Source: a virus. Taken from it: DNA of 64,000 nucleotides. Positions 1 through 64,000 of this stretch are shown here, one piece after another. The stretch is from IMG/VR virus record IMGVR_UViG_3300010430_000027, positions 1-64,000 of that record, one strand, 5' to 3'. Both the position numbers and the translations under genes were made by a program. The notes below the pieces were generated by a model that was given only the letters and a program-made list of their open reading frames with translations, did not search any database and was not told the origin of the DNA. Numbering within the stretch: position 1 is the stretch's first letter; each line of letters starts with the position of its first letter.

Positions 1-89
1 ATTGCGAGAAGATCAGAAGTCAGAAGAGTAGCAAGAACGAGACGCGCAGGGACGCGCACCTATTTAATTCAAATCAAGAGGTATTTAAA

Positions 90-191
90 ATGTCTATTTT
101 AATCAGTGCAGTGGTTATGGGAATCGTCTTGGAATTACTTATTAACATTGTTTCCAGGGTTTGTACAAAAGTCGAAAACAGAGTTTATTGA
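90..191 (+). CDS. Small membrane protein (33 aa)
   Basis: The start ATG follows an AAGAGG ribosome site at good spacing. Nearly the whole product is one hydrophobic helix (about residues 2-23) with a short polar tail containing KVEN. It opens a run of very small hydrophobic genes upstream of the RNA polymerase gene. No family is recognised. Upstream bases 1-89 are purine-rich and show no gene. Role unknown; short early-region membrane peptides in phages often alter host functions, but nothing here shows that. Confidence 0.5.
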   Translation: MSILISAVVMGIVLELLINIVSRVCTKVENRVY

Positions 192-199
192 AGTGCATC

Positions 200-370
200 A
201 TGAAACTCATCGGCGCAGTAATAATTTTCGTGGCATTTGTCTACGTTAACATTCGTTATATATTACCGTTTTTATTTTTTGTAATGGCTGTTAATACGTT
301 AATGCCTTCTGTAATGTCCAAAGAAGTGGCCAGCGCATTGTTCGGAAAACCGAAAAAAGCCAGGACTTAA
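200..370 (+). CDS. Small membrane protein (56 aa)
   Basis: The chosen ATG begins MKLIGAVIIF; a TTG further upstream would overlap the preceding gene. The protein has two closely spaced hydrophobic segments (about residues 3-14 and 19-33) and a basic C-terminal tail ending KPKKART, so the tail probably faces the cytoplasm. It lies 8 bases after the previous gene and is probably co-transcribed. The ribosome site is weak, so translational coupling is likely. Function unknown. Confidence 0.5.
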   Translation: MKLIGAVIIFVAFVYVNIRYILPFLFFVMAVNTLMPSVMSKEVASALFGKPKKART

Positions 371-451
371 AACGCGCAAAAAGGGGTATCTTATATGAAA
401 AGAAAGAAACCCTTTCTTACAATTGTTTATTAACCCGTGGAGGGTAAAAAT

Positions 452-808
452 ATGTTAACTATAATTATATTGTTCACAGTAGTGGCGTTTATTGGTGTCT
501 TCTCATTGAAATTGAAAAGTCGTAAAGAAGGTGAAAGCAAGCAGTCCGTCGCCGAAAGTACCGGATCGGTCATTTTGTCGGCATTCATCCAGGGTACAAC
601 CTGGGCGCTTGCATTGGGCGCAGCTGCAACAATACTGGCAATGGCCAGCGCTCCAGTGTTCATGGGATTCGTCTTCATGACCTCGACACTCGTAATGGGT
701 ATAGTCGGCTGGGTACTCATCGGATGGTTGATGGGTTTCTTCAATGGCATTTTCAAAGATGTCTACGGGAAGCATCATTACCAAATTGTGGTAGTGGACA
801 AGAAGTAG
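452..808 (+). CDS. Membrane protein, three or more hydrophobic segments (118 aa)
   Basis: The start is the ATG after the strong GGAGGG site; the GTG at 437 lies inside that site and is rejected. There is an N-terminal hydrophobic segment (about residues 2-18), a short basic linker (KLKSRKEGESK) and a long glycine- and alanine-rich hydrophobic half with GG/GW turns, which looks like two or three more helices. A UUCG-loop terminator follows 15 bases after the stop, so this closes the first small transcription unit. No family is recognised. Confidence 0.7.
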   Translation: MLTIIILFTVVAFIGVFSLKLKSRKEGESKQSVAESTGSVILSAFIQGTTWALALGAAATILAMASAPVFMGFVFMTSTLVMGIVGWVLIGWLMGFFNGIFKDVYGKHHYQIVVVDKK

Positions 809-823
809 TATCTTGAGCATCGG

Positions 824-859
824 CCTCCCTTCGGGGAGGTTCGGCTCTTTTATTTTTCG
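824..859 (+). terminator. Rho-independent terminator with UUCG loop (copy 1)
   Basis: The stem CCTCCC / GGGAGG is closed by a TTCG tetraloop with a C-G closing pair, which is the exceptionally stable form. It is followed by a T-rich tail (CTCTTTTATTTTTCG). It sits directly after the 452-808 gene. A 23-bp stretch including the hairpin is repeated exactly at 1010-1032. Confidence 0.8.
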
Positions 860-874
860 CATATGGAGGTGACC

Positions 875-1006
875 ATGTCTGCAAAATATTCATCCGCGGG
901 TGGTACTGTTTTTCTCGGACTATTAACCTTTACCGGTATTAGAATAATCTTTTTAATAGTTGGCATAGTTTCAATGTTTGTATTCGTGAGACTTGTTTTT
1001 AAATGA
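875..1006 (+). CDS. Small membrane protein (43 aa)
   Basis: The ATG follows GGAGGTGACC, a near-perfect ribosome site. The product has a short polar N-terminus (MSAKYSSAGG) and then one or two hydrophobic stretches rich in F, I, L and V to the end. It stands alone between two nearly identical terminators, so it forms its own small transcription unit. Function unknown. Confidence 0.6.
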   Translation: MSAKYSSAGGTVFLGLLTFTGIRIIFLIVGIVSMFVFVRLVFK

Positions 1007-1014
1007 GTAATCGG

Positions 1015-1051
1015 CCTCCCTTCGGGGAGGTTTAGTCCGTTTATTTTTTCG
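1015..1051 (+). terminator. Rho-independent terminator with UUCG loop (copy 2)
   Basis: The same CCTCCC-TTCG-GGGAGG hairpin as at 824 is followed here by TTTAGTCCGTTTATTTTTTCG. It follows the 875-1006 gene by 8 bases. Duplication of hairpin and gene layout suggests that this small-gene cluster grew by duplication or repeated insertion. Confidence 0.8.
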
Positions 1052-1113
1052 CAATAAAGCCATGAGGCCTGGAGAAATTAGAAATAAACTAAAATCCACC
1101 TATGGAAGAAAGC

Positions 1114-1251
1114 ATGACTACAAAGAAGAATTCTTGGATAGCTCACCTCGTTTTGGGGTTGGGGCTGGCAGGAATTCTTTTTAAGTACTATTTTGTATTC
1201 CTGCTGGTCCTTGCAACATACTTATCAATTAAACTTATAAATAGATACTGA
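1114..1251 (+). CDS. Small membrane protein (45 aa)
   Basis: The ATG follows GGAAGAAAGC; an in-frame ATG at 1102 would overlap the ribosome site. The N-terminus is MTTKKNSW, followed by two hydrophobic segments (about residues 9-22 and 25-41) and a short basic end. It is the last small membrane-protein gene before the RNA polymerase gene. An overlapping 40-codon frame from about 1062 is less likely. Function unknown. Confidence 0.5.
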   Translation: MTTKKNSWIAHLVLGLGLAGILFKYYFVFLLVLATYLSIKLINRY

Positions 1252-1262
1252 GTTTTAGAAGA

Positions 1263-1276
1263 GCCCCTTCGGGGGC
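1263..1276 (+). promoter_or_regulatory. UUCG hairpin in the RNA polymerase leader
   Basis: GCCCC-TTCG-GGGGC forms a short, very stable hairpin about 15 bases before the RNA polymerase start. There is no T-tract after it, so it is not a typical terminator. It may tune translation or protect the 5' end of the polymerase message; the effect is inferred. Confidence 0.45.
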
Positions 1277-1290
1277 CTGTTCAAGAAGTC

Positions 1291-3597
1291 ATGAGACACC
1301 TCTTTCCATACTCTAAAATCCATGAGGTAGCAATGCGCCATAAGTTGATTAACTCTATTAGTAAAAGAATAAAGAAAGAGATAGCTCCTCAGAATCCTAT
1401 AAAATATCTGATGGACCACTCTGTAGATGTTTATATAGACGAGTTAATTTCAGTTGTTTATTTATACACACGTCCCAAAAAGGGCAGTGATCAATTAATC
1501 ATTATGTCTGAACTGATTACAGCGATAGGACATCGTATCAGAAGTCAATTACGACAAAGTAGGAATTCGTCCATGGCGGCAAAGACGGGAGCATTCCTTC
1601 TGTACTCCTTTGAAGAACTGGAACTGTTATATATTAAGTTGGGACAGGGTAACGGCAAGCACGGAACCTACCTGATTGAAATTTTAAATGATAATAGTAT
1701 ATCCGAGCTGTGGCAATCGATTGAATCCAAGGGCATAGAAAAAATACCTTCTGTATATCCTTATTTGAATTGGCAAGGCAGTAAGCACGCCACTGGAATG
1801 ACCATGATAAAGACTCAGAACAAGAACGTTCTGAATAGCATTGACAAGGGAAAGCATTGGATGCTGTTTGACTGTCTAAACAGGGCTCAACAAGTGGGCT
1901 GGAGGATAAATGAAGATATATACAGAATACACATATGGGCCTTGCGAAATAAGACAGATGCTTTCGCAGATATCTGGGAACAGCATAATCCTGAAGCCAA
2001 AGCAACAAAGCTCAGAGAGGCTAGAGCTATTGGTGACATTGCTAAACGATTTATTGGAAAAACGTTCTATCACCTCTATTACTATGATTTTCGGGGAAGA
2101 AAGTACGCTGCAACTGCGTATCTTCACGAGCAGGGATCCGATCTTGCTAGAGGATTCCTCTTGCGCGATGATAAGAAAGCCATTGGAGTGCAAGGCTATT
2201 TCTGGCTACTGGTCAGTATCGCTTCAAATTGGGCCGGTGATGCAGGAAGAGAAGACAAACTGAAGACCGACAAGATACCTCTTTTACAGAGATCTCAATG
2301 GGCCAAAGACAATGAAGAGATACTACTGTCTTATGCAGAGTCTCCCAAAGTCAACCAAGGTTGGATGCAAGCCGATAAGCCCTGGCAATTTCTGGCTGGA
2401 TGTAATGAGTTGTTAAAGTTCAGAGAATACCAAGCAGCTATCCTGGCAAGGCTACCCGAAGGGTTACATTGTAGTGAAGAGATGATGCACAACTACGAGT
2501 CTCATCTTGAGTGTTTTATAGACGGGAGTAATAATGGTTGTCAACATCTCTCAGCCTTAACGCTAGACGAGAAGACGGCACCACATGTGAATCTAGTACC
2601 TTTGGAATATCCAGGGGATTTATATAGTTATGTTGCAGACAATGTCTGGAGAGCACTTGAAGCGGAAGTTCTGAATTTGACTGCTGAAGAGCTTCAAGCT
2701 TGTGAAGACTTCATAGATAAACTGATAAGCATGAAGAGACGAATTAATAAGGCTCCAGCTACTAGCGAGTTGAAAGAAAAACTAATACAGGAACTTATGG
2801 AATACAAATATGAGAACGTCATGCTATTGGCGATCGCATCACCGGTATACTGGTACAGAATTAAGGACTCGAAAGAGCGTAGAAAGATCGTAAAGCGTAA
2901 CACGATGACATTGCCCTATGGAGGCACACCGTATGGTCTAGGACAACAGATAATAGATGATGCTAAGAAGCATGGCATTGATCAACTATTATTCTTAGAG
3001 CATAAATGGGGCGCATATTTAGGTAGAGCAATCTTTGATAATTGTAAGACTTCTCTGAAACGACCGATGCAACTACTGTCTGTATTTGAGCAGGCTGGAA
3101 AGGCTGCTGAGTCCAAAGATTCCTTTTTGGAATGGACTGTTCCAGTAACCAACTTCCCAGTATGCCAACACTATACACATGGTAAGGTTAAGAAGACATG
3201 GGTACAGTATGGACCACCTTCCGGCACACGCAATAAGACTGGATACTTCAAGAACACATTACAGATGCACATCTGTTTCATTGAAGATACTGTACCTTCT
3301 AAAAGGAAGCAGGCACAGGGAGCTTCTCCTAATGCCATACACAGCTTGGATGCAGCACACCTAATGATGACAGTGTGCAAAGCAAAATTTCCAGTAACCA
3401 CAGTGCATGACTCTTTCGGAACTCTATTATCCGACATGCCAGATCTATTCAGGATTATACGTGAGACGTTTGTGGAACTGTACGAGACAAGTCCTTTAGA
3501 GTCTATAATGGGTGACATTGAAGGGGACATTTCTGACATACAGATTGGGAGTTTGGACATTAATCTAATATTACAATCGGAGTATTGCTTCTCATGA
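1291..3597 (+). CDS. T7-like single-subunit DNA-dependent RNA polymerase
   Basis: Transcribes phage genes from phage-specific promoters without host subunits. All the family landmarks are present: DFRGRKY at residue 266; motif A with Asp411 in IDGSNNGCQHLS; motif B with Lys535 and Tyr543 in VKRNTMTLPYG (R-x3-K-x7-Y spacing as in T7); and motif C with Asp707 in TVHDSFGT. The C-terminus (DINLILQSEYCFS) aligns with the T7 polymerase foot. At 768 aa it is shorter than T7 (883 aa), mostly in the N-terminal promoter-binding part. The start at 1291 has a weak ribosome site; an ATG at 1333 preceded by GAGGT is a good alternative. A second, virion-type polymerase is encoded at 51847-56469. Confidence 0.97.
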   Translation: MRHLFPYSKIHEVAMRHKLINSISKRIKKEIAPQNPIKYLMDHSVDVYIDELISVVYLYTRPKKGSDQLIIMSELITAIGHRIRSQLRQSRNSSMAAKTGAFLLYSFEELELLYIKLGQGNGKHGTYLIEILNDNSISELWQSIESKGIEKIPSVYPYLNWQGSKHATGMTMIKTQNKNVLNSIDKGKHWMLFDCLNRAQQVGWRINEDIYRIHIWALRNKTDAFADIWEQHNPEAKATKLREARAIGDIAKRFIGKTFYHLYYYDFRGRKYAATAYLHEQGSDLARGFLLRDDKKAIGVQGYFWLLVSIASNWAGDAGREDKLKTDKIPLLQRSQWAKDNEEILLSYAESPKVNQGWMQADKPWQFLAGCNELLKFREYQAAILARLPEGLHCSEEMMHNYESHLECFIDGSNNGCQHLSALTLDEKTAPHVNLVPLEYPGDLYSYVADNVWRALEAEVLNLTAEELQACEDFIDKLISMKRRINKAPATSELKEKLIQELMEYKYENVMLLAIASPVYWYRIKDSKERRKIVKRNTMTLPYGGTPYGLGQQIIDDAKKHGIDQLLFLEHKWGAYLGRAIFDNCKTSLKRPMQLLSVFEQAGKAAESKDSFLEWTVPVTNFPVCQHYTHGKVKKTWVQYGPPSGTRNKTGYFKNTLQMHICFIEDTVPSKRKQAQGASPNAIHSLDAAHLMMTVCKAKFPVTTVHDSFGTLLSDMPDLFRIIRETFVELYETSPLESIMGDIEGDISDIQIGSLDINLILQSEYCFS

Positions 3598-4214
3598 TAG
3601 TATTAAAGACGATTCAAGATGTAGTAGAACAAGTAAAAGACGTTGTTTTGTATAAATATATTACAGAGTTAAATGACCAGTTGATTGAAGATGTTGAAAC
3701 AGAAAGAGCTCAAGATTTAGAGTTCGTGAGTTATTTTGGAGGCGATATACATATAGTAGAATCTTCAAAGGATCTAGTTGAGATAAGTCTTCCTTCAAGT
3801 TGGGGCGCAGATGAAGACAAGAATATAACACAAGGTGCTGAAGTGTTCGATATAGCTAGGTACTGTTGTAAAGGAAAGTACGCAGAGATTCTGTTGATCA
3901 CCAATAATGGTGGTGGTAACACATACTTCATACCATACTCAGTGGTTAAGCAATGTAAGAATGTACATCTGTCGATACGTATGACTATTGAGAGTGAACA
4001 TGCAGCAGCCAATGCATCTAGACTGTTAGCCGCTGAAAATGAAACGCTGGATGACTTAGGAGACGTTAGATACGATGATGGTATGGATGAAGCCAAGGAT
4101 ATACAGGAGGAGATGAAAAAGGCTGATAAAGAATATGGAGACTTCACAGACACCGTGGAGATCGACGCACAAGATAGGACAGTACCGAGCGACAGTGATG
4201 ATGCTCGTAACTAG
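3594..4214 (+). CDS. Hypothetical protein coupled to RNA polymerase (206 aa)
   Basis: The ATG overlaps the polymerase stop codon (ATGA), so translation is coupled. The N-terminal 60 residues are helical and charged. The middle (about residues 85-130) looks like a compact alpha/beta domain with GKYAEILLITNNGGG and PYSVV. The C-terminal 60 residues are very acidic and probably disordered. The acidic tail and its position could fit a polymerase partner or a DNA-mimic modulator, but no family is recognised. Confidence 0.75.
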   Translation: MIVLKTIQDVVEQVKDVVLYKYITELNDQLIEDVETERAQDLEFVSYFGGDIHIVESSKDLVEISLPSSWGADEDKNITQGAEVFDIARYCCKGKYAEILLITNNGGGNTYFIPYSVVKQCKNVHLSIRMTIESEHAAANASRLLAAENETLDDLGDVRYDDGMDEAKDIQEEMKKADKEYGDFTDTVEIDAQDRTVPSDSDDARN

Positions 4215-4410
4215 GATTGATCCCTTTACGGGCAAGACTAATGAAATGACATTGGATGTGACTAGGGCCCAAATAGATGAGTTTGAGCAACCGGGGCACA
4301 TGCGCCGAAATGTTCAAGATATCTTTCCTCATCTAAACCCAGACGAGCGTGAGTTTTTACTCACAGGCATTATGCCTGAAACCTGGAATGAGCTATTTAA
4401 AGAGAGATAA
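4198..4410 (+). CDS. Conserved small phage protein (70 aa)
   Basis: The start is one of two adjacent ATGs (4198 or 4201) and overlaps the end of the preceding gene. The sequence has the recurring phage pattern 'RxDPFTGKTNxM' near the start and 'LNPDEREFLLTGIMPETW' near the end. I recognise it as a widespread small protein of unknown role, often found near replication genes. It is one base away from the SSB gene and almost certainly in the same operon. Confidence 0.75.
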   Translation: MMLVTRIDPFTGKTNEMTLDVTRAQIDEFEQPGHMRRNVQDIFPHLNPDEREFLLTGIMPETWNELFKER

Positions 4411-4411
4411 A

Positions 4412-5026
4412 ATGAGTGGACGTATAATACGTGATTGTGAAATATGGTATCCAAAACTGAGTCCGAAGAGACCGAATACAAGGTTCTCTAAAGTGAATCC
4501 TACTTGGGAAATTCAAGTGAGAACACAGAGTAGAGAGACCAAAAAATATTGGTTGGACTGTGATTTAAAACCAAAGGATGTATTACCTGATGAGGGTGAG
4601 CCGTATTTCAGATTGAATTTTAAGAAACGTACAATTAAGGCCAATGGTGAAGAGGCAGCTCCTGTTGAAGTTATAAATGGGAATATGGATGATGTAGATC
4701 CGAACACCATTGGAAATGGATCAGTAGGTAACGTAAGAATCTTTCAATACGCTTACGATAATACTGCTGATGGCGGAGAAAAGGGGATTGCAACGATCCT
4801 CATGGGAATACAGCTAACGAAGCATATTCTATACAAAGCCAAATCGGGAGAATCATTTGAAGAAGAGGAGACAGAAGTCATAGCTCTTCCAGATGAGGAA
4901 GAAGAGGTAGATAAAGATTTACCTTTCGAACCCGATGAAAAACCGATTGAGGAACCAACAAAAGCGAAATCAGATACTGCAGGAATCAAGATAGGAAACA
5001 GACAGGATGCAGAAGCTGAATTTTAA
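4412..5026 (+). CDS. T7 gp2.5-like single-stranded DNA-binding protein
   Basis: Coats single-stranded DNA and recruits the replication proteins. The start is the ATG just after the previous stop. The core (about residues 1-150) has the pattern of the gp2.5/DUF2815 OB-fold family, including IGNGSVGNVRIFQYAY. It is followed by a long acidic stretch (EEEETE...DEEEEVDKDL) and a final aromatic residue (EAEF). In T7 the acidic tail with terminal Phe contacts the polymerase and helicase. Length (204 aa) is close to T7 (232 aa). It stands immediately upstream of a structured RNA and the replication genes. Confidence 0.9.
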   Translation: MSGRIIRDCEIWYPKLSPKRPNTRFSKVNPTWEIQVRTQSRETKKYWLDCDLKPKDVLPDEGEPYFRLNFKKRTIKANGEEAAPVEVINGNMDDVDPNTIGNGSVGNVRIFQYAYDNTADGGEKGIATILMGIQLTKHILYKAKSGESFEEEETEVIALPDEEEEVDKDLPFEPDEKPIEEPTKAKSDTAGIKIGNRQDAEAEF

Positions 5027-5036
5027 TTAGCCCTAT

Positions 5037-5135
5037 GTGGCGGTAACCGGACAATAATGGAGAGAAAACCCTGTCCGCGACTGGGAATACCAATAGGCTA
5101 CGGCCTCTCCTTGCCCAAATGCCGGTTACTGCCGC
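5037..5135 (+). ncRNA. Structured RNA element between SSB and the next gene
   Basis: A 14-bp closing stem pairs 5037-5050 with 5122-5135 (GGCGGTAACCGG against CCGGTTACTGCC, two G-U pairs). Inside it GGAGAG (5059-5064) pairs with CTCTCC (5105-5110). The apical part holds further small hairpins (TGG/CCA at 5082-5092; GGC-TACG-GCC at 5096-5105, which partly competes with the CTCTCC helix). GGACA/TGTCC (5049-5053/5072-5076) is a competing pair, so the RNA may switch folds. It could be a cis-regulatory element for the gene at 5158, a ribozyme or a processed small RNA; I cannot match it to a known class. Confidence 0.6.
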
Positions 5136-5157
5136 TTTCATAATAAATAGGAAAAAC

Positions 5158-5706
5158 ATGTCAAATTCAATTGAATATATTCTTTATAATAGGACTGAAA
5201 TTACTAATGGAGTTGAGTCCTATACTGAGAAGTTGATTACAACAACCTCTGCGGACGCACTCTTAGAAGTTTGGGGAGAACGTATATGGCACCGCTCAAA
5301 GTTTCACACTGCACAAGATGAGGACGACAATGACATATACGTAAAAATTCGTGATATTTTTACGGGTGAAACTATATATGAAACAGACAATATAGGTGAT
5401 TTTAAAGAATGGCATAACTCCTTATATAGCGTCGATCATGTGAACCCTAAGCATTATAAGAACTTCTTCCAAGATTTTCAGTGGCTTGAGGTTCAACAAC
5501 ATATAAGCAAGGACATTGAAGCAGTGTGTGAAGGCATGCAGAGAAAGTATGTGGACAGACGTGGTCAAAAAGATGATGAAATCCAAGAATTGAAGAAGTC
5601 ACTTTGGTACTTGGGATTTTGGATAGCCTACAAAGCGAACGGCAATAAGCCGATACTCATAAAAGACATTCCCAGGTTAATTGATGTGGAAAATATGTGG
5701 AAATAA
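5158..5706 (+). CDS. DUF3310-like protein (182 aa)
   Basis: The start MSNSIEYIL follows a modest AGGAAAA site after the structured RNA. The central part reads VDHVNPKHYKN, then FQWLEVQQHI and later LKKSLWYLGFWI. This matches the layout of DUF3310 (phage 'nucleotide kinase-like' annotation): an N-PxHY motif followed by a helical segment and a KKxxWYL motif. The biochemical role of the family is not firmly established. An N-terminal extension of about 95 residues with no recognised fold is present. Confidence 0.7.
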   Translation: MSNSIEYILYNRTEITNGVESYTEKLITTTSADALLEVWGERIWHRSKFHTAQDEDDNDIYVKIRDIFTGETIYETDNIGDFKEWHNSLYSVDHVNPKHYKNFFQDFQWLEVQQHISKDIEAVCEGMQRKYVDRRGQKDDEIQELKKSLWYLGFWIAYKANGNKPILIKDIPRLIDVENMWK

Positions 5707-5721
5707 TATAAGAGGTATGAA

Positions 5722-7686
5722 ATGAAAGTCTTGTATGATATAGAGACTGATGATTTGCTACCAGGTCTTACGAAAATGCATCTGTTGGTTGCACACGATT
5801 TGACAAATGACATCAGGTACGAATTTTTGGAGGGAGATGAAGGGTGGCGAAAAATATTGGATAACGCCACAACTGTGATAGGACACAACATAATTAGTTT
5901 TGATAATATGGCTTTGAGGAAATTGTTCAACTACGAGTTCCCTAGATCTGTGAATTTCCACGATACCATGTTAATGTCTCAAATACTCGATTACATGAGA
6001 TTCGGCTATGGAGGTCATAGTCTACAGGTATGGGGTGAGTATCTCAATTTTCCAAAAGGTGAGATAGATAGTTACGAAGTATACACAGAGGAGATGCGTG
6101 TGTACGGCAACAGAGATGTAGATTTGAACGCCATAGTATACCAAGTGCTGTTGGATGAATTCAAGAGTCTATTCCAAAAAGTTCCTTATATAAAGACCTA
6201 CATGCAAGCAGAGCACTATGCAGCCAGATGGCAGGCTGAAGCGCAGTTTCATGGATGGCCTTTTGACAAAGAAGGAGCAGAAGTATTGTTCGCCGAACTG
6301 GACGTGAAATTGACGGAAATACGAGACAAGTTAGAGCCATTGCTTGGTTGGAAGTCTATAGTGATGGATAAGGAATTTGGAGAAGTGATTGTCAAGAGTC
6401 CCAAGTGGGTGAAGAGCGGTGTATATCATAGTCACACAGCAACATGGTTTGACATACCTCCAGAGTGTGGTTCGGATATACTGGAACCAGAAGAGATAGT
6501 TGACATACTGGAAAATGCTGAAGACTTTGAAGATTCTCCTCTGTTACCCATTGCTGCAGCCATTGCAACATACGGTTACAGGCCCATAGAGGGTGACTTC
6601 TGTAGAGTGGACTTTGCACCCAGGAGTCTGTCTTCTCCAGCTGATGTGAAGGTATTTCTATTCAAGCATGGATGGGTACCATCAGAATGGAATACCAAGA
6701 AGGATGAAGAGACAGGCGAGATAAAGAATACTTCTCCGAAAATCATAGACGAAGATCTTGAATTGTTGGGTGGAGACGGTCAGTTGTATAATGAGTTCAA
6801 ATCCATGAGTTCCAGACACAGCATAGTTAATACATGGATAGAAGAGGTTGATGAGAATGGAATGTTACATGGTGAATCTATGCATGTGGGAACACCAAGT
6901 ATGCGTGTGAGGCATCAGATCATTGTAAATGTACCCACTCCAGAGAAACCGTATGGAACTGAAATGAGGAAGCTGTTTAAGGCCATGCTTGGGTGGAAGC
7001 TCGTAGGTTGTGACTCTGCAGGTAATCAAGCAAGAGGCCTGGCATTTTATTTGAAGAATAAAGAGTTTCTCAATGTAATCCTCAATGAGGACATTCATGA
7101 GTACAATAAAGATAAACTGAATGAGGTCTTGGTCAATCTTGGTTTTGAACCTGTTTGCGAACGTCATATGGCTAAGAGGATACTGTATGCATTCTTATTC
7201 GGAGCTTCCGGAGGAAAGATATGGAGCTACATTTTTGATGTTGACGACAGTGTAAATGGAAACATGCTCAAACATGGATTCACCCATGCGGTCCCTGGAT
7301 TCAAGACACTACTAGACAAGTTGAAAGAGATTTACAAAGCCACCTCTAGACAGAAAAGAGGTTACGGTTATATACCAGGGATTTCTGGCAACAGAATTTA
7401 TGTGGATAGTGCACATAAGCTTTTGGTGTATCTCTTACAGAGTCTAGAGAAGGCCACATGTAGTGCTTCAGTGATGTTGACCATGCAAGGGCTGGAAGAT
7501 GCAGGGATTCCCTATGTACCATTAATATATTACCATGATGAAGAAGATTTCATGGTACCAGAAGAGTACGCTGAAGAGGCAGCTAGAATAGGTAAACAAG
7601 CATTTGTTGATGGACCGCGCTTGTTTGACATTGAGATCATGGACGGTGATAGTAAGATCGGAGATACATGGTATGAAATACATTAG
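5722..7686 (+). CDS. T7-like family A DNA polymerase with 3'-5' exonuclease
   Basis: Replicates the phage genome. The N-terminal exonuclease has Exo I Asp6/Glu8 (YDIETD), an Exo II region (HDTMLMSQIL) and an Exo III-like YGNRDVD. The polymerase part has motif A Asp431 (GCDSAGNQARGLAF), motif B Lys485 and Tyr489 (AKRILYAFLFGASGGK) and motif C His605-Asp606-Glu607. Length is 654 aa against 704 for T7. The start follows AGAGG and begins directly with the exonuclease strand. A tyrosine occupies the T7 Tyr526 position. It works with the SSB, primase-helicase and exonuclease encoded nearby. Confidence 0.96.
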   Translation: MKVLYDIETDDLLPGLTKMHLLVAHDLTNDIRYEFLEGDEGWRKILDNATTVIGHNIISFDNMALRKLFNYEFPRSVNFHDTMLMSQILDYMRFGYGGHSLQVWGEYLNFPKGEIDSYEVYTEEMRVYGNRDVDLNAIVYQVLLDEFKSLFQKVPYIKTYMQAEHYAARWQAEAQFHGWPFDKEGAEVLFAELDVKLTEIRDKLEPLLGWKSIVMDKEFGEVIVKSPKWVKSGVYHSHTATWFDIPPECGSDILEPEEIVDILENAEDFEDSPLLPIAAAIATYGYRPIEGDFCRVDFAPRSLSSPADVKVFLFKHGWVPSEWNTKKDEETGEIKNTSPKIIDEDLELLGGDGQLYNEFKSMSSRHSIVNTWIEEVDENGMLHGESMHVGTPSMRVRHQIIVNVPTPEKPYGTEMRKLFKAMLGWKLVGCDSAGNQARGLAFYLKNKEFLNVILNEDIHEYNKDKLNEVLVNLGFEPVCERHMAKRILYAFLFGASGGKIWSYIFDVDDSVNGNMLKHGFTHAVPGFKTLLDKLKEIYKATSRQKRGYGYIPGISGNRIYVDSAHKLLVYLLQSLEKATCSASVMLTMQGLEDAGIPYVPLIYYHDEEDFMVPEEYAEEAARIGKQAFVDGPRLFDIEIMDGDSKIGDTWYEIH

Positions 7687-7695
7687 GAGATAACT

Positions 7696-8037
7696 ATGGA
7701 ACGTATAATAGCAGACGGGAACGGCATGACGGATTATGGTTTACTAGATCACTTGTCAGAAGAACTTTGGGGAATGTACCAAAATTATCTTGGTGCGAAA
7801 CCTTCGGAGATTCGAATGGATTACGAGCTATTTTCCGATGACCCGAAGTACGATGATGCGCGTGAGGACAATCAGTTGTGGGACATGCCGGAAAAGTTTG
7901 AAAAAGTAATAGAAATGGACAATGTTTTGATTCCGGGGATGTCGATCGGCTACGTTGCATTTGGAAGATATGGAAATCATAAGGTGATCATGGAGTGCAA
8001 CGCAAGTCCTTTCATGGTATATTGGAAGGAGGAATAA
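7696..8037 (+). CDS. Hypothetical protein (113 aa)
   Basis: The start follows TAGGAGATAACT 9 bases after the polymerase stop. The protein is acidic, with no membrane segment or signal. The C-terminal half (LIPGMSIGYVAFGRYGNHKVIMEC) looks like a beta-rich fold. No family is recognised. Its place in the replication operon suggests a DNA-metabolism accessory, but this is only positional. Confidence 0.7.
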   Translation: MERIIADGNGMTDYGLLDHLSEELWGMYQNYLGAKPSEIRMDYELFSDDPKYDDAREDNQLWDMPEKFEKVIEMDNVLIPGMSIGYVAFGRYGNHKVIMECNASPFMVYWKEE

Positions 8038-8066
8038 GTAAAAATTAGTAAGATTGGAGATACGGT

Positions 8067-8276
8067 ATGAAATATGTTAGAATAGTCACGTTTCAAATTA
8101 TTGCAATAGTAATACTATCGGGCTGTGACACCGATAGCGCACGAGCCGTACCCACCCCAGAAGAATTTTGTGAACATCGGGGTGGGGTTTCTTTCATCGA
8201 AGCTCATGAGGATTTTAATATTATCTTTTGTGGCAACGGTGAACACATACACGTATTATTGGAGGAAGTATTATGA
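8067..8276 (+). CDS. Small predicted lipoprotein (69 aa)
   Basis: Residues 1-20 form a signal peptide ending in a lipobox (ILSGC, Cys at about residue 20). The mature part is about 50 residues with two further cysteines. It would be exported and lipid-anchored. The location inside a replication operon is unusual; superinfection exclusion or spanin-like roles are possible but unsupported. Confidence 0.65.
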   Translation: MKYVRIVTFQIIAIVILSGCDTDSARAVPTPEEFCEHRGGVSFIEAHEDFNIIFCGNGEHIHVLLEEVL

Positions 8277-8572
8277 AGTCTCCTAACATCTATATTATAG
8301 ATGTTGAGTTGTATTCAAACGAAGGTCTCGCACTACCAGATATTCCAATATCCAAATTGGGTGCACCTTTAGAGACGATTCAAGTGATGGATTTAATTGT
8401 GGTGGCCGATTCTTCTGAGTTTTGTGTATTGAAGGATCGGCTATCTGGCTACAATGAGTTACACCCTATAGATGAACTTCCTGAGTTTCTCACAGACTTT
8501 ATCAGTAGGTGGTATCTAATATATGAGGACGACGCCAACACAGACTTTGAGCTCCCTCCTGGGGACTATTAG
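8273..8572 (+). CDS. Hypothetical protein (99 aa)
   Basis: The start ATG overlaps the previous stop (ATGA). It is an acidic, soluble small protein with alternating hydrophobic strands near the start (IYIIDVELYS) and the acidic end EDDANTDFELPPGDY. No family is recognised. Translation is coupled to the lipoprotein gene upstream. Confidence 0.65.
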   Translation: MKSPNIYIIDVELYSNEGLALPDIPISKLGAPLETIQVMDLIVVADSSEFCVLKDRLSGYNELHPIDELPEFLTDFISRWYLIYEDDANTDFELPPGDY

Positions 8573-8579
8573 TAATAGA

Positions 8580-8882
8580 ATGGATGATTTGACAATTTCA
8601 TTAGAAACCATATCAAAACTACTTCAGAAAGAGTATCCCTTTGAAGCAGCGGTAATAAAGAACGCCGTAGATCGTCTATCTACAAAAAGTGATTGGATGG
8701 TTTCTGCTAAGTACGCATTAGACAGTGAAGTGAACAGAAAGGTACTAGATGAGAAATCAGAAAAGATTGTTAATGATTTTCTCAATAGACACAAACCCAA
8801 AACCAATCGGAGTGGCGATGACCGACGAACATCTGATAGAAGAATTAAAGCAAAGAATTCAAAATTTACTGCTCAACATTGA
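8580..8882 (+). CDS. Hypothetical helical protein (100 aa)
   Basis: The ATG at 8580 follows the previous stop by 7 bases; a longer frame from 8523 would overlap the upstream gene heavily. The first 70 residues are helical. The last 30 are strongly basic (KPKTNRSGDDRRTSDRRIK), which suggests nucleic-acid contact. Its 3' end overlaps the next gene by 65 bases in another frame. Function unknown. Confidence 0.55.
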   Translation: MDDLTISLETISKLLQKEYPFEAAVIKNAVDRLSTKSDWMVSAKYALDSEVNRKVLDEKSEKIVNDFLNRHKPKTNRSGDDRRTSDRRIKAKNSKFTAQH

Positions 8883-9018
8883 GTCCTTAGAGACTTCATT
8901 GGCTATAGAAGAAATTAAATCAAAGACTCTTGATTTAGCGCTATATCAGATTGAAGGATACTCGATAACACACGAACAGGCTGTTGAAACAGCACGAAAA
9001 GCTAGAGAAATTAAATGA
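8818..9018 (+). CDS. Small coiled-coil protein (66 aa)
   Basis: The start MTDEHLIEEL is preceded by CGGAGTGG, a fair ribosome site located inside the upstream gene. Heptad-like spacing of L and I runs through residues 5-45. It ends with ATGA overlap into the exonuclease gene. The 65-base overlap with the upstream gene is unusual but typical of compact phage operons. Function unknown. Confidence 0.6.
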   Translation: MTDEHLIEELKQRIQNLLLNIESLETSLAIEEIKSKTLDLALYQIEGYSITHEQAVETARKAREIK

Positions 9019-9854
9019 CCTTATTATTGATAATAGACGGTGATCCCTTAGCTCATCTTGCATGTAGATATGATAGGTGGCAAGCTAAGTGCAAAAGAGA
9101 GGATGATAAACTTCTAGTAAATATTGGAGAAGATGGCACAAAAGAACATTTAGAATACACCAAGGAAGAAAATAGAAAATATATGGAAGAATCTTGGGAT
9201 AACTTTTTGAAGCTAGTAGAATCACTTCAAGAGAAGTTCTATACAAATGACTATCTCATGGCAGTTAAGGGCGATGGGAACTTTAGAATGGAAATCTTTC
9301 CAGAGTATAAAGCCAACAGGCGAAGGGCCGCTATAGCGAGACCCGATAACAGAAGGACATTTGTGGATGCGGTCACGCAATTGTCTGTCGAAGAAGGCAT
9401 GTCTGAGCCAGCACACGGTAGAGAAGCTGATGATTTGGTCAGAATATGGGCAGAGAATGCGATACGTGAAAAGAGGGATTTCATAGTGTGCACTATTGAT
9501 AAAGATCTAAAATGCATACCAGGTAGGTTTTATGATCCTAAGAAAAAAGAGATGTTTGATATCTCTGAGGAAGAAGCTAAGCGTCACTATTATGAGCAAA
9601 TTTTACAAGGGGATCAATCAGATGGGATTCCAGGTGTTCCCGGAATGGGACCAATAACTGCTCAAAAAAGCTTAGAAGGTTGTGTAACAGATGCGGACTA
9701 TCAAGAAACGATTGCAGGGCATTATATAGCTGCATACGACAAAGAGTGGGTGGAAATGCTAACGCTTAATGGCAGATTGATCCACATTCAAAAAACTCTC
9801 GACGATGTCTTCTCGGTGGAAGACTGGGCTATAGTGCAAGAGTTGGAGAGATAA
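9015..9854 (+). CDS. 5'-3' exonuclease (flap endonuclease family)
   Basis: Expected to remove RNA primers or degrade DNA 5' ends, like T7 gp6. The N-terminus LLIIDGDPLAH supplies the first acidic metal ligand. Then come FPEYKANRR (helical arch), EADD (second acidic cluster), CTIDKDL (third) and GDQSDGIPGVPGMGP, the helix-hairpin-helix of this family. At 279 aa it is close to T7 gp6 (300 aa). It overlaps the upstream gene by ATGA. Confidence 0.93.
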   Translation: MTLLLIIDGDPLAHLACRYDRWQAKCKREDDKLLVNIGEDGTKEHLEYTKEENRKYMEESWDNFLKLVESLQEKFYTNDYLMAVKGDGNFRMEIFPEYKANRRRAAIARPDNRRTFVDAVTQLSVEEGMSEPAHGREADDLVRIWAENAIREKRDFIVCTIDKDLKCIPGRFYDPKKKEMFDISEEEAKRHYYEQILQGDQSDGIPGVPGMGPITAQKSLEGCVTDADYQETIAGHYIAAYDKEWVEMLTLNGRLIHIQKTLDDVFSVEDWAIVQELER

Positions 9855-9877
9855 CATGAGACTACACAGGAGACACC

Positions 9878-10153
9878 ATGGTTGCGGTAAAGAAAACAGT
9901 AAAGAAGAAAGGACCACTCTCACCAAGAATTTCGCTTGGGAAAAGCGGGATATATGTTATGGAGCATTGGAAATCAAAGAGGCTCATGGAGTTGTTAATT
10001 TTCTATAGTTACAGTCAAGCTGTCTCTTATGCAGAAAAGATGAGTTTGAAAAACAAAGCCATCAAAATGAAAGGTGGTCTCAGATGTACAACCTGTAGTT
10101 CACCTTTCAATGCAGATGCATTTTGTCATATTATGAAGGCTAAGGAGTTCTAG
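9878..10153 (+). CDS. Hypothetical basic protein with a CxxC pair (91 aa)
   Basis: The start follows ACAGGAGACACC. The N-terminal 13 residues are lysine-rich (KKTVKKKG). The C-terminal part holds CTTCSSPFNADAFCH, a CxxC followed by Cys-His that could bind zinc. Its place between the exonuclease and a GIY-YIG nuclease gene points to DNA metabolism. No family is recognised. Confidence 0.65.
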   Translation: MVAVKKTVKKKGPLSPRISLGKSGIYVMEHWKSKRLMELLIFYSYSQAVSYAEKMSLKNKAIKMKGGLRCTTCSSPFNADAFCHIMKAKEF

Positions 10154-10626
10154 TGAGAATTCCGCCAATTAAAAGAACGCTAATAGACTTAGATGACTTT
10201 GACAACGGTCATTGGAAATTCCCAGAACAGCTCATGATTGATTATTCGGGTTTCATCTATGTTATCCGTGACAATATTCTGAGAAGGTTTTATCTAGGTA
10301 AGAAGACGTTCAGGCATCAGCGAGGTCAAAACAAAGGCAAGGAAATGCCAGGTTGGAGGAAATACAAATCTTCTTCACCTTTATTAAAGGAGCTGTTTGC
10401 TGTAAGACCTATTTATGATGAGTTTGAATTTATAGTCTTAGAACAATATAAGACAAAAGGGACTCTTTCTTACGGTGAAACATGGACGTTATGCCATGTG
10501 GAGGCTCCAACAAATCTTACGTGGTATAACACACGTATAGAGAAAGTCTCGTGGCCAGTAAAGGAGGGGATATCAGAAAGACATAAAGATCGATTGTCAG
10601 ATGTAATTAACATGAGGACAATGTAA
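10153..10626 (+). CDS. GIY-YIG family endonuclease (SegE-like)
   Basis: The GTG start shares one base with the previous stop. The GIY-YIG signature is visible as GFIYVI (residues 33-38) and YLGKK (47-51), followed by WRKYKSSS, FEFIVLEQY, and Glu in SYGETW as the likely metal-binding residue, then TWYNTR. This order matches the phage SegE-like group. In T7-like operons this position is often filled by a Holliday-junction resolvase, so a resolving or debranching role is plausible; a homing nuclease is the alternative. Confidence 0.75.
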   Translation: MRIPPIKRTLIDLDDFDNGHWKFPEQLMIDYSGFIYVIRDNILRRFYLGKKTFRHQRGQNKGKEMPGWRKYKSSSPLLKELFAVRPIYDEFEFIVLEQYKTKGTLSYGETWTLCHVEAPTNLTWYNTRIEKVSWPVKEGISERHKDRLSDVINMRTM

Positions 10627-11135
10627 TGCCAGTGACGTTCAATTGCAGTGATGTAGGAGAATCGTATAAAGATGACTTTACAGACGGTGGTCCTAAGGTA
10701 ACCGTAATAGCATTTTGGCCTGTGGAAGAGCTATCGTCAAATTATGAGAAGCCAGAAGCAAAGTCTATCTCTTGTTGCTATTATAGAGCTGCTGCAATAA
10801 CCTCTAAGTTTTCTTTACAAGTGATAACTAAACCAGAACAAGCCAGCATACCTGAAAGGATTCCGGTGGTGGCATTTGAAGAGTCAAGAAGAACAGACCA
10901 GTACGTATTTGATTTCGTAGAATTTCACCATTCAGTAAACATGACATACGTCTTGGGAAATACGTATTATCAGTACCCGAGTGAGCATTTTGATGTAGAT
11001 TATATTGTAAATGTAGAAGTGTATGGTAAGCCAGAAAATAGAAAAGCGCCATTCTACGGTTCACAAGTAATTCCATTAATATGGTATGATCGGGAATTAC
11101 AATTCAGAGGTATACACGGCGGAAAAAATTTATGA
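10626..11135 (+). CDS. Hypothetical protein (169 aa)
   Basis: The start overlaps the upstream stop (TAATG). It is soluble, with alternating hydrophobic beta-type strands and several tyrosine-rich stretches (YVLGNTYYQYPSEHF). No signal or membrane segment. I do not recognise a family. It sits between the nuclease gene and a small membrane protein gene within the replication operon. Confidence 0.7.
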   Translation: MPVTFNCSDVGESYKDDFTDGGPKVTVIAFWPVEELSSNYEKPEAKSISCCYYRAAAITSKFSLQVITKPEQASIPERIPVVAFEESRRTDQYVFDFVEFHHSVNMTYVLGNTYYQYPSEHFDVDYIVNVEVYGKPENRKAPFYGSQVIPLIWYDRELQFRGIHGGKNL

Positions 11136-11326
11136 AGATGATCGTATTTTTATTATCAGCGCTAGCTTCACTAGGGATCATAAGCGATGTTCTGTACGAA
11201 TTAATAATAAAGATATTTGAAAGTGGATATATATCTTTAAGTATAGGAGAGCGTTTTATGCTTGGTGCGGCGATGCTTTGTATAGCCTTAGCTACAACCG
11301 AGAATAAGAAACCAGGAGTGATTTAA
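11132..11326 (+). CDS. Small two-helix membrane protein (64 aa)
   Basis: The start overlaps the preceding stop (ATGA). Two hydrophobic segments (about residues 3-25 and 41-54) are separated by a polar loop, and the C-terminus is basic (ENKKPGVI). It overlaps the primase-helicase start (TAATG). Holin-like topology is possible, but the location is in the replication region; function unknown. Confidence 0.65.
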   Translation: MKMIVFLLSALASLGIISDVLYELIIKIFESGYISLSIGERFMLGAAMLCIALATTENKKPGVI

Positions 11327-12981
11327 TGAGTAAAGTAGTAACCAAGAATAAGCCTTGTTTGGACACCACAAAGTGTGGATCCAGCGATGCGAGGCAGATC
11401 TACGATAGTGGATCATCCTTCTGTTTCTCCTGTCAGACCTTTTTCCCAAAAGGTTACGGAGAGGCAAAAGAAAATACAGAACCTGCTGAAACGGAGTTCA
11501 CGCCAACAACCAATGTGACACGAAAAGATTTGTTTGAAGAAATAAAAGGCTATCCAACAAAAGAGTTCGCTGACAGAAAAATCGATAAAGAGATCAATGA
11601 GCTATACGATGTTAAAGTCACACATGGTTCAAATGGAAAGATTGACGCACATTATTATCCATATAAAGAAGGTTACAAGATAAGAACATTGCCCAAAACT
11701 TTTGAATGGCTGGGTAAGTCCGGTGGACTTTTCGGTAAAGATCTGTTTAACGGTGGAGGTAAGAGATTGACCATCTGTGAAGGAGAGATCGATACACTGT
11801 CTATGGCCCAGGCTAGTTATAATAAATACAAAAAGGCATATCCGATCATTGGCTTGTCATCATCAGGGGCCACCAAAGAGCTTCTCAAGGAACGTGATTG
11901 GATCAGAACCTTTGATTCAGTTGTACTTTGTTTTGATAATGATGAGGCTGGAAAGAAGGCCACAAAAGAAGCAACAAAGATAATTGGAATTGACAAAGTA
12001 TTGATAGCCAGGATGACGTCTGAGGATGTCAATGAGACATTCCTGCGTAAAGGTTGGCAGGAAGTTATGAGAAACACGTGGGATGCTCAACCCCATATAC
12101 CTGATGGTATAGTAACAAAAGAGGCATTGTGGGATTCTCTGGTAGAGTACAACAACAAAGTATCATTTCCTTATCCCAATTGTCTAGAAGGTCTAAATAC
12201 TAAGTTCAAAGGAATGAGAACAGGTGAAATCACGCTATTCGTGTCTGGAACAGGTTCAGGTAAGAGTACGTTGCTCAGAGAAGTAATGTTGCATATACTT
12301 GAGACGAGTGGTGATAAGATTGGTATAGTGGAACTTGAAGAATCTCCTGCAGAGACTGCCAGAAAGCTAGCAGGAATGTCATTGGAACGTAATCCAGCAT
12401 ATGAAGAAATCCCATTGGAAGAGCTAAAATCGGGGTTTGACAAAGTATTCGGTGAAGACAAGATCATTCTATTAGACCACCAAGGTTCTATGAGTGACAC
12501 TTCTATAGTGGATCAACTAGAATACATGGCACTGTCTGGTTGTAAATATTTATTCATCGATCATATAACAATCCTAGTTTCAGAAGGTGTAGACAACTTA
12601 CAAGGATTGGAAGCTCAAGACAGAGTAATGAATGATTTGCTGAGACTGGTTAAGAGGCATGACGTATGGATTGGTCTTGTTTCGCATCTCAGAAAAGTCC
12701 AAGTAGGAGCGACATCATTCGAAGAAGGTAGATTACCTACATTGGATGACATCAGAGGTTCAGGCTCATTGAAGCAAATAGCTTTCGATATTGTGGCCTT
12801 TGCTAGATCGATGTCAGCACCGAGCGAAGAGGAAAGAAATACGATAAAGATTCGTAGTCTCAAATGTCGTTTCAGTGGTCTTACAGGAGATACAAAGAGC
12901 GCGTTCTACAACTTCAAAACAGGCAGAGTCTTGCAAGCAGAGAAAGAGTTCTGTGACAAAACCTTCACACAAATCGGTTAG
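11326..12981 (+). CDS. T7 gp4-like primase-helicase
   Basis: Unwinds DNA and makes primers at the fork. The N-terminus has a zinc-binding set (Cys11, Cys17, Cys33, Cys36). A TOPRIM domain follows with LTICEGEIDTLS and LCFDNDEAG. The RecA-like helicase has Walker A GTGSGKST (Lys313), a catalytic-glutamate strand IGIVELEES, Walker B KYLFIDH, and motif GSGSLKQIAFD. Length is 551 aa against 566 for T7 gp4. The C-terminus lacks the very acidic T7-type tail. Confidence 0.95.
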   Translation: MSKVVTKNKPCLDTTKCGSSDARQIYDSGSSFCFSCQTFFPKGYGEAKENTEPAETEFTPTTNVTRKDLFEEIKGYPTKEFADRKIDKEINELYDVKVTHGSNGKIDAHYYPYKEGYKIRTLPKTFEWLGKSGGLFGKDLFNGGGKRLTICEGEIDTLSMAQASYNKYKKAYPIIGLSSSGATKELLKERDWIRTFDSVVLCFDNDEAGKKATKEATKIIGIDKVLIARMTSEDVNETFLRKGWQEVMRNTWDAQPHIPDGIVTKEALWDSLVEYNNKVSFPYPNCLEGLNTKFKGMRTGEITLFVSGTGSGKSTLLREVMLHILETSGDKIGIVELEESPAETARKLAGMSLERNPAYEEIPLEELKSGFDKVFGEDKIILLDHQGSMSDTSIVDQLEYMALSGCKYLFIDHITILVSEGVDNLQGLEAQDRVMNDLLRLVKRHDVWIGLVSHLRKVQVGATSFEEGRLPTLDDIRGSGSLKQIAFDIVAFARSMSAPSEEERNTIKIRSLKCRFSGLTGDTKSAFYNFKTGRVLQAEKEFCDKTFTQIG

Positions 12982-12991
12982 GAGCAAATTG

Positions 12992-14935
12992 ATGGAATAC
13001 TTAGAATTACCTAGAATAGAAACTCCCTGGAGTTCAATAGGTTATTTAACATATAAGCGTACATACAGTCGTAAATTCGAGAATGAAGAAGAGGAGTTGT
13101 TAGCGCCTGAAGCGCCGACTGAAGAATTTGAAGATACCGTTCTAAGGGTCATAAATGCTTGTGATGAGCAATTTAATTGTAACTTTACGCGAGATGAAGA
13201 ATATAGATTAGCTGGGTATTTCTTAGCGTTGAAAACATCTGTTGCAGGTAGATTCTGGTGGCAAGCCGGTACTGCAACGGTGGATAGATTAGGACTGGCT
13301 TCACTACAGAACTGTGCATTCGTCACAGTAGATTCACCTGTGAGACCTTTTACTTGGTGTATGGATATGTTGGCACTGGGCTCCGGTGTTGGATATAACA
13401 TACAAAATGAGCATATAGACAAGTTACCGAAGGTGAGACCTTGGTTCAAAGCACCGATACGCTTGGATGATGGTAGTGCGGATTTTATTGTACCAGACTC
13501 CAGAGAAGGCTGGGTCAAGCTGCTGGGTAAGACACTTAAAGCAGCGTTCTTGTCAGACCGACCAGAGCAAGGTACGTTCACGTATTCAACACAGATCATT
13601 CGAGGAAAGGGATCACCCATTAAGGGCTTTGGTGGCGTGGCTTCTGGCCCGGAAGATCTTGTGTGGGGCATAAATCAGATATCTTTGATACTGGAAGATA
13701 GAGGTGGCAAGAAGATTAAGCCAATACATGCGCTTGACATAATGAACATTATTGGATATATAATTGTTGCTGGTAACGTTAGACGTTCAGCGCAGATAGC
13801 TATAGGAGATTGTGATGATGTCGAATTCTTATTGGCAAAAAGATGGGATATGGGTGGCATCCCCAAGTGGCGCTCAATGTCAAATAACAGTGTCGTCTGC
13901 AACGATCTCGCTGACTTACACCCATACTTCTGGGATGGGTATGACGGAAGAGGTGAGCCATATGGACTCATCAACCTTGAACTTTCACGTAGCTGTGGCA
14001 GATTGGGAGAAACTTGGTATGACGATCCAAATGTTGAAGGATATAATCCATGCGCCGAGCAGAGTTTGGAACCTTACGAAACCTGTTGTTTAGCTGAAAT
14101 ATTCTTACCAAACATTGAATCTTTGGAAGAACTCATAGATGCAACTGAGCTGCTATATAGGATCAATAAACATGCTATGACACTCAATTCTCATTTAAAA
14201 GAGACTCAGGAAGTGGTTCATAACAACATGCGTATGGGAATAGGTGTCACAGGTTATTTACAGGCCAGTGACGAACAAAAGAATTGGTTGGATTATACGT
14301 ACAGGTATCTCAGGAAGTTCGATAAGAAGTATTCTGCGTTACATGATCTACCTGAATCTATAAAACTTACGACAGTGAAACCCAGTGGGACGCTATCATT
14401 ACTACCAGGTGTAACTCCGGGATGCCATCCAGGCTATTCCCAGTATATGTATCGCAGGATAACCATAGCATCAGAGCATTCTTTAACACAGGTGTGTAGA
14501 GAGAAAGGTTATCCTGTTGAATTTAAAAAGAATTTAGACGGCACTGAAGATTATGGATCATGCGTTGTGACATTTCCTTACAGATACCCTGAGGGTACTG
14601 TGTTGGCGAAAGACATGACGGCATTGAAACAACTTGATACAGTGCGCGAATTGCAAACCAGGTGGTCGGATAACAGTGTAAGCTGCACCATATATTATAG
14701 AAAGGAGGAGATTCCAGAAATCAAACAATACTTGAGATTTAGATATGCCACTTGTCATAAGAGTCTTTCATTCTTATTGCACAGTGAGCACGGCTTTGAA
14801 CAAGCTCCTTATGAAGAGGTAACAAAGGAGAAATATGAAGAATTGGTGGCACAAGTTGAACCGATAACGGATATCGTGTCGGCTGAATTTGAGGCCATTG
14901 ATGAATGCGCCGGAGGAATGTGTCCGGTGAAATGA
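12992..14935 (+). CDS. nrdJ: Class II (adenosylcobalamin-dependent) ribonucleotide reductase
   Basis: Makes deoxyribonucleotides for phage replication using vitamin B12, so it works with or without oxygen. Key residues fit monomeric Lactobacillus-type reductase: Cys108 (LQNCAF), the NPCAEQ motif with Asn352, radical Cys354 and Glu356, and the C-terminal CAGGMC pair (Cys639/Cys644) for re-reduction. Length is 647 aa. The start at 12992 follows GGAGCAAATT; an upstream in-frame extension lies inside the helicase gene and is rejected. No second subunit gene is seen, as expected for this class. Confidence 0.93.
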   Translation: MEYLELPRIETPWSSIGYLTYKRTYSRKFENEEEELLAPEAPTEEFEDTVLRVINACDEQFNCNFTRDEEYRLAGYFLALKTSVAGRFWWQAGTATVDRLGLASLQNCAFVTVDSPVRPFTWCMDMLALGSGVGYNIQNEHIDKLPKVRPWFKAPIRLDDGSADFIVPDSREGWVKLLGKTLKAAFLSDRPEQGTFTYSTQIIRGKGSPIKGFGGVASGPEDLVWGINQISLILEDRGGKKIKPIHALDIMNIIGYIIVAGNVRRSAQIAIGDCDDVEFLLAKRWDMGGIPKWRSMSNNSVVCNDLADLHPYFWDGYDGRGEPYGLINLELSRSCGRLGETWYDDPNVEGYNPCAEQSLEPYETCCLAEIFLPNIESLEELIDATELLYRINKHAMTLNSHLKETQEVVHNNMRMGIGVTGYLQASDEQKNWLDYTYRYLRKFDKKYSALHDLPESIKLTTVKPSGTLSLLPGVTPGCHPGYSQYMYRRITIASEHSLTQVCREKGYPVEFKKNLDGTEDYGSCVVTFPYRYPEGTVLAKDMTALKQLDTVRELQTRWSDNSVSCTIYYRKEEIPEIKQYLRFRYATCHKSLSFLLHSEHGFEQAPYEEVTKEKYEELVAQVEPITDIVSAEFEAIDECAGGMCPVK

Positions 14936-15040
14936 GCACGTGCGCGCCCGATCCTGAAAGCTGATGGTTCCCTTGGGGGATAGGTTTAGTAGGGATGCGG
15001 GCGCATTTTACTTGTTGGCATACGAGTCTCCAATTTAATG

Positions 15041-15318
15041 ACATGGCAGGCATGGCGCGATAAGGCACGGCAAGGCAAGGCTCAGTGAGGATGGCATGGT
15101 GAGGCAGGCTTGGACTGGCGGGTAGGGGCCAGGCGGGGCTCGTCGGGGCAAGGCAGGGCGCGGCAGGCAGGGTATGGTAAGCTGTGGCGGATTATGGCAA
15201 GTTGTGGCACGGCAGGCGAGGCGCGTCCAGGCCTATCGCGGAACGTTGGGCGAGGACAGGCATGGTGAGGCAGGCTTGGACAGGCATGGCAAGGCCCGAC
15301 TGATCAAGGCACGGCAGG
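15041..15318 (+). repeat. Degenerate GGCAn repeat array 1
   Basis: This G-rich stretch lies in the 469-base gap after the reductase gene. GG dinucleotides recur every five (sometimes four) bases, mostly as GGCAA, GGCAT, GGCAC or GGCAG. A 23-bp piece is repeated exactly at 15093-15115 and 15259-15281. Composition is very different from the surrounding genes. It is not a CRISPR array: there are no fixed repeats or spacers. The frame running through 15174-15383 is a low-complexity artefact. The rest of the gap (14936-15040, 15319-15404) shows no gene. Confidence 0.85.
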
Positions 15319-15404
15319 ACATTTCAAGACAAGATACAACAACTTCATATGTCATCAGAGTCGGGGCATATGTAGTTTTCTAATTACGACTCAGGAGAAG
15401 TACA

Positions 15405-16004
15405 ATGGCAACTATTACAATGAAACCTATTAATGCACGGGTAATTCATTTTCACATCATTGGGACCACTTCAATGATTCATCACAATTGGTCTCAGAAG
15501 TCAATAGCGCAAATGCGTGACAAGCACGCAGGCAAAAAGACAGTTTCTCGTGAGATCAGAAACCCAAAAGAAGAGTTTCAAAACGCATGTTATCTCACGG
15601 AAAACAATGAATACGGATTTCCTCTGATGGCTTTTAAAACTGCGTTGATAACCGCAGCTCATAGGGATATCGGTATTGAGAAGACCTTAGTCAGAAAGGC
15701 TATTTTTGTGAAATCTGATGATTCTGGCCTAATCACAAAGATGAAATGCAACAAACCCATTATGAGAGAAGATACTGTTAGGGTAGGTCAGGGTAAAACT
15801 GATTTGAGGTATCGCCCTGAATACAAGAAATGGTCTGCGGAAATTTTCATGGAAATCGACGGGGACCTTCTCACCGCTCAAGATGTTATTAACTTGACAA
15901 ATCGTGCGGGTTTCGGTGTAGGTATCGGCGAATGGCGTCCAGAAAAAGGAGGCGAAATGGGTCGTTTCAAAGTTGATGAAACAAAGAAAGTGGAAATACT
16001 CTAA
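15405..16004 (+). CDS. Conserved phage protein of the GGCAn cassette, possible RAMP-like fold (199 aa)
   Basis: I recognise this as a widespread phage protein without assigned function. Recurring blocks are GTTSMIHHNWSQKSI near the start, EFQNACYLTENNEYGFP and MAFKTALITAAHRDIGIEK in the middle, and NRAGFGVGIGEWRPEKGG with MGRFKV at the end. The terminal glycine-rich segment resembles the G-rich loop of RAMP/Cas7-type RNA-binding proteins; that is inference from pattern only. The start follows CAGGAGAAGTACA. It forms a tight pair with the next gene (TAATG overlap), and GGCAn arrays flank the pair. Confidence 0.8.
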   Translation: MATITMKPINARVIHFHIIGTTSMIHHNWSQKSIAQMRDKHAGKKTVSREIRNPKEEFQNACYLTENNEYGFPLMAFKTALITAAHRDIGIEKTLVRKAIFVKSDDSGLITKMKCNKPIMREDTVRVGQGKTDLRYRPEYKKWSAEIFMEIDGDLLTAQDVINLTNRAGFGVGIGEWRPEKGGEMGRFKVDETKKVEIL

Positions 16005-16483
16005 TGAAAGCATATTGGAAAAAAGGGTTTCATGCTAAGGTGAAACCTGAAATAGCCGCTGAGGAATTCGAAAGAATTCGTCAACTCTATGGCGGTGATT
16101 TGACCGCCCCTATTATACATAAGGAGGTCATAAAGAAAAGGAATCCTTTACATGGAACTTTGGAATGGGATAATGAAGTGGCTGGTTATGAGCACCGTTT
16201 AGATCAAATCAGAAACATGGTTAGATCCATTGTTGTGATTTATAACAATGACGGTAGGGAATTGAAATCAAGACTGTTTGAAGTGGTACAAGCGGATACA
16301 TCTGAAGATGAACGTAAATATAATGTTTATAATACATTAGAAGATATCCTGGCTGATCCACGAAAAAGGGCAGAATTCCTTTCAAGAGCCAAAAGAGAAG
16401 CTGCAACATATCGCAAAAGATATTCAAGTCTAACTGAATTGTCAAAAGTTTTTGATGAAATTGACAATCTTTTAATTGAATAG
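16004..16483 (+). CDS. Partner protein of the GGCAn cassette (159 aa)
   Basis: The start overlaps the previous stop, so the two products are translationally coupled. Recognisable family blocks are AEEFERIRQLYGGDLTAP (residues 19-36), NPLHGTLEWDNEVAGYEHR and IRNMVRSIVVI. The last 50 residues are charged helix or coiled coil. It is a widespread phage family that I remember next to the 15405-16004 type of gene; function unknown. GGCAn array 2 begins about 17 bases downstream. Confidence 0.8.
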   Translation: MKAYWKKGFHAKVKPEIAAEEFERIRQLYGGDLTAPIIHKEVIKKRNPLHGTLEWDNEVAGYEHRLDQIRNMVRSIVVIYNNDGRELKSRLFEVVQADTSEDERKYNVYNTLEDILADPRKRAEFLSRAKREAATYRKRYSSLTELSKVFDEIDNLLIE

Positions 16484-16499
16484 CGTCTTGATGTGGCGA

Positions 16500-16637
16500 C
16501 AAGGACGTCGTCTACAAGGCTTGGCGAGCCAGGCATGGTATGGTACGTCCAGCCCGAGCTAGGCGCGGCAAGGCAGGCATGGCAGGCAAGGCAAGACGTG
16601 TAGGGGCCCGACGTGAAAGGGCAAGGCAAGGCATACT
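16500..16637 (+). repeat. Degenerate GGCAn repeat array 2
   Basis: A second G-rich array with the same roughly 5-base GG period as array 1 (AAGGC, GGCAT, GGCAA, GGCGC units). It shares GGCAGGCATGGC exactly with array 1 (15045-15056 and 16572-16583). It ends five bases before the tRNA-Tyr acceptor stem. Together with array 1 it brackets the two-gene cassette. The 351-base gap from 16484 to 16834 also holds the tRNA and a leader hairpin. Confidence 0.8.
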
Positions 16638-16641
16638 AACA

Positions 16642-16734
16642 GGACGCGAGCTGAATATTGGCTTAAGTCAGCCCGGACTGTAAATCCGGAGTCGCCGCGA
16701 GCGGGTGATGGTTCGATTCCATCCGCGTCCACCA
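16642..16734 (+). tRNA. tRNA-Tyr (anticodon GTA)
   Basis: Acceptor stem GGACGCG/CGCGTCC (16642-16648/16724-16730) is followed by ACCA encoded in the DNA. The D arm is 16650-16672. The anticodon arm CCGGA/TCCGG carries GTA at 16680-16682. There is a long variable arm, as expected for a class II tRNA, and a T arm GATGG-TTCGATT-CCATC at 16707-16723. All arms pair correctly, so it should be functional. It is the only convincing tRNA in the window. Confidence 0.96.
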
Positions 16735-16782
16735 TCTAATAATAAGGCAAGTGGGTTCTGATAGCCCTTCCATTGGTACCTA

Positions 16783-16813
16783 GCCCAGCGGGTCATTGCC
16801 GAATATGCTGGGC
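16783..16813 (+). promoter_or_regulatory. Leader hairpin before the stomatin-like gene
   Basis: GCCCAGC (16783-16789) pairs with GCTGGGC (16807-16813) around a 17-base loop. It lies 21 bases before the start codon at 16835, with no T-tract after it. It may be a leader structure or a processing signal after the tRNA; function is inferred. Confidence 0.4.
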
Positions 16814-16834
16814 AACCAACTTGAGGAAACAAAA

Positions 16835-17200
16835 ATGAGTGAAGAAGCTAAGTTTTTTACAGTATCAGGCATGGTCGTAGTTTTAGTAGTATTTGTGTTA
16901 ATGGCGGGGATACCCCTGTGGAACGTTTGGAGGCAAGGCTTGTCAGGTGAAGCTCTGCTAGCCAAAGCCACACAGACTAGAAAGGTAATGATAGAAACAG
17001 CAAGAGCCGAAAAAGAATCGGCCCAATTGAGAGCGGACGCCATAGGTATTATGGGAGCAGCAGCCAAAGAGTTTCCTGAGTATCGACAGCAAGAATTCAT
17101 CCAGGCGTTCGGCGAAGCACTTCGAGAAGGCACAATATCACAAATTATCTATGTGCCCACCGAAGGAAACATTCCTATATTGGAAGCAGGAAAGAGATGA
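16835..17200 (+). CDS. Stomatin/prohibitin-like membrane-anchored phage protein (121 aa)
   Basis: The start is the ATG after TGAGGAAACAAAA. One N-terminal membrane helix (about residues 8-26) is followed by the typical block GIPLWNVWRQGLSGEALLAKA, a charged helical region (TARAEKESAQLRADAIG), and a C-terminal YVPTEGNIPILEA. This matches the short phage proteins annotated as membrane protease subunit or prohibitin-like. Role unknown; the family has been suggested to scaffold membrane complexes. Confidence 0.75.
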   Translation: MSEEAKFFTVSGMVVVLVVFVLMAGIPLWNVWRQGLSGEALLAKATQTRKVMIETARAEKESAQLRADAIGIMGAAAKEFPEYRQQEFIQAFGEALREGTISQIIYVPTEGNIPILEAGKR

Positions 17201-17208
17201 GGTAATAC

Positions 17209-17478
17209 ATGAGTAGAAAAAATACTGAAGTAATCACACAATTGATTCAGAGTGCAGCGGATCGAATGAGAGGCACAAGATTGACACGCAAAGAGGCAGA
17301 TTTGATAATTCTTAAAGTCAGAGAGCTTGCGTTTGTATTCGAATGTACTACGAGACATCAAAATAAAAGGAGCAATAATGGACAGTTACACGATATACAG
17401 CTGCCTAGAAATCATAGCAGGGGCGAACGGCAAGAAGGTAAAAGTGGCATTCTTGGAAGAGTTTTTAGAAGATCCTGA
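17209..17478 (+). CDS. Hypothetical protein overlapping the ligase start (89 aa)
   Basis: The ATG lies 8 bases after the preceding stop. The first 45 residues look natural (helical, RLTRKEADLIILKVRELAF). The last 34 are read from DNA that also encodes the ligase N-terminus and look like random basic sequence. Either the overlap of 101 bases is real, or the gene originally ended earlier and lost its stop. No family is recognised. Confidence 0.45.
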   Translation: MSRKNTEVITQLIQSAADRMRGTRLTRKEADLIILKVRELAFVFECTTRHQNKRSNNGQLHDIQLPRNHSRGERQEGKSGILGRVFRRS

Positions 17479-18724
17479 ATTCACCAGAGTGATTAAACTG
17501 GCTTACGACCCCTTAGTAACATTCGGGGTGTTGAATGTGGTGATTCCTCTGGAAAAAGGGGAACACAACTTCGATGAAGAGACCTATGATATCTTTGCAG
17601 CACTATCCAGTCGTAGGCTGACAGGGAACAATGCCAGGGCTATTGTGGTTGAGCATATGTGTACATTGAATGATTTGTCCCAGATTTTGATGTTCAACAT
17701 TCTCAAGAAAGATCTCAGGGCAGGATTCTCCATGCGCTCCATAAACAAAGCTGTCCCGAATACAATAAAGTATCCTGCATATCTACGCTGTAGCACTATC
17801 AAGCAAGTGCCATTGTCAAGACTGAATTGGAAGAACGGTGTATATGCACAGATGAAAGCGGATGGGATGTTCTGTAATATAACAGTAAGTGGATCAACTA
17901 CTTCATCAGGTATCACAGAGATCTCCACAAGGAACGGACAGAAATTTAACAAATATTTCAATGATAGGATCGCAGGAATGTTACTTCCCGGCTATCAGTA
18001 TCACGGTGAAATTGTTGTGTACGACTATGGATCGCTTCTTCTGCCACCTGTTCTTCTGGATAGGAAAACTGGCAACGGTCTGGTGAACAGTGTATTAAAA
18101 GGCGGAGATGCTGTATGGGACACTCGGTATGATTTCAGATTTATTCTATGGGATATGATAGAGCTGGCACATGTGGAAAATCGCTATTGTAGTGTGACTT
18201 ACGAGAACCGATTTGAAGCTTTGAAAGTGGTACTGAGTGGGTTGTGGCCCAGGATACAATGGGTTAAAGGTGAGATACTCTATTCTGAAGATGAATCTGT
18301 TGAATACTTCAATTGGGTAACGCAAGTCGGTCATGAGGGTATCATCGTGAAAGACAGACAAGCCATTTGGAAAGATGGCACATCACAACTACAAGTGAAA
18401 ATGAAAGCTGAAAAGGAATGTGAGATGATCATTACAGGTATACTTCCAGGTCTTGGCAAGTATGAGAACACCTGTGGATCTATTCAGTGTGAATCGCTCG
18501 ATGGACTTGTGGAAACAAAAGTATCTGGATTTACGGATGACACCAGAGATGCTATATGGCGTTCCAAGGAGGATTGGTTAGACTCAATAGTGACCGTAAG
18601 GTTTAATGAGGTCACTGATAATAAACAATTCAAAAACTTATACTCTTTGTTTCTGCCGAGATTTATCGAACTACGTCAAGATAAAGATATAGCAGACACA
18701 ACGGATTATATATTAAACCTCTAG
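17378..18724 (+). CDS. ATP-dependent DNA ligase
   Basis: Seals nicks after replication and recombination. The start at 17378 follows AAAAGGAGCAATA; the upstream extension is rejected. Nucleotidyltransferase motif I is KADG with Lys160 as the adenylated residue. Motif III-like YHGEIVVYD, motif IV EGIIVKD and motif V QVKMKAEKECE are in order. A C-terminal OB-type domain follows (GILPGLGKYENTCGS). Length is 448 aa, intermediate between the T7 (359) and T4 (487) ligases. Confidence 0.92.
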   Translation: MDSYTIYSCLEIIAGANGKKVKVAFLEEFLEDPEFTRVIKLAYDPLVTFGVLNVVIPLEKGEHNFDEETYDIFAALSSRRLTGNNARAIVVEHMCTLNDLSQILMFNILKKDLRAGFSMRSINKAVPNTIKYPAYLRCSTIKQVPLSRLNWKNGVYAQMKADGMFCNITVSGSTTSSGITEISTRNGQKFNKYFNDRIAGMLLPGYQYHGEIVVYDYGSLLLPPVLLDRKTGNGLVNSVLKGGDAVWDTRYDFRFILWDMIELAHVENRYCSVTYENRFEALKVVLSGLWPRIQWVKGEILYSEDESVEYFNWVTQVGHEGIIVKDRQAIWKDGTSQLQVKMKAEKECEMIITGILPGLGKYENTCGSIQCESLDGLVETKVSGFTDDTRDAIWRSKEDWLDSIVTVRFNEVTDNKQFKNLYSLFLPRFIELRQDKDIADTTDYILNL

Positions 18725-18731
18725 AGGAATT

Positions 18732-19679
18732 ATGAACGACATAAAATACGGTCGAAAGCGCTCAGGTATAAAGCGTGAACTTAAGAAGAAAATCAATGAA
18801 TGGTTGGAATCCATAGAAGATAAAGATGTCAGAAGTGTGGCCAGGAAGGGAGTCATAGTGACAGGAGGTTCTATAGCTTCCATGCTCCTGGGAGAACGAA
18901 TAAACGATTTTGATATCTACTTCAAGTATAAGAGCACCACGGAAATCGTGGCAAGATACTATGTAGAGAAGTTCAATGAATTGAACAAAGACCTAAAGTC
19001 CATTAATGCGTATAAGCCGGAAGTAAGAGCGGAAAGTATCATCAACTGTAAAGGGAAAGCAGAAAACAGAGTAATCATTTGGCTACAATCTGCGGGTGTC
19101 ATTGCAGAAAATCAAGATGAGTATAACTACTTTGAGACTTTGAGTGAAGACCAGACATTGGACTTTGCTGAGTCACTGCTGCACGATAGGACAAAAGATA
19201 GAGAATTACCTGAATACCGCCCAGTGTTTATGTCACAGAACGCTATAACACTTTCAAACAGGGTACAAATAGTAATTAGGTTTTATGGGAATCCAGCAGA
19301 GATTCATGACAACTACGATTTCGTGCATGCAACGTGCTATTGGGATCACGTAAATGAAGAATTGGTGATGCCCGCAGATGCAATGGAGAGTCTACTGAGT
19401 CGTGTGTTAATGTATCACGGCTCATTGTACCCTATCGCAAGTATCTTTAGAATGAAGAAGTTCCTGCAAAGAGGTTGGAGAATAACAGCAGGACAGCAAT
19501 TGAAAATAATGTGGCAAATAAGCGAGCTAGATCTCACAGACCGTACCATGTTGAGAGAACAGCTTACCGGTGTTGATATGGCGTATATGTATGAGTTAAT
19601 ACAAGCTATGCAAGGTATTGATCCTGAGAAAATTAATAGTACTTATATAGGTGGAATAATTGACAGAATCTTCGAATGA
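18732..19679 (+). CDS. Putative nucleotidyltransferase-fold phage protein (315 aa)
   Basis: Residues about 42-70 read VIVTGGSIASMLLGERINDFDIYFK. The GG[S] followed by DFDIYF is the metal-binding pattern of the polymerase-beta nucleotidyltransferase fold (as in CCA-adding enzymes), though the third acidic residue is not obvious. Later blocks VQIVIRFYG, YDFVHATCYWD, ESLLSRVLMYHGSLYPIASIFRMKKFLQRGW are characteristic of a phage-specific family. Substrate unknown. Ligase and nucleotidyltransferase side by side could point to nucleic-acid repair. Confidence 0.7.
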   Translation: MNDIKYGRKRSGIKRELKKKINEWLESIEDKDVRSVARKGVIVTGGSIASMLLGERINDFDIYFKYKSTTEIVARYYVEKFNELNKDLKSINAYKPEVRAESIINCKGKAENRVIIWLQSAGVIAENQDEYNYFETLSEDQTLDFAESLLHDRTKDRELPEYRPVFMSQNAITLSNRVQIVIRFYGNPAEIHDNYDFVHATCYWDHVNEELVMPADAMESLLSRVLMYHGSLYPIASIFRMKKFLQRGWRITAGQQLKIMWQISELDLTDRTMLREQLTGVDMAYMYELIQAMQGIDPEKINSTYIGGIIDRIFE

Positions 19680-19980
19680 AAACTTAGAGGGATATTATAC
19701 AGGTTCGTATTATATCAGAGCACAGATGATGCCCTCAATACGTGAGTACATAGAGAAAGGGAGGTTACCAGGTAGTTTTTTGACAGCAGTAATTTGCAAT
19801 GACTTGTCACAAGCATGTCTTCATGCTGATCAGGAGAATCTTAGAAACCTTCCCGCATTTGTGCACTACTTTTATTGGAACGCTCCCAGTCCCTGTTGGG
19901 GTTCTGCTGACAAGGTTAAAGACTGGATATCTATAAGGAGGCAAGAACTTGAAGAACACGACAGAGAAGAAAGTCACTAA
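19660..19980 (+). CDS. Conserved small phage protein (106 aa)
   Basis: Likely TTG start (19660) after GGTGGAATAA, overlapping the previous gene by 20 bases. Blocks MPSIREYIEKGRLPGSFLTAVICNDL and NAPSPCWGSADKVKDW are hallmarks of a common phage family of unknown function. The first 20 residues are less conserved, so the start is uncertain. Confidence 0.7.
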   Translation: MTESSNENLEGYYTGSYYIRAQMMPSIREYIEKGRLPGSFLTAVICNDLSQACLHADQENLRNLPAFVHYFYWNAPSPCWGSADKVKDWISIRRQELEEHDREESH

Positions 19981-20329
19981 TGTCGAATTTGTTACACATC
20001 TTATGGAATTTCATCCTAGTGGCGCATTGGTGCAAGCCTTTGTAATCGAAGCCCTGAGGTTCTATTCGAGGATGGTTGGTCAACAAGATCCGGCTAATTT
20101 CGATCCAAGTAAAGAGTATTTTGTAAATCCACATGCGTGGCGTGCTATTGGGGTTGATGTACTACAGCAAGTGGTTAATAGAACCGGCTCTACTGATGAA
20201 GATAAGGCTGCTCTGGAAATAATGAGCACCATAACTAATAGATTGAGAAAAGAATCGGCCGCAGCGGAAAAAGAAAATGCTCAAAAAGCAATTGACGAGA
20301 GGGAGAAACGTCCTAAGTATGAGCATTGA
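19949..20329 (+). CDS. Conserved small phage protein (126 aa)
   Basis: The TTG start has a strong GGAGG site 7 bases upstream, which decides it. The block VEFVTHLMEFHPSGALVQAFVIEAL is typical of a widespread phage family of unknown function that often follows the 'PGSFLTAV' type gene. The end is charged helix (KESAAAEKENAQKAIDERE). Overlaps the previous gene by 32 bases. Confidence 0.72.
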   Translation: MKNTTEKKVTNVEFVTHLMEFHPSGALVQAFVIEALRFYSRMVGQQDPANFDPSKEYFVNPHAWRAIGVDVLQQVVNRTGSTDEDKAALEIMSTITNRLRKESAAAEKENAQKAIDEREKRPKYEH

Positions 20330-20358
20330 GTATTGATAACAGTCATTGAGTATGTAAT

Positions 20359-20387
20359 TTATAAATGTAATGTAGATATGGTATAAT
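20359..20387 (+). promoter_or_regulatory. Extended -10 promoter (host sigma70 type)
   Basis: TGGTATAAT at 20379-20387 is a perfect extended -10 (TGn plus TATAAT). The -35 region at 17-bp spacing (TTATAA, 20359-20364) is weak, as is usual for extended -10 promoters. Transcription would start near 20394, just ahead of the structured RNA. Confidence 0.65.
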
Positions 20388-20393
20388 AGGTAT

Positions 20394-20570
20394 GATGGGT
20401 GCTGACGAAGGGACACTCCAGGGTTATGGGACAGATCGCCGCGAGGGCACACCTCCTGGCGTCCTCCTGTGACTTTGGAGTCGTTTCCGGAGTCGCCCGA
20501 GCCGGAGAAAAACGCCCCAGAGGCATCAAATCTGGAGCACTCTCAAGGCGCGGGTTTGCAGTGACCCCGT
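20394..20570 (+). ncRNA. Highly structured RNA candidate, about 175 nt
   Basis: The segment lies in the 357-base gap between 20330 and 20686. Nested helices are: closing GGGT-CTG (20397-20404) with CAG-ACCC (20559-20567); branch 1 ACTCCA/TGGAGT (20415/20476), ACAG/CTGT (20431/20467), CGCC/GGCG (20437/20458), GAGG/CCTC (20443/20452); branch 2 TCCGG/CCGGA (20486/20502); branch 3 CGCC-CCAGA/TCTGG-GGCG (20513/20531). It is much more GC-rich than neighbouring genes, has its own promoter, and holds no convincing frame. Class unknown. Confidence 0.65.
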
Positions 20571-20581
20571 TAAATTAACCC
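20563..20581 (+). promoter_or_regulatory. 19-bp conserved element, copy 1 (candidate phage promoter)
   Basis: GACCCCGTTAAATTAACCC occurs exactly here, at 28663-28681 and at 56474-56492, each time in a gap directly upstream of a + strand transcription unit. The core GTTA-AAT-TAAC can form a hairpin with a 4-bp stem and 3-base loop. This recalls the hairpin promoters of the N4 virion polymerase. A local GGGT (20552-20555) can also pair with its ACCC. Confidence 0.6.
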
Positions 20582-20603
20582 ATAAGGAATATAGTCACAT
20601 ATG

Positions 20604-20632
20604 TTGACACCAAGCTATTCTAGTAGGATATG
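20604..20632 (+). promoter_or_regulatory. Possible sigma70 promoter for the repeat-protein gene
   Basis: A perfect -35 TTGACA (20604-20609) is followed at 17-bp spacing by the weak -10 GATATG (20627-20632). It lies upstream of the gene at 20687. The -10 is poor, so this is tentative. Confidence 0.35.
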
Positions 20633-20674
20633 CGAATATACCTAATTGTGGGGGATAACCCACACATCTACTAG
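20620..20674 (+). promoter_or_regulatory. 5' leader hairpin of the repeat-protein gene
   Basis: CTAGTAG (20620-20626) pairs with CTACTAG (20668-20674), and inside it TGTGGG (20647-20652) pairs with CCCACA (20659-20664). The outer stem touches the AGAGGA ribosome site. It could stabilise the message or modulate translation. Confidence 0.5.
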
Positions 20675-20686
20675 AGGAATCTATAA

Positions 20687-21271
20687 ATGACTGATGAACT
20701 AAAGCAAGTATTCGTAACTCCTGATGGCGTCCAACATGACACCAAAGCTGCAGCTACTGATCACTTGCGTCGACCAAAGATTAAAGAAGCACTGATGGCT
20801 ATAACGGATAAGAACGTTGAGCTGTCTGATTGGCTGGTCGAACACAGAGAACTCGTAACGGATGCATTCAGCACCGGTACTATTCGACGCGTAACAAAAG
20901 CAGAAAAGAAGAAGCTCCATGCTGCCCTGGAAGCCATTGTGGCTGCAGACAACAAAGACTTCGCTTTTATTGCCGACAATCATGAAGCCATGGAAGAAAC
21001 TTTCCGTTGGCCCACGGTTAAGCGTATGGATGAACACGAGAAAATGCAAGCAGCTCAAACCACAATCCAGGAAGCTTCAAACAACCCGGATCTCGCTGCT
21101 TGGTCTGTAGAGAATAAGGAAGGGATACTGAAAGCTTTTGAAGCCGGTAAAGTCAAACGTACCGTATCACCGAAAGCTCAAGAAGCCCTGGCAAAGTATC
21201 GTGAAGAGCTCAAAGAGAAGAAAGCTCAAGAAGCAGCAGCAGCCGAAGCAACACCGGAAGCAGCAGCCTGA
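20687..21271 (+). CDS. Three-repeat helical protein (194 aa)
   Basis: Start after AGAGGAATCTATAA. Residues 31-69, 74-114 and 119-159 are three copies of a roughly 45-residue unit with the pattern 'xALxAIxxxNxDLxxWLxEHxExxxxAFxxGxxxR'. The C-terminus is alanine- and glutamate-rich and probably disordered. The gene has its own leader, upstream promoter candidates and downstream structured region, so it is likely expressed separately and strongly. Codon use appears more GC-balanced than its neighbours. Function unknown; a small helical scaffold or inhibitor is possible. Confidence 0.85.
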   Translation: MTDELKQVFVTPDGVQHDTKAAATDHLRRPKIKEALMAITDKNVELSDWLVEHRELVTDAFSTGTIRRVTKAEKKKLHAALEAIVAADNKDFAFIADNHEAMEETFRWPTVKRMDEHEKMQAAQTTIQEASNNPDLAAWSVENKEGILKAFEAGKVKRTVSPKAQEALAKYREELKEKKAQEAAAAEATPEAAA

Positions 21272-21616
21272 GCTAAATAACACGCTGCAATACGTGTAGG
21301 GCAAGGGTCTAAACATTACCCGTTACCGCACTGTTGTCGCTGGGTGTGCCTGTATACAGTGGCAGTCTGATTGTCGTGGGTACTCTGGTTGTTCTCGGGA
21401 GTACTCACGCAGTCTTTCTAATTTAAAAAGTAAGGCATGTGCTAATAACGCTACCGAACACGGCGTGTTTTAAATCGGATTCGATCACCGTCATGCCAGA
21501 TCACTGAATTCACCGTACCAAACACAGGGTTAGAGTTCCCTCTCAAAAACTCGTCCTCCTTGGTTGGGAGTCTATTGTGGGACTGATCTCCTTAATAAAA
21601 GCAACCCACAACACTT
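21272..21616 (+). other. Structured non-coding region with hairpins and tRNA-like element
   Basis: No gene is seen in the 396-base gap to 21667. The palindrome CTGTATACAG (21350-21359) sits inside TGCC/GGCA. An 11-bp hairpin pairs CGTGGGTACTC (21375-21385) with GAGTACTCACG (21399-21409). At 21434-21497 GGCATG pairs with CATGCC around a TTCGATC loop flanked by CGG/CCG, recalling a tRNA acceptor plus T arm, but it is only 64 nt and the stems contain mismatches. It may be the 3' part of a long structured transcript that ends at the terminator at 21617. Confidence 0.5.
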
Positions 21617-21647
21617 TCCTCCGGATTTTCTTTCGGAGGATTTTTTT
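21617..21647 (+). terminator. Rho-independent terminator
   Basis: TCCTCCG (21617-21623) pairs with CGGAGGA (21634-21640) over a 10-base loop and is followed by seven T residues. It separates the 20.3-21.6 kb unit from the small-gene operon that starts 20 bases later. Confidence 0.9.
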
Positions 21648-21667
21648 CGTAAAACAGAGGAAGAATA

Positions 21668-22000
21668 ATGTTTAATTATTTAACAGAAGAACAAGATAAC
21701 ATCTTGAAACGAGCATCGGAGACGTGGGGCACTGGTTTTCAAAAAGATATGTTACAAGAAGAGTGCGCAGAATTAGTGACTGCTGTAAGTCATTGGAAAC
21801 GGGATAGAGTGCACATAAGCGCAATATTTGAAGAAGTGGCAGACGTGTTAATTGTGTGTAGACAACTTATGTTGGATCACGCTAACAGTGGAATTGAAAT
21901 GTATTTACATAATATGATAGAGTCAAAGATGAATAGACTGGAAAAGAGAATCATATTGGGAGACGTTAACGCACCTATATTGTTGAGGGATGAGGAATGA
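21668..22000 (+). CDS. MazG-like nucleotide pyrophosphohydrolase
   Basis: Residues about 24-40 read QKDMLQEECAELVTAVSH and later FEEVADVLIVCRQL. These two acidic helices are the metal-binding EExxE and ExxD pattern of all-alpha NTP pyrophosphatases. Length (110 aa) fits a single-domain phage MazG-like enzyme. It may cleanse the nucleotide pool or lower alarmone levels. Start after AGAGGAAGAATA, directly behind a terminator. Confidence 0.8.
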   Translation: MFNYLTEEQDNILKRASETWGTGFQKDMLQEECAELVTAVSHWKRDRVHISAIFEEVADVLIVCRQLMLDHANSGIEMYLHNMIESKMNRLEKRIILGDVNAPILLRDEE

Positions 22001-22368
22001 AGAAATACGACATACAAGAAATTACGTCTGCATTTATAAGAGCGCAAGATAAAGGTAGTGTAGCTCTGGTAAATGTCTTATTGGAACTGGAGATTGAGGA
22101 ATGGTATCCAGCCGTGGATGAAATTGTGTGGAGCGAAGAGAGGAATGCGTATGTATTGTATTCTATTACCAAAAATTCAAATGACGACGTTTCGCCTATA
22201 TCTATAAGTAATACCCGTTTTGAACCAATGTTACATCTTCTGAGAAGGATAGCTGCCAATTTGGAAGCATTTCCAGATGTCGCTGCCAAGAAGTTTATTG
22301 AGACGCACTATAAGTCGATGGGGTTTCCTTTGAGATTGCACAATTTGGGAGAGAAATATGACACATAA
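21997..22368 (+). CDS. Hypothetical protein (123 aa)
   Basis: The start overlaps the MazG-like stop (ATGA). It is soluble, with the block GSVALVNVLLELEIEEWYPAV near residue 20; the DNA for GSVALVNVLL is part of an exact 29-bp repeat also found at 23378-23406. No family is recognised. It shares an operon with the MazG-like gene. Confidence 0.65.
   Translation: MKKYDIQEITSAFIRAQDKGSVALVNVLLELEIEEWYPAVDEIVWSEERNAYVLYSITKNSNDDVSPISISNTRFEPMLHLLRRIAANLEAFPDVAAKKFIETHYKSMGFPLRLHNLGEKYDT
22052..22080 (+). repeat. 29-bp direct repeat, copy 1
   Basis: This 29-bp stretch inside the 21997-22368 gene is identical to 23378-23406, 1326 bp away, and is read in the same frame (SVALVNVL) in both genes. See the matching copy. 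Confidence 0.85.
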
Positions 22369-22477
22369 TCGTTGGAAGTATGATAGTGTAAAACTTTTCA
22401 GCTGGACGGCAGTTATGATCAGCGGGGTGGTCTTTTGGGGGTTAGCTATATGGGGACTCCGTTGTGCATTCTCATGA
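22358..22477 (+). CDS. Small membrane protein (39 aa)
   Basis: The ATG overlaps the end of the previous gene and follows GGGAGAGAA. A short polar N-terminus (MTHNRWKYDSVK) is followed by one hydrophobic helix rich in V, W and L, and the protein ends RCAFS. Single-pass membrane protein, function unknown. Confidence 0.55.
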   Translation: MTHNRWKYDSVKLFSWTAVMISGVVFWGLAIWGLRCAFS

Positions 22478-22685
22478 TAAAATATACCTTCCTATATGTC
22501 CAGTGTGCAAGCTCTACCCTGTGGCGTCCAATAGGGAAGGTGGGGCTGTTTCCAGTACGTGTGGAGTGGAATGCAGTCAAATCAAAAATGCTTCTTCCAC
22601 CGACAAAGACGCCAGAACCAAGTGGTTGAAGAAGAATGCCTGTAATAAGTCATTCAATAAATTCCTATATGGGAAAGGAAGATGA
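22464..22685 (+). CDS. Small zinc-ribbon-like protein (73 aa)
   Basis: Likely GTG start after TGGGGACTCC, overlapping the previous gene by 14 bases. CPVC near residue 12 and CGVEC near residue 33 give a four-cysteine zinc-ribbon layout. The C-terminal half is basic. A competing frame over the same DNA (22435-22629) has no such motif and is rejected. Confidence 0.55.
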   Translation: MHSHDKIYLPICPVCKLYPVASNREGGAVSSTCGVECSQIKNASSTDKDARTKWLKKNACNKSFNKFLYGKGR

Positions 22686-22873
22686 CAATCTATCAAACTA
22701 ATGTTTGGATTTGTGATGGTTGCGGTCGTATTGAAACCACAACAGAAAGAGTCTCAGCTTATAGCGACCCTGTAGTTGCCTTACCTGATCAAGAATGGGA
22801 GTGGGTAAAAACACTGGATATGCGCTACGAGGAATTTGTGTGTCCCAAATGCCAGGAGGGTTATTGTGAATAA
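22682..22873 (+). CDS. Small zinc-finger-like protein (63 aa)
   Basis: ATGA overlap with the previous stop. CDGCG near residue 11 and CPKCQ near residue 54 form two CxxC knuckles. Probably a zinc-stabilised small protein. Two adjacent small zinc proteins suggest related roles or duplication. Confidence 0.65.
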   Translation: MTIYQTNVWICDGCGRIETTTERVSAYSDPVVALPDQEWEWVKTLDMRYEEFVCPKCQEGYCE

Positions 22874-23189
22874 ACACGATGAATTGATAGCGCGGTTGGA
22901 TTGGCGAGCCAATAAACTTGCTGGCCCCGGTTGGTTAATGCATAACTGTGTCGCTGATTTGCGAGATGCACAGCAACTACTCCAACTCTACGGCGATGCG
23001 CTAGAAGCGATAGCAGCAGAGTCACAAATGAAAATACCTACTGGTAATGGCTGGACATATACCTACTCCGAGATGGCAGCTAAAGCCCTAGCGGGCGAAA
23101 CGATAGAGGGAGAAACCCTGGCTGACGCCCTAACTAAAGGTATTAAAGAGGGGTGGATAGAACCACCGACAACGGTAGAGGGAGAATGA
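22866..23189 (+). CDS. Hypothetical phage protein (107 aa)
   Basis: GTG start after AGGAGGGTTATT, a strong site that decides it; it overlaps the previous stop. It is helical, with the block DELIARLDWRANKLAGPGW and repeated 'AKALAGETIEGETLADAL'. It resembles the mosaic small genes that phages exchange. Function unknown. Confidence 0.6.
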   Translation: MNKHDELIARLDWRANKLAGPGWLMHNCVADLRDAQQLLQLYGDALEAIAAESQMKIPTGNGWTYTYSEMAAKALAGETIEGETLADALTKGIKEGWIEPPTTVEGE

Positions 23190-23190
23190 T

Positions 23191-23591
23191 ATGACTGTTA
23201 ACGTAAATGGCGAGAGCCAGACACTAATAGAAGACCAGCAGAAGCGCATCGATGAGTTGGAAGCACAACAACGCACTAATGAAAGAAAGTTATTAGACGA
23301 AGGAACTGAAGTGGGATTACTCCAGGCACAGGTTAAGGAACGGGACGAACGTATTAATCAGCTTGAAACTGCATTGGAAGGTAGTGTAGCTCTGGTAAAT
23401 GTCTTACTGCACGATTAGTAGCCATAAAACAATTTCTGCAACGTGAGTTTGATAACGCCAAGGATATTGATGCGATTGATAAAGCCATCACCGCGCTACC
23501 CACAGTTGACCCACTACAGGCACAGGTTAAGGAACTGGAAAGGAAAGTCTTATGGTTGGAAAGCAACTGGGTTAACCCTACAGGAGAATGA
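23191..23591 (+). pseudogene. Frameshifted coiled-coil gene
   Basis: The first frame (23191-23418, 75 aa: MTVNVNGESQTLIEDQQKRI... ) is a coiled coil that stops soon after an exact 29-bp repeat. In a shifted frame the downstream DNA up to 23591 reads on as LVAIKQFLQREFDNAKDID... and ends LESNWVNPTGE, in good phage-protein style. Together they look like one gene broken by an insertion or a recombination event at the repeat. The 75-residue product may still be made. Confidence 0.55.
23378..23406 (+). repeat. 29-bp direct repeat, copy 2
   Basis: Identical to 22052-22080. It lies at the point where the coiled-coil gene changes frame, so it may mark a recombination junction between two genes. Confidence 0.85.
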
Positions 23592-23594
23592 ATT

Positions 23595-23969
23595 ATGAGT
23601 GACCTAACAGGATTATCACAAGCTGCGCTCTCAAAAATTATTGCAGACCAGCAGAAGCGCATCGGGGAACAGCGCAAAGAATATGTAATCTTAGAACAGA
23701 AATACTTTGAGCTACAGGCACAGGTTGATGGTTATCGAAAAGACTATGCATTGGTTGTTGAGGCCTGTGAGACGCAGCAAGCCCGTATCGAGGAACTGGA
23801 AGCTGATAAAGCAAACATATTAGCCAATACAGATAAATCAGCATTAAGGCTAGTTAACCTAAACAAAGAGCTACAGGCACAGGTTAAGGAACTGGAAGCT
23901 GATATTAAGTGGCTAACTTCTAATCGCCTGAAACTGGAAGCAGCCCTACAGGAGAATAATGATGAGTGA
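23595..23969 (+). CDS. Coiled-coil protein, paralogue family (124 aa)
   Basis: Start after CAGGAGAATGAATT. The sequence consists almost entirely of heptads, with the recurring segments QQKRI, LQAQVKELEAD and IEELEAD. It shares DNA-level repeats with the genes at 23191 and 23962. It resembles the Ea22-like mosaic proteins of lambdoid phages in style. It ends ALQENNDE. Confidence 0.65.
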   Translation: MSDLTGLSQAALSKIIADQQKRIGEQRKEYVILEQKYFELQAQVDGYRKDYALVVEACETQQARIEELEADKANILANTDKSALRLVNLNKELQAQVKELEADIKWLTSNRLKLEAALQENNDE

Positions 23970-24147
23970 TTTAACTGAAAAGCTAGAGTACTACGACTCA
24001 ATTACTAAACAGGAAGCAGTCGATCGCATCGAGGAACTGGAAGCTGCGCTAAAAGGAATAGCCGCGAGAAGGCATTGTTTCAGTGATATAAACGGTTGCG
24101 GCGCAGCATCCACAGCCAGAGCAGCCCTACAGGAGAATGAATTATGA
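23962..24147 (+). CDS. Coiled-coil protein, paralogue family (61 aa)
   Basis: The ATG overlaps the previous gene; the same CTACAGGAGAAT leader precedes it. MSDLTEKLEYY is followed by RIEELEAALKGIA and the end ALQENEL, which repeats the end of the preceding gene. A duplicated module. Function unknown. Confidence 0.55.
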   Translation: MSDLTEKLEYYDSITKQEAVDRIEELEAALKGIAARRHCFSDINGCGAASTARAALQENEL

Positions 24148-24323
24148 GTGATAGAAGCCCGCGAGGTCGCAGAATGCCGGAAACAAGAGAGCAATTCGAG
24201 GAGATGGCTGATCTATGCGAGCAGGCGTTACTAAGGAAGGATACCGAAATAGCGTTACTCAAAGCCAGGGTTAACCGATTACAGCAGTGGAAGGATAAAC
24301 ACAATAGGCAGGTGACAATATGA
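24144..24323 (+). CDS. Small helical protein (59 aa)
   Basis: Begins MSDRSPRGRRM after the third copy of the CTACAGGAGAATGAATT leader and overlaps the previous stop (ATGA). A basic N-terminus is followed by a helix with QFEEMADLCEQALL and TEIALLKARV. Probably real because of the repeated leader and the coupled ends. Function unknown. Confidence 0.5.
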   Translation: MSDRSPRGRRMPETREQFEEMADLCEQALLRKDTEIALLKARVNRLQQWKDKHNRQVTI

Positions 24324-24403
24324 GTGAATGCTTAATGACAGGCACGAAAGATTATCGAAATACAAAACTACAGAAGGCGAGAACTAGAAGGCGAAAACTA
24401 TGA
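24320..24403 (+). CDS. Tiny basic ORF (27 aa)
   Basis: Starts by overlapping the previous stop and ends by overlapping the next start (ATGA at both ends), so it sits exactly between two coupled genes. It ends strongly basic (KARTRRRKL). It may be a remnant or a coupling peptide. Confidence 0.35.
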   Translation: MSECLMTGTKDYRNTKLQKARTRRRKL

Positions 24404-24945
24404 ACGAGACTGAAAAAATGGTAAAACCTACAATAGAACACCTCGCGGTGCTGGATCGTATGCACCCATCCGAAAAAGACGGACTAGCCGTTGATATCTT
24501 GGAAGATACAATAAGAAATTTGAAAGAACAACAAATATTGATTGATTCGTTGAGGGCCTCCACAATCTATGCGAAATGGGAAAGTGCAATGGCGGAAATT
24601 GATGACTTACGGGATAAGATTGAAACTTATGAGAGTACTGTCAACGTCGTAGTGGATCAGAACAATCGCATCCACTGGTTGAAAGAAAGAAATGTCAAGT
24701 TAAAACGGGAAGTAAATAAACTAAGTACCACCGTAAACATGTATGAAGACGCACCACTGCAGATTGAAACCGATAAAGACGGTGTGACATGGCTGACCGC
24801 TGCAGCGTTCGGTACCACGTTTAGATTAAACTTACACGATCTCCTCTTTTGTTTTCCCTTTGAAGGTACAAAAAAGAAAACAGAGGCATTCGAACGCGCA
24901 CTGGACCAAGCAGCTATGCTGGGATCTTACAGGAGTAAGAAATGA
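24400..24945 (+). CDS. Hypothetical protein with central coiled coil (181 aa)
   Basis: Residues about 30-110 are charged heptad helix (DIRDKIETYES, KLKREVNKLST). The C-terminal part, TDKDGVTWLTAAAFGTTFRLNLHDLLF, looks like a small beta-rich domain. No family is recognised. Coupled at both ends to neighbouring genes. Confidence 0.65.
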   Translation: MNETEKMVKPTIEHLAVLDRMHPSEKDGLAVDILEDTIRNLKEQQILIDSLRASTIYAKWESAMAEIDDLRDKIETYESTVNVVVDQNNRIHWLKERNVKLKREVNKLSTTVNMYEDAPLQIETDKDGVTWLTAAAFGTTFRLNLHDLLFCFPFEGTKKKTEAFERALDQAAMLGSYRSKK

Positions 24946-25145
24946 ATTTAAATCAAATTGTAATGAGCCATGAGCAAATGCATCAGGCTGTGGAGTGTTA
25001 CTTGAATGAGCACGTATTGAAGTCCAAGGTATACGTAAAAGGTGTGTCAATGGTCAGCCAAGGTGGTTCATTCGTCATCAAACTGGATAGCAAGCCGATT
25101 GGAATGCCCAGTGATACAGTGAAAGACTATCCGTTGGATACCTAA
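24942..25145 (+). CDS. Hypothetical protein (67 aa)
   Basis: ATGA overlap with the previous gene. An N-terminal helix (MSHEQMHQAVECYLNEHVL) is followed by beta-type sequence (VYVKGVSMVSQGGSFVIKL). Not recognised. Confidence 0.6.
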   Translation: MNLNQIVMSHEQMHQAVECYLNEHVLKSKVYVKGVSMVSQGGSFVIKLDSKPIGMPSDTVKDYPLDT

Positions 25146-25160
25146 TATTGAGGCTAAGAT

Positions 25161-25508
25161 ATGACGACTTTATTGATAACTTCAGCAGCCTTTATGTTGC
25201 TTGTGAGCATAGTGTTCACTACAAGAGTATTAGTATTACAAATCAGTCTGTATCGCTTAGAAGAGCACATGGAACACTTCTATTACGTGGGGGCTTCACT
25301 TGAAGATTTTATGGAAGATAGAGAGCACGAAACAACACATGTTGAAATAGTGGACTTAGCGATAGAAGAAGAGCACGGCAATTTATATCAAGAGTATCTT
25401 CATTCGAAGACTCTGAAACGTTACGTCAGTGATTACAGCAATTGTAATATAGTTGATAGCAAGATAGTAAACAAGGCATATAAAGCAGGAGATGATTGTG
25501 AAGCATAA
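25161..25508 (+). CDS. Membrane-anchored acidic protein (115 aa)
   Basis: One N-terminal membrane helix (about residues 3-28) is followed by an acidic helical domain containing EEHMEH and EDREHETTHVEIVDLAIEEEHG. The acidic part probably lies in the cytoplasm or periplasm. No family is recognised. Its end overlaps the next gene. Confidence 0.6.
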   Translation: MTTLLITSAAFMLLVSIVFTTRVLVLQISLYRLEEHMEHFYYVGASLEDFMEDREHETTHVEIVDLAIEEEHGNLYQEYLHSKTLKRYVSDYSNCNIVDSKIVNKAYKAGDDCEA

Positions 25509-25677
25509 GTTCAAACCAAGGTATCGCAAGGGAGTACCGCCCAGACACTATTGCAGCGTATGCGGTGAAAAGAAGGAAGAGACTTTAAAACTCTTGGAAG
25601 CGATATCAATAAAGGATTACCATTATGTTGGCACTGCTCCATCTTTGGCTTTAGATGCATCCAAAATCAAAATCTAA
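25498..25677 (+). CDS. Small basic protein with CxxC (59 aa)
   Basis: GTG start after GCAGGAGATGATT (ATG at 25492 is the alternative). Basic N-terminus KHKFKPRYRKG and the single knuckle CSVCGEKKEE. Not recognised. Confidence 0.5.
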   Translation: MKHKFKPRYRKGVPPRHYCSVCGEKKEETLKLLEAISIKDYHYVGTAPSLALDASKIKI

Positions 25678-25691
25678 CCCAGGAGAATACT

Positions 25692-25994
25692 GTGAATCGT
25701 AATGACAATGAAGATCTTTTGAATATCGAAGGCCTCGACAAGGCCGATCTTTTGATAGCACTATACGAAAATGCCCATGTGCAAGGCGTGGGCATTCTTC
25801 AAGCCACGGATGAACCTCTCACACATAGCAAAGCAAAAGAATTACTGGAGGGTTACACATACTTTGACTATCTATATGGCAGAGTGATGAAGATTGATTT
25901 GGGCGAAAGTGTATTGAACCCTCATCTATATGACAGAGATAACGGTCATGGAGCCTGTGCAGCTGTGGTGCAGACAGTGAGGGACAACTCATGA
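25692..25994 (+). CDS. Conserved phage protein (100 aa)
   Basis: GTG start after CAGGAGAATACT. Blocks DLLIALYENAHVQGVGIL, FDYLYGRVMKIDL and LYDRDNGHGACAA are the hallmarks of a very common phage family of unknown function. It is probably a small soluble alpha/beta protein. Confidence 0.75.
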   Translation: MNRNDNEDLLNIEGLDKADLLIALYENAHVQGVGILQATDEPLTHSKAKELLEGYTYFDYLYGRVMKIDLGESVLNPHLYDRDNGHGACAAVVQTVRDNS

Positions 25995-26194
25995 TTGTCA
26001 GGTACATTGGAACCAATCATAGAAAAAAGATAAGTAAGCGGAACAGGCAAAACGGTCAAATAAATGCTTACAAACAAGACATAATTGACCATGGTAGAAA
26101 GTCGGAAGAAAAGAACGGGCGTATATACTATGACCGAACAATGCCAAGTAGAGACAGAAAGAGGACAGTGCTGCAACGCGTAAGGGTGGCGTGA
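25991..26194 (+). CDS. Hypothetical very basic protein (67 aa)
   Basis: ATGA overlap with the previous gene. Rich in K and R throughout (RKKISKRNRQNGQ, SRDRKRTVLQRVRV), so it may bind nucleic acid. A competing frame starting near 26091 and ending GQCCNA is possible, so this call is uncertain. Confidence 0.4.
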   Translation: MIVRYIGTNHRKKISKRNRQNGQINAYKQDIIDHGRKSEEKNGRIYYDRTMPSRDRKRTVLQRVRVA

Positions 26195-26427
26195 TGAGAG
26201 AATATAGAATAGTTATCGAGTATTCTGTCGACAAAACCCACAACCAAGTACGTGATGGAGTGAAGCAAGAGTTAATCAATCAAGACTATGAGGACGAAAT
26301 AAACGAAGTGCATCTAGTGGACAAGATGCTGAGTTTATTGAATAAAGAAAAAGCACATGAACATGACTTCGCAGAATTATCAGAATTGGTAACAATGAAG
26401 AAGCCTGTTCTGGTGAAGGACTGGTGA
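26194..26427 (+). CDS. Hypothetical protein (77 aa)
   Basis: ATG at 26194 overlapping the end of the previous frame. REYRIVIEYSV at the start suggests a beta strand, followed by acidic helices (NEVHLVDKMLSLLNKEKAHEHDFAEL shows heptads). Not recognised. Confidence 0.55.
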   Translation: MREYRIVIEYSVDKTHNQVRDGVKQELINQDYEDEINEVHLVDKMLSLLNKEKAHEHDFAELSELVTMKKPVLVKDW

Positions 26428-26633
26428 TGACAACAGCCCCTCACATAAAGATCGGGCCATCCGATCCGTATCCCTTGGACGTATTTACGAGGGCATGTCA
26501 ATTGTTGTGGCTAGAAAGCAATCAACGATTTTCTATTAGAGATATTATCTTCATATTGAAGAAGGAGTTTGGAAGAAGTGCGTATACTATCTGCGAAATA
26601 TTATCCAAAGGAGAAGGAAGAGACAGCGATTGA
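26427..26633 (+). CDS. Hypothetical protein (68 aa)
   Basis: The ATG overlaps the previous stop (TGATG). Residues 15-60 look like a small helical domain (FTRACQLLWLESN, SIRDIIFILKKEFG, SAYTICEILSKG) of possible helix-turn-helix type. Inference only. Confidence 0.5.
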   Translation: MTTAPHIKIGPSDPYPLDVFTRACQLLWLESNQRFSIRDIIFILKKEFGRSAYTICEILSKGEGRDSD

Positions 26634-26700
26634 GACAGTTATAAGCTCAATTATATTATTAATCATATTGGTGATGGTATTAGGACTGCTACTCATCTAG
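26578..26700 (+). CDS. Small single-pass membrane protein (40 aa)
   Basis: GTG start inside the end of the previous gene, with GGAG about 12 bases upstream. The N-terminal half is charged (KYYPKEKEETAIE); the rest is an unbroken hydrophobic helix (IISSIILLIILVMVLGLLLI-like). Fills the otherwise empty 26634-26715 gap. Confidence 0.45.
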   Translation: MRILSAKYYPKEKEETAIETVISSIILLIILVMVLGLLLI

Positions 26701-26715
26701 CTACGAGGACAACCA

Positions 26716-27123
26716 ATGAAAGAACAAACCAGGACAGGACATAGGTACGAATTTGACGGTAGGAAATATATGGTCGTGGAGCCCACAGGAGAGCTTCTTA
26801 AAAGTACGCTATTGCGAGACAAACTGCAATCCACGAAAGATACAGTTGTGGTGGATCTCAGTAGTGGTCTGTTGCATATACATAAATACCCAGAGTCTAA
26901 CTATAAGATTTGGTATCATTCGTTCAACACAGGAGTCAAGCACGGAGTAGCAGTGACAGATAGACTGAGTACGTTTCAGAGTATCCACGTCTTGTACAAT
27001 AAATATGGAAAAGGTACAATCGTATGTCCAGAGATAGGACGGGCGTATTGGTATGATGGCGACGACAGCATGCTGTTTGACTCTCTTAAAATGATATATA
27101 CATTGTTGGAGGACAACACATGA
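26716..27123 (+). CDS. Hypothetical protein (135 aa)
   Basis: Start after ACGAGGACAACCA. Soluble, mixed alpha/beta, with DTVVVDLSSGLLHIHK and GKGTIVCPEIGRAYWYDGDD. No family is recognised. Coupled to the next gene by ATGA. Confidence 0.6.
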   Translation: MKEQTRTGHRYEFDGRKYMVVEPTGELLKSTLLRDKLQSTKDTVVVDLSSGLLHIHKYPESNYKIWYHSFNTGVKHGVAVTDRLSTFQSIHVLYNKYGKGTIVCPEIGRAYWYDGDDSMLFDSLKMIYTLLEDNT

Positions 27124-27488
27124 AGCTTTTACCGATAGTACAAGGTTGCAGTGCGCTGATTGTATATGGGACTTTCTCAGGAAATGAGGTGAAGGTATTG
27201 TCCCCACTTCCTTTGGAATTCTATGGAGACGTATATCCACCAGGTAAAGTGGGCTCAGACAAGCTATGGTGTATAGACATGGGTCCAATCAATCTTGTGT
27301 GGCCAGAATTGGGACGCATTGGAGAACATCTGAAAGTCGTGTCATACGAGTCATGGTTGATGCGGTTGGACGGTGGCTTTGAGGAAGGTGATCGTAGAAG
27401 TGCTTATCTGGAAATATCAAAAGAAGTGGCAACAAGTGTGCCGAGAAAGAAGTTGAAATTAAAGCAAGTAAATCTAACCAAGAGGTAA
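27120..27488 (+). CDS. Small phage protein, possible SH3-like (122 aa)
   Basis: The N-terminus PIVQGCSALIVYGTFSGNEVKVL matches a recurring phage pattern in which 'GC-A-hydrophobic-V' leads into a short beta-barrel. LWCIDMGPINLVW follows. The C-terminal tail is basic. Function unknown; the barrel idea is inferred. Confidence 0.6.
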   Translation: MKLLPIVQGCSALIVYGTFSGNEVKVLSPLPLEFYGDVYPPGKVGSDKLWCIDMGPINLVWPELGRIGEHLKVVSYESWLMRLDGGFEEGDRRSAYLEISKEVATSVPRKKLKLKQVNLTKR

Positions 27489-27493
27489 CGAAA

Positions 27494-27916
27494 ATGAACA
27501 AAGTTAAGATAAGTTTGAAAGAAGCAGGTGATTTCCTACAAGCAGGTTTTGTTGTTGAATGTTACGTGTTGCCTATGCAAGCCAGGGCCATCAACACACC
27601 ATCAGCTAAACCTAAGAGTACCAACGGTAGTGGTGGTACCATAACCAAGGCCAATAAGGGAAAGCCAAATAAGAACGAAACAATAATGCCTGGCACACTG
27701 TTGACGTTGTCAATGGAGGGTAGGCCACCGGTCAAAGGTATAATGGGAGCTGCATGGAGCAAGACTGTGAAGGAGCTATGGAAACAGGATATTACCAAGG
27801 CGTATACCAGAAAACAGATAGAAAGTGTAATGAAGAGACACAAATGTGAAGATACAAGCGCTATAGCTTATATCACAAATAAGCTCAAGTGTCTCAGACG
27901 TTCGGCGGCTGTTTGA
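27494..27916 (+). CDS. Hypothetical protein with disordered linker (140 aa)
   Basis: The first 30 residues (MNKVKISLKEAGDFLQAGF...) look folded. Residues 35-65 are a Ser/Lys/Gly/Asn-rich linker. The C-terminal 60 residues form a helical basic region with WSKTVKELWKQD and KQIESVMKRHKC. Not recognised. Confidence 0.55.
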   Translation: MNKVKISLKEAGDFLQAGFVVECYVLPMQARAINTPSAKPKSTNGSGGTITKANKGKPNKNETIMPGTLLTLSMEGRPPVKGIMGAAWSKTVKELWKQDITKAYTRKQIESVMKRHKCEDTSAIAYITNKLKCLRRSAAV

Positions 27917-28254
27917 TGGGTAAGTATTTCTGGCCCACAGGTGATGGTGCTCTGGACTGGAGATGGAAACAAAAAGCCGTTCCCGCAATGATGGAAGACC
28001 CTGTTAACGGAGTGTTATCCGGAGTTGTATGGATGTTCTATTTGGAGGATATTTTGGTGGGACAGTTGTCTAAGTTTAGAGGTTCTTGGACAGCAGTGTC
28101 TTACATAAAGCCTTCATTGGTTCAAGGCTTTAAGACCAGGCATGCTGGAGCTATTTATCTGCTGGAGTTTAACGATATGGAAATCAGAGAAAGAGTCAAA
28201 AAGCAGAAGCAACATGATAAGCTTCTTTCAGCACTCGATGAAAGAGTTACCTGA
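27916..28254 (+). CDS. Hypothetical protein (112 aa)
   Basis: The ATG overlaps the previous stop (TGATG); a GTG at 27889 would extend into it. It contains WPTGDGALDWRWKQKAVPAMM and a basic C-terminal helix (EIRERVKKQKQHDKLL). The last gene before a strong terminator. Not recognised. Confidence 0.55.
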   Translation: MGKYFWPTGDGALDWRWKQKAVPAMMEDPVNGVLSGVVWMFYLEDILVGQLSKFRGSWTAVSYIKPSLVQGFKTRHAGAIYLLEFNDMEIRERVKKQKQHDKLLSALDERVT

Positions 28255-28273
28255 CCAGTACATAAGTAATCAA

Positions 28274-28328
28274 CCCCTCTCTCATCATCCTTCGGGGTGG
28301 TGGGAGGGGACAACCTTTATTTTTTCGC
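28274..28328 (+). terminator. Rho-independent terminator with UUCG loop (copy 3)
   Basis: A 15-bp hairpin (CCCCTCTC + ATCATCC / GGGTGGT + GGGAGGGG, two-base bulge) is capped by TTCG and followed by CTTTATTTTTTCGC. The tail matches those of the terminators at 824 and 1015. It ends the long small-gene operon. Confidence 0.88.
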
Positions 28329-28342
28329 AATCGGAGTTAATA

Positions 28343-28618
28343 GTGACAAATTCAACGGGCGGCACCTATGACATGTCAAACAGAAGTAGAACCTCAAATC
28401 AGAAAGGTGTACATTGGTGCACCAGAAGAAACAAGTGGATATCATATGGATACCACAAATTGAGATGCATTTACTTAGGTCAATACGACACTGAGGAGGA
28501 AGCCATAGAAGCAAGATTGGCATGTGATAAGAACCCACCTGAGAAGAAGAAAATAGAGATAGACGCATCAAATATGCAAACATGTAGGTCATTCACTAGA
28601 TGTGACGATGACTATTGA
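28343..28618 (+). CDS. Stand-alone AP2-domain DNA-binding protein (91 aa)
   Basis: GTG start after CGGAGTTAATA. Residues about 18-62 read GVHWCTRRNKWISYGYHK...CIYLGQYDTEEEAIEAR, the AP2/ERF layout (G-V-x-W, K-W, Y-L-G-x-Y/F, EEA-x-x-A). In phages AP2 domains usually accompany HNH homing endonucleases; no HNH part is present here. It may be a remnant or a small regulator. It directly follows a terminator, so it needs its own promoter or readthrough. Confidence 0.75.
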   Translation: MTNSTGGTYDMSNRSRTSNQKGVHWCTRRNKWISYGYHKLRCIYLGQYDTEEEAIEARLACDKNPPEKKKIEIDASNMQTCRSFTRCDDDY

Positions 28619-28662
28619 CCCCTCAAAACCGCTCTCTTGTGGATACCACACAAACGTTGATA

Positions 28663-28681
28663 GACCCCGTTAAATTAACCC
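28663..28681 (+). promoter_or_regulatory. 19-bp conserved element, copy 2 (candidate phage promoter)
   Basis: Exact copy of GACCCCGTTAAATTAACCC, here at the start of the 671-base gene-free stretch (28619-29289) upstream of the terminase operon. About 60 bases later a cluster of short hairpins begins. Confidence 0.6.
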
Positions 28682-28744
28682 GAGTTTAGCTTGGCAAGAG
28701 TGTTAATGAGGATCTGCTTTAAAGTCGCTAAAGGAAAAATCTTA

Positions 28745-28800
28745 GCCCATGTGGGCACTCTACGTGTAGTAGTGCTCGACGCAAGTCGTGCCTGTCGGCA
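28745..28800 (+). ncRNA. Cluster of adjacent short hairpins
   Basis: Four hairpins stand nearly back to back: GCCC-ATGT-GGGC (28745-28756); GCACT-CTAC-GT-GTAG-T-AGTGC (28755-28775, sharing two bases with the first); CGAC-GCAA-GTCG (28777-28788, GNRA loop); TGCC-TGTC-GGCA (28789-28800). It lies downstream of a 19-bp element and could be the structured head of a leader transcript or a small RNA. No known class is recognised. Confidence 0.5.
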
Positions 28801-28898
28801 TGAGACAACTCAATAATTGTAATTATTCTTATTTCAAAAATGCTGAACAGTATTCAAAGGTTCACATTTAATGTACAATAATATATTACACCCAATTC

Positions 28899-28947
28899 GC
28901 TTCTTATACTGAACTATATTATACAATATAGATAACTTATAAGAAGC
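28899..28947 (+). repeat. Perfect nested AT-rich inverted repeat
   Basis: GCTTCTTATA (28899-28908) pairs exactly with TATAAGAAGC (28938-28947), and inside it CTATATT (28914-28920) pairs exactly with AATATAG (28925-28931). It could be a cruciform, replication-origin or packaging-site element; there is no T-tract of terminator type. Confidence 0.7.
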
Positions 28948-28971
28948 CATAATATTGACTCTCCAATTCGG

Positions 28972-29014
28972 GTTGTGGGGTTGATGGCCTCGGGCTTGAG
29001 GCCCCGGCCACAAC
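28972..29014 (+). repeat. GC-rich nested inverted repeat
   Basis: GTTGTGG (28972-28978) pairs with CCACAAC (29008-29014), and GGCCTC (28986-28991) with GAGGCC (28998-29003). It follows the AT-rich inverted repeat by 25 bases. The rest of the gap to 29289 holds a minor hairpin (AATGGG/CCCATT near 29100) and a promoter, but no gene. Confidence 0.65.
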
Positions 29015-29267
29015 AAACAGACCACAATGTCTCTCTGAGAAACATTAAGGGCAATTCAGTATTAAAACGAGTGAGACACAATTAAGGGTTCTTATCAAAT
29101 GGGCATTTAACCCATTGTAGTGCTGAGAGTCCATCGCTATCGTTAATTCGTTGATGTATTTTCAATATGAACTTTGAGCGGTGCCCTAGGGTTCACTAAA
29201 ACTTTTCATTTTCTGTGTTTAAAAGATCGCTTCTTAATGCAATTTTTGTATAACCAGAACATACCTT

Positions 29268-29276
29268 TGATATAAT
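29268..29276 (+). promoter_or_regulatory. Extended -10 promoter before the terminase operon
   Basis: TGATATAAT is a perfect extended -10. No good -35 is seen. Transcription would start a few bases before the ATG at 29290, giving an almost leaderless message unless AGGAG is included; so its use is uncertain. Confidence 0.45.
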
Positions 29277-29289
29277 AATTAGGAGTGAT

Positions 29290-29754
29290 ATGAGCGACGA
29301 CGATAAAAAGCTTCCAGCTGCCCCTCATGGCGGCTTTGGTGGTAAGAGATTTATGGCCGGTTCACAACGCTCTAAAAGGCGTCTCAAGTCACTTAAATTT
29401 GACCCTATAGAAAAGCTCACTAAATTGTATGCTAGAATGGAAGAAGAAGATGAGTATTATACTGAGCTGCGAAAGGAAACATATGTAGTCAATATGGACG
29501 AAGAAGGGCAGACATTTAAACACCGATACAGTGGTGTGGCTCATATGGCTCTCTTTGCCAACATGGAGAAGGTTGGTAACGACCTATTGAGGTATGCTTA
29601 TGGACGCGTTCCAGAAACCTCCAATTTAAACGATGTACCAGCGTCACCAATGAAAATCATCTTAAGTGGTGATAGCGTAGAACCAGGCAGGGCCGCTATA
29701 GTCATCAATCCACGTCATGAAGAGATTGAAGATGCTGAGTACACAGAGTCCTGA
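29290..29754 (+). CDS. terS: Probable terminase small subunit
   Basis: Recognises packaging sites and loads DNA into the large subunit. Assignment is by position directly before the large-subunit gene and by size (154 aa). The N-terminus is basic and glycine-rich (FGGKRFMAGSQRSKRRLKS), and the middle is helical. The C-terminus is acidic. Start after TAGGAGTGAT. No recognised signature motif, so another small packaging protein is possible. Confidence 0.6.
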   Translation: MSDDDKKLPAAPHGGFGGKRFMAGSQRSKRRLKSLKFDPIEKLTKLYARMEEEDEYYTELRKETYVVNMDEEGQTFKHRYSGVAHMALFANMEKVGNDLLRYAYGRVPETSNLNDVPASPMKIILSGDSVEPGRAAIVINPRHEEIEDAEYTES

Positions 29755-29938
29755 TCACGGCAAAGCATGGAAGAATCTAGACGAAGGTGAGATGTACTGT
29801 CCGATTTGTGCCATGATTTTGCAACCCATCAATGCATATGAAGTATCCGAAAACATCCACGAAGGATATATCTATAAGCATAAAAATATTGATCATCGCA
29901 GGGAAGATCTCGCTGCATTAATGTTAGGTATCCAATAG
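29732..29938 (+). CDS. Small zinc-knuckle protein between terminase genes (68 aa)
   Basis: Start MLSTQSPDHGKAW within the end of the previous gene; an ATG at 29717 is also possible. YCPICAMILQ and a later YKHKNIDHRRE give a Cys2-His-type zinc pattern. Ends overlapping the terminase large gene. Function unknown. Confidence 0.6.
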   Translation: MLSTQSPDHGKAWKNLDEGEMYCPICAMILQPINAYEVSENIHEGYIYKHKNIDHRREDLAALMLGIQ

Positions 29939-31278
29939 TGGCTGATATAGTATTGCATCCAGGGCAATCTGAAGTATTTAAAGATATGTTCGTTAATCAG
30001 ACCACTAGGTTCGGTGCTGTATGCGCAGCCAGAGGGTGGGGTAAGTCGTATTTCGCAGCAGCCACAGCAATGACAGCCGTACACGAGTTGATGGCGCTGG
30101 ATGCCTCAATTCCCAATAAAAATGTATATATCATAGCTCCCACTTACGAACAAGTGAGAGACATATACTGGCCCATATTGGCGTATGAGATGGGTGCCGA
30201 AGTCTTATCTGTTAGATCCAGACGCGATGTTGGCAGATTCATATTTCCAAACAATGTAGAATTACGTCTCGTGTCTTATGAAGCAGTTGAGAGACTCAGA
30301 GGTAAGGGTGCTTACTTTGTTGTGGGCGATGAGATATCGTCTTGGAAGAAAGGAATAGGCCCCAAAGAAGCTTGGGAAGGTATCATACAGCCTGCCATAG
30401 TCACACGTTGGGGCAGAGCCAGAGCCGCCTACTATGGTGCTCCCTCTCCAGGTAGAGCTTTAAACATATCCACTCCCAAAGGATATAATTTCTTCTATGA
30501 TATGTACAATTATCAGGAGACCGATTCGGAGTGGGCATCATATCATTATGATTATACCAAGTCGCCTTACATCGATGCCGATGAGATCGAAAGAATCAAG
30601 CACACCATCGATCCTATTGAGTTCGCATCGGAATACATGGCCTCATTCGAGGACTCAGGTAATAACGTCTTTTACTGCTTCGATAGAAAGATCCATGTCA
30701 GGAAAGACCTTGATGATTTCGCAGAAGGTGAGAACGTCCATGCAATGATCGACTTCAATGTCGGCATTATGGCCACATCGATAGGTGCCATTAGAGCAGG
30801 ACAGCTACACATCTTATATGAAAAGATGGGGCATCCAGACACAGAGAATTTGGCGATATCTCTTGCAGCAGACTATAACAAAGAGCATAAAGTGTTTGTA
30901 TATCCAGATCCCACAGGCAACTCACGTAAAACATCCGCTCCTGTGGGCATTACGGATTTCTCTATACTACGAGACCCCACTTATAAGTTCACTTTATTGT
31001 CCAGAAAGAAATCCCCGCCCATAGTGGACAGTGTTGCAGCGGTTAACAGGAAGCTCATGACAGCGGCAGGAGAGGTCTCGTTCTTCATCCATCCCAGGTG
31101 TACCAATACAATAAAGTCATTGGAACGCACTCGGTGGATGGATAACAATGTTAACACAGCCACAATTGATAAATCCGATAATATAGAGCATCATTCAGAT
31201 GGCGTTCGTTACGGTGTAGAGTATGTATGGCCCATACGCAATCGTAAGGGTGTCATCCACAGAGGATTCAATTTCTAA
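29938..31278 (+). CDS. terL: Terminase large subunit
   Basis: Motor and nuclease that cuts concatemers and pumps DNA into the prohead. GTG start overlapping the previous stop. The ATPase has Walker A ARGWGKS (Lys36) and Walker B YFVVGDE (Asp131/Glu132). The nuclease domain shows MIDFNVG, VYPDPTGNSRKTS and the C-terminal DGVRYGVEYVW, the acidic residues of the RNase H-like fold. Length 446 aa is normal. Confidence 0.95.
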   Translation: MADIVLHPGQSEVFKDMFVNQTTRFGAVCAARGWGKSYFAAATAMTAVHELMALDASIPNKNVYIIAPTYEQVRDIYWPILAYEMGAEVLSVRSRRDVGRFIFPNNVELRLVSYEAVERLRGKGAYFVVGDEISSWKKGIGPKEAWEGIIQPAIVTRWGRARAAYYGAPSPGRALNISTPKGYNFFYDMYNYQETDSEWASYHYDYTKSPYIDADEIERIKHTIDPIEFASEYMASFEDSGNNVFYCFDRKIHVRKDLDDFAEGENVHAMIDFNVGIMATSIGAIRAGQLHILYEKMGHPDTENLAISLAADYNKEHKVFVYPDPTGNSRKTSAPVGITDFSILRDPTYKFTLLSRKKSPPIVDSVAAVNRKLMTAAGEVSFFIHPRCTNTIKSLERTRWMDNNVNTATIDKSDNIEHHSDGVRYGVEYVWPIRNRKGVIHRGFNF

Positions 31279-31760
31279 TGCCCACGTTAACGTTATTCCA
31301 AGCAGTAGAGACAGACACGGCTCGAAGATTCGATGGTTACACAGCCATATTGGGCATAGCAATAGAGCAGTCATCTGGTCTAACTTTAACGATTCCCATG
31401 CTGCGACCGGCCACAGAAGTTCAATACGTTCTAGATGTGACACCTCTTATACCAGGCCTTGAGGGTGCGACTCTCTACTCGGCATTGGATACTCAGACTG
31501 CATTCAGCTTGTCACACGTATTGGAACAATTTACCAATCCTGTTGATAGTCCCTCTCAGGTCGAAGTTTATACAGTCCGCTATATAAAAGATATAACAGA
31601 CAACGTATCAGTCACCGAAAGCTTTGAAGAGATAACCACAAAATCCAAAGATCTAAGAGACATTCCGAATGTAAGTGAGGTCGTTACGGCGCGTATGGGT
31701 AACTACTTCGCAGAAGACTATGAAGCTGAAGATTACAACAGCACAATATACACTTTTTAG
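31278..31760 (+). CDS. Structural protein with ETDTA motif at the N-terminus (160 aa)
   Basis: Begins PTLTLFQAVETDTARRF and then ILGIAIEQSSGLTL, the same motif pair found in the genes at 32218 and 47226. The middle is beta-rich with threonines and valines; the end is acidic (ARMGNYFAEDYEAEDYNS). Overlaps the terminase gene by one codon (TAATG). Probably a virion decoration or adaptor protein. Confidence 0.65.
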   Translation: MPTLTLFQAVETDTARRFDGYTAILGIAIEQSSGLTLTIPMLRPATEVQYVLDVTPLIPGLEGATLYSALDTQTAFSLSHVLEQFTNPVDSPSQVEVYTVRYIKDITDNVSVTESFEEITTKSKDLRDIPNVSEVVTARMGNYFAEDYEAEDYNSTIYTF

Positions 31761-31768
31761 GAGATGAA

Positions 31769-32218
31769 ATGTTAGAAACCGTTTCAGTAAACGGCAAGAT
31801 AACTGCCGATATATACAGAGAAGGTGTTCTTATAAATTCTCTTAAACAAGACAATCTTGTTGTGGATGTAGGGTTGGCACTCATAACCAGTCGTATGGAG
31901 GGTGTGGTCAAAGGACCCATCACGCATATGTCTGTTGGAACTGATGTGACATTACCCGATCCCTTGGACGTTGACTTGATATCAATGTTGGGTACTCGTC
32001 TTGTTGTTAGCACCAGTAGACTGACCACCACTGTGGCGAACGACACGATACAATATATTAGTACATTCGGTGCAGGCATCTCTACGGGAGCTTTGACGGA
32101 AGCGGGAATATTCAATGCTGCGTCGGGCGGAGACATGCTTTCCAGGGTCACATTCGCAGTGATCAATAAGGCTGCAGCGGACACAATGGTTATTACTTGG
32201 CAGATAGTGTTTAGCTGA
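31769..32218 (+). CDS. Putative tail or fibre-associated protein (149 aa)
   Basis: The stretch INSLKQDNLVVDVGLALITSRM and later ITHMSVGTDVTLP and GALTEAGIFNA match a common phage tail-fibre or 'structural' family. Beta-rich, no membrane segment. Start after TAGGAGATGAA. Exact role unknown. Confidence 0.65.
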   Translation: MLETVSVNGKITADIYREGVLINSLKQDNLVVDVGLALITSRMEGVVKGPITHMSVGTDVTLPDPLDVDLISMLGTRLVVSTSRLTTTVANDTIQYISTFGAGISTGALTEAGIFNAASGGDMLSRVTFAVINKAAADTMVITWQIVFS

Positions 32219-34221
32219 TGGTCACTGTAGCGCTATTACCTGCCATAGAGACAGATTCCGCATTTACGATCGACATACCCACTCTAGGTATCGCCATAGA
32301 AACTGAAATTGCTCCCAGCATGACCATAGGCCTGGGCAGTGACAGGATAGCTGGACTGTATGGCATAGAATTGATACATGGTTTGGAAGATGTTGATAAT
32401 GAACTCTGGTTGAGGATGTCCGGTGTGAGCTCATCCTTCGCTTTACAGAATGCTGTATTGGGTTCGAACACAATAACGGCCGAATTGGGCACTCTGGGTA
32501 CTGCCAAAGACGGCAAGTTGGCGCTGTCTTCTGTTAGTGTTACTGCTACACCAGGAGACTTAAATGAAGCCCTGGGTACTGCCGGAGTATTGACCACTAG
32601 AGTATTGGGGCCGTCTCCAAAAGGCTCTCCTTTGACCAATGAAGAAGTGGACACAAACTTCCTCTCTTTGGAAGCTAATAAATTGAACAAAATCATCGGA
32701 CACAATAAGCTTCTTTATACCGATGATACTGGAGCTGTTAAAGAGCTGATTCATGGGCCTGACGGTTACATATTGCACTCTAATGGTCCGAATCAAGTGC
32801 CTTCTTGGAAACCTAATCCAGGTGAAGGCTCAGGTATACCTCTCGTTCTTGAGATTGAAGGTGTGCCGTTCAGCACCAATGCCAGTAAGCTTAACTTTGA
32901 AGGTACCGGAGTAGTGGTCACTGAACCCACTCCCGATGAATTCACCATAACAATTGCGGGGTCCGGTGTGGCAGAATCCGATTCAGAGTACTTTCCTGGT
33001 TACATGTATACATATATTAACACTACCACCTTTATGGTGGAAGGCATAGACGTAACTCCACTATTCTATTATAATCGTCGTGTCATATTCATAAGCGAGG
33101 GTCTGACCCGTTATGGACACATTGCTGCCATAGATTACGATCTGACTAACGCTGGTAGTACTACATTCACAATGGCCATGGAAAACGGTGCGGATCTGTT
33201 CACTGAAGAAGCCACTGAGTTCGGTCTCACCACAGATGCAAGAAGCTGGGCACCTTTAACTACCGTGCCTTTTGACGGTAATGACATGACTTGCATGGCT
33301 AGTGGTAAGATCGGTGCAACCAACTTTTGGGTTGTTTGCGGAGAGAATGGAAGGCTTGCTTATTCGCCCAATCAAGGTGGTAGCTGGGTGGAAGTCAATA
33401 CAGGTGAAATTGGTCGTTTCACCGATATTGCATTTGACCACTGGAATAATGTATTCTGCGCAGTAGGTACAGATGGTTTAATCCTATTCAGCACTACAGG
33501 GACTTCATGGGCTGCTCCAGCGGTTGTGCCCACTGTTGGCATCGGTTCTCAAAACGATTACTTTTCTGTATGCTTTCAAGAGTCGCAGGGCGCGATTATG
33601 ATTTTAAAGAACTACTCCGACACTTGGGCGAAGATGTGGTTTACCTTTGATCACGGTGCCAGTTGGGTGGAAGCTACCGCTGGAGGCGGGCAGATTATAA
33701 ACCCTGGGAGCGCTGGCACCAAAATTATGCGCTCCTCTCTTCCAAGTGCTATCTTCTTTTTAACATCAACAAATAAGACTATCCAAGGTACTTCCTTAAC
33801 TGATACTTCCTATTCAAGCTATAATACTTGTCCTACAGGCGGTTCCATACAAGGTTTTGTGTCGTCCTTTGAAGCCACCATCTATAACGTGACTGTTCAA
33901 GATGACGGAACGATAACTCAATTTGAAAATACTCTTGAGTCGGCGAGTGATACGACAACATTTAGCAGCCCTCTGAGGTCTGTAGCATACTCAGGAGATC
34001 ATGACAGGTATCTATGTGTGGGAGACAACGCGCAAATAGGGTATTTGGATGCCGCTGATTGGGCTGATGGACCCGCCGGTGATGATCAATGGACGTCTGT
34101 TCCAAATGGTTTCAATCCCACTTCGAATATAAATTGGGTGGTATATGATGGTGTGGCAAATATGTTCTTGGCTTGCAGTAGCGCAGGTCAGATTTGCGTT
34201 TCAAACAGCGGTGTAATTTAA
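32218..34221 (+). CDS. Tail fibre / receptor-binding protein with Asp-box repeats (667 aa)
   Basis: The N-terminus TVALLPAIETDSAFTI plus TLGIAIETE repeats the ETD motif of neighbouring structural genes and may attach it to the virion. Residues about 140-230 look like a fibre neck (NEEVDTNFLSLEANKLNK). The C-terminal half contains Asp-box-like motifs (YSPNQGGSWVEV, FTFDHGASWVEA) and strands typical of a beta-propeller (sialidase/BNR type). Likely binds host surface sugars. Confidence 0.75.
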   Translation: MVTVALLPAIETDSAFTIDIPTLGIAIETEIAPSMTIGLGSDRIAGLYGIELIHGLEDVDNELWLRMSGVSSSFALQNAVLGSNTITAELGTLGTAKDGKLALSSVSVTATPGDLNEALGTAGVLTTRVLGPSPKGSPLTNEEVDTNFLSLEANKLNKIIGHNKLLYTDDTGAVKELIHGPDGYILHSNGPNQVPSWKPNPGEGSGIPLVLEIEGVPFSTNASKLNFEGTGVVVTEPTPDEFTITIAGSGVAESDSEYFPGYMYTYINTTTFMVEGIDVTPLFYYNRRVIFISEGLTRYGHIAAIDYDLTNAGSTTFTMAMENGADLFTEEATEFGLTTDARSWAPLTTVPFDGNDMTCMASGKIGATNFWVVCGENGRLAYSPNQGGSWVEVNTGEIGRFTDIAFDHWNNVFCAVGTDGLILFSTTGTSWAAPAVVPTVGIGSQNDYFSVCFQESQGAIMILKNYSDTWAKMWFTFDHGASWVEATAGGGQIINPGSAGTKIMRSSLPSAIFFLTSTNKTIQGTSLTDTSYSSYNTCPTGGSIQGFVSSFEATIYNVTVQDDGTITQFENTLESASDTTTFSSPLRSVAYSGDHDRYLCVGDNAQIGYLDAADWADGPAGDDQWTSVPNGFNPTSNINWVVYDGVANMFLACSSAGQICVSNSGVI

Positions 34222-34241
34222 CAACGTAACAGGTGTAATCA

Positions 34242-34694
34242 ATGGGTAATTTGAGCAAGCGCTTCAGTAGATCAGAATTCGCATGTAAATGCAATTGCGG
34301 TGATAGTGCCGTGGATTACGAGTTGATATCCAACTTAGAAAAACTCGCGGATACTTTCGGGGAAAGATATCCCACAACTGCTAGGATAGCAGTCCATATC
34401 AATTCGGGTCATAGATGCTCAAGTTATGATAGAGCTCTAAAAATCCGTATAGCAAAGGCACAAGGGAGACCTATGCCTCGTTATAAGAAGACCTCGCAGC
34501 ATCTCAAAGGTGTAGCGGCGGACTTTTGGATGGAACTTGTCTATAAGAATGGCAAGCGAAAGAAGATATCCGATGATGAAATAGCGGACGAGCTCGAGAA
34601 GACCTATGTAGCTAAACACGGTATTGGGCGCTATAAAGGTCGTACTCATTATGATACACGAACAAACGGGCCTGCCCGTTGGGATAATCGATAG
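34242..34694 (+). CDS. Endolysin: M15-type peptidase (D-Ala-D-Ala carboxypeptidase-like)
   Basis: Cuts peptidoglycan cross-links at lysis. Starts with SKRFSRSEFACKC, the usual opening of Peptidase_M15 phage lysins. Zinc ligands are His87 (TSQHLKG), Asp94 (AADFW) and His136 (RTHYDTR). SGHRCSSYDRA is also typical. Length 150 aa fits a single-domain lysin. There is no signal peptide, so it needs a holin, and holin-like genes follow directly. Confidence 0.9.
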   Translation: MGNLSKRFSRSEFACKCNCGDSAVDYELISNLEKLADTFGERYPTTARIAVHINSGHRCSSYDRALKIRIAKAQGRPMPRYKKTSQHLKGVAADFWMELVYKNGKRKKISDDEIADELEKTYVAKHGIGRYKGRTHYDTRTNGPARWDNR

Positions 34695-34897
34695 TGAAAA
34701 ATACAGTAGTCAGTGGTTGCATTAATGGCCTCCTAGTTACATTTGGTGCGTACATGGCTGTGGCCACTCAACTTGGACCTGAAGCTTCTTTTTCGTCCAT
34801 CAGCGACATCACCTGGTCAATCATCGCAGTAACAGGTATAGTTGCCGGTCTTAAAGATGCTCAAGCCAGTCGTACACAACCGGATGCGCTTGTATGA
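34694..34897 (+). CDS. Holin-like two-helix membrane protein (67 aa)
   Basis: GTG start overlapping the endolysin stop. Two hydrophobic helices (about residues 6-24 and 37-55), short polar loop and a polar tail ending in TQPDALV. Size, topology and position next to the endolysin support a holin; not proven. Confidence 0.6.
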   Translation: MKNTVVSGCINGLLVTFGAYMAVATQLGPEASFSSISDITWSIIAVTGIVAGLKDAQASRTQPDALV

Positions 34898-35250
34898 GAG
34901 CATTCCTGGGGATACTTCTATCTCTATCTATCGTTCTATCTGCGGGATGCCTCGGTGGTGGTCTCCCGGCAGATACCAATGAAAAGAAGTTATATGCTGC
35001 TGAAATCATATGGCGCAACACACTACGGACTATTGACCTAAACGTTGATAGGTTGACACTCTCTCAGAAAGCTGTTGCAGCTTCTGCTTTGAAGAAAGGA
35101 CAAGCGGCTATGGTCGCTGCCCGTACAGCTTCAGGTGTTAATTTTAGTAGTCAATTAGGTATCGTTAACAGCTCGATAGATATTCTTTTAACTATATTGG
35201 AAACCATGGAGGTGAGCTATGGTCGTTTCGAACACCATTCTTTTGCTTAA
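34894..35250 (+). CDS. Lysis-region lipoprotein (118 aa)
   Basis: The signal peptide ends in LSAGC (lipobox Cys at about residue 19). The mature part is helical with many alanines and serines. Coupled to the holin-like gene (ATGA). Could act as an outer spanin-like lipoprotein, though it is longer and less proline-rich than typical ones. Confidence 0.65.
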   Translation: MRAFLGILLSLSIVLSAGCLGGGLPADTNEKKLYAAEIIWRNTLRTIDLNVDRLTLSQKAVAASALKKGQAAMVAARTASGVNFSSQLGIVNSSIDILLTILETMEVSYGRFEHHSFA

Positions 35251-35407
35251 CCTGATTAAGTCAGGATTGGCAGTTAGTGCTGAGATCGACCTAGCATTTA
35301 GAAAGGCTGATACAGAAGGCCGCAATATAACCCCTGAAGAACTCAACTCCATTGCAACTGAGAATGACCAGCTTTATGAGTCCTTGCTTGAGAAGCTAGA
35401 AGGATGA
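35219..35407 (+). CDS. Small lysis-region protein (62 aa)
   Basis: Start after GGAGGTGAGCT inside the end of the lipoprotein gene. The helical product starts with a hydrophobic segment (TILLLNLIKSGLAV) and continues with charged helix (NDQLYESLLEKLEG). Function unknown. Confidence 0.6.
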   Translation: MVVSNTILLLNLIKSGLAVSAEIDLAFRKADTEGRNITPEELNSIATENDQLYESLLEKLEG

Positions 35408-35411
35408 TATT

Positions 35412-35750
35412 ATGGACATGGACGAAAAGCAGTTCGAGACCTTCATAATAACATTACGGGAAGTATTAGTGCAAAGAACAAACGGCTGGGAACGACATGT
35501 GACCACCATACTTGTGGCGCTCGTCACGGTGGGTATCATTTGGGTGGGTTCCTCTATACAAGAGTTAAGAGGTGAATTAAATGAGACACGATCTGAGATT
35601 AGGATAACAAAATTTCAGGTAAGTCTGCTTGTTAAAAATAGTGAGAAGGATAGTATCAATCACGTCAATAAGTTTGAATATGATTTGTTAGAGGATCGTG
35701 TAATTAAATTGGAAGAGAAAGGAGAAAAGAGTGGAGATAAATTTCGGTAA
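35412..35750 (+). CDS. Membrane protein with coiled coil, lysis region (112 aa)
   Basis: One membrane helix (about residues 29-46, ILVALVTVGIIWVGSS) is flanked by charged N- and C-terminal helices with heptads (ELRGELNETRSEIR). The layout fits an inner-membrane spanin or an accessory holin. It lies in the lysis cassette. Confidence 0.6.
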   Translation: MDMDEKQFETFIITLREVLVQRTNGWERHVTTILVALVTVGIIWVGSSIQELRGELNETRSEIRITKFQVSLLVKNSEKDSINHVNKFEYDLLEDRVIKLEEKGEKSGDKFR

Positions 35751-36003
35751 AGTCTCCGTAATTGCGGGAGCCATCGTTGGTACACTCACTGTCTTGAGTT
35801 TTCTCATGGGCGGTGCAGTGTGGGCCTTGGAACAGCATTTCGATAATCGCTATTTATTAATAGCTGAATCACTTGAAGGTAAATTGTTGGACAGGAAAAG
35901 GGATTTACTCATAGAAAAGGATAAGGAAAATCCTAATAGAAGCTTAATTGATTTGTATAAATTGCAAATACAGGAGCTTGAAGTCAAAATAGAGAACGAT
36001 TAA
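35731..36003 (+). CDS. Membrane protein with helical tail, lysis region (90 aa)
   Basis: GTG start overlapping the previous gene by 20 bases. A hydrophobic segment (residues about 8-32) is followed by charged helix (LLDRKRDLLIEKDKENP). It resembles the preceding protein in layout; the pair may form a complex. Function unknown. Confidence 0.6.
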   Translation: MEINFGKVSVIAGAIVGTLTVLSFLMGGAVWALEQHFDNRYLLIAESLEGKLLDRKRDLLIEKDKENPNRSLIDLYKLQIQELEVKIEND

Positions 36004-36019
36004 TGCAGGAGACAATATT

Positions 36020-36223
36020 GTGGCAATGATAAACACAATTGAAGGTCAAATGGATGAGGACCTTTTATGGAAAAGGGAAGGTACAGTGGAAGATGAGAAC
36101 GAGTACACTACTTGGATTGAATACTGGAAAGGTTGGGGGACAGATGATCAAGTTCTCATGCATCGTTCAGCCCATGTAACCGTCAAGAAAAACCCCATAG
36201 CGGGATTCGCAACTAACATTTAA
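36020..36223 (+). CDS. Hypothetical protein (67 aa)
   Basis: GTG start after CAGGAGACAATATT (ATG at 36026 is an alternative). Acidic, tryptophan-rich product (WKREGTVED, WIEYWKGWG). Probably a small structural or accessory protein. Confidence 0.6.
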   Translation: MAMINTIEGQMDEDLLWKREGTVEDENEYTTWIEYWKGWGTDDQVLMHRSAHVTVKKNPIAGFATNI

Positions 36224-36233
36224 GAGGAGCCTT

Positions 36234-36695
36234 ATGGCCAATACACAAGCATTCTGTGATTCCGCAAAGCCAGAATTCATGCGCGGATTGCATGCACTGG
36301 GCGCTTCCGTTGTTCGTGCGGACACCGGTGTTGATCAACTTAAGATGGCACTATATCATGATACAGCGACCATTAACGCCAGCACAACAGCGTACACAAC
36401 TATCGGTGAGATTACAGGAGGTGGTTACACTACTGCAGGTGAGATCGTTCCCAACACAGCCAACAATCCTTCCGTAACTAACGGAGTGGGGCACTGGACA
36501 CCCAATGGTAGTATTGTGTATTCTGCTATTACTCAAGCCACGGCTTTTAATTGCGCACTACTATATAATGATGATCATGCTTCGGACGCTGCCATCGCAG
36601 TGTTCACTTTCGGTAGTCAAACGGTCACTGCTGGTGACTTCACTTTGACGATGCCCATCGATGACGATGTTACAGGTCTACTGAGACTTTCCTAG
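36234..36695 (+). CDS. Phage structural protein (153 aa)
   Basis: The block LKMALYHDTATINASTTAYTTIGEITGGGYTTAG is a well-known phage particle-protein pattern. Beta-rich, no signal. Start after AAGAGGAGCCTT. Probably a head or tail decoration component. Confidence 0.7.
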   Translation: MANTQAFCDSAKPEFMRGLHALGASVVRADTGVDQLKMALYHDTATINASTTAYTTIGEITGGGYTTAGEIVPNTANNPSVTNGVGHWTPNGSIVYSAITQATAFNCALLYNDDHASDAAIAVFTFGSQTVTAGDFTLTMPIDDDVTGLLRLS

Positions 36696-36976
36696 TGGGT
36701 ATTAAATTTAGGTCCAGAAAGCCTGAAAAGGTTTTATTATATGAGCACATTCATATAGACAGTGTGGAGATCACCAGCAGGCGTCTAAAGAATTTGAACA
36801 AAGTACCCACATACGATTGGTTCATTCGTTATAGACTCTACGCTATAGATAAGAACAAGCCCATATACGGTAAAGAGAAAAGAGCACGAGCAACTAACTA
36901 TTCTAGTGATTCCCTCGAAGTAAGCATCATGGACATTTTGAGGACCAAAGAAAACTTCGATCTAGTAAAGACATAG
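36695..36976 (+). CDS. Hypothetical protein (93 aa)
   Basis: GTG start overlapping the previous stop. Basic protein with KFRSRKPEKVLL at the start and an alternating pattern in YDWFIRYRLYAIDK. No family is recognised. Sits between structural genes. Confidence 0.6.
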   Translation: MGIKFRSRKPEKVLLYEHIHIDSVEITSRRLKNLNKVPTYDWFIRYRLYAIDKNKPIYGKEKRARATNYSSDSLEVSIMDILRTKENFDLVKT

Positions 36977-36986
36977 GAGACACTAA

Positions 36987-38999
36987 ATGGCCCTTTCATT
37001 CACTACGGGGATGACGAAGCACAACGATGCTGATGCCCTGGGGAGTGTTTGGGATGTTCCCAGATTTTCTGGATCGGGCCAAGCTCCCAGTGCTGCTCTG
37101 GACACCACAGTATTTCGCGAAGGTGCTGGTTCCATAGGTGGTAAGTTAGCAGGTAACAATTGGAACGCAGCCATAACATATTCTTACTACGCTGACAATG
37201 GTAGCACCACCTTGGATATGTCCGATACTAGCGGTGATGAGGTTGTGGCTATTTGGGTGCTGATGACCACGCCTGGTACTGCTTTAACACTTGCAGCAGA
37301 CGGTGGATACATTATAGTATCTTCCTCCACAGAAGCATTTGATTCCAATCCTACAGTATATTCTGAATGGTCTGTGGCGGGTTCTGACAAAGGAACCAAT
37401 GGCTGGAAATTGTTTGTATTGGATGTAAGAAAGACAGCTTCCAATACTGTCGGTGGTGGTGTGGATTTAACTGCAGTCACGAAAATAGGCTTTGGTATAC
37501 GCTCCACTGCTAGTGTGGGTAATGTTAAGGCCGACAACTGCTTTGTTGACGCTATTTATACAGGCAATCCTCTATACACTCTCAATGGTGATGGCACGCT
37601 AGTGGCTGATTGGGATGATTTTTTACAGCATTCTATAACAGACGAAAACGGATTAATAGAAGAAGTGCCTGGTGGTATTGCTATTTCTGCGGGTATCGCT
37701 TTCGGTACAGATGCTCAAACGGCCACCACCACATTCGATGACTCCACTGGACAGTCGGTAATCTTCAAGCGTCATACTTACTATACTACGGCTGAAGTTG
37801 ATGCAGTGGACTATGCTGACTTTTATAAGGTGAGTGCAGCAGGAGCGGCAAGTTTTAATACCAGTGTGACCATAGGTACCGTGGTGGGTACGGGTGATGA
37901 TAGGCAAGGTGTTTTGGGCGGACAGATAAAGACCGCAGATCTTGTCAACATGACTTTCGATGTGGACTTTCAAACAGACATAGCCCATCTTTCTGCAATG
38001 CACCTTTATGGTGTTGCGTTTGCAGGTGCTCACGGTGGGATACTCTTGGATGGTAAAGCCACAGCAGCGGACAGTAACGCTATCTCTTGTTCATTTGTGA
38101 ATAACGGTGAGATAGATCCAGGTGTCAATAGTAACGGTGCCGAAATTTTAAACTGCTCTTTAATAGATCCTGAAGATAGCGGTGCAGGCGACAATCGAGG
38201 TTTACGCTTCCCAGGAGCCACAACAAGAATTAAAAATATCTCGTGTATCACCTCTGGTACTCCAACAACCCAACATATGACACATTTGAATAACACAGGT
38301 ACATACTCTATAGATTATGACAATATTCAGATGTTTGGTAGCTTTGCCACCGGTACATTGTGGCACGGTGAGAACAGCGCTAATAACACCAATGTAGCAA
38401 CGGTGAACGCTATCAACGGTTCTAATGTCACCGAGGCTGAATTTGACAACAGTGGTACAGGACCGCCCGTAACGACCGTGGTGTTGTCTCCTGTCACTAC
38501 TCTCATAAGGGTTAAGCACGGCAATACGTTGGCTGTGATACAAGATGTGGTTGTCTATTTACCGATGTCGGGAGCGGGTCCGTTCCCATATAATGCTTCG
38601 ATCACTATATCACAGACAGCTGGCCTAGCCACTGTGGCTCACACTGCACACAACTTGATCACAGGAGATGAAGTGGTCATAAGTGGTGCCGTCCAAAATA
38701 ATTACAATCGAATTAAGAATATTACCGTGACCAACGCCAATGCTTACACATTCCCGATAGATTCCGGAACTGTGAGTCCAGCTACTGGTACTATAACGGC
38801 AACAATGGTTCTGTTGAACGGATTGACCGATACCAATGGTGAAATAAGTGATACCAGAACATTTTCTGCAAATCAGGCAGTAAGCGGAGATGCCGATAAA
38901 GGTCTTTCCGCTCCTGTATTTAATCCCGGTGTTGTTGCTGGTAATGTCGATAAAGACAACGGCTTAACAATTGAAGTATTCTTAAACCCAGACGATTGA
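36987..38999 (+). CDS. Large beta-rich virion protein (670 aa)
   Basis: Long threonine-, glycine- and asparagine-rich sequence. The first 190 residues look like a lectin-type domain (SIGGKLAGNNWNAAITYSYY, GWKLFVLDVRKTAS). The middle contains right-handed beta-helix-like text (ILNCSLIDPEDSG, RIKNISCITSG). The end has YNASITISQTAGLATVAH. A fibre or decoration protein is likely. It shares style with the two genes that follow. Confidence 0.7.
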   Translation: MALSFTTGMTKHNDADALGSVWDVPRFSGSGQAPSAALDTTVFREGAGSIGGKLAGNNWNAAITYSYYADNGSTTLDMSDTSGDEVVAIWVLMTTPGTALTLAADGGYIIVSSSTEAFDSNPTVYSEWSVAGSDKGTNGWKLFVLDVRKTASNTVGGGVDLTAVTKIGFGIRSTASVGNVKADNCFVDAIYTGNPLYTLNGDGTLVADWDDFLQHSITDENGLIEEVPGGIAISAGIAFGTDAQTATTTFDDSTGQSVIFKRHTYYTTAEVDAVDYADFYKVSAAGAASFNTSVTIGTVVGTGDDRQGVLGGQIKTADLVNMTFDVDFQTDIAHLSAMHLYGVAFAGAHGGILLDGKATAADSNAISCSFVNNGEIDPGVNSNGAEILNCSLIDPEDSGAGDNRGLRFPGATTRIKNISCITSGTPTTQHMTHLNNTGTYSIDYDNIQMFGSFATGTLWHGENSANNTNVATVNAINGSNVTEAEFDNSGTGPPVTTVVLSPVTTLIRVKHGNTLAVIQDVVVYLPMSGAGPFPYNASITISQTAGLATVAHTAHNLITGDEVVISGAVQNNYNRIKNITVTNANAYTFPIDSGTVSPATGTITATMVLLNGLTDTNGEISDTRTFSANQAVSGDADKGLSAPVFNPGVVAGNVDKDNGLTIEVFLNPDD

Positions 39000-39009
39000 G
39001 GAATTTTAA

Positions 39010-41406
39010 ATGACAGATTATTATCAGGCCCGCTACGACAATGAGGCTTCCGGCCCATTCGTAGCGGAAGGTGCTAACCTAACGTGGACCGCAAGCGTTG
39101 GCTTTATAGTTAAGGTCATAGATAACGGTACTACGGGCACGTTAATATATGCTCTTGTGTCAGGCGTTCCGGCCGATGACGGTGACGTCATTACGCAAGG
39201 TTCAACGACAGCTGATACTGATTTGGACTCTCAACTATTATTATATCCTGCTTATTTTAGAGAGGATGTAACTGTACCTAGTACGGGGATTATGGTGTGG
39301 TCAGGACCGGCATTGGGTGCCACTCATTCGTTCTTCTTCGATGGGCAGACCGCCAATGTTGTGGCGGGTGAGATTCTCACATTCAGCCCTGGTGGTGAAA
39401 CATGTGAAGTCATAACAGTGGAGTCTGACGCTGGTGTGTCCGGTGAACTCTCTGTACGATTCATTTCCAATGTGGATCAGACCTTACCTGCTGACGATGA
39501 CACCTTCACAGGTGATATTATTGGTGATGGTACGGTGAATGGTGTTATACATGATCGGGCGTACACTCCATTGCATCTGCACAGGTTGCTATCTCATCTC
39601 TCTACGGAAGGTGATATTGCGGGTGATGATGATCTCTCTCGTGTGGATGCAAGACCGTCATCCAAAGATACCGGCGACATCGTCAACCTATTGAGTACTA
39701 TGGTAATTGACGATACAATTGCACAACATATGTACGGCGGTTCTGTCAAGCAAAACGGTTCTGACACACTCTTTTCGGGTGTTAACGTTCAGGTGACCTC
39801 ACCGCTTGCTTCCACTCAACCCGTCTTGATTCAAGATGACGGCATCATTACCGACTACTGGAAGAATGCTTTTATGCCGCATTCAGTACAGGGTAATATC
39901 CGTCTATTGAAGAAGACCCGAGATGAAGGTGTGGATATTGACGGTAAGCGTATTCGAGGCGGACTCTTGGAGTATGGTGAAGTATACTTCTTTGGTGGAA
40001 CCACACTGGGTTCCGGCTTCACATCATTGGCACTGTTCTCTGGTCCTGATGGTAACAACAACACAGCTTCTGGCACTGTTGCGGGCGCTCCTTACAACAC
40101 CATAGTTGAAACTGAAGGATTACAGTTGATCAACTATCTTGGTGGACAAGGTCTTCAAGAGTTCGGTTACAGTCTTGAATTTGGTAGTGCTAGTAGTGCG
40201 CAGGCTTATGAGCGTACCAAGTATAATCAACGTCGTGGTACAGCGGAGACTTTATTCGGAAGAAACTGTCAATTACTCACAGGTGTAAATCTTAATTGGG
40301 CATTTGATACAGCCACAGGAACGTACACTGAAGATGAGATTCTTGCTTGGGGTACCATCATAACGTATTCCGGACAGACCACCAATTTCTCAATAGGAGA
40401 AGTTATTAACTTTGTAGGTACTGGAGCCAAAGGTCGTTTGTTATACGATAATGACGCTGGTGCCACAGGACTTATGGTCTTGGATATGGAACCTGGTATT
40501 CTACCGTTGGCCACAGACACACTTACAGGTGTCACTTCAGGTGGTGACGGTGATGTGGACACTGTAACCGATAATATTACTGCCGGTACTGCGCTTCTGA
40601 TTGCCTATGACGATGACACAGGAACTGGTAATCTGTATACACAACAGCTTACAGGCCTTATCCCTGCTAATAATCAAGTCGTGTACGGTTCTTCTTCGGA
40701 TGCTAATTCAGCTGTTAACGGTTCGGTCAATACTCGTAACATTAACAGCCAGTATATAGGTAGTTATACCGGCTCGAACTACAACCCCACAAACTTCGGT
40801 TTCGCAATAGATGTTTCCGATTCCATCCTGGGCGACAAGCTGCTCGATTTGGCCAACGTACTAGGTAGCCCACCTGACAATCAGACTGGTATTATACGTC
40901 AGTTGAAGAACGGTGATGCTGTTACTGTATACCCTTGGAATGGTTCCACTCTGGATGCCAATGGCGATCCCACTCCAACGTTTGCTGAAGCGACTCTCGA
41001 TGTTGCATTGATTGCAGCCACCAGTACTGACGTTGATGTGGACGTTATTCCGGATAACACTCCACAGACTGGTTGGTTGCGTGTTGAGAGAGATAGCGAT
41101 AGCAATCTTGATCTATTGGAGTACGTATCCCACACAGGTACGGTGTACACTCTAGGCGGTAGCACTCCTACAGCACTTAGTGCTTGCGGTATCGGCAATA
41201 CAGTAATGAGAGCTCCTTTGGATCTCGTCAGAACTGCAGATGGCGATTCTAGCTTCACGGCCATCAAAGCAGCCGGTACTACTCAGTATGTAGCCAGGAT
41301 CACAAATGGTACGGCACTGAATGGGCCCATTAAGCCCAACATTCAGACGCCCATCTTCGGTGCAACTGGTTTTGATATTAACGCTAGTAGAATCGACGAC
41401 AGCTAA
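39010..41406 (+). CDS. Large beta-rich virion protein (798 aa)
   Basis: Starts TDYYQARYDNEASGPF and contains repeated segments of the type 'GEILTFSPGGETCEVI' and 'GEVINFVGTGAKGRLLYDND', which look like short beta domains. No catalytic motif seen. Likely a tail-fibre or adhesion protein. The end overlaps the next start (TAATG). Confidence 0.7.
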   Translation: MTDYYQARYDNEASGPFVAEGANLTWTASVGFIVKVIDNGTTGTLIYALVSGVPADDGDVITQGSTTADTDLDSQLLLYPAYFREDVTVPSTGIMVWSGPALGATHSFFFDGQTANVVAGEILTFSPGGETCEVITVESDAGVSGELSVRFISNVDQTLPADDDTFTGDIIGDGTVNGVIHDRAYTPLHLHRLLSHLSTEGDIAGDDDLSRVDARPSSKDTGDIVNLLSTMVIDDTIAQHMYGGSVKQNGSDTLFSGVNVQVTSPLASTQPVLIQDDGIITDYWKNAFMPHSVQGNIRLLKKTRDEGVDIDGKRIRGGLLEYGEVYFFGGTTLGSGFTSLALFSGPDGNNNTASGTVAGAPYNTIVETEGLQLINYLGGQGLQEFGYSLEFGSASSAQAYERTKYNQRRGTAETLFGRNCQLLTGVNLNWAFDTATGTYTEDEILAWGTIITYSGQTTNFSIGEVINFVGTGAKGRLLYDNDAGATGLMVLDMEPGILPLATDTLTGVTSGGDGDVDTVTDNITAGTALLIAYDDDTGTGNLYTQQLTGLIPANNQVVYGSSSDANSAVNGSVNTRNINSQYIGSYTGSNYNPTNFGFAIDVSDSILGDKLLDLANVLGSPPDNQTGIIRQLKNGDAVTVYPWNGSTLDANGDPTPTFAEATLDVALIAATSTDVDVDVIPDNTPQTGWLRVERDSDSNLDLLEYVSHTGTVYTLGGSTPTALSACGIGNTVMRAPLDLVRTADGDSSFTAIKAAGTTQYVARITNGTALNGPIKPNIQTPIFGATGFDINASRIDDS

Positions 41407-42668
41407 TGGCTACCACCGTCGATGGTGTTACAGGGGTAATATCTGTTCCAAGAGCGGATATGACCCTGATTCAAGCATCTCCAACTGAGATACGTGAATT
41501 AAATCTTAATCAGTGGCGCATTGAATTGAGAGACATTGAAGATGATGAAAGTATGCGCCCATGGCCCAAGACTCACGACCACAATGCCGATGTAGTAGTC
41601 GGCGGCGTGGCTTTGGCTGATGTATTGATAATACTGCCGTACTACACAGTTACATTTGAGGACGGTCAGTATGCTGTCAATTTAATAGGACTCAACTCCA
41701 ATGTTGGAGATAGAGTAAACGTAAATCAAGTCTCCGTTAGAAGTGCAAATTCAGCCGGTCTCGTAAATTCTCGTGCTATTGAGTCTATAGAGTACAATAA
41801 TGAAGTTACTATAGATCAATCCAATACGACAGGGAATGCGAAGTCCGGCTCTATTTCGCCCACAGGCACTTTTCGTGAACCGAGTGATAATGTTGATGAT
41901 ACTTTACTGATAGCCAGTGTTAACGGGTTTAATCAAATAAAGGTCATTGAAAATGTTACCTTCGGTACAGGTGATATTATTGATAAATTTAAAGTTATTG
42001 GATCGAACATTCAGAGGAGTCTCATCACAGTGGATGCAGGCGCTGATTGTCTAGATTGTGAATTCAGCAGTTGTAGATTAACAGGCACTTTGGATGGTGG
42101 CTCATTGCTCACTGATTGTGTTATACTAGGTCTAAACTACATAAACGGTACTGTGCGTCATTGTCGTTTGGATCCAACCTTAGATATAGTACTAGGAGGT
42201 GGTCCCAGTAATCTTGCGTTCTTTGAGTTTTGTAACAGTGGACAACCTGGCGTTGACACACCCACAATAGACTGCGGTGGAAATGGTCCCAGTCTGTTTA
42301 TGGCCAGCTATTCTGGTGGAATAGAGCTAACGAATAAGACCGGTGCATCAGCATGCACAATAGGTCTTTCGGAAGGACAAGTAATAATAGATTCAACTTG
42401 TACAAATGGCACTATTGTGTGCAGAGGAGATGGTAAAGTCGTAGATGAACTCGGCAAACACATGGGAAGTGGCACTTACAATGGAAGTCTTACATTAGTA
42501 AATGAATGCATTTACGGTGAGCATATTCACGAGATGTGGCAGAGAAAAGATTTGGATCCTGATAATCCAAACGTATATGCTGATGATGCTAGTAGTATCG
42601 TTAGTCCTAAATTTAGTATCGTCCGTTCCGACAACGGCAACGGCACCTTCACAACACAACGGAGCTAA
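41406..42668 (+). CDS. Beta-helix-like virion protein (420 aa)
   Basis: N-terminal domain (about 1-130) includes RELNLNQWRIELRDIEDDE. Residues 180-360 show successive short strands such as LDCEFSSCRLTGTLDGGSLL and HCRLDPTLDIVLGGG, typical of a right-handed beta-helix. The C-terminus ends GNGTFTTQRS. Probably part of the host-interaction apparatus. Confidence 0.7.
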   Translation: MATTVDGVTGVISVPRADMTLIQASPTEIRELNLNQWRIELRDIEDDESMRPWPKTHDHNADVVVGGVALADVLIILPYYTVTFEDGQYAVNLIGLNSNVGDRVNVNQVSVRSANSAGLVNSRAIESIEYNNEVTIDQSNTTGNAKSGSISPTGTFREPSDNVDDTLLIASVNGFNQIKVIENVTFGTGDIIDKFKVIGSNIQRSLITVDAGADCLDCEFSSCRLTGTLDGGSLLTDCVILGLNYINGTVRHCRLDPTLDIVLGGGPSNLAFFEFCNSGQPGVDTPTIDCGGNGPSLFMASYSGGIELTNKTGASACTIGLSEGQVIIDSTCTNGTIVCRGDGKVVDELGKHMGSGTYNGSLTLVNECIYGEHIHEMWQRKDLDPDNPNVYADDASSIVSPKFSIVRSDNGNGTFTTQRS

Positions 42669-42670
42669 AC

Positions 42671-43147
42671 ATGGCAAATCAAGTCTTTAACATCGCCAAA
42701 GGGCATGTTAACGAATACGTAGCAAGGGTTCTCGGAAATGATCCCGCAGCAGCTACACTGGTGGTTGTTCTTTTTAAGGTATCGGAAGCTGATGCCACAC
42801 TAATCGACTACGATTTACTTTCAACTCTAATCGCAGGTTCCAATACCGAATGTGATTTCGACAACTATACACGAACTCTTCTAACGGATTCAGGTGAAGG
42901 TCTGGCGGTTACGGTGGATGATACGAACGATCGCAAAGAAGCCGACTTCAATGATATTACGATCACTAGTGCTGGCGGTGGTACCAATAACACTCTCACA
43001 AAGGCAGTCATATGCTACGATCCATCATCCTCTGGTGTGACCGATTCCGTTATGATCCCATTGACTCATCATGATTTCGTAGTAACCACCAACGGTAACG
43101 ACCTTATTATTCAGGTGGATGCTGCCGGTTTTTACAGAGCTGCATAA
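42671..43147 (+). CDS. Phage structural protein (158 aa)
   Basis: Family pattern: MANQVFNIAKGHVNEYVARV at the start, FDNYTRTLLTD in the middle and the end VDAAGFYRAA. I recognise this as a recurrent phage virion protein of unassigned function, often next to the following two gene families. Confidence 0.7.
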   Translation: MANQVFNIAKGHVNEYVARVLGNDPAAATLVVVLFKVSEADATLIDYDLLSTLIAGSNTECDFDNYTRTLLTDSGEGLAVTVDDTNDRKEADFNDITITSAGGGTNNTLTKAVICYDPSSSGVTDSVMIPLTHHDFVVTTNGNDLIIQVDAAGFYRAA

Positions 43148-43149
43148 TC

Positions 43150-43554
43150 ATGGATTACGTAGCTTTGAAAGCTGAGTTGGATGGCGCTCATCCTATAACA
43201 GGCGTATATGACGCAAATGATGCGTTGGCAAGAGATGAACTCAATGCCTTGAACATTGTTCGTATTAAAGCGAACATGACGGGTGCCGAGATAATCGAAG
43301 CTACGGATACTGCTGAGTATACTGCTCTATTGGATGATCAAAAGAATCGTTTTCTGACTTTCACTTCAGGAAACGAAACCATCAATCCGGAACTGGGTGG
43401 TATCGCTCAAGAGATACTGGTTGACGTATTCGGTGGTGGTTCAAACACAATTGTCGCCCTGGGTGCACTCCGTAATGAGACGGTCAGTAGAGCTTCTGAT
43501 ATCGGTTTGGGGCCGGTCAATCTGGGTGACGTACAAAACGCGAGGGCCCTATAA
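43150..43554 (+). CDS. Phage structural-region protein (134 aa)
   Basis: The block MDYVALKAELDGAHPITGVYD and DALARDELNALN belongs to a common phage family found in tail regions. Helical and soluble. Overlaps the next gene by one base of its stop. Confidence 0.7.
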   Translation: MDYVALKAELDGAHPITGVYDANDALARDELNALNIVRIKANMTGAEIIEATDTAEYTALLDDQKNRFLTFTSGNETINPELGGIAQEILVDVFGGGSNTIVALGALRNETVSRASDIGLGPVNLGDVQNARAL

Positions 43555-44015
43555 TGGTTGATAGTGTAAACAGCGGATATAAGTCCGCACTGCAAGCTGT
43601 TGTCTTCAGCGGTACTCAGACGTTCGCTTCTTTGACTGACGATGAATGGACAAGTCTTTCGGATGAAATCGACAACAGTCTCAATAAATATCTCTTTATG
43701 GACCTTCGAATTGAGTTGGGTTCTGCTGCATTCACGGGTACAGATTCTGCGATCGAGGTGTATCTTCTGATTTCCATTGATGACAGTAACTATCCAGATT
43801 GGACAGACAATGTCACCACGGAAGAGCAGGAGAACAATCAGCACTTTATTGGAGCCGTCACGACCAGTGCCACTACAGCTGCTCAAGATCTTGTTATACG
43901 TAATGTGACTATGCCTCCTGGTAAGTTCAAGTTCGGTATAAGGAATCGCAGTAATGTGACTCTTAACGCTACCAATACATTGAGTTGGCGTCCATGGCAG
44001 TACGCGAGTCAGTAA
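43554..44015 (+). CDS. Phage structural protein (153 aa)
   Basis: Contains YLFMDLRIELGSAAFTGTDSAIEVYL and MPPGKFKFGIRNRS, typical of a recurrent phage virion family. Beta-rich. Forms a three-gene set with the two upstream genes. Confidence 0.7.
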   Translation: MVDSVNSGYKSALQAVVFSGTQTFASLTDDEWTSLSDEIDNSLNKYLFMDLRIELGSAAFTGTDSAIEVYLLISIDDSNYPDWTDNVTTEEQENNQHFIGAVTTSATTAAQDLVIRNVTMPPGKFKFGIRNRSNVTLNATNTLSWRPWQYASQ

Positions 44016-44016
44016 T

Positions 44017-44793
44017 ATGTCTCAGGATGGCGTGGGAATACCCAATGGGAGATTGTTGACTCCGCAACTATTGGTACCTAACGTAAAGCCGACGTTTCCC
44101 GTTGCTGTGGATTGGTCTCATATTTTGGCTAGAGGCCTGCAATCATTCATGTTGTTCAATGAGAATGGTTATAAGGACCTTGTCACTGGCAAGGTTAGAG
44201 GCCAAGAAGATGATATAACAGGTACCCCTGAATATAGTATTACTGGTGGTGAGAGTGGTTATGCTACTAAATCAGTAGTAGATGAGGATGGTATTTCTTT
44301 TGATGTAGGAGCCTCTGCTTCTGATTCTGAAACACTGTTCACAAGAATAAAACCGGCTTTCGGTTCTTTATTCCAACGAGCCGTGTCTCTCGGAGACCCT
44401 AGTGCGGTTGCCAGTTCCACCTTGGTTATTTATTTAGGCAAGCCGAGATTTCAAAGACAAGACGATGTAGGTACAGATAAAGTCACAATATCTGGAGGCA
44501 GCTACATAGATGATGAATGGTTAAATATGTGTGGTGGCTATGATGGAGGTGTGCACCATTGGCTTGCTCACATGTCACGAAGACGCACTTGGCATGGTAC
44601 GAGTGACAGTTCTGCTTATGGTGGGCAACCCACTTTGAGTAGATACTCCATCGGAGGTAGATTCGCAAACGGTAGTTGGGGCGACATGTTTGCGGGTAAT
44701 ATAAGTATCACTGCTTACTGGAACAGATCACTATCGCTTCCTGAGGCATTTAGTATGAACAAAGATCCCTATCAATTCTTGGCTATGGTATAG
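44017..44793 (+). CDS. LamG/concanavalin-like virion protein, one domain (258 aa)
   Basis: Opening VKPTFPVAVDWSHILARGL and closing EAFSMNKDPYQFLAM are the family signature of phage concanavalin-type (LamG-like) fibre proteins. Beta-rich between. The same signature occurs three times in the next gene. Likely carbohydrate-binding or decoration. Confidence 0.72.
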   Translation: MSQDGVGIPNGRLLTPQLLVPNVKPTFPVAVDWSHILARGLQSFMLFNENGYKDLVTGKVRGQEDDITGTPEYSITGGESGYATKSVVDEDGISFDVGASASDSETLFTRIKPAFGSLFQRAVSLGDPSAVASSTLVIYLGKPRFQRQDDVGTDKVTISGGSYIDDEWLNMCGGYDGGVHHWLAHMSRRRTWHGTSDSSAYGGQPTLSRYSIGGRFANGSWGDMFAGNISITAYWNRSLSLPEAFSMNKDPYQFLAMV

Positions 44794-44801
44794 GAGGCGC
44801 T

Positions 44802-47222
44802 ATGATCATACTTCCCGGCTACTCCGGAAATAGAGCCCATCTCAGTCACAGTCAGATAACACCCGAATATAAAGCGGCCGATCAGGGGCCACTTGAAGTG
44901 AATTGGGCGCACCCAATGTCCAAGAACCTGTATGCATATCTTCCTTTGACATCCAGACAAAATCGACAGGAATTGGTTCAGAATGTTCCATTTGTTCATG
45001 ATCACAACCCTGTGCAGGACTCTGGTTTTCGAAACTTTCACGGTAGAGATTGCAAGTTTCAAACAAATACCAGTCTCGGTGCTCAGGGGCAGCATATGTC
45101 ACCGCTTCGAAAGTTGTACAATACAGATACGCGAGATATTACCATGTCTGCTTGGATATATCCTGACCCCATACCAGGTTATCGTATCACCCACTGCATT
45201 GGTGGTTGGGGCGGGCGGACCACCGTTGGACAGTGTTATCTTGAAATAACTGGTCTCACTCCCACCGTCACAGGAATTGGGGTCAAACTGCGATTGCCCG
45301 GTGTACAATCGCGTTACGCACTCTGGGTTATCGGGGCTGTTCCGAAGAGGTGGATACATGTTTGCGCAACCATTGTCAGGAGAGTCGCTGATGGTGACAT
45401 ACGTCTTTATATTGATGGTATATTCATGAATAGCCTCCTTGGGGATTTACAGGTAAACAATTCTGATACGCAATCCACAGTTCCTTATCTGCACGTTGGA
45501 TCCAGGGCCACAAACGCCGTAGACGGTTGGACAGATACTCCAATCCATGTGTTCCGTGGCGGTATATCAGATTTCACTATATGGCGTAGGGCATTGGGAT
45601 CCGGAGAGGTGAAGAGTTTACATGATAACTCAAGGCAATTCACGAAAAGTCTCTTTTCAAATATAGCTTTCAGCAATCCTGCAGCAACAGCCGGTATCTA
45701 CATGCCGAACAGTGGGCTGGAGGCACCTGTAGTGTCTGTGTCGAAGATCAAGCCGAAAAGAGATGCTGAAATCGATCGTAATAATCCAATCAGCAAGGGT
45801 CTCGTCAGCTGTATGCTATTTAACAATTATGGTAATAAGCGACTGGTCAAAGATCTTGTCAATGACGTTGTTCATCCCATTGTCGGTTCTGATGGTGACA
45901 TCACTTGGTCAACTCATGATAATGATACTTGGTTGAAGCTCGACGGTTCGGGTACGTGGGCGGGTGCCAATATTGCTGACGACGATGATTTGGGTATAAT
46001 GTCTGTTACAATGAAAGTGATACTACCGTCGTCCGGTTATAGTTCATTTGCCAGTCTGTTCAGCAGTGGCTCAACAGAGATGGTGCTTTATAGAAATGGC
46101 AATGACAATAGGTGGCATTTGTCAATAGGCGGTACTGTCCTGGCAAATTGGACTACCGTCACGGACATTTGGGACGACGGCGTACACATGATGACTGTAA
46201 TATATGACGTAAACACTGATGACGCAGAATTGTGGATAGACGGTGTTTTGGAATCAGATCCTCCAACTCTTTCGGCAACAGACACTCCAGTTTTTACTTC
46301 TTTTAAATGGGGAGAGAGTCTGTCATTTCCCGCCAATGCTGAATTCTCTTGTGGCTATGTACATAAGAGATGGCTCGGTTCTGCTGAAATTATGTCGTTA
46401 CACAAAGACCCTTTTCAAATAGTCAAAGAAAAGACGTCACCCGTATTACGCATTCAAGACAAAGAGAATGCCAAAGCCGGATTCCTCATTCCGGAAGCCA
46501 AGGTGGAAATGCCCACATTGTTCATACCTAAGAGTAAGCCCACTGGACCGGTAAAGATCGATTGGGGCAACCCACTCACTGAAGGTTTGAAGCATTACAG
46601 TATTTATACACCTTTGCAAACCGCGTGCCTTGTCACCGGCAATCCCATGGAAATTGAATTCTCAACTTCAGATGAGCAAGTGTGGAGAGTTAGACAGGGT
46701 ATCATGGGAAGAGGAAATAATGCCACTACTGGCCAGTCTTCAGGGCATGCTTTGAATGAACAGTTGTCCACCTTCACATGGCTCGCTCAAGCGTGGCCTG
46801 GGCTCCTTTTCAATGCCAGATCTATACTTGGTGTGACCACCGGCGGTGCAGACGCTTTCAATGATCAGCACCCCATGTGTTTCAGGCATGGTGATATTTT
46901 TGCGTTGCGCCAAACCACAAGCCTAATTCAACAAGCCAGCGCCGCTGACATAGTTCCTTCTACTGCGCCTCAAATCTTTGGAGCCGACTGTACTGATGGA
47001 GTATATGATAAGGGTTGGTTGAACGGCATAGTCGATGTAACATTTACGGCCACGAACAATGCCAACATGACTATGGATTATATGGTACAAGGCGTTGATT
47101 ACACAGCTGGTTTGGACATAGCGACAACGACACATTGGACGGCGGCATGGGATCGTGTACTCACATCCTCAGAGCATTTAACCATATCTAAGGATCCTTA
47201 TCAATTTCTAATTCCGGAGTAA
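44802..47222 (+). CDS. Three-domain LamG-like virion protein (806 aa)
   Basis: Three tandem lectin-type domains. Each starts with a variant of 'KPxxxxxIDWxxPLxxGL' (PLEVNWAHPMSKNL, DAEIDRNNPISKGL, PVKIDWGNPLTEGL) and ends with a variant of 'SLHKDPFQ' (GEVKSLHDNSRQF, AEIMSLHKDPFQI, EHLTISKDPYQF). Linkers carry short 'AGIYMPNSGLEAP' type strings. Likely arose by duplication of the single-domain gene upstream. Start after AGGAGGCGCT. Confidence 0.78.
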   Translation: MIILPGYSGNRAHLSHSQITPEYKAADQGPLEVNWAHPMSKNLYAYLPLTSRQNRQELVQNVPFVHDHNPVQDSGFRNFHGRDCKFQTNTSLGAQGQHMSPLRKLYNTDTRDITMSAWIYPDPIPGYRITHCIGGWGGRTTVGQCYLEITGLTPTVTGIGVKLRLPGVQSRYALWVIGAVPKRWIHVCATIVRRVADGDIRLYIDGIFMNSLLGDLQVNNSDTQSTVPYLHVGSRATNAVDGWTDTPIHVFRGGISDFTIWRRALGSGEVKSLHDNSRQFTKSLFSNIAFSNPAATAGIYMPNSGLEAPVVSVSKIKPKRDAEIDRNNPISKGLVSCMLFNNYGNKRLVKDLVNDVVHPIVGSDGDITWSTHDNDTWLKLDGSGTWAGANIADDDDLGIMSVTMKVILPSSGYSSFASLFSSGSTEMVLYRNGNDNRWHLSIGGTVLANWTTVTDIWDDGVHMMTVIYDVNTDDAELWIDGVLESDPPTLSATDTPVFTSFKWGESLSFPANAEFSCGYVHKRWLGSAEIMSLHKDPFQIVKEKTSPVLRIQDKENAKAGFLIPEAKVEMPTLFIPKSKPTGPVKIDWGNPLTEGLKHYSIYTPLQTACLVTGNPMEIEFSTSDEQVWRVRQGIMGRGNNATTGQSSGHALNEQLSTFTWLAQAWPGLLFNARSILGVTTGGADAFNDQHPMCFRHGDIFALRQTTSLIQQASAADIVPSTAPQIFGADCTDGVYDKGWLNGIVDVTFTATNNANMTMDYMVQGVDYTAGLDIATTTHWTAAWDRVLTSSEHLTISKDPYQFLIPE

Positions 47223-47225
47223 TTA

Positions 47226-49664
47226 ATGTCTAAGATCTCCAGAATATTTGTCGGCAATGTTCCACCACCTACTCCTTCGACGTATGCCCAGACGATTAAT
47301 TTGTGGATGGCCGTAGATGAAGTAGATACAGCATCTTTTTTAGCTCCCTCTGTCTATCTATTGCAGGCACTCGAAACCGATACGGTGTTTACCTTAACGC
47401 CGATCACACCCGTTACGGGGACGTTGACACAAGCCGTAGAGACTGATACGGCGTTCTCACTACCGCTCAATGCTTCTTTCTTACAAGCCGTTGAGACCGA
47501 CACTGCGCTCGTACTATATGAACCTGAAACGTTGTTGCAGGCACTCGAAACCGATACGGCGTTCTCGTTACCTCTCAATGCTTCTTTCTTGCAAGCCGTT
47601 GAGACTGACACTGCATTTGTAATTGAAGGTTCCCTGGATATATCCGGTACCATCGGCATTGCGATAGACACTGAAAGTGGCTTAACACTGTATGAGCCGG
47701 AGACCATAGGCCAAGCACTCGAAACGGACACTGCGAATGTTCTATACGAGCCTGAGACCATCGGTCAATCACTGGAAACCGATACAGTATTCGCATTAAC
47801 ACCTATAGCCGTTGTTGTGGGTACATTGGTCCAGGCGCTTGAAACAGATACCGCCAACATTATCTACACCCCAGAGACCATAGCTCAGGCGTTAGAAACT
47901 GATACTGCCATATCGTTGGCTTTGAATGCTTCAATACTGTTTGCACCAGAAACCGATACAGCGTTACCCATACTCGGTTCATTGGACATTTCCGGTACTC
48001 TTGGGATAGCAATAGACACTGAAAGTGGTTTGGTTCTATATGAGCCGAATACTATAGGCCAAGTATTAGAAACAGATACAGTTGGGATAGTATACGCTCC
48101 AGAGACAATCTTACAAGCCCTGGAAACGGATACGGCTTTCATAGTAACTCCTGTGGTTTCTGTGATAGGTACGTTGGTACAAGCCGTTGAGACGGATACA
48201 GCCAACTTATTATATTCTCCAGAGACCATAGCCCAAGCTCTTGAGACTGACACCGCGTTCTCACTGCCGCTCAATGCTTCTATCTTGTATGCGTTGGAGA
48301 CTGATACTGCATTACCGGTAACAGGTTCACTGGATATTTCTGGTACCCTTGGTATTGCGATAGACACTGAAAGTGGCCTGCTCATTTTCAGTCCAGAAGA
48401 AATAGTGCAAGCGCTTGAGACAGATACCGGCTTTGTGTTGACGCCTTTGGCTGAAGTTACAGGGACACTTGTTCAAGCAATAGAGACGGATACAGCCAAT
48501 TCACTGTATGAGCCTGAGACAATAGTACAGGCTTCGGAAACTGATACTGCGACCATTTTAGAACCCATTTCAGACGTTGTGGGCATAGTAGTACAAGCCC
48601 TAGAAACGGACACTTCTGGTGAGATATCTGCTCCTGAGACAATTGGGCAGGCCTTGGAGACAGACATAGCGCTGCCAATACTTGGCTCATTGGATATTTC
48701 TGGAACACTCGGTGTAGCAATTGACAACGAGAGTGGTCTACCAATTACGGGTTCGGTTGCCGTAGTGGGTACTACCGTTCAAGCAACAGAAACGGACACA
48801 GGTATTGAGCTTGTTCCTAAAACGGCTCTTTCGGTCGTGGTTGGACAAGCGCTTGAGACCGATTCAGCTCTAACAGTATATGCACCGGAAACCATTCTTC
48901 AGGTAGTCGAGACAGATACAGCAGGTTTGTTGTACGGTTCAGAGACACTGGGTCAAGCCACTGAGACCGATCTCTCAGGAATAATGGTTCCAAGGATAGC
49001 CATAAGCGCTATTCTTCCTCAAGCCATTGAGACTGACACTGCTCAAGCCTTTACCGGAATCATTCTCGTAAAAGGTTTGCTGAGCACCGCTTCTGAAAAC
49101 GATACTTCTCAAATATTGGTTCCGGTCACTGACGTTACAGGTTCCTTGGACTTAGCTGAAGAGACAGACAGCGCTTTGAACGTGACAGGCTCGTTGGCCA
49201 TTGCGGGTCTGCTCCAGATTGCATCCGAGTCGGACACCGTGCAGCCGCTCTCAGGCGTTTTCGCGGTCTCCGTGGGTCTGGGCACCGAAACGGAAACGGC
49301 CCAGACGTTCACACCTGTGACTGCGGCAACGAGCACTATCCTTACTGCCGTTGAGAACGATACGGCCATAAACCTATCTTCACCCTCACAAAACATATCG
49401 GCTACAGTGGGTGCCATAACGGGTGGTCAAAGTCTAACGAATCTTACTTACTGTGTATTTGATTCTTATGATCTATCGACCGCAAATATTGTTAAACAGG
49501 GTATAGGCGAAACTACAGATGGTAGTGGCAATCTTGTGGTAGACTTAAATGGAACTGGGTTATCACAAAGTGCACCGGTTACTATTGTTATAACAAATTA
49601 TACAACAACACCGATCGGTAGCAGTCGCGCTGCCGTTTGTTTCACAACCGTCTTGGTGGCTTAA
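47226..49664 (+). CDS. Giant ETDTA-repeat virion protein (812 aa)
   Basis: About 34 copies of 'Q-A-x-E-T-D-T-A-x-x-L' (with variants IDTESGL, ENDTS, ESDTV) fill residues 40-720, spaced about 16-28 residues apart, often as pairs joined by GSLDISGTLGIAIDTESGL. Each unit looks like a strand-turn-strand, so a long beta-solenoid or fibrous rod is plausible. The C-terminal 90 residues (LTYCVFDSYDLSTANIV...) are a different, probably globular, domain. The same motif occurs at the N-termini of the genes at 31278 and 32218. Confidence 0.75.
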   Translation: MSKISRIFVGNVPPPTPSTYAQTINLWMAVDEVDTASFLAPSVYLLQALETDTVFTLTPITPVTGTLTQAVETDTAFSLPLNASFLQAVETDTALVLYEPETLLQALETDTAFSLPLNASFLQAVETDTAFVIEGSLDISGTIGIAIDTESGLTLYEPETIGQALETDTANVLYEPETIGQSLETDTVFALTPIAVVVGTLVQALETDTANIIYTPETIAQALETDTAISLALNASILFAPETDTALPILGSLDISGTLGIAIDTESGLVLYEPNTIGQVLETDTVGIVYAPETILQALETDTAFIVTPVVSVIGTLVQAVETDTANLLYSPETIAQALETDTAFSLPLNASILYALETDTALPVTGSLDISGTLGIAIDTESGLLIFSPEEIVQALETDTGFVLTPLAEVTGTLVQAIETDTANSLYEPETIVQASETDTATILEPISDVVGIVVQALETDTSGEISAPETIGQALETDIALPILGSLDISGTLGVAIDNESGLPITGSVAVVGTTVQATETDTGIELVPKTALSVVVGQALETDSALTVYAPETILQVVETDTAGLLYGSETLGQATETDLSGIMVPRIAISAILPQAIETDTAQAFTGIILVKGLLSTASENDTSQILVPVTDVTGSLDLAEETDSALNVTGSLAIAGLLQIASESDTVQPLSGVFAVSVGLGTETETAQTFTPVTAATSTILTAVENDTAINLSSPSQNISATVGAITGGQSLTNLTYCVFDSYDLSTANIVKQGIGETTDGSGNLVVDLNGTGLSQSAPVTIVITNYTTTPIGSSRAAVCFTTVLVA

Positions 49665-49900
49665 TGTTACTAAATACTTGGGATAAACTCAACTCTTGGA
49701 AAGAAACCATCTTTACCGGTGGTGGAGGTTTTTGGGGTGAGAATACTGGGTGGCCTAACAGTTGTGGTATAGAATTGTTTACAGATGGTTGGATACAATG
49801 TGGACAACAGACGCCTGGATTTATTTCAGAGCCAATTGAAAGAAGGGTGAACTTTTCTAGAATAAGAGCATTCCTGAAAAGACCCCGACTTAAACTTTAA
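49664..49900 (+). CDS. Small virion-region protein (78 aa)
   Basis: The ATG overlaps the previous stop (TAATG). Tryptophan- and glycine-rich (WKETIFTGGGGFWGENTGW) with a basic end (FLKRPRLKL). Possibly an adaptor or chaperone for the repeat protein. Not recognised. Confidence 0.6.
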   Translation: MLLNTWDKLNSWKETIFTGGGGFWGENTGWPNSCGIELFTDGWIQCGQQTPGFISEPIERRVNFSRIRAFLKRPRLKL

Positions 49901-49911
49901 AAGAGGTTAAT

Positions 49912-50280
49912 ATGAACGATGTAGCAGAAAAAGAAACTCCTGTAGTTAAGGTTGAACCTGCCAAGGCAGCTCCTGCTCCTGCGGCTATTGCTCCCAAGGC
50001 TGAATCTATGTCTCCACCAGTACCTAAAGAATCAGCATTGGAAAGGACATTGAAATCGAGTGTGGCAGCGAAGGATGAGGATGTATCCACTCACGTGAAT
50101 CTTGCAGTACCGACGCCTGGTCTTATCAAAAAAGGTAAGGCTCGTGATTTTGAGGGCAAAGACTTGATTCCTTCCAACTGGGTTATTCAGACTCACGGAA
50201 ACGGTATTATCGCTAGAAGCGTTACTAATAACGTTTTTGAAGGAAGTCGTACCGAGTTTAACAAGAAGCTTAGGGGTTAA
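49912..50280 (+). CDS. Hypothetical protein before the portal (122 aa)
   Basis: N-terminal 55 residues are alanine-, proline- and lysine-rich and likely disordered. The C-terminal half (LIPSNWVIQTHGNGIIARSV, EFNKKLRG) is folded-looking. It may act in head assembly given its position. Start after AAGAGGTTAAT. Confidence 0.65.
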   Translation: MNDVAEKETPVVKVEPAKAAPAPAAIAPKAESMSPPVPKESALERTLKSSVAAKDEDVSTHVNLAVPTPGLIKKGKARDFEGKDLIPSNWVIQTHGNGIIARSVTNNVFEGSRTEFNKKLRG

Positions 50281-50284
50281 TTAA

Positions 50285-51850
50285 ATGGGTGTCGCAAACG
50301 CTGCGGACAAGACTAAGATAGTCGCGGATCCGAATGCAGAATACGAGTCTATGAAAGACATATGGCAAAGAAGCCGCGCTGTCTGTAGTGGTGAGCGATA
50401 CGTGAAGAACTTAGATTACTATATAGATGTCCACTACTATACAAATCTATTAATCCCTTTTTCGCCATCCATGTCAGATGCTCAGTATGCATTCTATAAA
50501 GCTGAGGCAGAGTTGCCAGGGATTGTGTCGCAATTCGCAAGGATGCTTGTCGGTGGTTTATTAAGGAAAGAACCTTTATTGGAATTACCTGATAGTGTTC
50601 CAGAAGGTACAATGGACTGGATAATGAATAATTTCACTCAGGACAACTCCACCATAACTTCCTTTTTGGATGTGGGGTTGTGGGAAGAGATGCAGACCAG
50701 TCGTGCTTGGGTGTACGTTGACCATCCTGTATTGACAGATGAAGAAGCTGGTACGATAAGTCAAGAAGAGATGTTTGAAAGGGCTCCTTATCCTGTTCTT
50801 TGGAAGGCAGAGAATATTATTAATTGGAAGACTAAGACAGACGTAAAGGGTAATTCCATTCTTGAGCAGTTGATTGTGAAAGGGACAGTGGCAAGATATC
50901 CTGAAGATAATGAATTCCATCCAAACTACATAAGTACTGTATTTGTACATGAGCTGGTTGGGGGTCTTTATCAGATCAGAGTATTTGAGAAAGTTGTGGA
51001 AGAGAGTAAAGTTCCTATGGTCAGTGGAACAAAGTTCGAAGACAATTCGAAGACTATGGATAAGTACGTACTCACTGAAACTAAGACCAATATATTTGCC
51101 AATAATGAGCGTCTTACTATAATACCTGCATGGCCTCTAAACGGTAGTATCTCCATAACAGAGCCGATACTTTCTCCGATTATCGATAAAGAGGTTGCCT
51201 TATATAATAAGTTGAGTAGACGTAATCACCTGTTGTATGGTGCTTCTACATATACTCCCATAATACAATCAGATATGTCTCCTGAAGATTTCAAGAAAAT
51301 CGTGGATGCTGGTCTTGGGACATGGTTGCATCTGGGTGTAGATGACAAGGCCACTGTGTTGGAAACTCCCACAGCAGCTTTGAAAGACATGGAAACGGCC
51401 ATAGCCAGTGCCATTGAAGAGATGGCTAAGTTGGGTATACGCATGTTGTCTCCTGAGAGTGCTCAATCTGGTGTTGCTTTGGAAATACGTAATGCGGCGC
51501 AAAATGCACAATTGGGCTCTTTGAATAATAAGATTAGTATGATAATGTCTAAGGTCATTGCATTCATGATCGAATGGCGCACAGGTGAACAGATTAAAGA
51601 TTCAGAAGTGAAGTTCATGTTATCAGCAGATTTCAACCCAATACCCTTGGGTGCTGATTGGCTAAGATTGGCCACTGAGTGGTATGAGACAGGGCTGATC
51701 CCACGTTCTATTTGGTTGCAAATTCTCAAGCAGAATGATATGATCGCTCCTGATTACGATGACGAAGAAGGTGTCAAGGAAATTGATGAAGACGAACTCA
51801 TAAACAAGGAAGAAGAGGAAGATCCTGAGTTCTTTGAAAATGTCAAATGA
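50285..51850 (+). CDS. Portal protein (DUF4055-type)
   Basis: Forms the DNA entry/exit channel of the head. Matches the DUF4055 portal family in pattern: MKDIWQRSRAVCSGE, LPGIVSQFARMLVGGLLRKEP, then ALYNKLSRRNHLLYGAS and SAQSGVALEIRNAAQNAQLG in the stem and clip region. Length 521 aa is usual. An acidic C-terminus (EEGVKEIDEDELINKEEEEDPE) follows. Overlaps the MuF fusion gene by ATGA. Confidence 0.9.
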   Translation: MGVANAADKTKIVADPNAEYESMKDIWQRSRAVCSGERYVKNLDYYIDVHYYTNLLIPFSPSMSDAQYAFYKAEAELPGIVSQFARMLVGGLLRKEPLLELPDSVPEGTMDWIMNNFTQDNSTITSFLDVGLWEEMQTSRAWVYVDHPVLTDEEAGTISQEEMFERAPYPVLWKAENIINWKTKTDVKGNSILEQLIVKGTVARYPEDNEFHPNYISTVFVHELVGGLYQIRVFEKVVEESKVPMVSGTKFEDNSKTMDKYVLTETKTNIFANNERLTIIPAWPLNGSISITEPILSPIIDKEVALYNKLSRRNHLLYGASTYTPIIQSDMSPEDFKKIVDAGLGTWLHLGVDDKATVLETPTAALKDMETAIASAIEEMAKLGIRMLSPESAQSGVALEIRNAAQNAQLGSLNNKISMIMSKVIAFMIEWRTGEQIKDSEVKFMLSADFNPIPLGADWLRLATEWYETGLIPRSIWLQILKQNDMIAPDYDDEEGVKEIDEDELINKEEEEDPEFFENVK

Positions 51851-54800
51851 TAAACAATGCTAATACAACTATTTACGATGGAAGGGTAGATAGGGCAGCA
51901 TTACTGAGATTGTATGAGAAGAACACTATAGGGAAGGTTGAAGTGGTGTTAAATGGGCATGTTGTTAGATTGGACAAGATTATTAAGACTTCCAAATTGA
52001 CATCTAGAAATTTTAAGACTTTCCAATTAACAGTGGACAGGGAACTGAAGAGAACTTTTAAAGAAGCATTCAATGTTTCCAAAAGATCTTTATTGGATCT
52101 TGCATCAGACCAAGTATCGTTTACGTTCCAAAACCTAGAAGCATCGGTCAGTAATGTGTGGCGTACTCGTAAACCACAGAGGCGTGTAGCTGAAGAACTC
52201 GTATTGAAAAATCCTTTGCATCAGAATAAGACTCTAGCATTGGGTTGGATAGACGTAAGTAATAATGAGAAAAAGCGAATAGTGGGTGTGATCCGGAAAG
52301 GTCTGGCCGATGGCGATACTCCAGAAGTCATTGCCAGGAATGTTAGGCGTGGCAGTGTTCACAAAATCACAAGAAATCAATCTAAAGCTTTAGTTACCAC
52401 ATCAATTACTAGCGTGTATGCTCAGGCTGACCACGCTGTTTATGAGGCCAATGCTAAGATGCTACGTGGGTGGCAATATGTGGCTGTACTGGATTCAAGA
52501 ACTACTCAAATATGTACACATAGGGATGGTAAAATATATCCCGTATCTGACACATCGCATCTACCTCCAGCGCATTGGCGCTGTAGATCTACAACGACTC
52601 CCATTGTAAAAAATTGGAATGATTTGGGTAAGTTGGAAGGTGTTAATCAGGTACGTAAGAGAAATTTAAAGAAGTTGACTCCTGCCCAAATAGCATTCTA
52701 TGATGGTCAAACGCCACTTAAGGAGTCTTACAATGCATGGTTACTGAGGCAACCTAGCGATGTTCAATTACGACATCTAGGAGATCACCAAAAGGTAGAA
52801 CTCTTTAACAATGGTAAATTAGAGGTCAGTAAGTTCACTGCTCCAAGTGGTGCCGAATTAGGAATACGGCAGTTACGTCAATTGACAGACTCTGACTATT
52901 CTACCCCCAATGACACCAAGAAATTCGCATTGGCCAAACAAAAATTGGATGCAATGCAGTTAGGAGCCAGTGCTCCAGAGGATTTCCTAGATAGTATTAA
53001 GCTCACAAATACCTTGAAAGAATACTATATCTTACAATCTCGTGAGTTGGGCGGCACGTTGTCCTTAACAAACTATCGTGGTAACTTAATTGGTAGCAAG
53101 ACCAGGACTAAGAATTTGGTTCTCAATAGATTGCCCAGAGATGATCAACTGCTTTTCAATCCCATAACAGGTAGATATGAAGACAGTAGATTGTTTCAAC
53201 CTTCTCCGGCCATCTTACAAAACAATCTAAGACTGGTGAATGAGAGCACAGTATTGAAAGCAGCTGATAAGACATATATTAATAAGTTCATAAAGAGTCT
53301 AGAAGACCATATGAGTGTTAATGAAAGAGCTGTTGTATCAGACAATCTCAGAATCCTTTTCACAAGATATAGAAAGAATCCATCTGCATGGGCCAATTTT
53401 AAGGCCGTATCACAAGCACAAGTTAAATTTGATGTAATGAACGTTTCAGATGCAATTGAAACACAACTGAGAAAAGATGCTGACTTTTTAAAGAAGTTAA
53501 AATTAGACAATTATATTGATCCGATTCTGGGTCCTGTACAATTTAAAGATCTATCTGACAAGTTTGTAGCTAATATTCTCGCTAGAAATAAGTGGGAAGA
53601 TAGGGTGGCTCCTAAGCTTGCTAGACAGCTCAGAGATGTATTTGATGTACGCATCCCAATTAAGATAAAAAGACGCGTTCCAGATGATAAGTTACAGCAA
53701 TTCTACCTAAGGTTCGCCCATAGATTGAGTCTAGCAGACAGTCCCGATTTGGATAATTTTGCTGTGGCTCTGGGCAGAGATCTCTATAACATGGCCAATA
53801 TAAACGGTACCAGAACTCAATGGTTGAATCTGGGAAAGCGACTGGTGGAGTCAAATAACAAATTCTATAGTCTAGAGACTTTTGGTGTTCAAAAACGTAG
53901 GATGAAGAGCAAATTGAGTGGTCAATACTTTGGACCATACTATGACACTTTCTCGCATAATATAAGAATTACCGATCCCAGGATTCAGCGGTACGCCAAG
54001 TTGAATCGTAGCATAGATGTTGGCTTGCGCGTGGGCGTTATAGACCCCAAGAACCAATTAATCTTTAGGGAAGGCGCTAAGACGTATTATGTTAGAAACA
54101 ACATAGGATTGTTGACTGACACAAGGATACCGATTACCTCCACTTCCAGTTTCACAAATTTTCCTGAAAAGTTCTTAGACAAAGATATGATAGATTCCCT
54201 GAATTGGGCATCCAAAAGTAAATTCAAAGTAGATAGAGATTATCATGATTTTGTTGTAAAGCTGTTGAACTTCAGTGATGACCGAGGTAAAGCCGCGTTC
54301 TATGACAACTTGAACACGTACAAACAATACATCATTTCGAGAGGAGATTCTTATGAACGTTTCAAAGCTATGGAGTGGTTTTCGAAAAATGACATTGCCT
54401 TCAGCAATCACGCGTTTATTGACAGCCGTGCTAGGATTTATGAAAGAGGATTTATTGGGCCTCAAGCCGGAGAAACCTTCAGACCGTTCTTAAATACTGC
54501 CTATGAACGTAACTTCAGTCCAAGGGACTTTCAAAACTTTCAAGATCAGATAGGTTCTTTTCTTGGTGGTTTGGATGACTTCTTCGAAGGTAGATTCAAC
54601 TCATTGAGTGTTCTTGGTAGACAGCGTTTGGCAGACAAATGGCGTCCTGAGATTGTAAAGATAGGGCACCAGATGCTCAGAGGTAAACCCAGAGATATTA
54701 GAGCCATTCTGAGTTCTGAATTTGTATCTAAAATAGAAGGCGAAGAATTGGGTAAATTTTTCAGGCTGGCTATGGAGTCAGCGAAGATAGATGATTTCTT

Positions 54801-56469
54801 GGGTGGTGTTTATACTCGTAAGTCTGTGGCCAACCTAAGTAAATATAGAACTGCATTAGCGCTTGAACAAGATGCTTCATCTTCCGGTGCACAGATCATT
54901 GCATTGACTACTAAGAATAAGCAATTGGCTGAACTCAGTAACGTCATTCCAACCAACCAAAAGAAGAGACTCTATGACGAGATTGCCGGTCTGACTTTCA
55001 ATGATCCCAGATTTAAGAGACTCAACATGCGTCTAGGATTGAATGAGAGAGATCTCAGAAAGGCCGCTAAAGCTCAGAACATGGTAACATTCTATGGTGC
55101 TGGAGAAAGAACCGGTGTACTGAATGTTGAAAAGAAGTTGGCCAAGATACTCGAAGAAGACGGTGAGACCCTTGTGGTCAGGGCGTCTCAGAGAGATGAG
55201 GTATTGAGTGAGATCTCGGCGAGAGTGGCACGATTTGAAAGATTTGACCCTGAGACAGCGAGAGAGTTGACAGTACTGAGAGCTAATATAAGAGATCTTT
55301 TCAACAAAGGTCTCAATCCCGGTCAGGATATGATGGAAGAATTGTTCTTTTTGACGCCAACCACAAAAGAGTTCTTGGAGAAGATGTCCAAAAGTTATAA
55401 TAAAGTTGTAACACCGAACGACTTTAAAGAGATAGCTTCTATAATGAGTGAGCATCTTGCTATACAAACGCCTATACTAAAGTCTTTCACGAAATTCATG
55501 GGGAGATTGGCTTCAGACTTTCTAGATAATGCCAAGCCATCTAAAGCTGATTTCGATTGGACGTCTGTATTCAAGCAGACATTAGTAGGTACACGCAAGG
55601 ATGGTTACAAGTTGCCTCCCAGAGTGGGCGAAATCCTGGGAGTCAGCACAAAGAAGTCTGTGTCTGAAAGCTTTCTGAATCGTTTTGGATTTTGGAAACC
55701 CAATGGCACTTTGGATGAGATACTGTATGGTCCCAGGGCTCCCAACAATAGACGTACAGGTGCCAAGTATTTCAAGACAAGTGTATTCAAGGTAAAGAAG
55801 CTATTTGAATTGGAAATATTTAAAGCCAACGTATTACCGAAGAGATGGACAAGCGCCCCTTGGGTTAACTTTGATGGCAAGATACTTGAACAAAATTTCA
55901 CATCCAGAATTGAACAGAGATTGTTTTATAGAGACAGAGATGGAAATCCTATAAACAACATTATTCAAATTGATAATAAGACTGAAGCCACTTGGTGGGA
56001 ACAGTTTGTCAATGATTCTGGCAATATAAATGATATTGCAGATACAGCTAAGGCTAAGACTTCATTTGCCGTAAATGGCACTCACTCTAATGATGCTGTA
56101 TTGGTAAAAAGATTCCATCTTTGGGGAAGAGATAATAAAGTAAACACTGCAACTGTTCATGATGCGTTTTTCACTAATGCAGCTGAGATGTTACAAGCCA
56201 AAGATGCACTGAGAGGTATATATGCGAAGGCTGTAGACTCGAATGTAATAAAACAAACATTGGATGAGATGCTCTCTAGAGGATTTCCCAGACATTTATA
56301 TGATCAGTATTTAAGAGAAGCCATTGAGACTGGACTTATCCCAGTTCCAGGTAAATCGAGAATAGACGGAAGACTTCTGACTGATACAGACATACTAGGT
56401 CGCGAAGATATTTTAAGAAACATTGAAGAAGTATTTGAAGACGATTTAGCTTGGTATGGTATCGGGTAG
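51847..56469 (+). CDS. MuF head protein fused to a single-subunit RNA polymerase (1540 aa)
   Basis: Residues about 150-270 form a MuF-type head morphogenesis domain (TTSITSVYAQADHAVYEA; DSRTTQICTHRDG with Cys223; PPAHWRCRS). The rest carries RNA polymerase landmarks in order: D859SRARIY with PQAGE (T7 DWRGRVY region); motif A Asp1009 (EQDASSSGAQIIAL); motif B Arg1071, Lys1075, Tyr1083 (R-x3-K-x7-Y, as in T7 and N4); motif C His1438-Asp1439 (TVHDAFF). The B-C interval is long (356 residues), resembling N4 virion polymerase more than T7. Likely packaged near the portal and injected to start transcription. Overlaps the portal gene. Confidence 0.85.
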   Translation: MINNANTTIYDGRVDRAALLRLYEKNTIGKVEVVLNGHVVRLDKIIKTSKLTSRNFKTFQLTVDRELKRTFKEAFNVSKRSLLDLASDQVSFTFQNLEASVSNVWRTRKPQRRVAEELVLKNPLHQNKTLALGWIDVSNNEKKRIVGVIRKGLADGDTPEVIARNVRRGSVHKITRNQSKALVTTSITSVYAQADHAVYEANAKMLRGWQYVAVLDSRTTQICTHRDGKIYPVSDTSHLPPAHWRCRSTTTPIVKNWNDLGKLEGVNQVRKRNLKKLTPAQIAFYDGQTPLKESYNAWLLRQPSDVQLRHLGDHQKVELFNNGKLEVSKFTAPSGAELGIRQLRQLTDSDYSTPNDTKKFALAKQKLDAMQLGASAPEDFLDSIKLTNTLKEYYILQSRELGGTLSLTNYRGNLIGSKTRTKNLVLNRLPRDDQLLFNPITGRYEDSRLFQPSPAILQNNLRLVNESTVLKAADKTYINKFIKSLEDHMSVNERAVVSDNLRILFTRYRKNPSAWANFKAVSQAQVKFDVMNVSDAIETQLRKDADFLKKLKLDNYIDPILGPVQFKDLSDKFVANILARNKWEDRVAPKLARQLRDVFDVRIPIKIKRRVPDDKLQQFYLRFAHRLSLADSPDLDNFAVALGRDLYNMANINGTRTQWLNLGKRLVESNNKFYSLETFGVQKRRMKSKLSGQYFGPYYDTFSHNIRITDPRIQRYAKLNRSIDVGLRVGVIDPKNQLIFREGAKTYYVRNNIGLLTDTRIPITSTSSFTNFPEKFLDKDMIDSLNWASKSKFKVDRDYHDFVVKLLNFSDDRGKAAFYDNLNTYKQYIISRGDSYERFKAMEWFSKNDIAFSNHAFIDSRARIYERGFIGPQAGETFRPFLNTAYERNFSPRDFQNFQDQIGSFLGGLDDFFEGRFNSLSVLGRQRLADKWRPEIVKIGHQMLRGKPRDIRAILSSEFVSKIEGEELGKFFRLAMESAKIDDFLGGVYTRKSVANLSKYRTALALEQDASSSGAQIIALTTKNKQLAELSNVIPTNQKKRLYDEIAGLTFNDPRFKRLNMRLGLNERDLRKAAKAQNMVTFYGAGERTGVLNVEKKLAKILEEDGETLVVRASQRDEVLSEISARVARFERFDPETARELTVLRANIRDLFNKGLNPGQDMMEELFFLTPTTKEFLEKMSKSYNKVVTPNDFKEIASIMSEHLAIQTPILKSFTKFMGRLASDFLDNAKPSKADFDWTSVFKQTLVGTRKDGYKLPPRVGEILGVSTKKSVSESFLNRFGFWKPNGTLDEILYGPRAPNNRRTGAKYFKTSVFKVKKLFELEIFKANVLPKRWTSAPWVNFDGKILEQNFTSRIEQRLFYRDRDGNPINNIIQIDNKTEATWWEQFVNDSGNINDIADTAKAKTSFAVNGTHSNDAVLVKRFHLWGRDNKVNTATVHDAFFTNAAEMLQAKDALRGIYAKAVDSNVIKQTLDEMLSRGFPRHLYDQYLREAIETGLIPVPGKSRIDGRLLTDTDILGREDILRNIEEVFEDDLAWYGIG

Positions 56470-56473
56470 TTAT

Positions 56474-56492
56474 GACCCCGTTAAATTAACCC
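56474..56492 (+). promoter_or_regulatory. 19-bp conserved element, copy 3 (candidate phage promoter)
   Basis: Exact copy of GACCCCGTTAAATTAACCC, four bases after the MuF-RNAP stop and about 85 bases ahead of the scaffold and major capsid genes. An upstream GGGT (56464-56467) can pair with its ACCC. It would boost expression of the most abundant virion proteins. Confidence 0.6.
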
Positions 56493-56576
56493 TTGAGCTA
56501 TGGTTTTATAGCTTACATTTTTTAATTTGTAATATTGTATATTACGTCATTAAGTTGTACTTGAGGATAAATAGTT

Positions 56577-57251
56577 ATGCCGCCTAAAAAAGATGATGAA
56601 GACAAGAAAGATGATTTAGATGCTAAAGACATCAAAATCGACGACGATAAAGATTCAGACGAAGGTACTAAAACACTGGAAGAACAAATTCAAGCAGGTA
56701 TTGATGAAGCGTTAAAGCCAATTAAAGAGAAATTGGACGGTGCTTACGATGCTCGTGACGAAGCTATTGCCAAAGTTAAAGACTTTGAAAGGAAAGAACG
56801 CGAAGCAGAACTTGCTCGTCTCGAAGAGGAAGGTAAGCACAAAGAAGCTTACGAATCGAGGCTTGCTGAAGAGAAAGCTGAAACGGAAGCTCTTAAAAAA
56901 GAAAATGTTAAGCTTACACGCGACATTTCTGTTAAAAATGAGCTGGCCAAATACGAATTCAGGAATGGCACCGCCAGTGAGATGGCATTCCGAAATGTTG
57001 CTGATAGTCTAGTACAAGACGATAAAGGGACATGGGTTCACAAATCTGGAGACAATATCGAAACTACAGTAAAAGACTTCTTGGAAAATTCCGACAATTC
57101 CTTCCTACTGAAAGTTAAAACATCATCTGGTTCAGGCAATGATACTGAAATTCTACCCGACACCTCAGGTACAGAGTCGAAATCTCTTTTTACAAAACCT
57201 ATAGCTGAGGTACTTAAATTAGCTGGCGAGGGAAAACTTCGCAAAAAATAG
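56577..57251 (+). CDS. Capsid scaffolding protein
   Basis: Highly charged helical protein (KKDDEDKKDDLDAKD start, then EEKAETEALKKENVKLT coiled coil) of 224 aa directly before the major capsid gene; this matches phage scaffold (DUF4355-like) proteins. The C-terminal part SKSLFTKPIAEVLKLAGEGKL is typical. It would guide capsid assembly and leave the head. Confidence 0.85.
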   Translation: MPPKKDDEDKKDDLDAKDIKIDDDKDSDEGTKTLEEQIQAGIDEALKPIKEKLDGAYDARDEAIAKVKDFERKEREAELARLEEEGKHKEAYESRLAEEKAETEALKKENVKLTRDISVKNELAKYEFRNGTASEMAFRNVADSLVQDDKGTWVHKSGDNIETTVKDFLENSDNSFLLKVKTSSGSGNDTEILPDTSGTESKSLFTKPIAEVLKLAGEGKLRKK

Positions 57252-57263
57252 AGGAAGTTATAA

Positions 57264-58463
57264 ATGACTTTACGTACGGACGTTGCTGGTGCAACTGAGT
57301 TTGCACTACAAGAAGCACTCGGAGCGTACTCCGATGAGGCTTATACTAACGCCAGGAAACTGTCAAGTACTGGAATTGTAAGCGGAAATCCAGAGATTGA
57401 TACGAGTTCAGAGACCTATATCGGTCAGATGCGCTGGTTTCAACCTCTGAATCCTGTTATCAATGTAGCATCGTTGACAGTTAGCACAGCTGGTACTCCT
57501 ACCACTTATGGTTCAGAATACCTGAACTACGTTAAGACGGCTCGTACACACGGTGCTGAAAAGGTCAACTTGCAGACTCTTGTAACTCAACAAGACGGTC
57601 TTGCAAAAGTTGGTCGTGACTTCGGTGAAACTAAAGCGCAAGACGAGCACAATGCTGTTCTTTCTTTGCTGAAAGGTGTTTGTATTGCGGAAGCATTGCA
57701 CGGTGCAGGTTCAGCCGGTGGTGGTGCTGGTCTAGGTGGACAATCCTGGGATAACGATCCCAAAGATCCACTGTACGGCTTTTACGTAGATCTCGGAGCT
57801 GCTCTTTTGGTTACTGCTCCCGCAGCTGCCAATATGGGTGCACAACGTGCAGCTGGCTTTCTTGATGCTGTTGGGATGGCTTTCAAAGATTACGAGCCTT
57901 CTTTCTTCTATCTGGTCACAAGTCCAGAAGTTCTTGCATCTCTGCGCTCCGCAAATCTGGTTGATGAGACTACAGTTGTCGATGGCAACGTTGAATTCAA
58001 TACAATCTTCCAAGGCAAGTTCCGTTTGATTCAGAGCCGTGCAAATCAAAATCTGACTCCCGCAGAATTGGATCTTTTTGATGCAACCAATGCTACAAAG
58101 GCTGGTGTAGATATTCTTGGTCCTAAGACTACTTATATTGTTGTCCCTGGTGCTATCGCAATGGAATCTCTGCAGATCGCTGAAGATGTCGAGATCGATC
58201 GTGATGCTGCTGCCTACTTAGGTGGTGGTACTACTCAGATCTGGTATCGTTGGGGTTATGTCGCTCATCCGGCTGGTTACAATTGGGCCGGTTCTCAGGA
58301 TAAGTTCCCGAGTGATGCTGAGTATCAGTATGTTGTAGAAGCTGGAACTCCTGGCCCATTGGATGCTGCAGCAGTGGCGCTTCCCGCAACAACTACCGGT
58401 ACTTGGGTTCGTAAGACTGAATCAGTACTTTCACTTGGAATCCTTCCTGTATTCCATAGCTAA
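57264..58463 (+). CDS. Major capsid protein
   Basis: 399 aa, right after the scaffold gene and in a highly expressed position. Family pattern includes MRWFQPLNPVINVASLTVS, DFGETKAQDEHNAVLSLLKGV, PSFFYLVTSPEVLASLR and the end region IWYRWGYVAHPAGYNWAG. Most likely HK97-fold. No N-terminal protease-processed delta domain; scaffold is separate. Confidence 0.9.
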   Translation: MTLRTDVAGATEFALQEALGAYSDEAYTNARKLSSTGIVSGNPEIDTSSETYIGQMRWFQPLNPVINVASLTVSTAGTPTTYGSEYLNYVKTARTHGAEKVNLQTLVTQQDGLAKVGRDFGETKAQDEHNAVLSLLKGVCIAEALHGAGSAGGGAGLGGQSWDNDPKDPLYGFYVDLGAALLVTAPAAANMGAQRAAGFLDAVGMAFKDYEPSFFYLVTSPEVLASLRSANLVDETTVVDGNVEFNTIFQGKFRLIQSRANQNLTPAELDLFDATNATKAGVDILGPKTTYIVVPGAIAMESLQIAEDVEIDRDAAAYLGGGTTQIWYRWGYVAHPAGYNWAGSQDKFPSDAEYQYVVEAGTPGPLDAAAVALPATTTGTWVRKTESVLSLGILPVFHS

Positions 58464-58475
58464 TCGGAACGAATT

Positions 58476-58958
58476 ATGACTCTCGCCAAAGACACAAATT
58501 CTTATGTGACTAGGGCAGAGGCAGATACATATCTCGCAGACCGTTTGGATGTTCCTGCTTGGGTTGCTGCCACTGATCCTTCAAAAGATCAAGCACTTAT
58601 CACAGCTACATCGCTTCTAGATCTTCAAAGCTACACTGGGTATGCTACTTCAAATACCCAGCCTCTGGCATTTCCTCGTGTAGGTGAATACTTCGATGCT
58701 CGGGTTGGTGCAATAGTTATCTTAGACAGTGCTGTTGTTCCAAACCGAATCTTAGTTGCCACGTACGAATTAGCTGTACACTTATTAAACAATACAGGTG
58801 TGTTGGATGATACAGGTACGGTGAAAAACATTACAGTTGGTGAAATTGAACTGCAGAATATAAGGAATCCCAACAAGATTCCCGGCTTTGTGGATCAATA
58901 TATAAGGCCGCTGTTTAGTGTTACTGCACGTACGAATGCGTGGTGGAGAGCGAACTAG
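58476..58958 (+). CDS. Head-tail connector protein (DnaT-like ssDNA-binding family)
   Basis: The start SYVTRAEADTYLADR is the signature of the phage 'DnaT-like ssDNA binding' family that caps the portal ring. Helical, 160 aa. The end RTNAWWRAN matches. It directly follows the capsid gene, as in many siphoviruses. Confidence 0.8.
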   Translation: MTLAKDTNSYVTRAEADTYLADRLDVPAWVAATDPSKDQALITATSLLDLQSYTGYATSNTQPLAFPRVGEYFDARVGAIVILDSAVVPNRILVATYELAVHLLNNTGVLDDTGTVKNITVGEIELQNIRNPNKIPGFVDQYIRPLFSVTARTNAWWRAN

Positions 58959-59329
58959 TGAGCTACGTCAATCTTATCAACAAGAATGTAAACTTTGCAT
59001 TCAACGCTGTTAAAGACTTAGCTACCACTGTTGTTCTAACAAAGAAGAACGTTACTGGATATGACTTCGGAACGAAATCGAACATCGAAAACGCGGACAC
59101 TGTCATCAGCACCAAGGTTGTGGTCATAAATGCAACTAAGGGCAACAGAGAAGACCGTAAGGCTAGTGAAAGGAATACTCAAAAGCAAGCTATTATGTTA
59201 AAGAAAGAAGACGTGGGTGATGTCTCTTTTTACGAAACGGTTACGATAGACTCTGCCATTTTTCAATTGGGTAGAACAATTAAAGATGATGGTTTCATTG
59301 TGACTGTGGAAGCTTATAAGGAGATTTGA
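58958..59329 (+). CDS. Head completion / stopper protein (123 aa)
   Basis: GTG start overlapping the previous stop; an upstream in-frame GTG (58940) is rejected. Beta-rich small protein in the usual stopper position (SYVNLINKNVNFAFNAVKDL). Assignment is mainly by position. Confidence 0.65.
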   Translation: MSYVNLINKNVNFAFNAVKDLATTVVLTKKNVTGYDFGTKSNIENADTVISTKVVVINATKGNREDRKASERNTQKQAIMLKKEDVGDVSFYETVTIDSAIFQLGRTIKDDGFIVTVEAYKEI

Positions 59330-59330
59330 T

Positions 59331-59738
59331 ATGGGAAAATATGCAGATGTGCAAAATGATATATTCTCTGTATTTGATGCCGCTGGTTGGGCCACAGAGA
59401 GTATCAAGACATATCCTCAGAATCACATACCAATCAACCCTGGAACTGAATTTATCAGAGTATCGATAGTTCCTTCTAGTTTTCTTTCTACGCTAGATTC
59501 ACTTTCAGGTCAATTAATTATAGATATATTTACGTCTGCTGGAAACGGACCACTGCGTCCTTTCGAAATTGCAGATATCTTGGATCAATACTTGACAGGA
59601 CAATACTTGGAAACGAGTGGCAATGGTGCTACACAGTTCCTCAACAGTACGGTGGGAGCTGGTCAGTTGGACATTGATGATCCTTCTTTGTATCGATCTA
59701 TTTACACAATTTCTTTTAATTACACTGGAGTACAATAA
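59331..59738 (+). CDS. Tail terminator protein (135 aa)
   Basis: Typical short alpha/beta protein: VQNDIFSVFDAAGWA, FIRVSIVPSSFLSTL, GQLIIDIFTSAGNGPLRPFEIADILDQYL. This pattern matches the DUF4128/terminator family that ends the tail tube. Followed immediately by the tail tube gene (TAATG). Confidence 0.78.
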   Translation: MGKYADVQNDIFSVFDAAGWATESIKTYPQNHIPINPGTEFIRVSIVPSSFLSTLDSLSGQLIIDIFTSAGNGPLRPFEIADILDQYLTGQYLETSGNGATQFLNSTVGAGQLDIDDPSLYRSIYTISFNYTGVQ

Positions 59739-60352
59739 TGGCTAATATTGCCTCAATTGGTGCAGGTCTTTTCTCAGACATGTCTATTTGTGTTGACGTT
59801 GGAGTTGGTAGTGATACTCAGGCGCTTATCGATGCCATCGCAGGCGGCACTCAAACTGAAACAAATTTCAAAGATTGTTTTGCGATAACTGGTGAAATCG
59901 CCAACGGTACCACCCCTGGTGTCGCTGGTAGTGGTGAATTTGTTCGTATTAAAAACATTCGCGAATTCCCAGCGATCGGTACACCACCTAACGTCGTGAA
60001 CGTCCCTGTTTACGGCTCCAAGACTTCTCAGCAAATCCAGGGTCAGGCTGACGCTCCTTCCGTTGAGTTGTCACTTAACTTTGTTGGTGAAGATTGGCAG
60101 GATACCGCTGATTGGCTCGGTTCCAAAGTCGGAGACGGTCTTCAGTATTGTTTTCGTTTTGCATTGCTGAATGCGGAGCCGACAGGTGGTTACGGTTCAG
60201 TCGCGGGTGAAATTGGTACTGTGGAAAACAGTCAGTATTTCTGGATCGGCAAGATGGAAGCCCTTCTGGTAAATCCGCAGTTGACTGATGCTAACACTGC
60301 AACAGTAACCATTACTGTTCAATCAGACTTCTACGGTGCATTTACCGACTAG
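59738..60352 (+). CDS. Major tail tube protein
   Basis: 204 aa, beta-rich, with PVYGSKTSQQIQGQADAPSVELSLNFVGEDW, the typical core of siphovirus tail tube proteins. It lies between terminator and chaperone genes as expected. It would polymerise around the tape measure protein. Confidence 0.88.
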   Translation: MANIASIGAGLFSDMSICVDVGVGSDTQALIDAIAGGTQTETNFKDCFAITGEIANGTTPGVAGSGEFVRIKNIREFPAIGTPPNVVNVPVYGSKTSQQIQGQADAPSVELSLNFVGEDWQDTADWLGSKVGDGLQYCFRFALLNAEPTGGYGSVAGEIGTVENSQYFWIGKMEALLVNPQLTDANTATVTITVQSDFYGAFTD

Positions 60353-60361
60353 TAACTAATG

Positions 60362-60390
60362 GGGGCCTCATCATGGGGTCCCCTTTATTT
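60362..60390 (+). terminator. Hairpin after the tail tube gene
   Basis: GGGG-CC pairs with GG-CCCC (one-base bulge), followed by TTTATTT. It probably lowers transcription into the tail chaperone genes after the abundant tube protein. Confidence 0.55.
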
Positions 60391-60402
60391 CAGAAGAATA
60401 TT

Positions 60403-60636
60403 ATGACAGAAGATGAAAAGCCATTTAGCCAAGCATACGTTCTTAGAACGACTGCAAAGCATATGAGAAAGAGTATTGATATCAGTATTCGTAAGACATT
60501 CGACAGGGTGTCTGAGTTTGCTGAAAATAGAGCGAAATCCGAAGAGGTCTTTTTGACCTTATCATTGTTACATCAAATGAGGAAACAATTGGATGACTTC
60601 CAATATGAAAATTCCGAAAATTTCAAAGGAGAATAG
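60403..60636 (+). CDS. Small tail-region protein (77 aa)
   Basis: Start MTEDEKPFSQAYVLR; longer in-frame starts would run through the hairpin. Helical and charged (RKSIDISIRKTFDRVSEFAEN). Its position between tube and chaperone genes suggests a tail assembly role. Not recognised. Confidence 0.65.
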   Translation: MTEDEKPFSQAYVLRTTAKHMRKSIDISIRKTFDRVSEFAENRAKSEEVFLTLSLLHQMRKQLDDFQYENSENFKGE

Positions 60637-60637
60637 A

Positions 60638-60955
60638 GTGGGAAATCAGGCAGAAAATTTATTAGCTTTGGTCGGTACAACCATGACTAAGTCTGTATCT
60701 TTTATGAATACCAAAGTTGATATTAAAAAATTAAGCGTGGCCCAGGTTCTGGAAATACAAGAACTTGCCAAAGATGCCGCCGAAGAGACTTCCGACAATT
60801 TCGCGTTGCTTAGGTTTGTTATGAATCAAGCCGTTGAAGGCGCAGAAGATCTTACAGACGAACAATTCCAAACTTTTCCCATGGATGAGTTATCAAGCTT
60901 GTCTGGTGAAATCATGAAGTTTTCCGGTATGGGAGAAGATAAGAAGGGAAAGTAG
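60638..60955 (+). CDS. Tail assembly chaperone, short form (gpG-like)
   Basis: GTG start after AAAGGAGAATAGA. 105 aa, helical, in the position of lambda gpG. The final codons include the slippery heptamer GGGAAAG directly before the stop, so a longer GT product is expected. Binds the tape measure protein during tail assembly and is absent from the virion. Confidence 0.82.
   Translation: MGNQAENLLALVGTTMTKSVSFMNTKVDIKKLSVAQVLEIQELAKDAAEETSDNFALLRFVMNQAVEGAEDLTDEQFQTFPMDELSSLSGEIMKFSGMGEDKKGK
60946..60952 (+). promoter_or_regulatory. Programmed -1 frameshift site (GGGAAAG)
   Basis: The heptamer is in the correct phase (G GGA AAG) and is immediately followed by TAG. It is the same heptamer used by lambda G-T. 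After a -1 slip the next codons are GTA GAG CTG and the frame stays open to 61293. Confidence 0.85.
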
Positions 60956-61293
60956 AGCTGTCATCTGGAGAGCTCGTCATTTATGAAATAGCGCATTGTT
61001 TGCAACTTCCGATTTATAAACTCATTCATGAAATGCCTTATACAGAGTTTGTTGGGTGGTTGAGATACTTTGAAATGCGTCCCGAAGGCTGGCGAGAAGA
61101 TGACAGGACTTTCAAGTTACTTCAAGCACAGGGTGTTAAGGCTAAGCCTGAGACAATATTTTCTTCCTTGCGTGCAATATATGGCGCACACGAAGATAAG
61201 AAAGAAGGACAATTGAATGTTAATTCTTTTAGAGGTTCTGCGTTATATAGCAAGATAACACAGGCCAAAGGAGGTGAGAAGATTGGTTCTTAA
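60952..61293 (+). CDS. Tail assembly chaperone, frameshift extension (gpT-like part)
   Basis: Read as VELSSGELVIYEIAHCLQLP... in the -1 frame; there is no good own start (a TTG at 61000 is the only candidate), which fits expression only as a fusion with the 60638 gene. The segment MPYTEFVGWLRYFEMRPEGWREDD is typical of the T part. The full fusion would span 60638-61293. Confidence 0.8.
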   Translation, partial: VELSSGELVIYEIAHCLQLPIYKLIHEMPYTEFVGWLRYFEMRPEGWREDDRTFKLLQAQGVKAKPETIFSSLRAIYGAHEDKKEGQLNVNSFRGSALYSKITQAKGGEKIGS

Positions 61294-61609
61294 GGTCAGT
61301 ATTGGTGGCATTCAAGCTGCCGTTAAAAAGATGAAACAACAAATTGAAGATGCAGAGAAAGCTGCAGCTTTTGTAGAAAAGCAAAAACTTGTGGAAGCTC
61401 TCAGGGTTGTTACTCCCATTGACACTGGAGAAGCCAGAGCTGGGTGGCATGTTGAAAATGATGCGGTTGTCAACCGTGTAGATCATATATCAAAGCTCAA
61501 TCAGGGTTCTTCTAAACAAGCTCCCACTTTCTTTGTAGAACGAACAGTATTGAATAACACGAAGTTACGCCCTAAAGGCGTGATTGTCAAAAACATACCC
61601 TCATCATAA
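61283..61609 (+). CDS. HK97 gp10-like / minor tail protein (108 aa)
   Basis: TTG start chosen because GGAGGT lies 8 bases upstream; GTG at 61274 overlaps that site. The block VTPIDTGEARAGWHVE is the signature of HK97 gp10-family proteins, which act in head-tail or tail completion. Unusual position between chaperone and tape measure genes. Confidence 0.7.
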   Translation: MVLKVSIGGIQAAVKKMKQQIEDAEKAAAFVEKQKLVEALRVVTPIDTGEARAGWHVENDAVVNRVDHISKLNQGSSKQAPTFFVERTVLNNTKLRPKGVIVKNIPSS

Positions 61610-61643
61610 ATATATGGTGGGGGTTTTAAATTAGAGGTACACA

Positions 61644-64000
61644 ATGTCAGGTGTAAGTATAGATTTTGAAGCTAATGCGACATCTGCCAGAAAAGAACTT
61701 GCCTTAATCAATAGGCAACTGGCGGAGTTGATACGCAACTCTGTCAAAACCAATCAATCTCTTGGGGCTATTAGTGGCAATAAGCTGAGAGCAGTAAATA
61801 AGGCAGTAGGTGATACCACCAAGCAAGTAGGTAAATACAAGACTGCCTCTCTTGATACAAATAAGAAAATAGTGGCATCAAACAAAAAAGTTGCCAGTAG
61901 CTTTTTCAGTATAAAGAATGCTGTAATTGGCCTTGCTGCTGCTTTCGCAACCGTTACTGGCGTGAATGCTATAAACCGTTCTGCAGACGCGCTCGTCAAT
62001 CTGGACAATAGATTACGTCTGGTAATAGACAGCACAGACGAACTGATTATAAGGCAGAATTCTTTATACCGTGTTGCCAGAAGAGCTCGTGCCGAATTCA
62101 GAACCACTGTGGAATTGTATTCAGATTTTGCGTTCGCTTTAAAGAACACAAGTAAAAGCGCTGACCAGATAGAACGTTTGACAGAGACCTTGCAGAAGAT
62201 GGCCGTACTGTCTGGAGGTACCGCACAGACAATAAGAGCCGCTTTTGTGCAGCTCAAACAGGGTATCGCCTCAGGTACACTCAGAGGTGAAGAATTGAAT
62301 TCTGTTCTTGAGCAGCTACCTTTCCTGGGTAACGCCTTGAAGGAATCTCTGAAGCTGGACGCGGGAGCATTACGCAAGTTCGCTGAAGAAGGCAAGCTCA
62401 CGACCAATCTTGTGGTGAAGGTTCTGGAAGACTACCGAAAGCGCACTGATGATAAATTTAATAAGACATCCATAACGGCACAACAAGCTGTCGGACAGCT
62501 GACCACATCCATATCCAGATTCTTTGGTACACTCAGTTTGGACTTTGGATTTGCTGAAGGATTCGCCACACGCATAATTGCTATGACAGATGCAGTGGAT
62601 GGGTTTGCTAAGAATCTTCTATTGTCTAGCGTGATAGTGAAGCTTGCTGCAAGGAATTTCGCAACAGACTTTCTCGAAGGTAATTTCTTCAATTTGGTAA
62701 AAGAAGCCGTGCTTAATGGAGATGTACTGTTGAGCAGATCTTTTAAGCTATATTCATTTTATCAGGATATGCATGAGAAGATTACCGGTCTATTGGCTAT
62801 CTTTATTACTCAAAAGAAGAAGTTAGAAGAGGCTATAACAGGTCCCACCCTTAGAGTCAGAGCTGAGACAGCCAGAGAAGAGTTCACCTTGGATGAAGGG
62901 AAGATACCATCATTTGGACAGTTGCTGGAAAAGAATCCTTTTTCCGAAGTGAAAGACAGTTCCAAGGGCCTGCTTCTTGAATTTGCGATACTGCTAAAGA
63001 ATATCGGCGTTTTGATATTTAGCACGTTGTCGGGTATTGCAGGATTGTTTCCCAAACTATTGGGACCACCGATAACCGTAGTTACTAACTTGTTTGTTGA
63101 GTTAAATATATTAGTCACTCGATTCTCTGCCAATGTATTTAAAGCTTCATTTCCGATAAGAGCCTTTGTGGAGTCCATGAATGACACGTTATCGGTATTC
63201 AGGAGAGGTAGAAACGTAGGTAGGGCTTTCACAGAGGTCTTTAGATCTACCAGTATATCTGATCTAAATGACAATCTTGAAGATCTGAACAGAGAGTTCA
63301 TAAGAGGTCCAACCAGAAATTGGCCCGTTGTATGGGAACGTGTTACGAATTCCATACGTACAGCTCTGACGCCTTTACAAGACATGCTAATATCTCTGGG
63401 CCTGATCGATAGCAAGCTTCTGAGAATACGCAACAGACGTTTGGAACGAGCCAAAGAAGTTATAATCTCAACGGCGGAATCCATAACCAGGGCATTCACT
63501 GAAATTCTGGAGCCTGTATTGCAAGTACTATTGGCCAGGCTTGTAGGCTTTGTAACTGTTTGGGCTGAATCATACAGACGTGCAATAACGGATACATTCA
63601 GTGATGCCGGTGGAAGATCTTTGGCTTCAGCCCTTGTCAGACAAGTTAAGGCAATCGTCAAAGTAGTCAGAGACTTAGCATCTGAAGCATTTGAAGGTGT
63701 GTTTGATGTACAGCTTTTTGATGCTAACAACTTTAAAGAGATAGCTTCAACCATATTAACTGTATTTAGAGAAGTATTCTTTAGACTTTTCAGTTTCATA
63801 TCTGGTTTCTTTTCGGAGTTGTCTACTCTGGTGTGGGAATCTGTGAGAGATTCTTTTGGTAACGGTATAGATGCCTTCCTGGCGTTTGCTGGAGATGCAT
63901 TAAAAACTATCTCATCAACAATTTCATCGCCGCTGCAAACTGTTGCAAATGCTTTGTCTGATATAGACTTCGATTTCAGCTTTAACATAGATATTCCGGA
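61644..64000 (+). CDS. Tape measure protein (5' part, continues beyond window)
   Basis: Start after TTAGAGGTACACA. 785 residues are visible and the frame is open at the window end. The N-terminus is helical with repeated Lys and Asn. Residues about 95-240 hold the tape measure domain (FRTTVELYSDFAFAL, LSGGTAQTIRAAFVQLKQG, LRGEELNSVLEQLPFLGNAL). Several hydrophobic stretches follow (LLLEFAILLKNIGVLIF). Sets tail length and may form a channel during DNA entry. The large minus-strand frames over it are shadows. Confidence 0.93.
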   Translation, partial: MSGVSIDFEANATSARKELALINRQLAELIRNSVKTNQSLGAISGNKLRAVNKAVGDTTKQVGKYKTASLDTNKKIVASNKKVASSFFSIKNAVIGLAAAFATVTGVNAINRSADALVNLDNRLRLVIDSTDELIIRQNSLYRVARRARAEFRTTVELYSDFAFALKNTSKSADQIERLTETLQKMAVLSGGTAQTIRAAFVQLKQGIASGTLRGEELNSVLEQLPFLGNALKESLKLDAGALRKFAEEGKLTTNLVVKVLEDYRKRTDDKFNKTSITAQQAVGQLTTSISRFFGTLSLDFGFAEGFATRIIAMTDAVDGFAKNLLLSSVIVKLAARNFATDFLEGNFFNLVKEAVLNGDVLLSRSFKLYSFYQDMHEKITGLLAIFITQKKKLEEAITGPTLRVRAETAREEFTLDEGKIPSFGQLLEKNPFSEVKDSSKGLLLEFAILLKNIGVLIFSTLSGIAGLFPKLLGPPITVVTNLFVELNILVTRFSANVFKASFPIRAFVESMNDTLSVFRRGRNVGRAFTEVFRSTSISDLNDNLEDLNREFIRGPTRNWPVVWERVTNSIRTALTPLQDMLISLGLIDSKLLRIRNRRLERAKEVIISTAESITRAFTEILEPVLQVLLARLVGFVTVWAESYRRAITDTFSDAGGRSLASALVRQVKAIVKVVRDLASEAFEGVFDVQLFDANNFKEIASTILTVFREVFFRLFSFISGFFSELSTLVWESVRDSFGNGIDAFLAFAGDALKTISSTISSPLQTVANALSDIDFDFSFNIDIP

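Follow-up and report, generated by a model that had tools for sequence, protein, structure and literature searches.

A MuF head protein fused to a T7-type RNA polymerase: a candidate virion-delivered early transcription system in long-tailed phages

We analyzed a window of 64,000 nucleotides (positions 1 to 64,000 of the IMG/VR virus record IMGVR_UViG_3300010430_000027) in which one gene, at 51847-56469 (+), combines a MuF head protein with an entire T7-type RNA polymerase in a single product. We consider it highly probable that the gene product is a virion RNA polymerase with the MuF head protein as its delivery part; its packaging, ejection and activity, and the assignment of a motif to it, are inferred. 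Profile matches, the predicted fold, conservation and the genomic setting speak for reading the fused polymerase as an early transcription system that is injected, and a promoter-like motif that precedes a second polymerase gene adds indirect support; that the protein occurs in the virion, is ejected and is active remains inferred in the absence of proteomic, transcription or infection data. Together, the fusion, the second polymerase and two promoter-like motifs suggest a transcription starter of the phages' own that travels in the virion.

The MuF-polymerase fusion gene

A preliminary description of this DNA had claimed an uninterrupted 1540-residue frame with an N-terminal MuF domain that is directly coupled to the portal gene, and all three parts of this claim are borne out. 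Specifically, the frame runs from an ATG to its stop codon with no internal stop, and the ATG shares 4 nt with the TGA of the portal gene (50285-51850, +; PHROG 145, 1.6e-60) at a junction that reads AATGATAA. The gene sits in the head module, with portal on one side and, on the other, genes for the head scaffolding protein (56577-57251, +; PHROG 206, 2.9e-5) and the major head protein (57264-58463, +; PHROG 247, 1.6e-18). MuF proteins are head proteins found beside the portal that have a role in head assembly. The Pfam domain Phage_Mu_F matches residues 146-250 (52282-52596, +) at 51.7 bits (cut-off 29.6; 1.8e-13), PHROG 241 (head morphogenesis) matches residues 5-349 (7e-60) and TIGR01641 (SPP1 gp7) also matches the protein (6.5e-16). 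With the domain above cut-off and the gene adjoining portal, the sequence and gene-order criteria for the MuF family (PF04233/SPP1 gp7) are fulfilled, while a place at the portal of the virion is inferred. Single-sequence AlphaFold gave no usable model of residues 1-420 (pLDDT 39.6), so the MuF assignment rests on the profiles.

The same protein matches the polymerase profiles Pfam RNA_pol (47.6 bits, where the cut-off is 22) and PHROG 414 (RNA polymerase, 1.1e-15). A structure prediction had been proposed as a check of the polymerase part, and AlphaFold2 predicts a T7/mitochondrial-type polymerase fold for residues 345-1540 (52879-56466, +) with a pLDDT of 82.5 and a pTM of 0.78. Foldseek comparison of this model with the PDB gave a probability of 1.00 and E values down to 5e-18, all of the matches listed being T7 or mitochondrial RNA polymerases, with TM-scores by target length of up to 0.56 and an identity to these solved enzymes of only 10-12%. 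Comparison with T7 RNA polymerase equates the DxRxRxY motif D859-S-R-A-R-I-Y (D859-Y865; 54421-54441, +) with T7 D421-W-R-G-R-V-Y, motif A D1009-ASSSGAQ (54871-54894, +) with T7 D537, motif B R1071/K1075/Y1083/G1084 (55057-55098, +) with T7 R627/K631/Y639/G640 at T7 spacing, and motif C H1438-D1439 (56158-56163, +) with T7 H811-D812. The landmarks named previously (D859, D1009, R1071/K1075/Y1083 and H1438-D1439) therefore hold, but motif A had been misspelled as D-x4-SG-x-Q and is in fact D-x3-SG-x-Q, as in T7 (DGSCSGIQ). With motifs DxRxR, A, B and C, their catalytic Asp pair, Lys, Tyr and His, plus the fold in place, the motif and fold criteria for the single-subunit (T7/mitochondrial) RNA polymerase superfamily are fulfilled.

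Across 50 aligned sequences, which range from 67% down to 28% identity, the catalytic and motif residues do not vary, the one exception being R1071, which is substituted in 4 of the 50. Palm and fingers form the best conserved region, with a mean identity of 70.5% over residues 861-1110 versus 55.4% over residues 1-260. Profiles, fold and conservation thereby uphold the claim that a MuF head protein and a complete T7-type polymerase are joined in one protein, and the alignment shows an intact active site; RNA synthesis itself is inferred.

The same fusion occurs in hundreds of IMG/VR contigs and is also encoded by the isolated roseophages DSS3_VP1 and DSS3_PM1 (Naomviridae), which as cultured isolates make direct testing possible. 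Because two curated profiles score above cut-off, the fold is confident and dozens of full-length relatives are fused in this way, the coincidence of MuF and polymerase is not due to chance. In both roseophages and in EBPR siphovirus 1 the protein is annotated merely as a head or minor head protein, a label that our analysis corrects. Group I introns, which prefer conserved sites, split the fusion gene of relatives at or near conserved polymerase motifs (motifs A and B). In-frame inserts in relatives were also considered as inteins, an interpretation that we dropped for lack of an intein profile and of intein-like ends. We found no published description of a MuF-polymerase fusion in a search that left out most subscription papers and bioRxiv.

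A second polymerase and two promoter-like motifs

The window also encodes a second, free T7-like RNA polymerase of 768 residues (1291-3597, +; start codon uncertain; Pfam RNA_pol 219 bits, PHROG 414 3.9e-107) that we presume to be non-virion. Of 23 records of relatives, 21 encode it as well, and the two that do not are partial. One criterion for a virion plus non-virion strategy, that a second phage polymerase be encoded, is thus met. This set of a MuF-fused and a free polymerase in the same phages was absent from the preliminary description, as were the two promoter-like motifs, E and M.

Motif E (GCGCAAAAAGGGGTATCTTATATGA; 374-398, +), the proposed virion-polymerase promoter, is a 25-nt element of the form GCG-N9-GTATCTTATATGA located in the leader of the second polymerase gene. 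Its 16 fixed bases recur exactly in more than 100 stretches of related yet divergent phages. Most motif E sites are found 1-4 kb 5' of the second polymerase gene and on the coding strand. A blind scan of IMG/VR yielded 49 motif E contigs of at least 28 kb, with the second polymerase gene on 45 of them, the fusion gene on 32 and one or both genes on 48; at lengths of at least 60 kb, 22 of 22 encode both, and a reversed-pattern control gave 0. Motif E thus marks this phage group. The DSS3 phages, like the window phage, have the fusion and the second polymerase but, unlike it, lack motif E (not found in DSS3_VP1, a distant relative, where the best match has 3 mismatches), which implies either that promoters have diverged or that the link is confined to one group.

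Motif M (CCCGTTAAATTAACCC; 56477-56492, +), the proposed second-polymerase promoter, lies directly 3' of the fusion gene, with ACCCGTTAAATTAACCCAGG about 10 nt past its end and ahead of the scaffold/capsid operon. A second copy is found at 20566-20581 (+) and a third at 28666-28681 (+), upstream of the terminase region. Allowing up to 4 mismatches, motif M follows the fusion gene at 86 of 131 loci versus 0 of 655 control segments. DSS3_VP1 has several copies of an intergenic repeat, TAGGGTRCGTTAAAGAAGGG, in its structural region that has CGTTAAA in common with motif M. Motifs E and M are both conserved at differing genomic positions; their promoter function is inferred, and so is their assignment to one polymerase or the other, which was made by elimination. 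A separate motif from a first k-mer search, TGCCAAGGGTCT, proved false, as it lies inside the tape measure gene.

Proposed role and alternatives

In the mechanism that we propose, a few copies of the MuF-polymerase would join the portal inside the procapsid via their MuF part. At infection the protein would exit the head with or before the DNA, refold in the cell and transcribe the pre-early genes from motif E without host sigma factors. Among the products would be the second, free polymerase, which would in turn start at motif M to read the middle genes and the late ones, the capsid operon among them. A point against this model is that passage of a 1540-residue protein through a long tail is unexplained, although the virion polymerases of N4 (~3,500 residues) and P23-45 (5,002) are larger. 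That the phage is long-tailed follows from its gene for a separate tail tape measure protein of at least 2567 residues (61644-64000, +, continuing to the record end at 69346), the first 1285 residues of which were searched without a polymerase profile match.

Transcription of the gene behind motif E by its own product or by the host could also occur. We regard it as unlikely that host RNA polymerase reads motif E and the pre-early genes, with the MuF-polymerase used otherwise and the second polymerase driving the rest. The TATAT-rich stretch in motif E could serve as a -10 element, but the fixed bases that are exact across divergent relatives include the would-be spacer, and such identity is more readily reconciled with a phage polymerase inherited along with the motif than with a variety of hosts. 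Furthermore, sigma-70-like sites in window positions 1-20000 are without clear excess (63 versus 51 +/- 7.4 in shuffled sequence).

It is improbable that the fused polymerase acts late, in assembly or packaging (for example through transcription at the portal or genome handling), and is never delivered to the cell. Its gene does lie in the head operon, MuF proteins do function in head assembly, and none of our data show ejection; yet the second polymerase would already cover late transcription, motif E is tied to a pre-early position rather than to late genes, and it has been proposed that MuF proteins carry enzyme domains for delivery (PMC5512222). Similarly improbable, in our estimate, is an injected polymerase that mainly makes primers on the incoming DNA or drives its entry as a pulling motor instead of supplying pre-early mRNA. 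Injected primases are common among mobile elements (PMC5512222) and host polymerase is a downstream motor for DNA entry in T7 (PMC12633501), but the window already encodes a primase-helicase (11326-12981), the conserved motif before the second polymerase gene suits promoter use, and pulling and transcription are not mutually exclusive. Finally, a decayed, inactive passenger is hardly credible in spite of the strong divergence from solved enzymes, given catalytic residues that stay invariant down to 28% identity, conservation that peaks around motifs A and B, and introns that sit at or near conserved motifs.

Comparison with known virion polymerases

The injected MuF-polymerase that we favor has functional parallels outside its own sequence family. 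N4 vRNAP (Schitoviridae gp50) is likewise a T7-like single chain within a large virion protein that is ejected and transcribes early genes, including that of a second T7-like polymerase (PMC12633501). It had been described as a separate enzyme, which is not the case, as it makes up the central third of an ejected protein of ~3,500 residues (PMC12633501). That carrier is an ejection protein of a podovirus, whereas the window protein has 1540 residues with a MuF N-terminus and belongs to a long-tailed phage with a tape measure. In hhalign comparisons the fusion polymerase domain scored an E value of 0.38 against six N4-like vRNAPs versus 5.5e-6 against the T7 family, and fusion phages are absent among the matches listed for the N4 vRNAP domain. 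The MuF-polymerase is thus proposed to work like N4 vRNAP, yet judged by these comparisons it does not qualify as a member of that family. N4 promoters are DNA hairpins. Window positions 1-12000 have no perfect stem of at least 7 with a loop of 3-5, and weaker hairpins come 3' of motif E, not 5'. Strong early-region hairpins in relatives were rejected as N4-type promoters, being mostly terminator-like or differing from phage to phage.

Phage P23-45 similarly has a long tail, a virion polymerase fused to a structural protein (gp96), a non-virion polymerase (gp64) and two motifs, its virion polymerase transcribing the non-virion polymerase gene from a distinct AT-rich motif (PMC10770324). It differs in that its polymerase is a two-barrel DxDxD enzyme carried on the tape measure, while that of the window phage has a T7-like fold and is separate from the tape measure; membership in the tape-measure-fused two-barrel class is thus not met. 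The crAss-like polymerase, previously offered as a comparison, also has this unrelated two-barrel fold (PMC10770324). Polyvalent MuF proteins share the MuF N-terminus and likewise carry an enzyme as cargo, for which delivery is predicted, their cargoes including RNase-type, RelA/SpoT, 2H, PRTase and kinase domains (PMC5512222) where that of the window phage is a polymerase. T7 RNA polymerase itself shares the fold and all catalytic motifs, but it stands alone and has 173 residues from the motif B Tyr to the motif C Asp, as opposed to 356 in the fusion.

To our knowledge, virion polymerases are known from only a few lineages (N4-like phages, jumbo phages, crAss-like phages and P23-45). We think it likely that the MuF-fused enzymes form an unrecognized class of virion RNA polymerase that is T7-type, recruited independently of N4 vRNAP, delivered by MuF, equipped with its own promoter class and present in many uncultured siphoviruses, where it would initiate transcription of the entering genome independently of host RNA polymerase and might also aid DNA entry by pulling. 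If so, a T7-type virion enzyme carried by MuF would be an independent invention, the MuF slot would be able to deliver a whole transcription machine, and the enzyme with its 25-nt motif E would be a compact polymerase/promoter pair of possible laboratory use.

The fusion protein and its polymerase fold

The parent virus record is 69,346 bases long, of which the window covers 1-64000, and the fusion gene within it (51847-56469, plus strand) runs for 1540 uninterrupted codons from an ATG that shares bases with the portal stop codon. Pfam finds exactly two families in the protein, Phage_Mu_F at residues 146-250 (51.7 bits, cut-off 29.6) and RNA_pol (47.6 bits, cut-off 22), and PHROGs assigns residues 5-349 to head morphogenesis (7e-60) and residues 996-1100 to RNA polymerase (1.1e-15). 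The joining of MuF to a T7-type polymerase claimed in the preliminary description is real. The polymerase motif positions given there are also all correct when checked on the protein, that of motif A included; only the D-x4 spacing of motif A does not hold, since the actual text is D-x3-SGxQ, as in T7.

AlphaFold2, supplied with an alignment of the window protein and 46 translated relatives, gave a model of residues 345-1540 with a mean pLDDT of 82.5 and a pTM of 0.78. When PDB structures were searched with this model, every top match listed was an RNA polymerase of the T7 or mitochondrial kind (probability 1.00, E values as low as 5e-18). The search of predicted viral proteins ranked a 1463-residue protein first (E 3e-65), about the size of the fusion in the roseophages DSS3_VP1 and DSS3_PM1, with T7-like and virion polymerases next. 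Given the large global rmsd, the match of the predicted fold is one of class and not of domain placement. Conservation in the protein is highest across the segment that holds motifs A and B, and residues D859, R861, R863, Y865, D1009, G1014, Q1016, K1075, Y1083, G1084, H1438 and D1439 are identical in 50 of 50 aligned sequences, a set that includes DSS3_VP1 at 28% identity.

Distribution of the fusion and interruptions of its gene

Scanning IMG/VR with the polymerase part returned 366 stretches encoding relatives and a second scan with a divergent member as query returned 72, two sets that overlap; intronless full-length relatives have the MuF and polymerase parts joined in single ORFs. Across 50,697 annotated phage records the fusion occurs only in EBPR siphovirus 1 and DSS3_VP1/DSS3_PM1, annotated there as head protein, minor head protein-like or head morphogenesis. 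A bacterial genome collection gave two matches, both from one metagenome bin and without sign of a prophage location; one lies on a 74,179-base contig equal in size to a viral contig already found. No description of such a fusion was found in the literature searched, most subscription papers and preprints being outside that search. The fusion is widespread and largely unannotated.

In Pelagibacter phage Kolga a MuF protein of this lineage occurs without the polymerase part, and the phage has a separate polymerase. The C-terminus of its MuF protein (L152 5992-7893) is weakly zinc metallopeptidase-like in place of the polymerase. Compared with the fusion phages, a cargo swap on one MuF carrier is possible.

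Group I introns (Rfam RF00028 matches), some with an HNH gene nearby, recurrently interrupt the fusion gene of relatives (L151 8246-16931; L127, L130, L116, L099, L131, L001 and others). They sit at residues ~695, 878, 1073-1080 (motif B), 1411-1415 and 1439, the last directly after motif C, and one phage has five Rfam intron matches in this gene. In other relatives the polymerase part is lengthened at residue ~985 or ~1104 by in-frame inserts of ~145-220 residues (L137 6078-6515; L140; L143 12944-13396; L112 13319-13966), which are not intein-like. The L137 and L143 inserts match phrog_5043 and phrog_17560, respectively, both families of unknown function, and by eye that of L143 reads like a ParB-type domain.

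The second polymerase and intergenic motifs

The window also encodes a free T7-like polymerase (1291-3597, 219 bits), most similar to the DSS3 free polymerase (32%). Such a second polymerase is present in 21 of 23 fusion-bearing records, the two without it being partial (47 and 54 kb). In six relatives (G013, G018, G020, G011, G009, G017) its gene is split or expanded, with two to four pieces, a sign that introns or inserts may occur here also. Profile comparison of the fused polymerase gave E values of 5.5e-6 for the T7 family, 4.7e-5 for the free polymerase and 0.38 for the virion polymerase of phage N4 (N4 vRNAP). Because its profile is nearer to the first two, the fused enzyme does not look, on sequence, like N4 vRNAP on a changed carrier; the branching order is unsettled at such divergence.

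Two promoter-like motifs emerged from words over-represented in the intergenic regions of ten genomes. Motif E, GCG-N9-GTATCTTATATGA, precedes the second polymerase gene, at 374-398. Its exact pattern (16 fixed bases) occurs in at least 119 stretches of all IMG/VR and the reversed pattern, as a control, in none. Among motif E contigs of at least 28 kb (n=49), 45 have the second polymerase, 32 the fusion and 48 at least one of them; at 60 kb or more, both are present in 22 of 22. Of 88 exact sites, 69 precede the second polymerase gene by no more than 10 kb (median 2.1 kb), or 75 with permuted records allowed for (arithmetic by hand), and most remaining sites form a second cluster ~15-22 kb downstream of that gene. 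The 143 distinct sites also have in common that GCG is followed by an A-rich stretch and GTATC preceded by a purine, and hairpins of at least 6 pairs directly follow 28% of sites versus 6% in shuffles. Motif E is absent from Kolga, which has no fusion, and from DSS3, whose fusion is distant. One relative, G018, has an altered form, GCG...CCATCTTATATGA (40111-40135, 41535-41559), a natural test of polymerase-promoter co-change.

Motif M, ACCCGTTAAATTAACCCAGG, occurs at 20566, 28666 and 56477. With up to 4 mismatches it stands ~8-12 nt past the fusion gene's end, before the scaffold and capsid genes, at 86 of 131 loci, and it is found in 0 of 655 control segments. DSS3_VP1 (L002/L084) has its own repeated intergenic motif, TAGGGTRCGTTAAAGAAGGG (record positions 2243, 2334, 7409, 19203, 19238, 29397, 37520, 46552), which shares CGTTAAA with motif M and is possibly the promoter of the DSS3 free polymerase. 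Separately, in the window, two near-identical hairpins CCTCCCTTCGGGGAGG with T-rich tails follow small early genes at 819-857 and 1010-1048 and are terminator-like. Clusters of short GGCAAGGCAAGG-type repeats lie between window genes at 15063-15290 and 16520-16630, close to a tRNA-Tyr at 16642.

A proposed two-stage scheme and known systems

The simplest account fitting all data is a two-stage scheme as in N4 and P23-45, in which a virion polymerase, here carried by MuF, would read pre-early genes, one of them the second polymerase, which would then read later genes. The fusion, its fold and active site, the second polymerase and the two motif classes at their positions are observed parts of this scheme. 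Packaging of the polymerase, its ejection, its activity and the pairing of each polymerase with a motif are inferred. By a further inference, motif M directly after the fusion gene would keep expression of the fusion (few copies) below that of the capsid protein (hundreds). The preliminary interpretation of the fusion is sound, with the functional steps unproven, and the availability of isolates for direct tests makes it of high interest. In function the closest known system is N4 vRNAP, but the fusion protein is not a member: its sequence family, its carrier and the virion type all differ. In architecture the closest is P23-45, with a structural protein and polymerase in a long-tailed phage, although its polymerase fold is unrelated to the T7-type polymerase of the fusion (PMC10770324).
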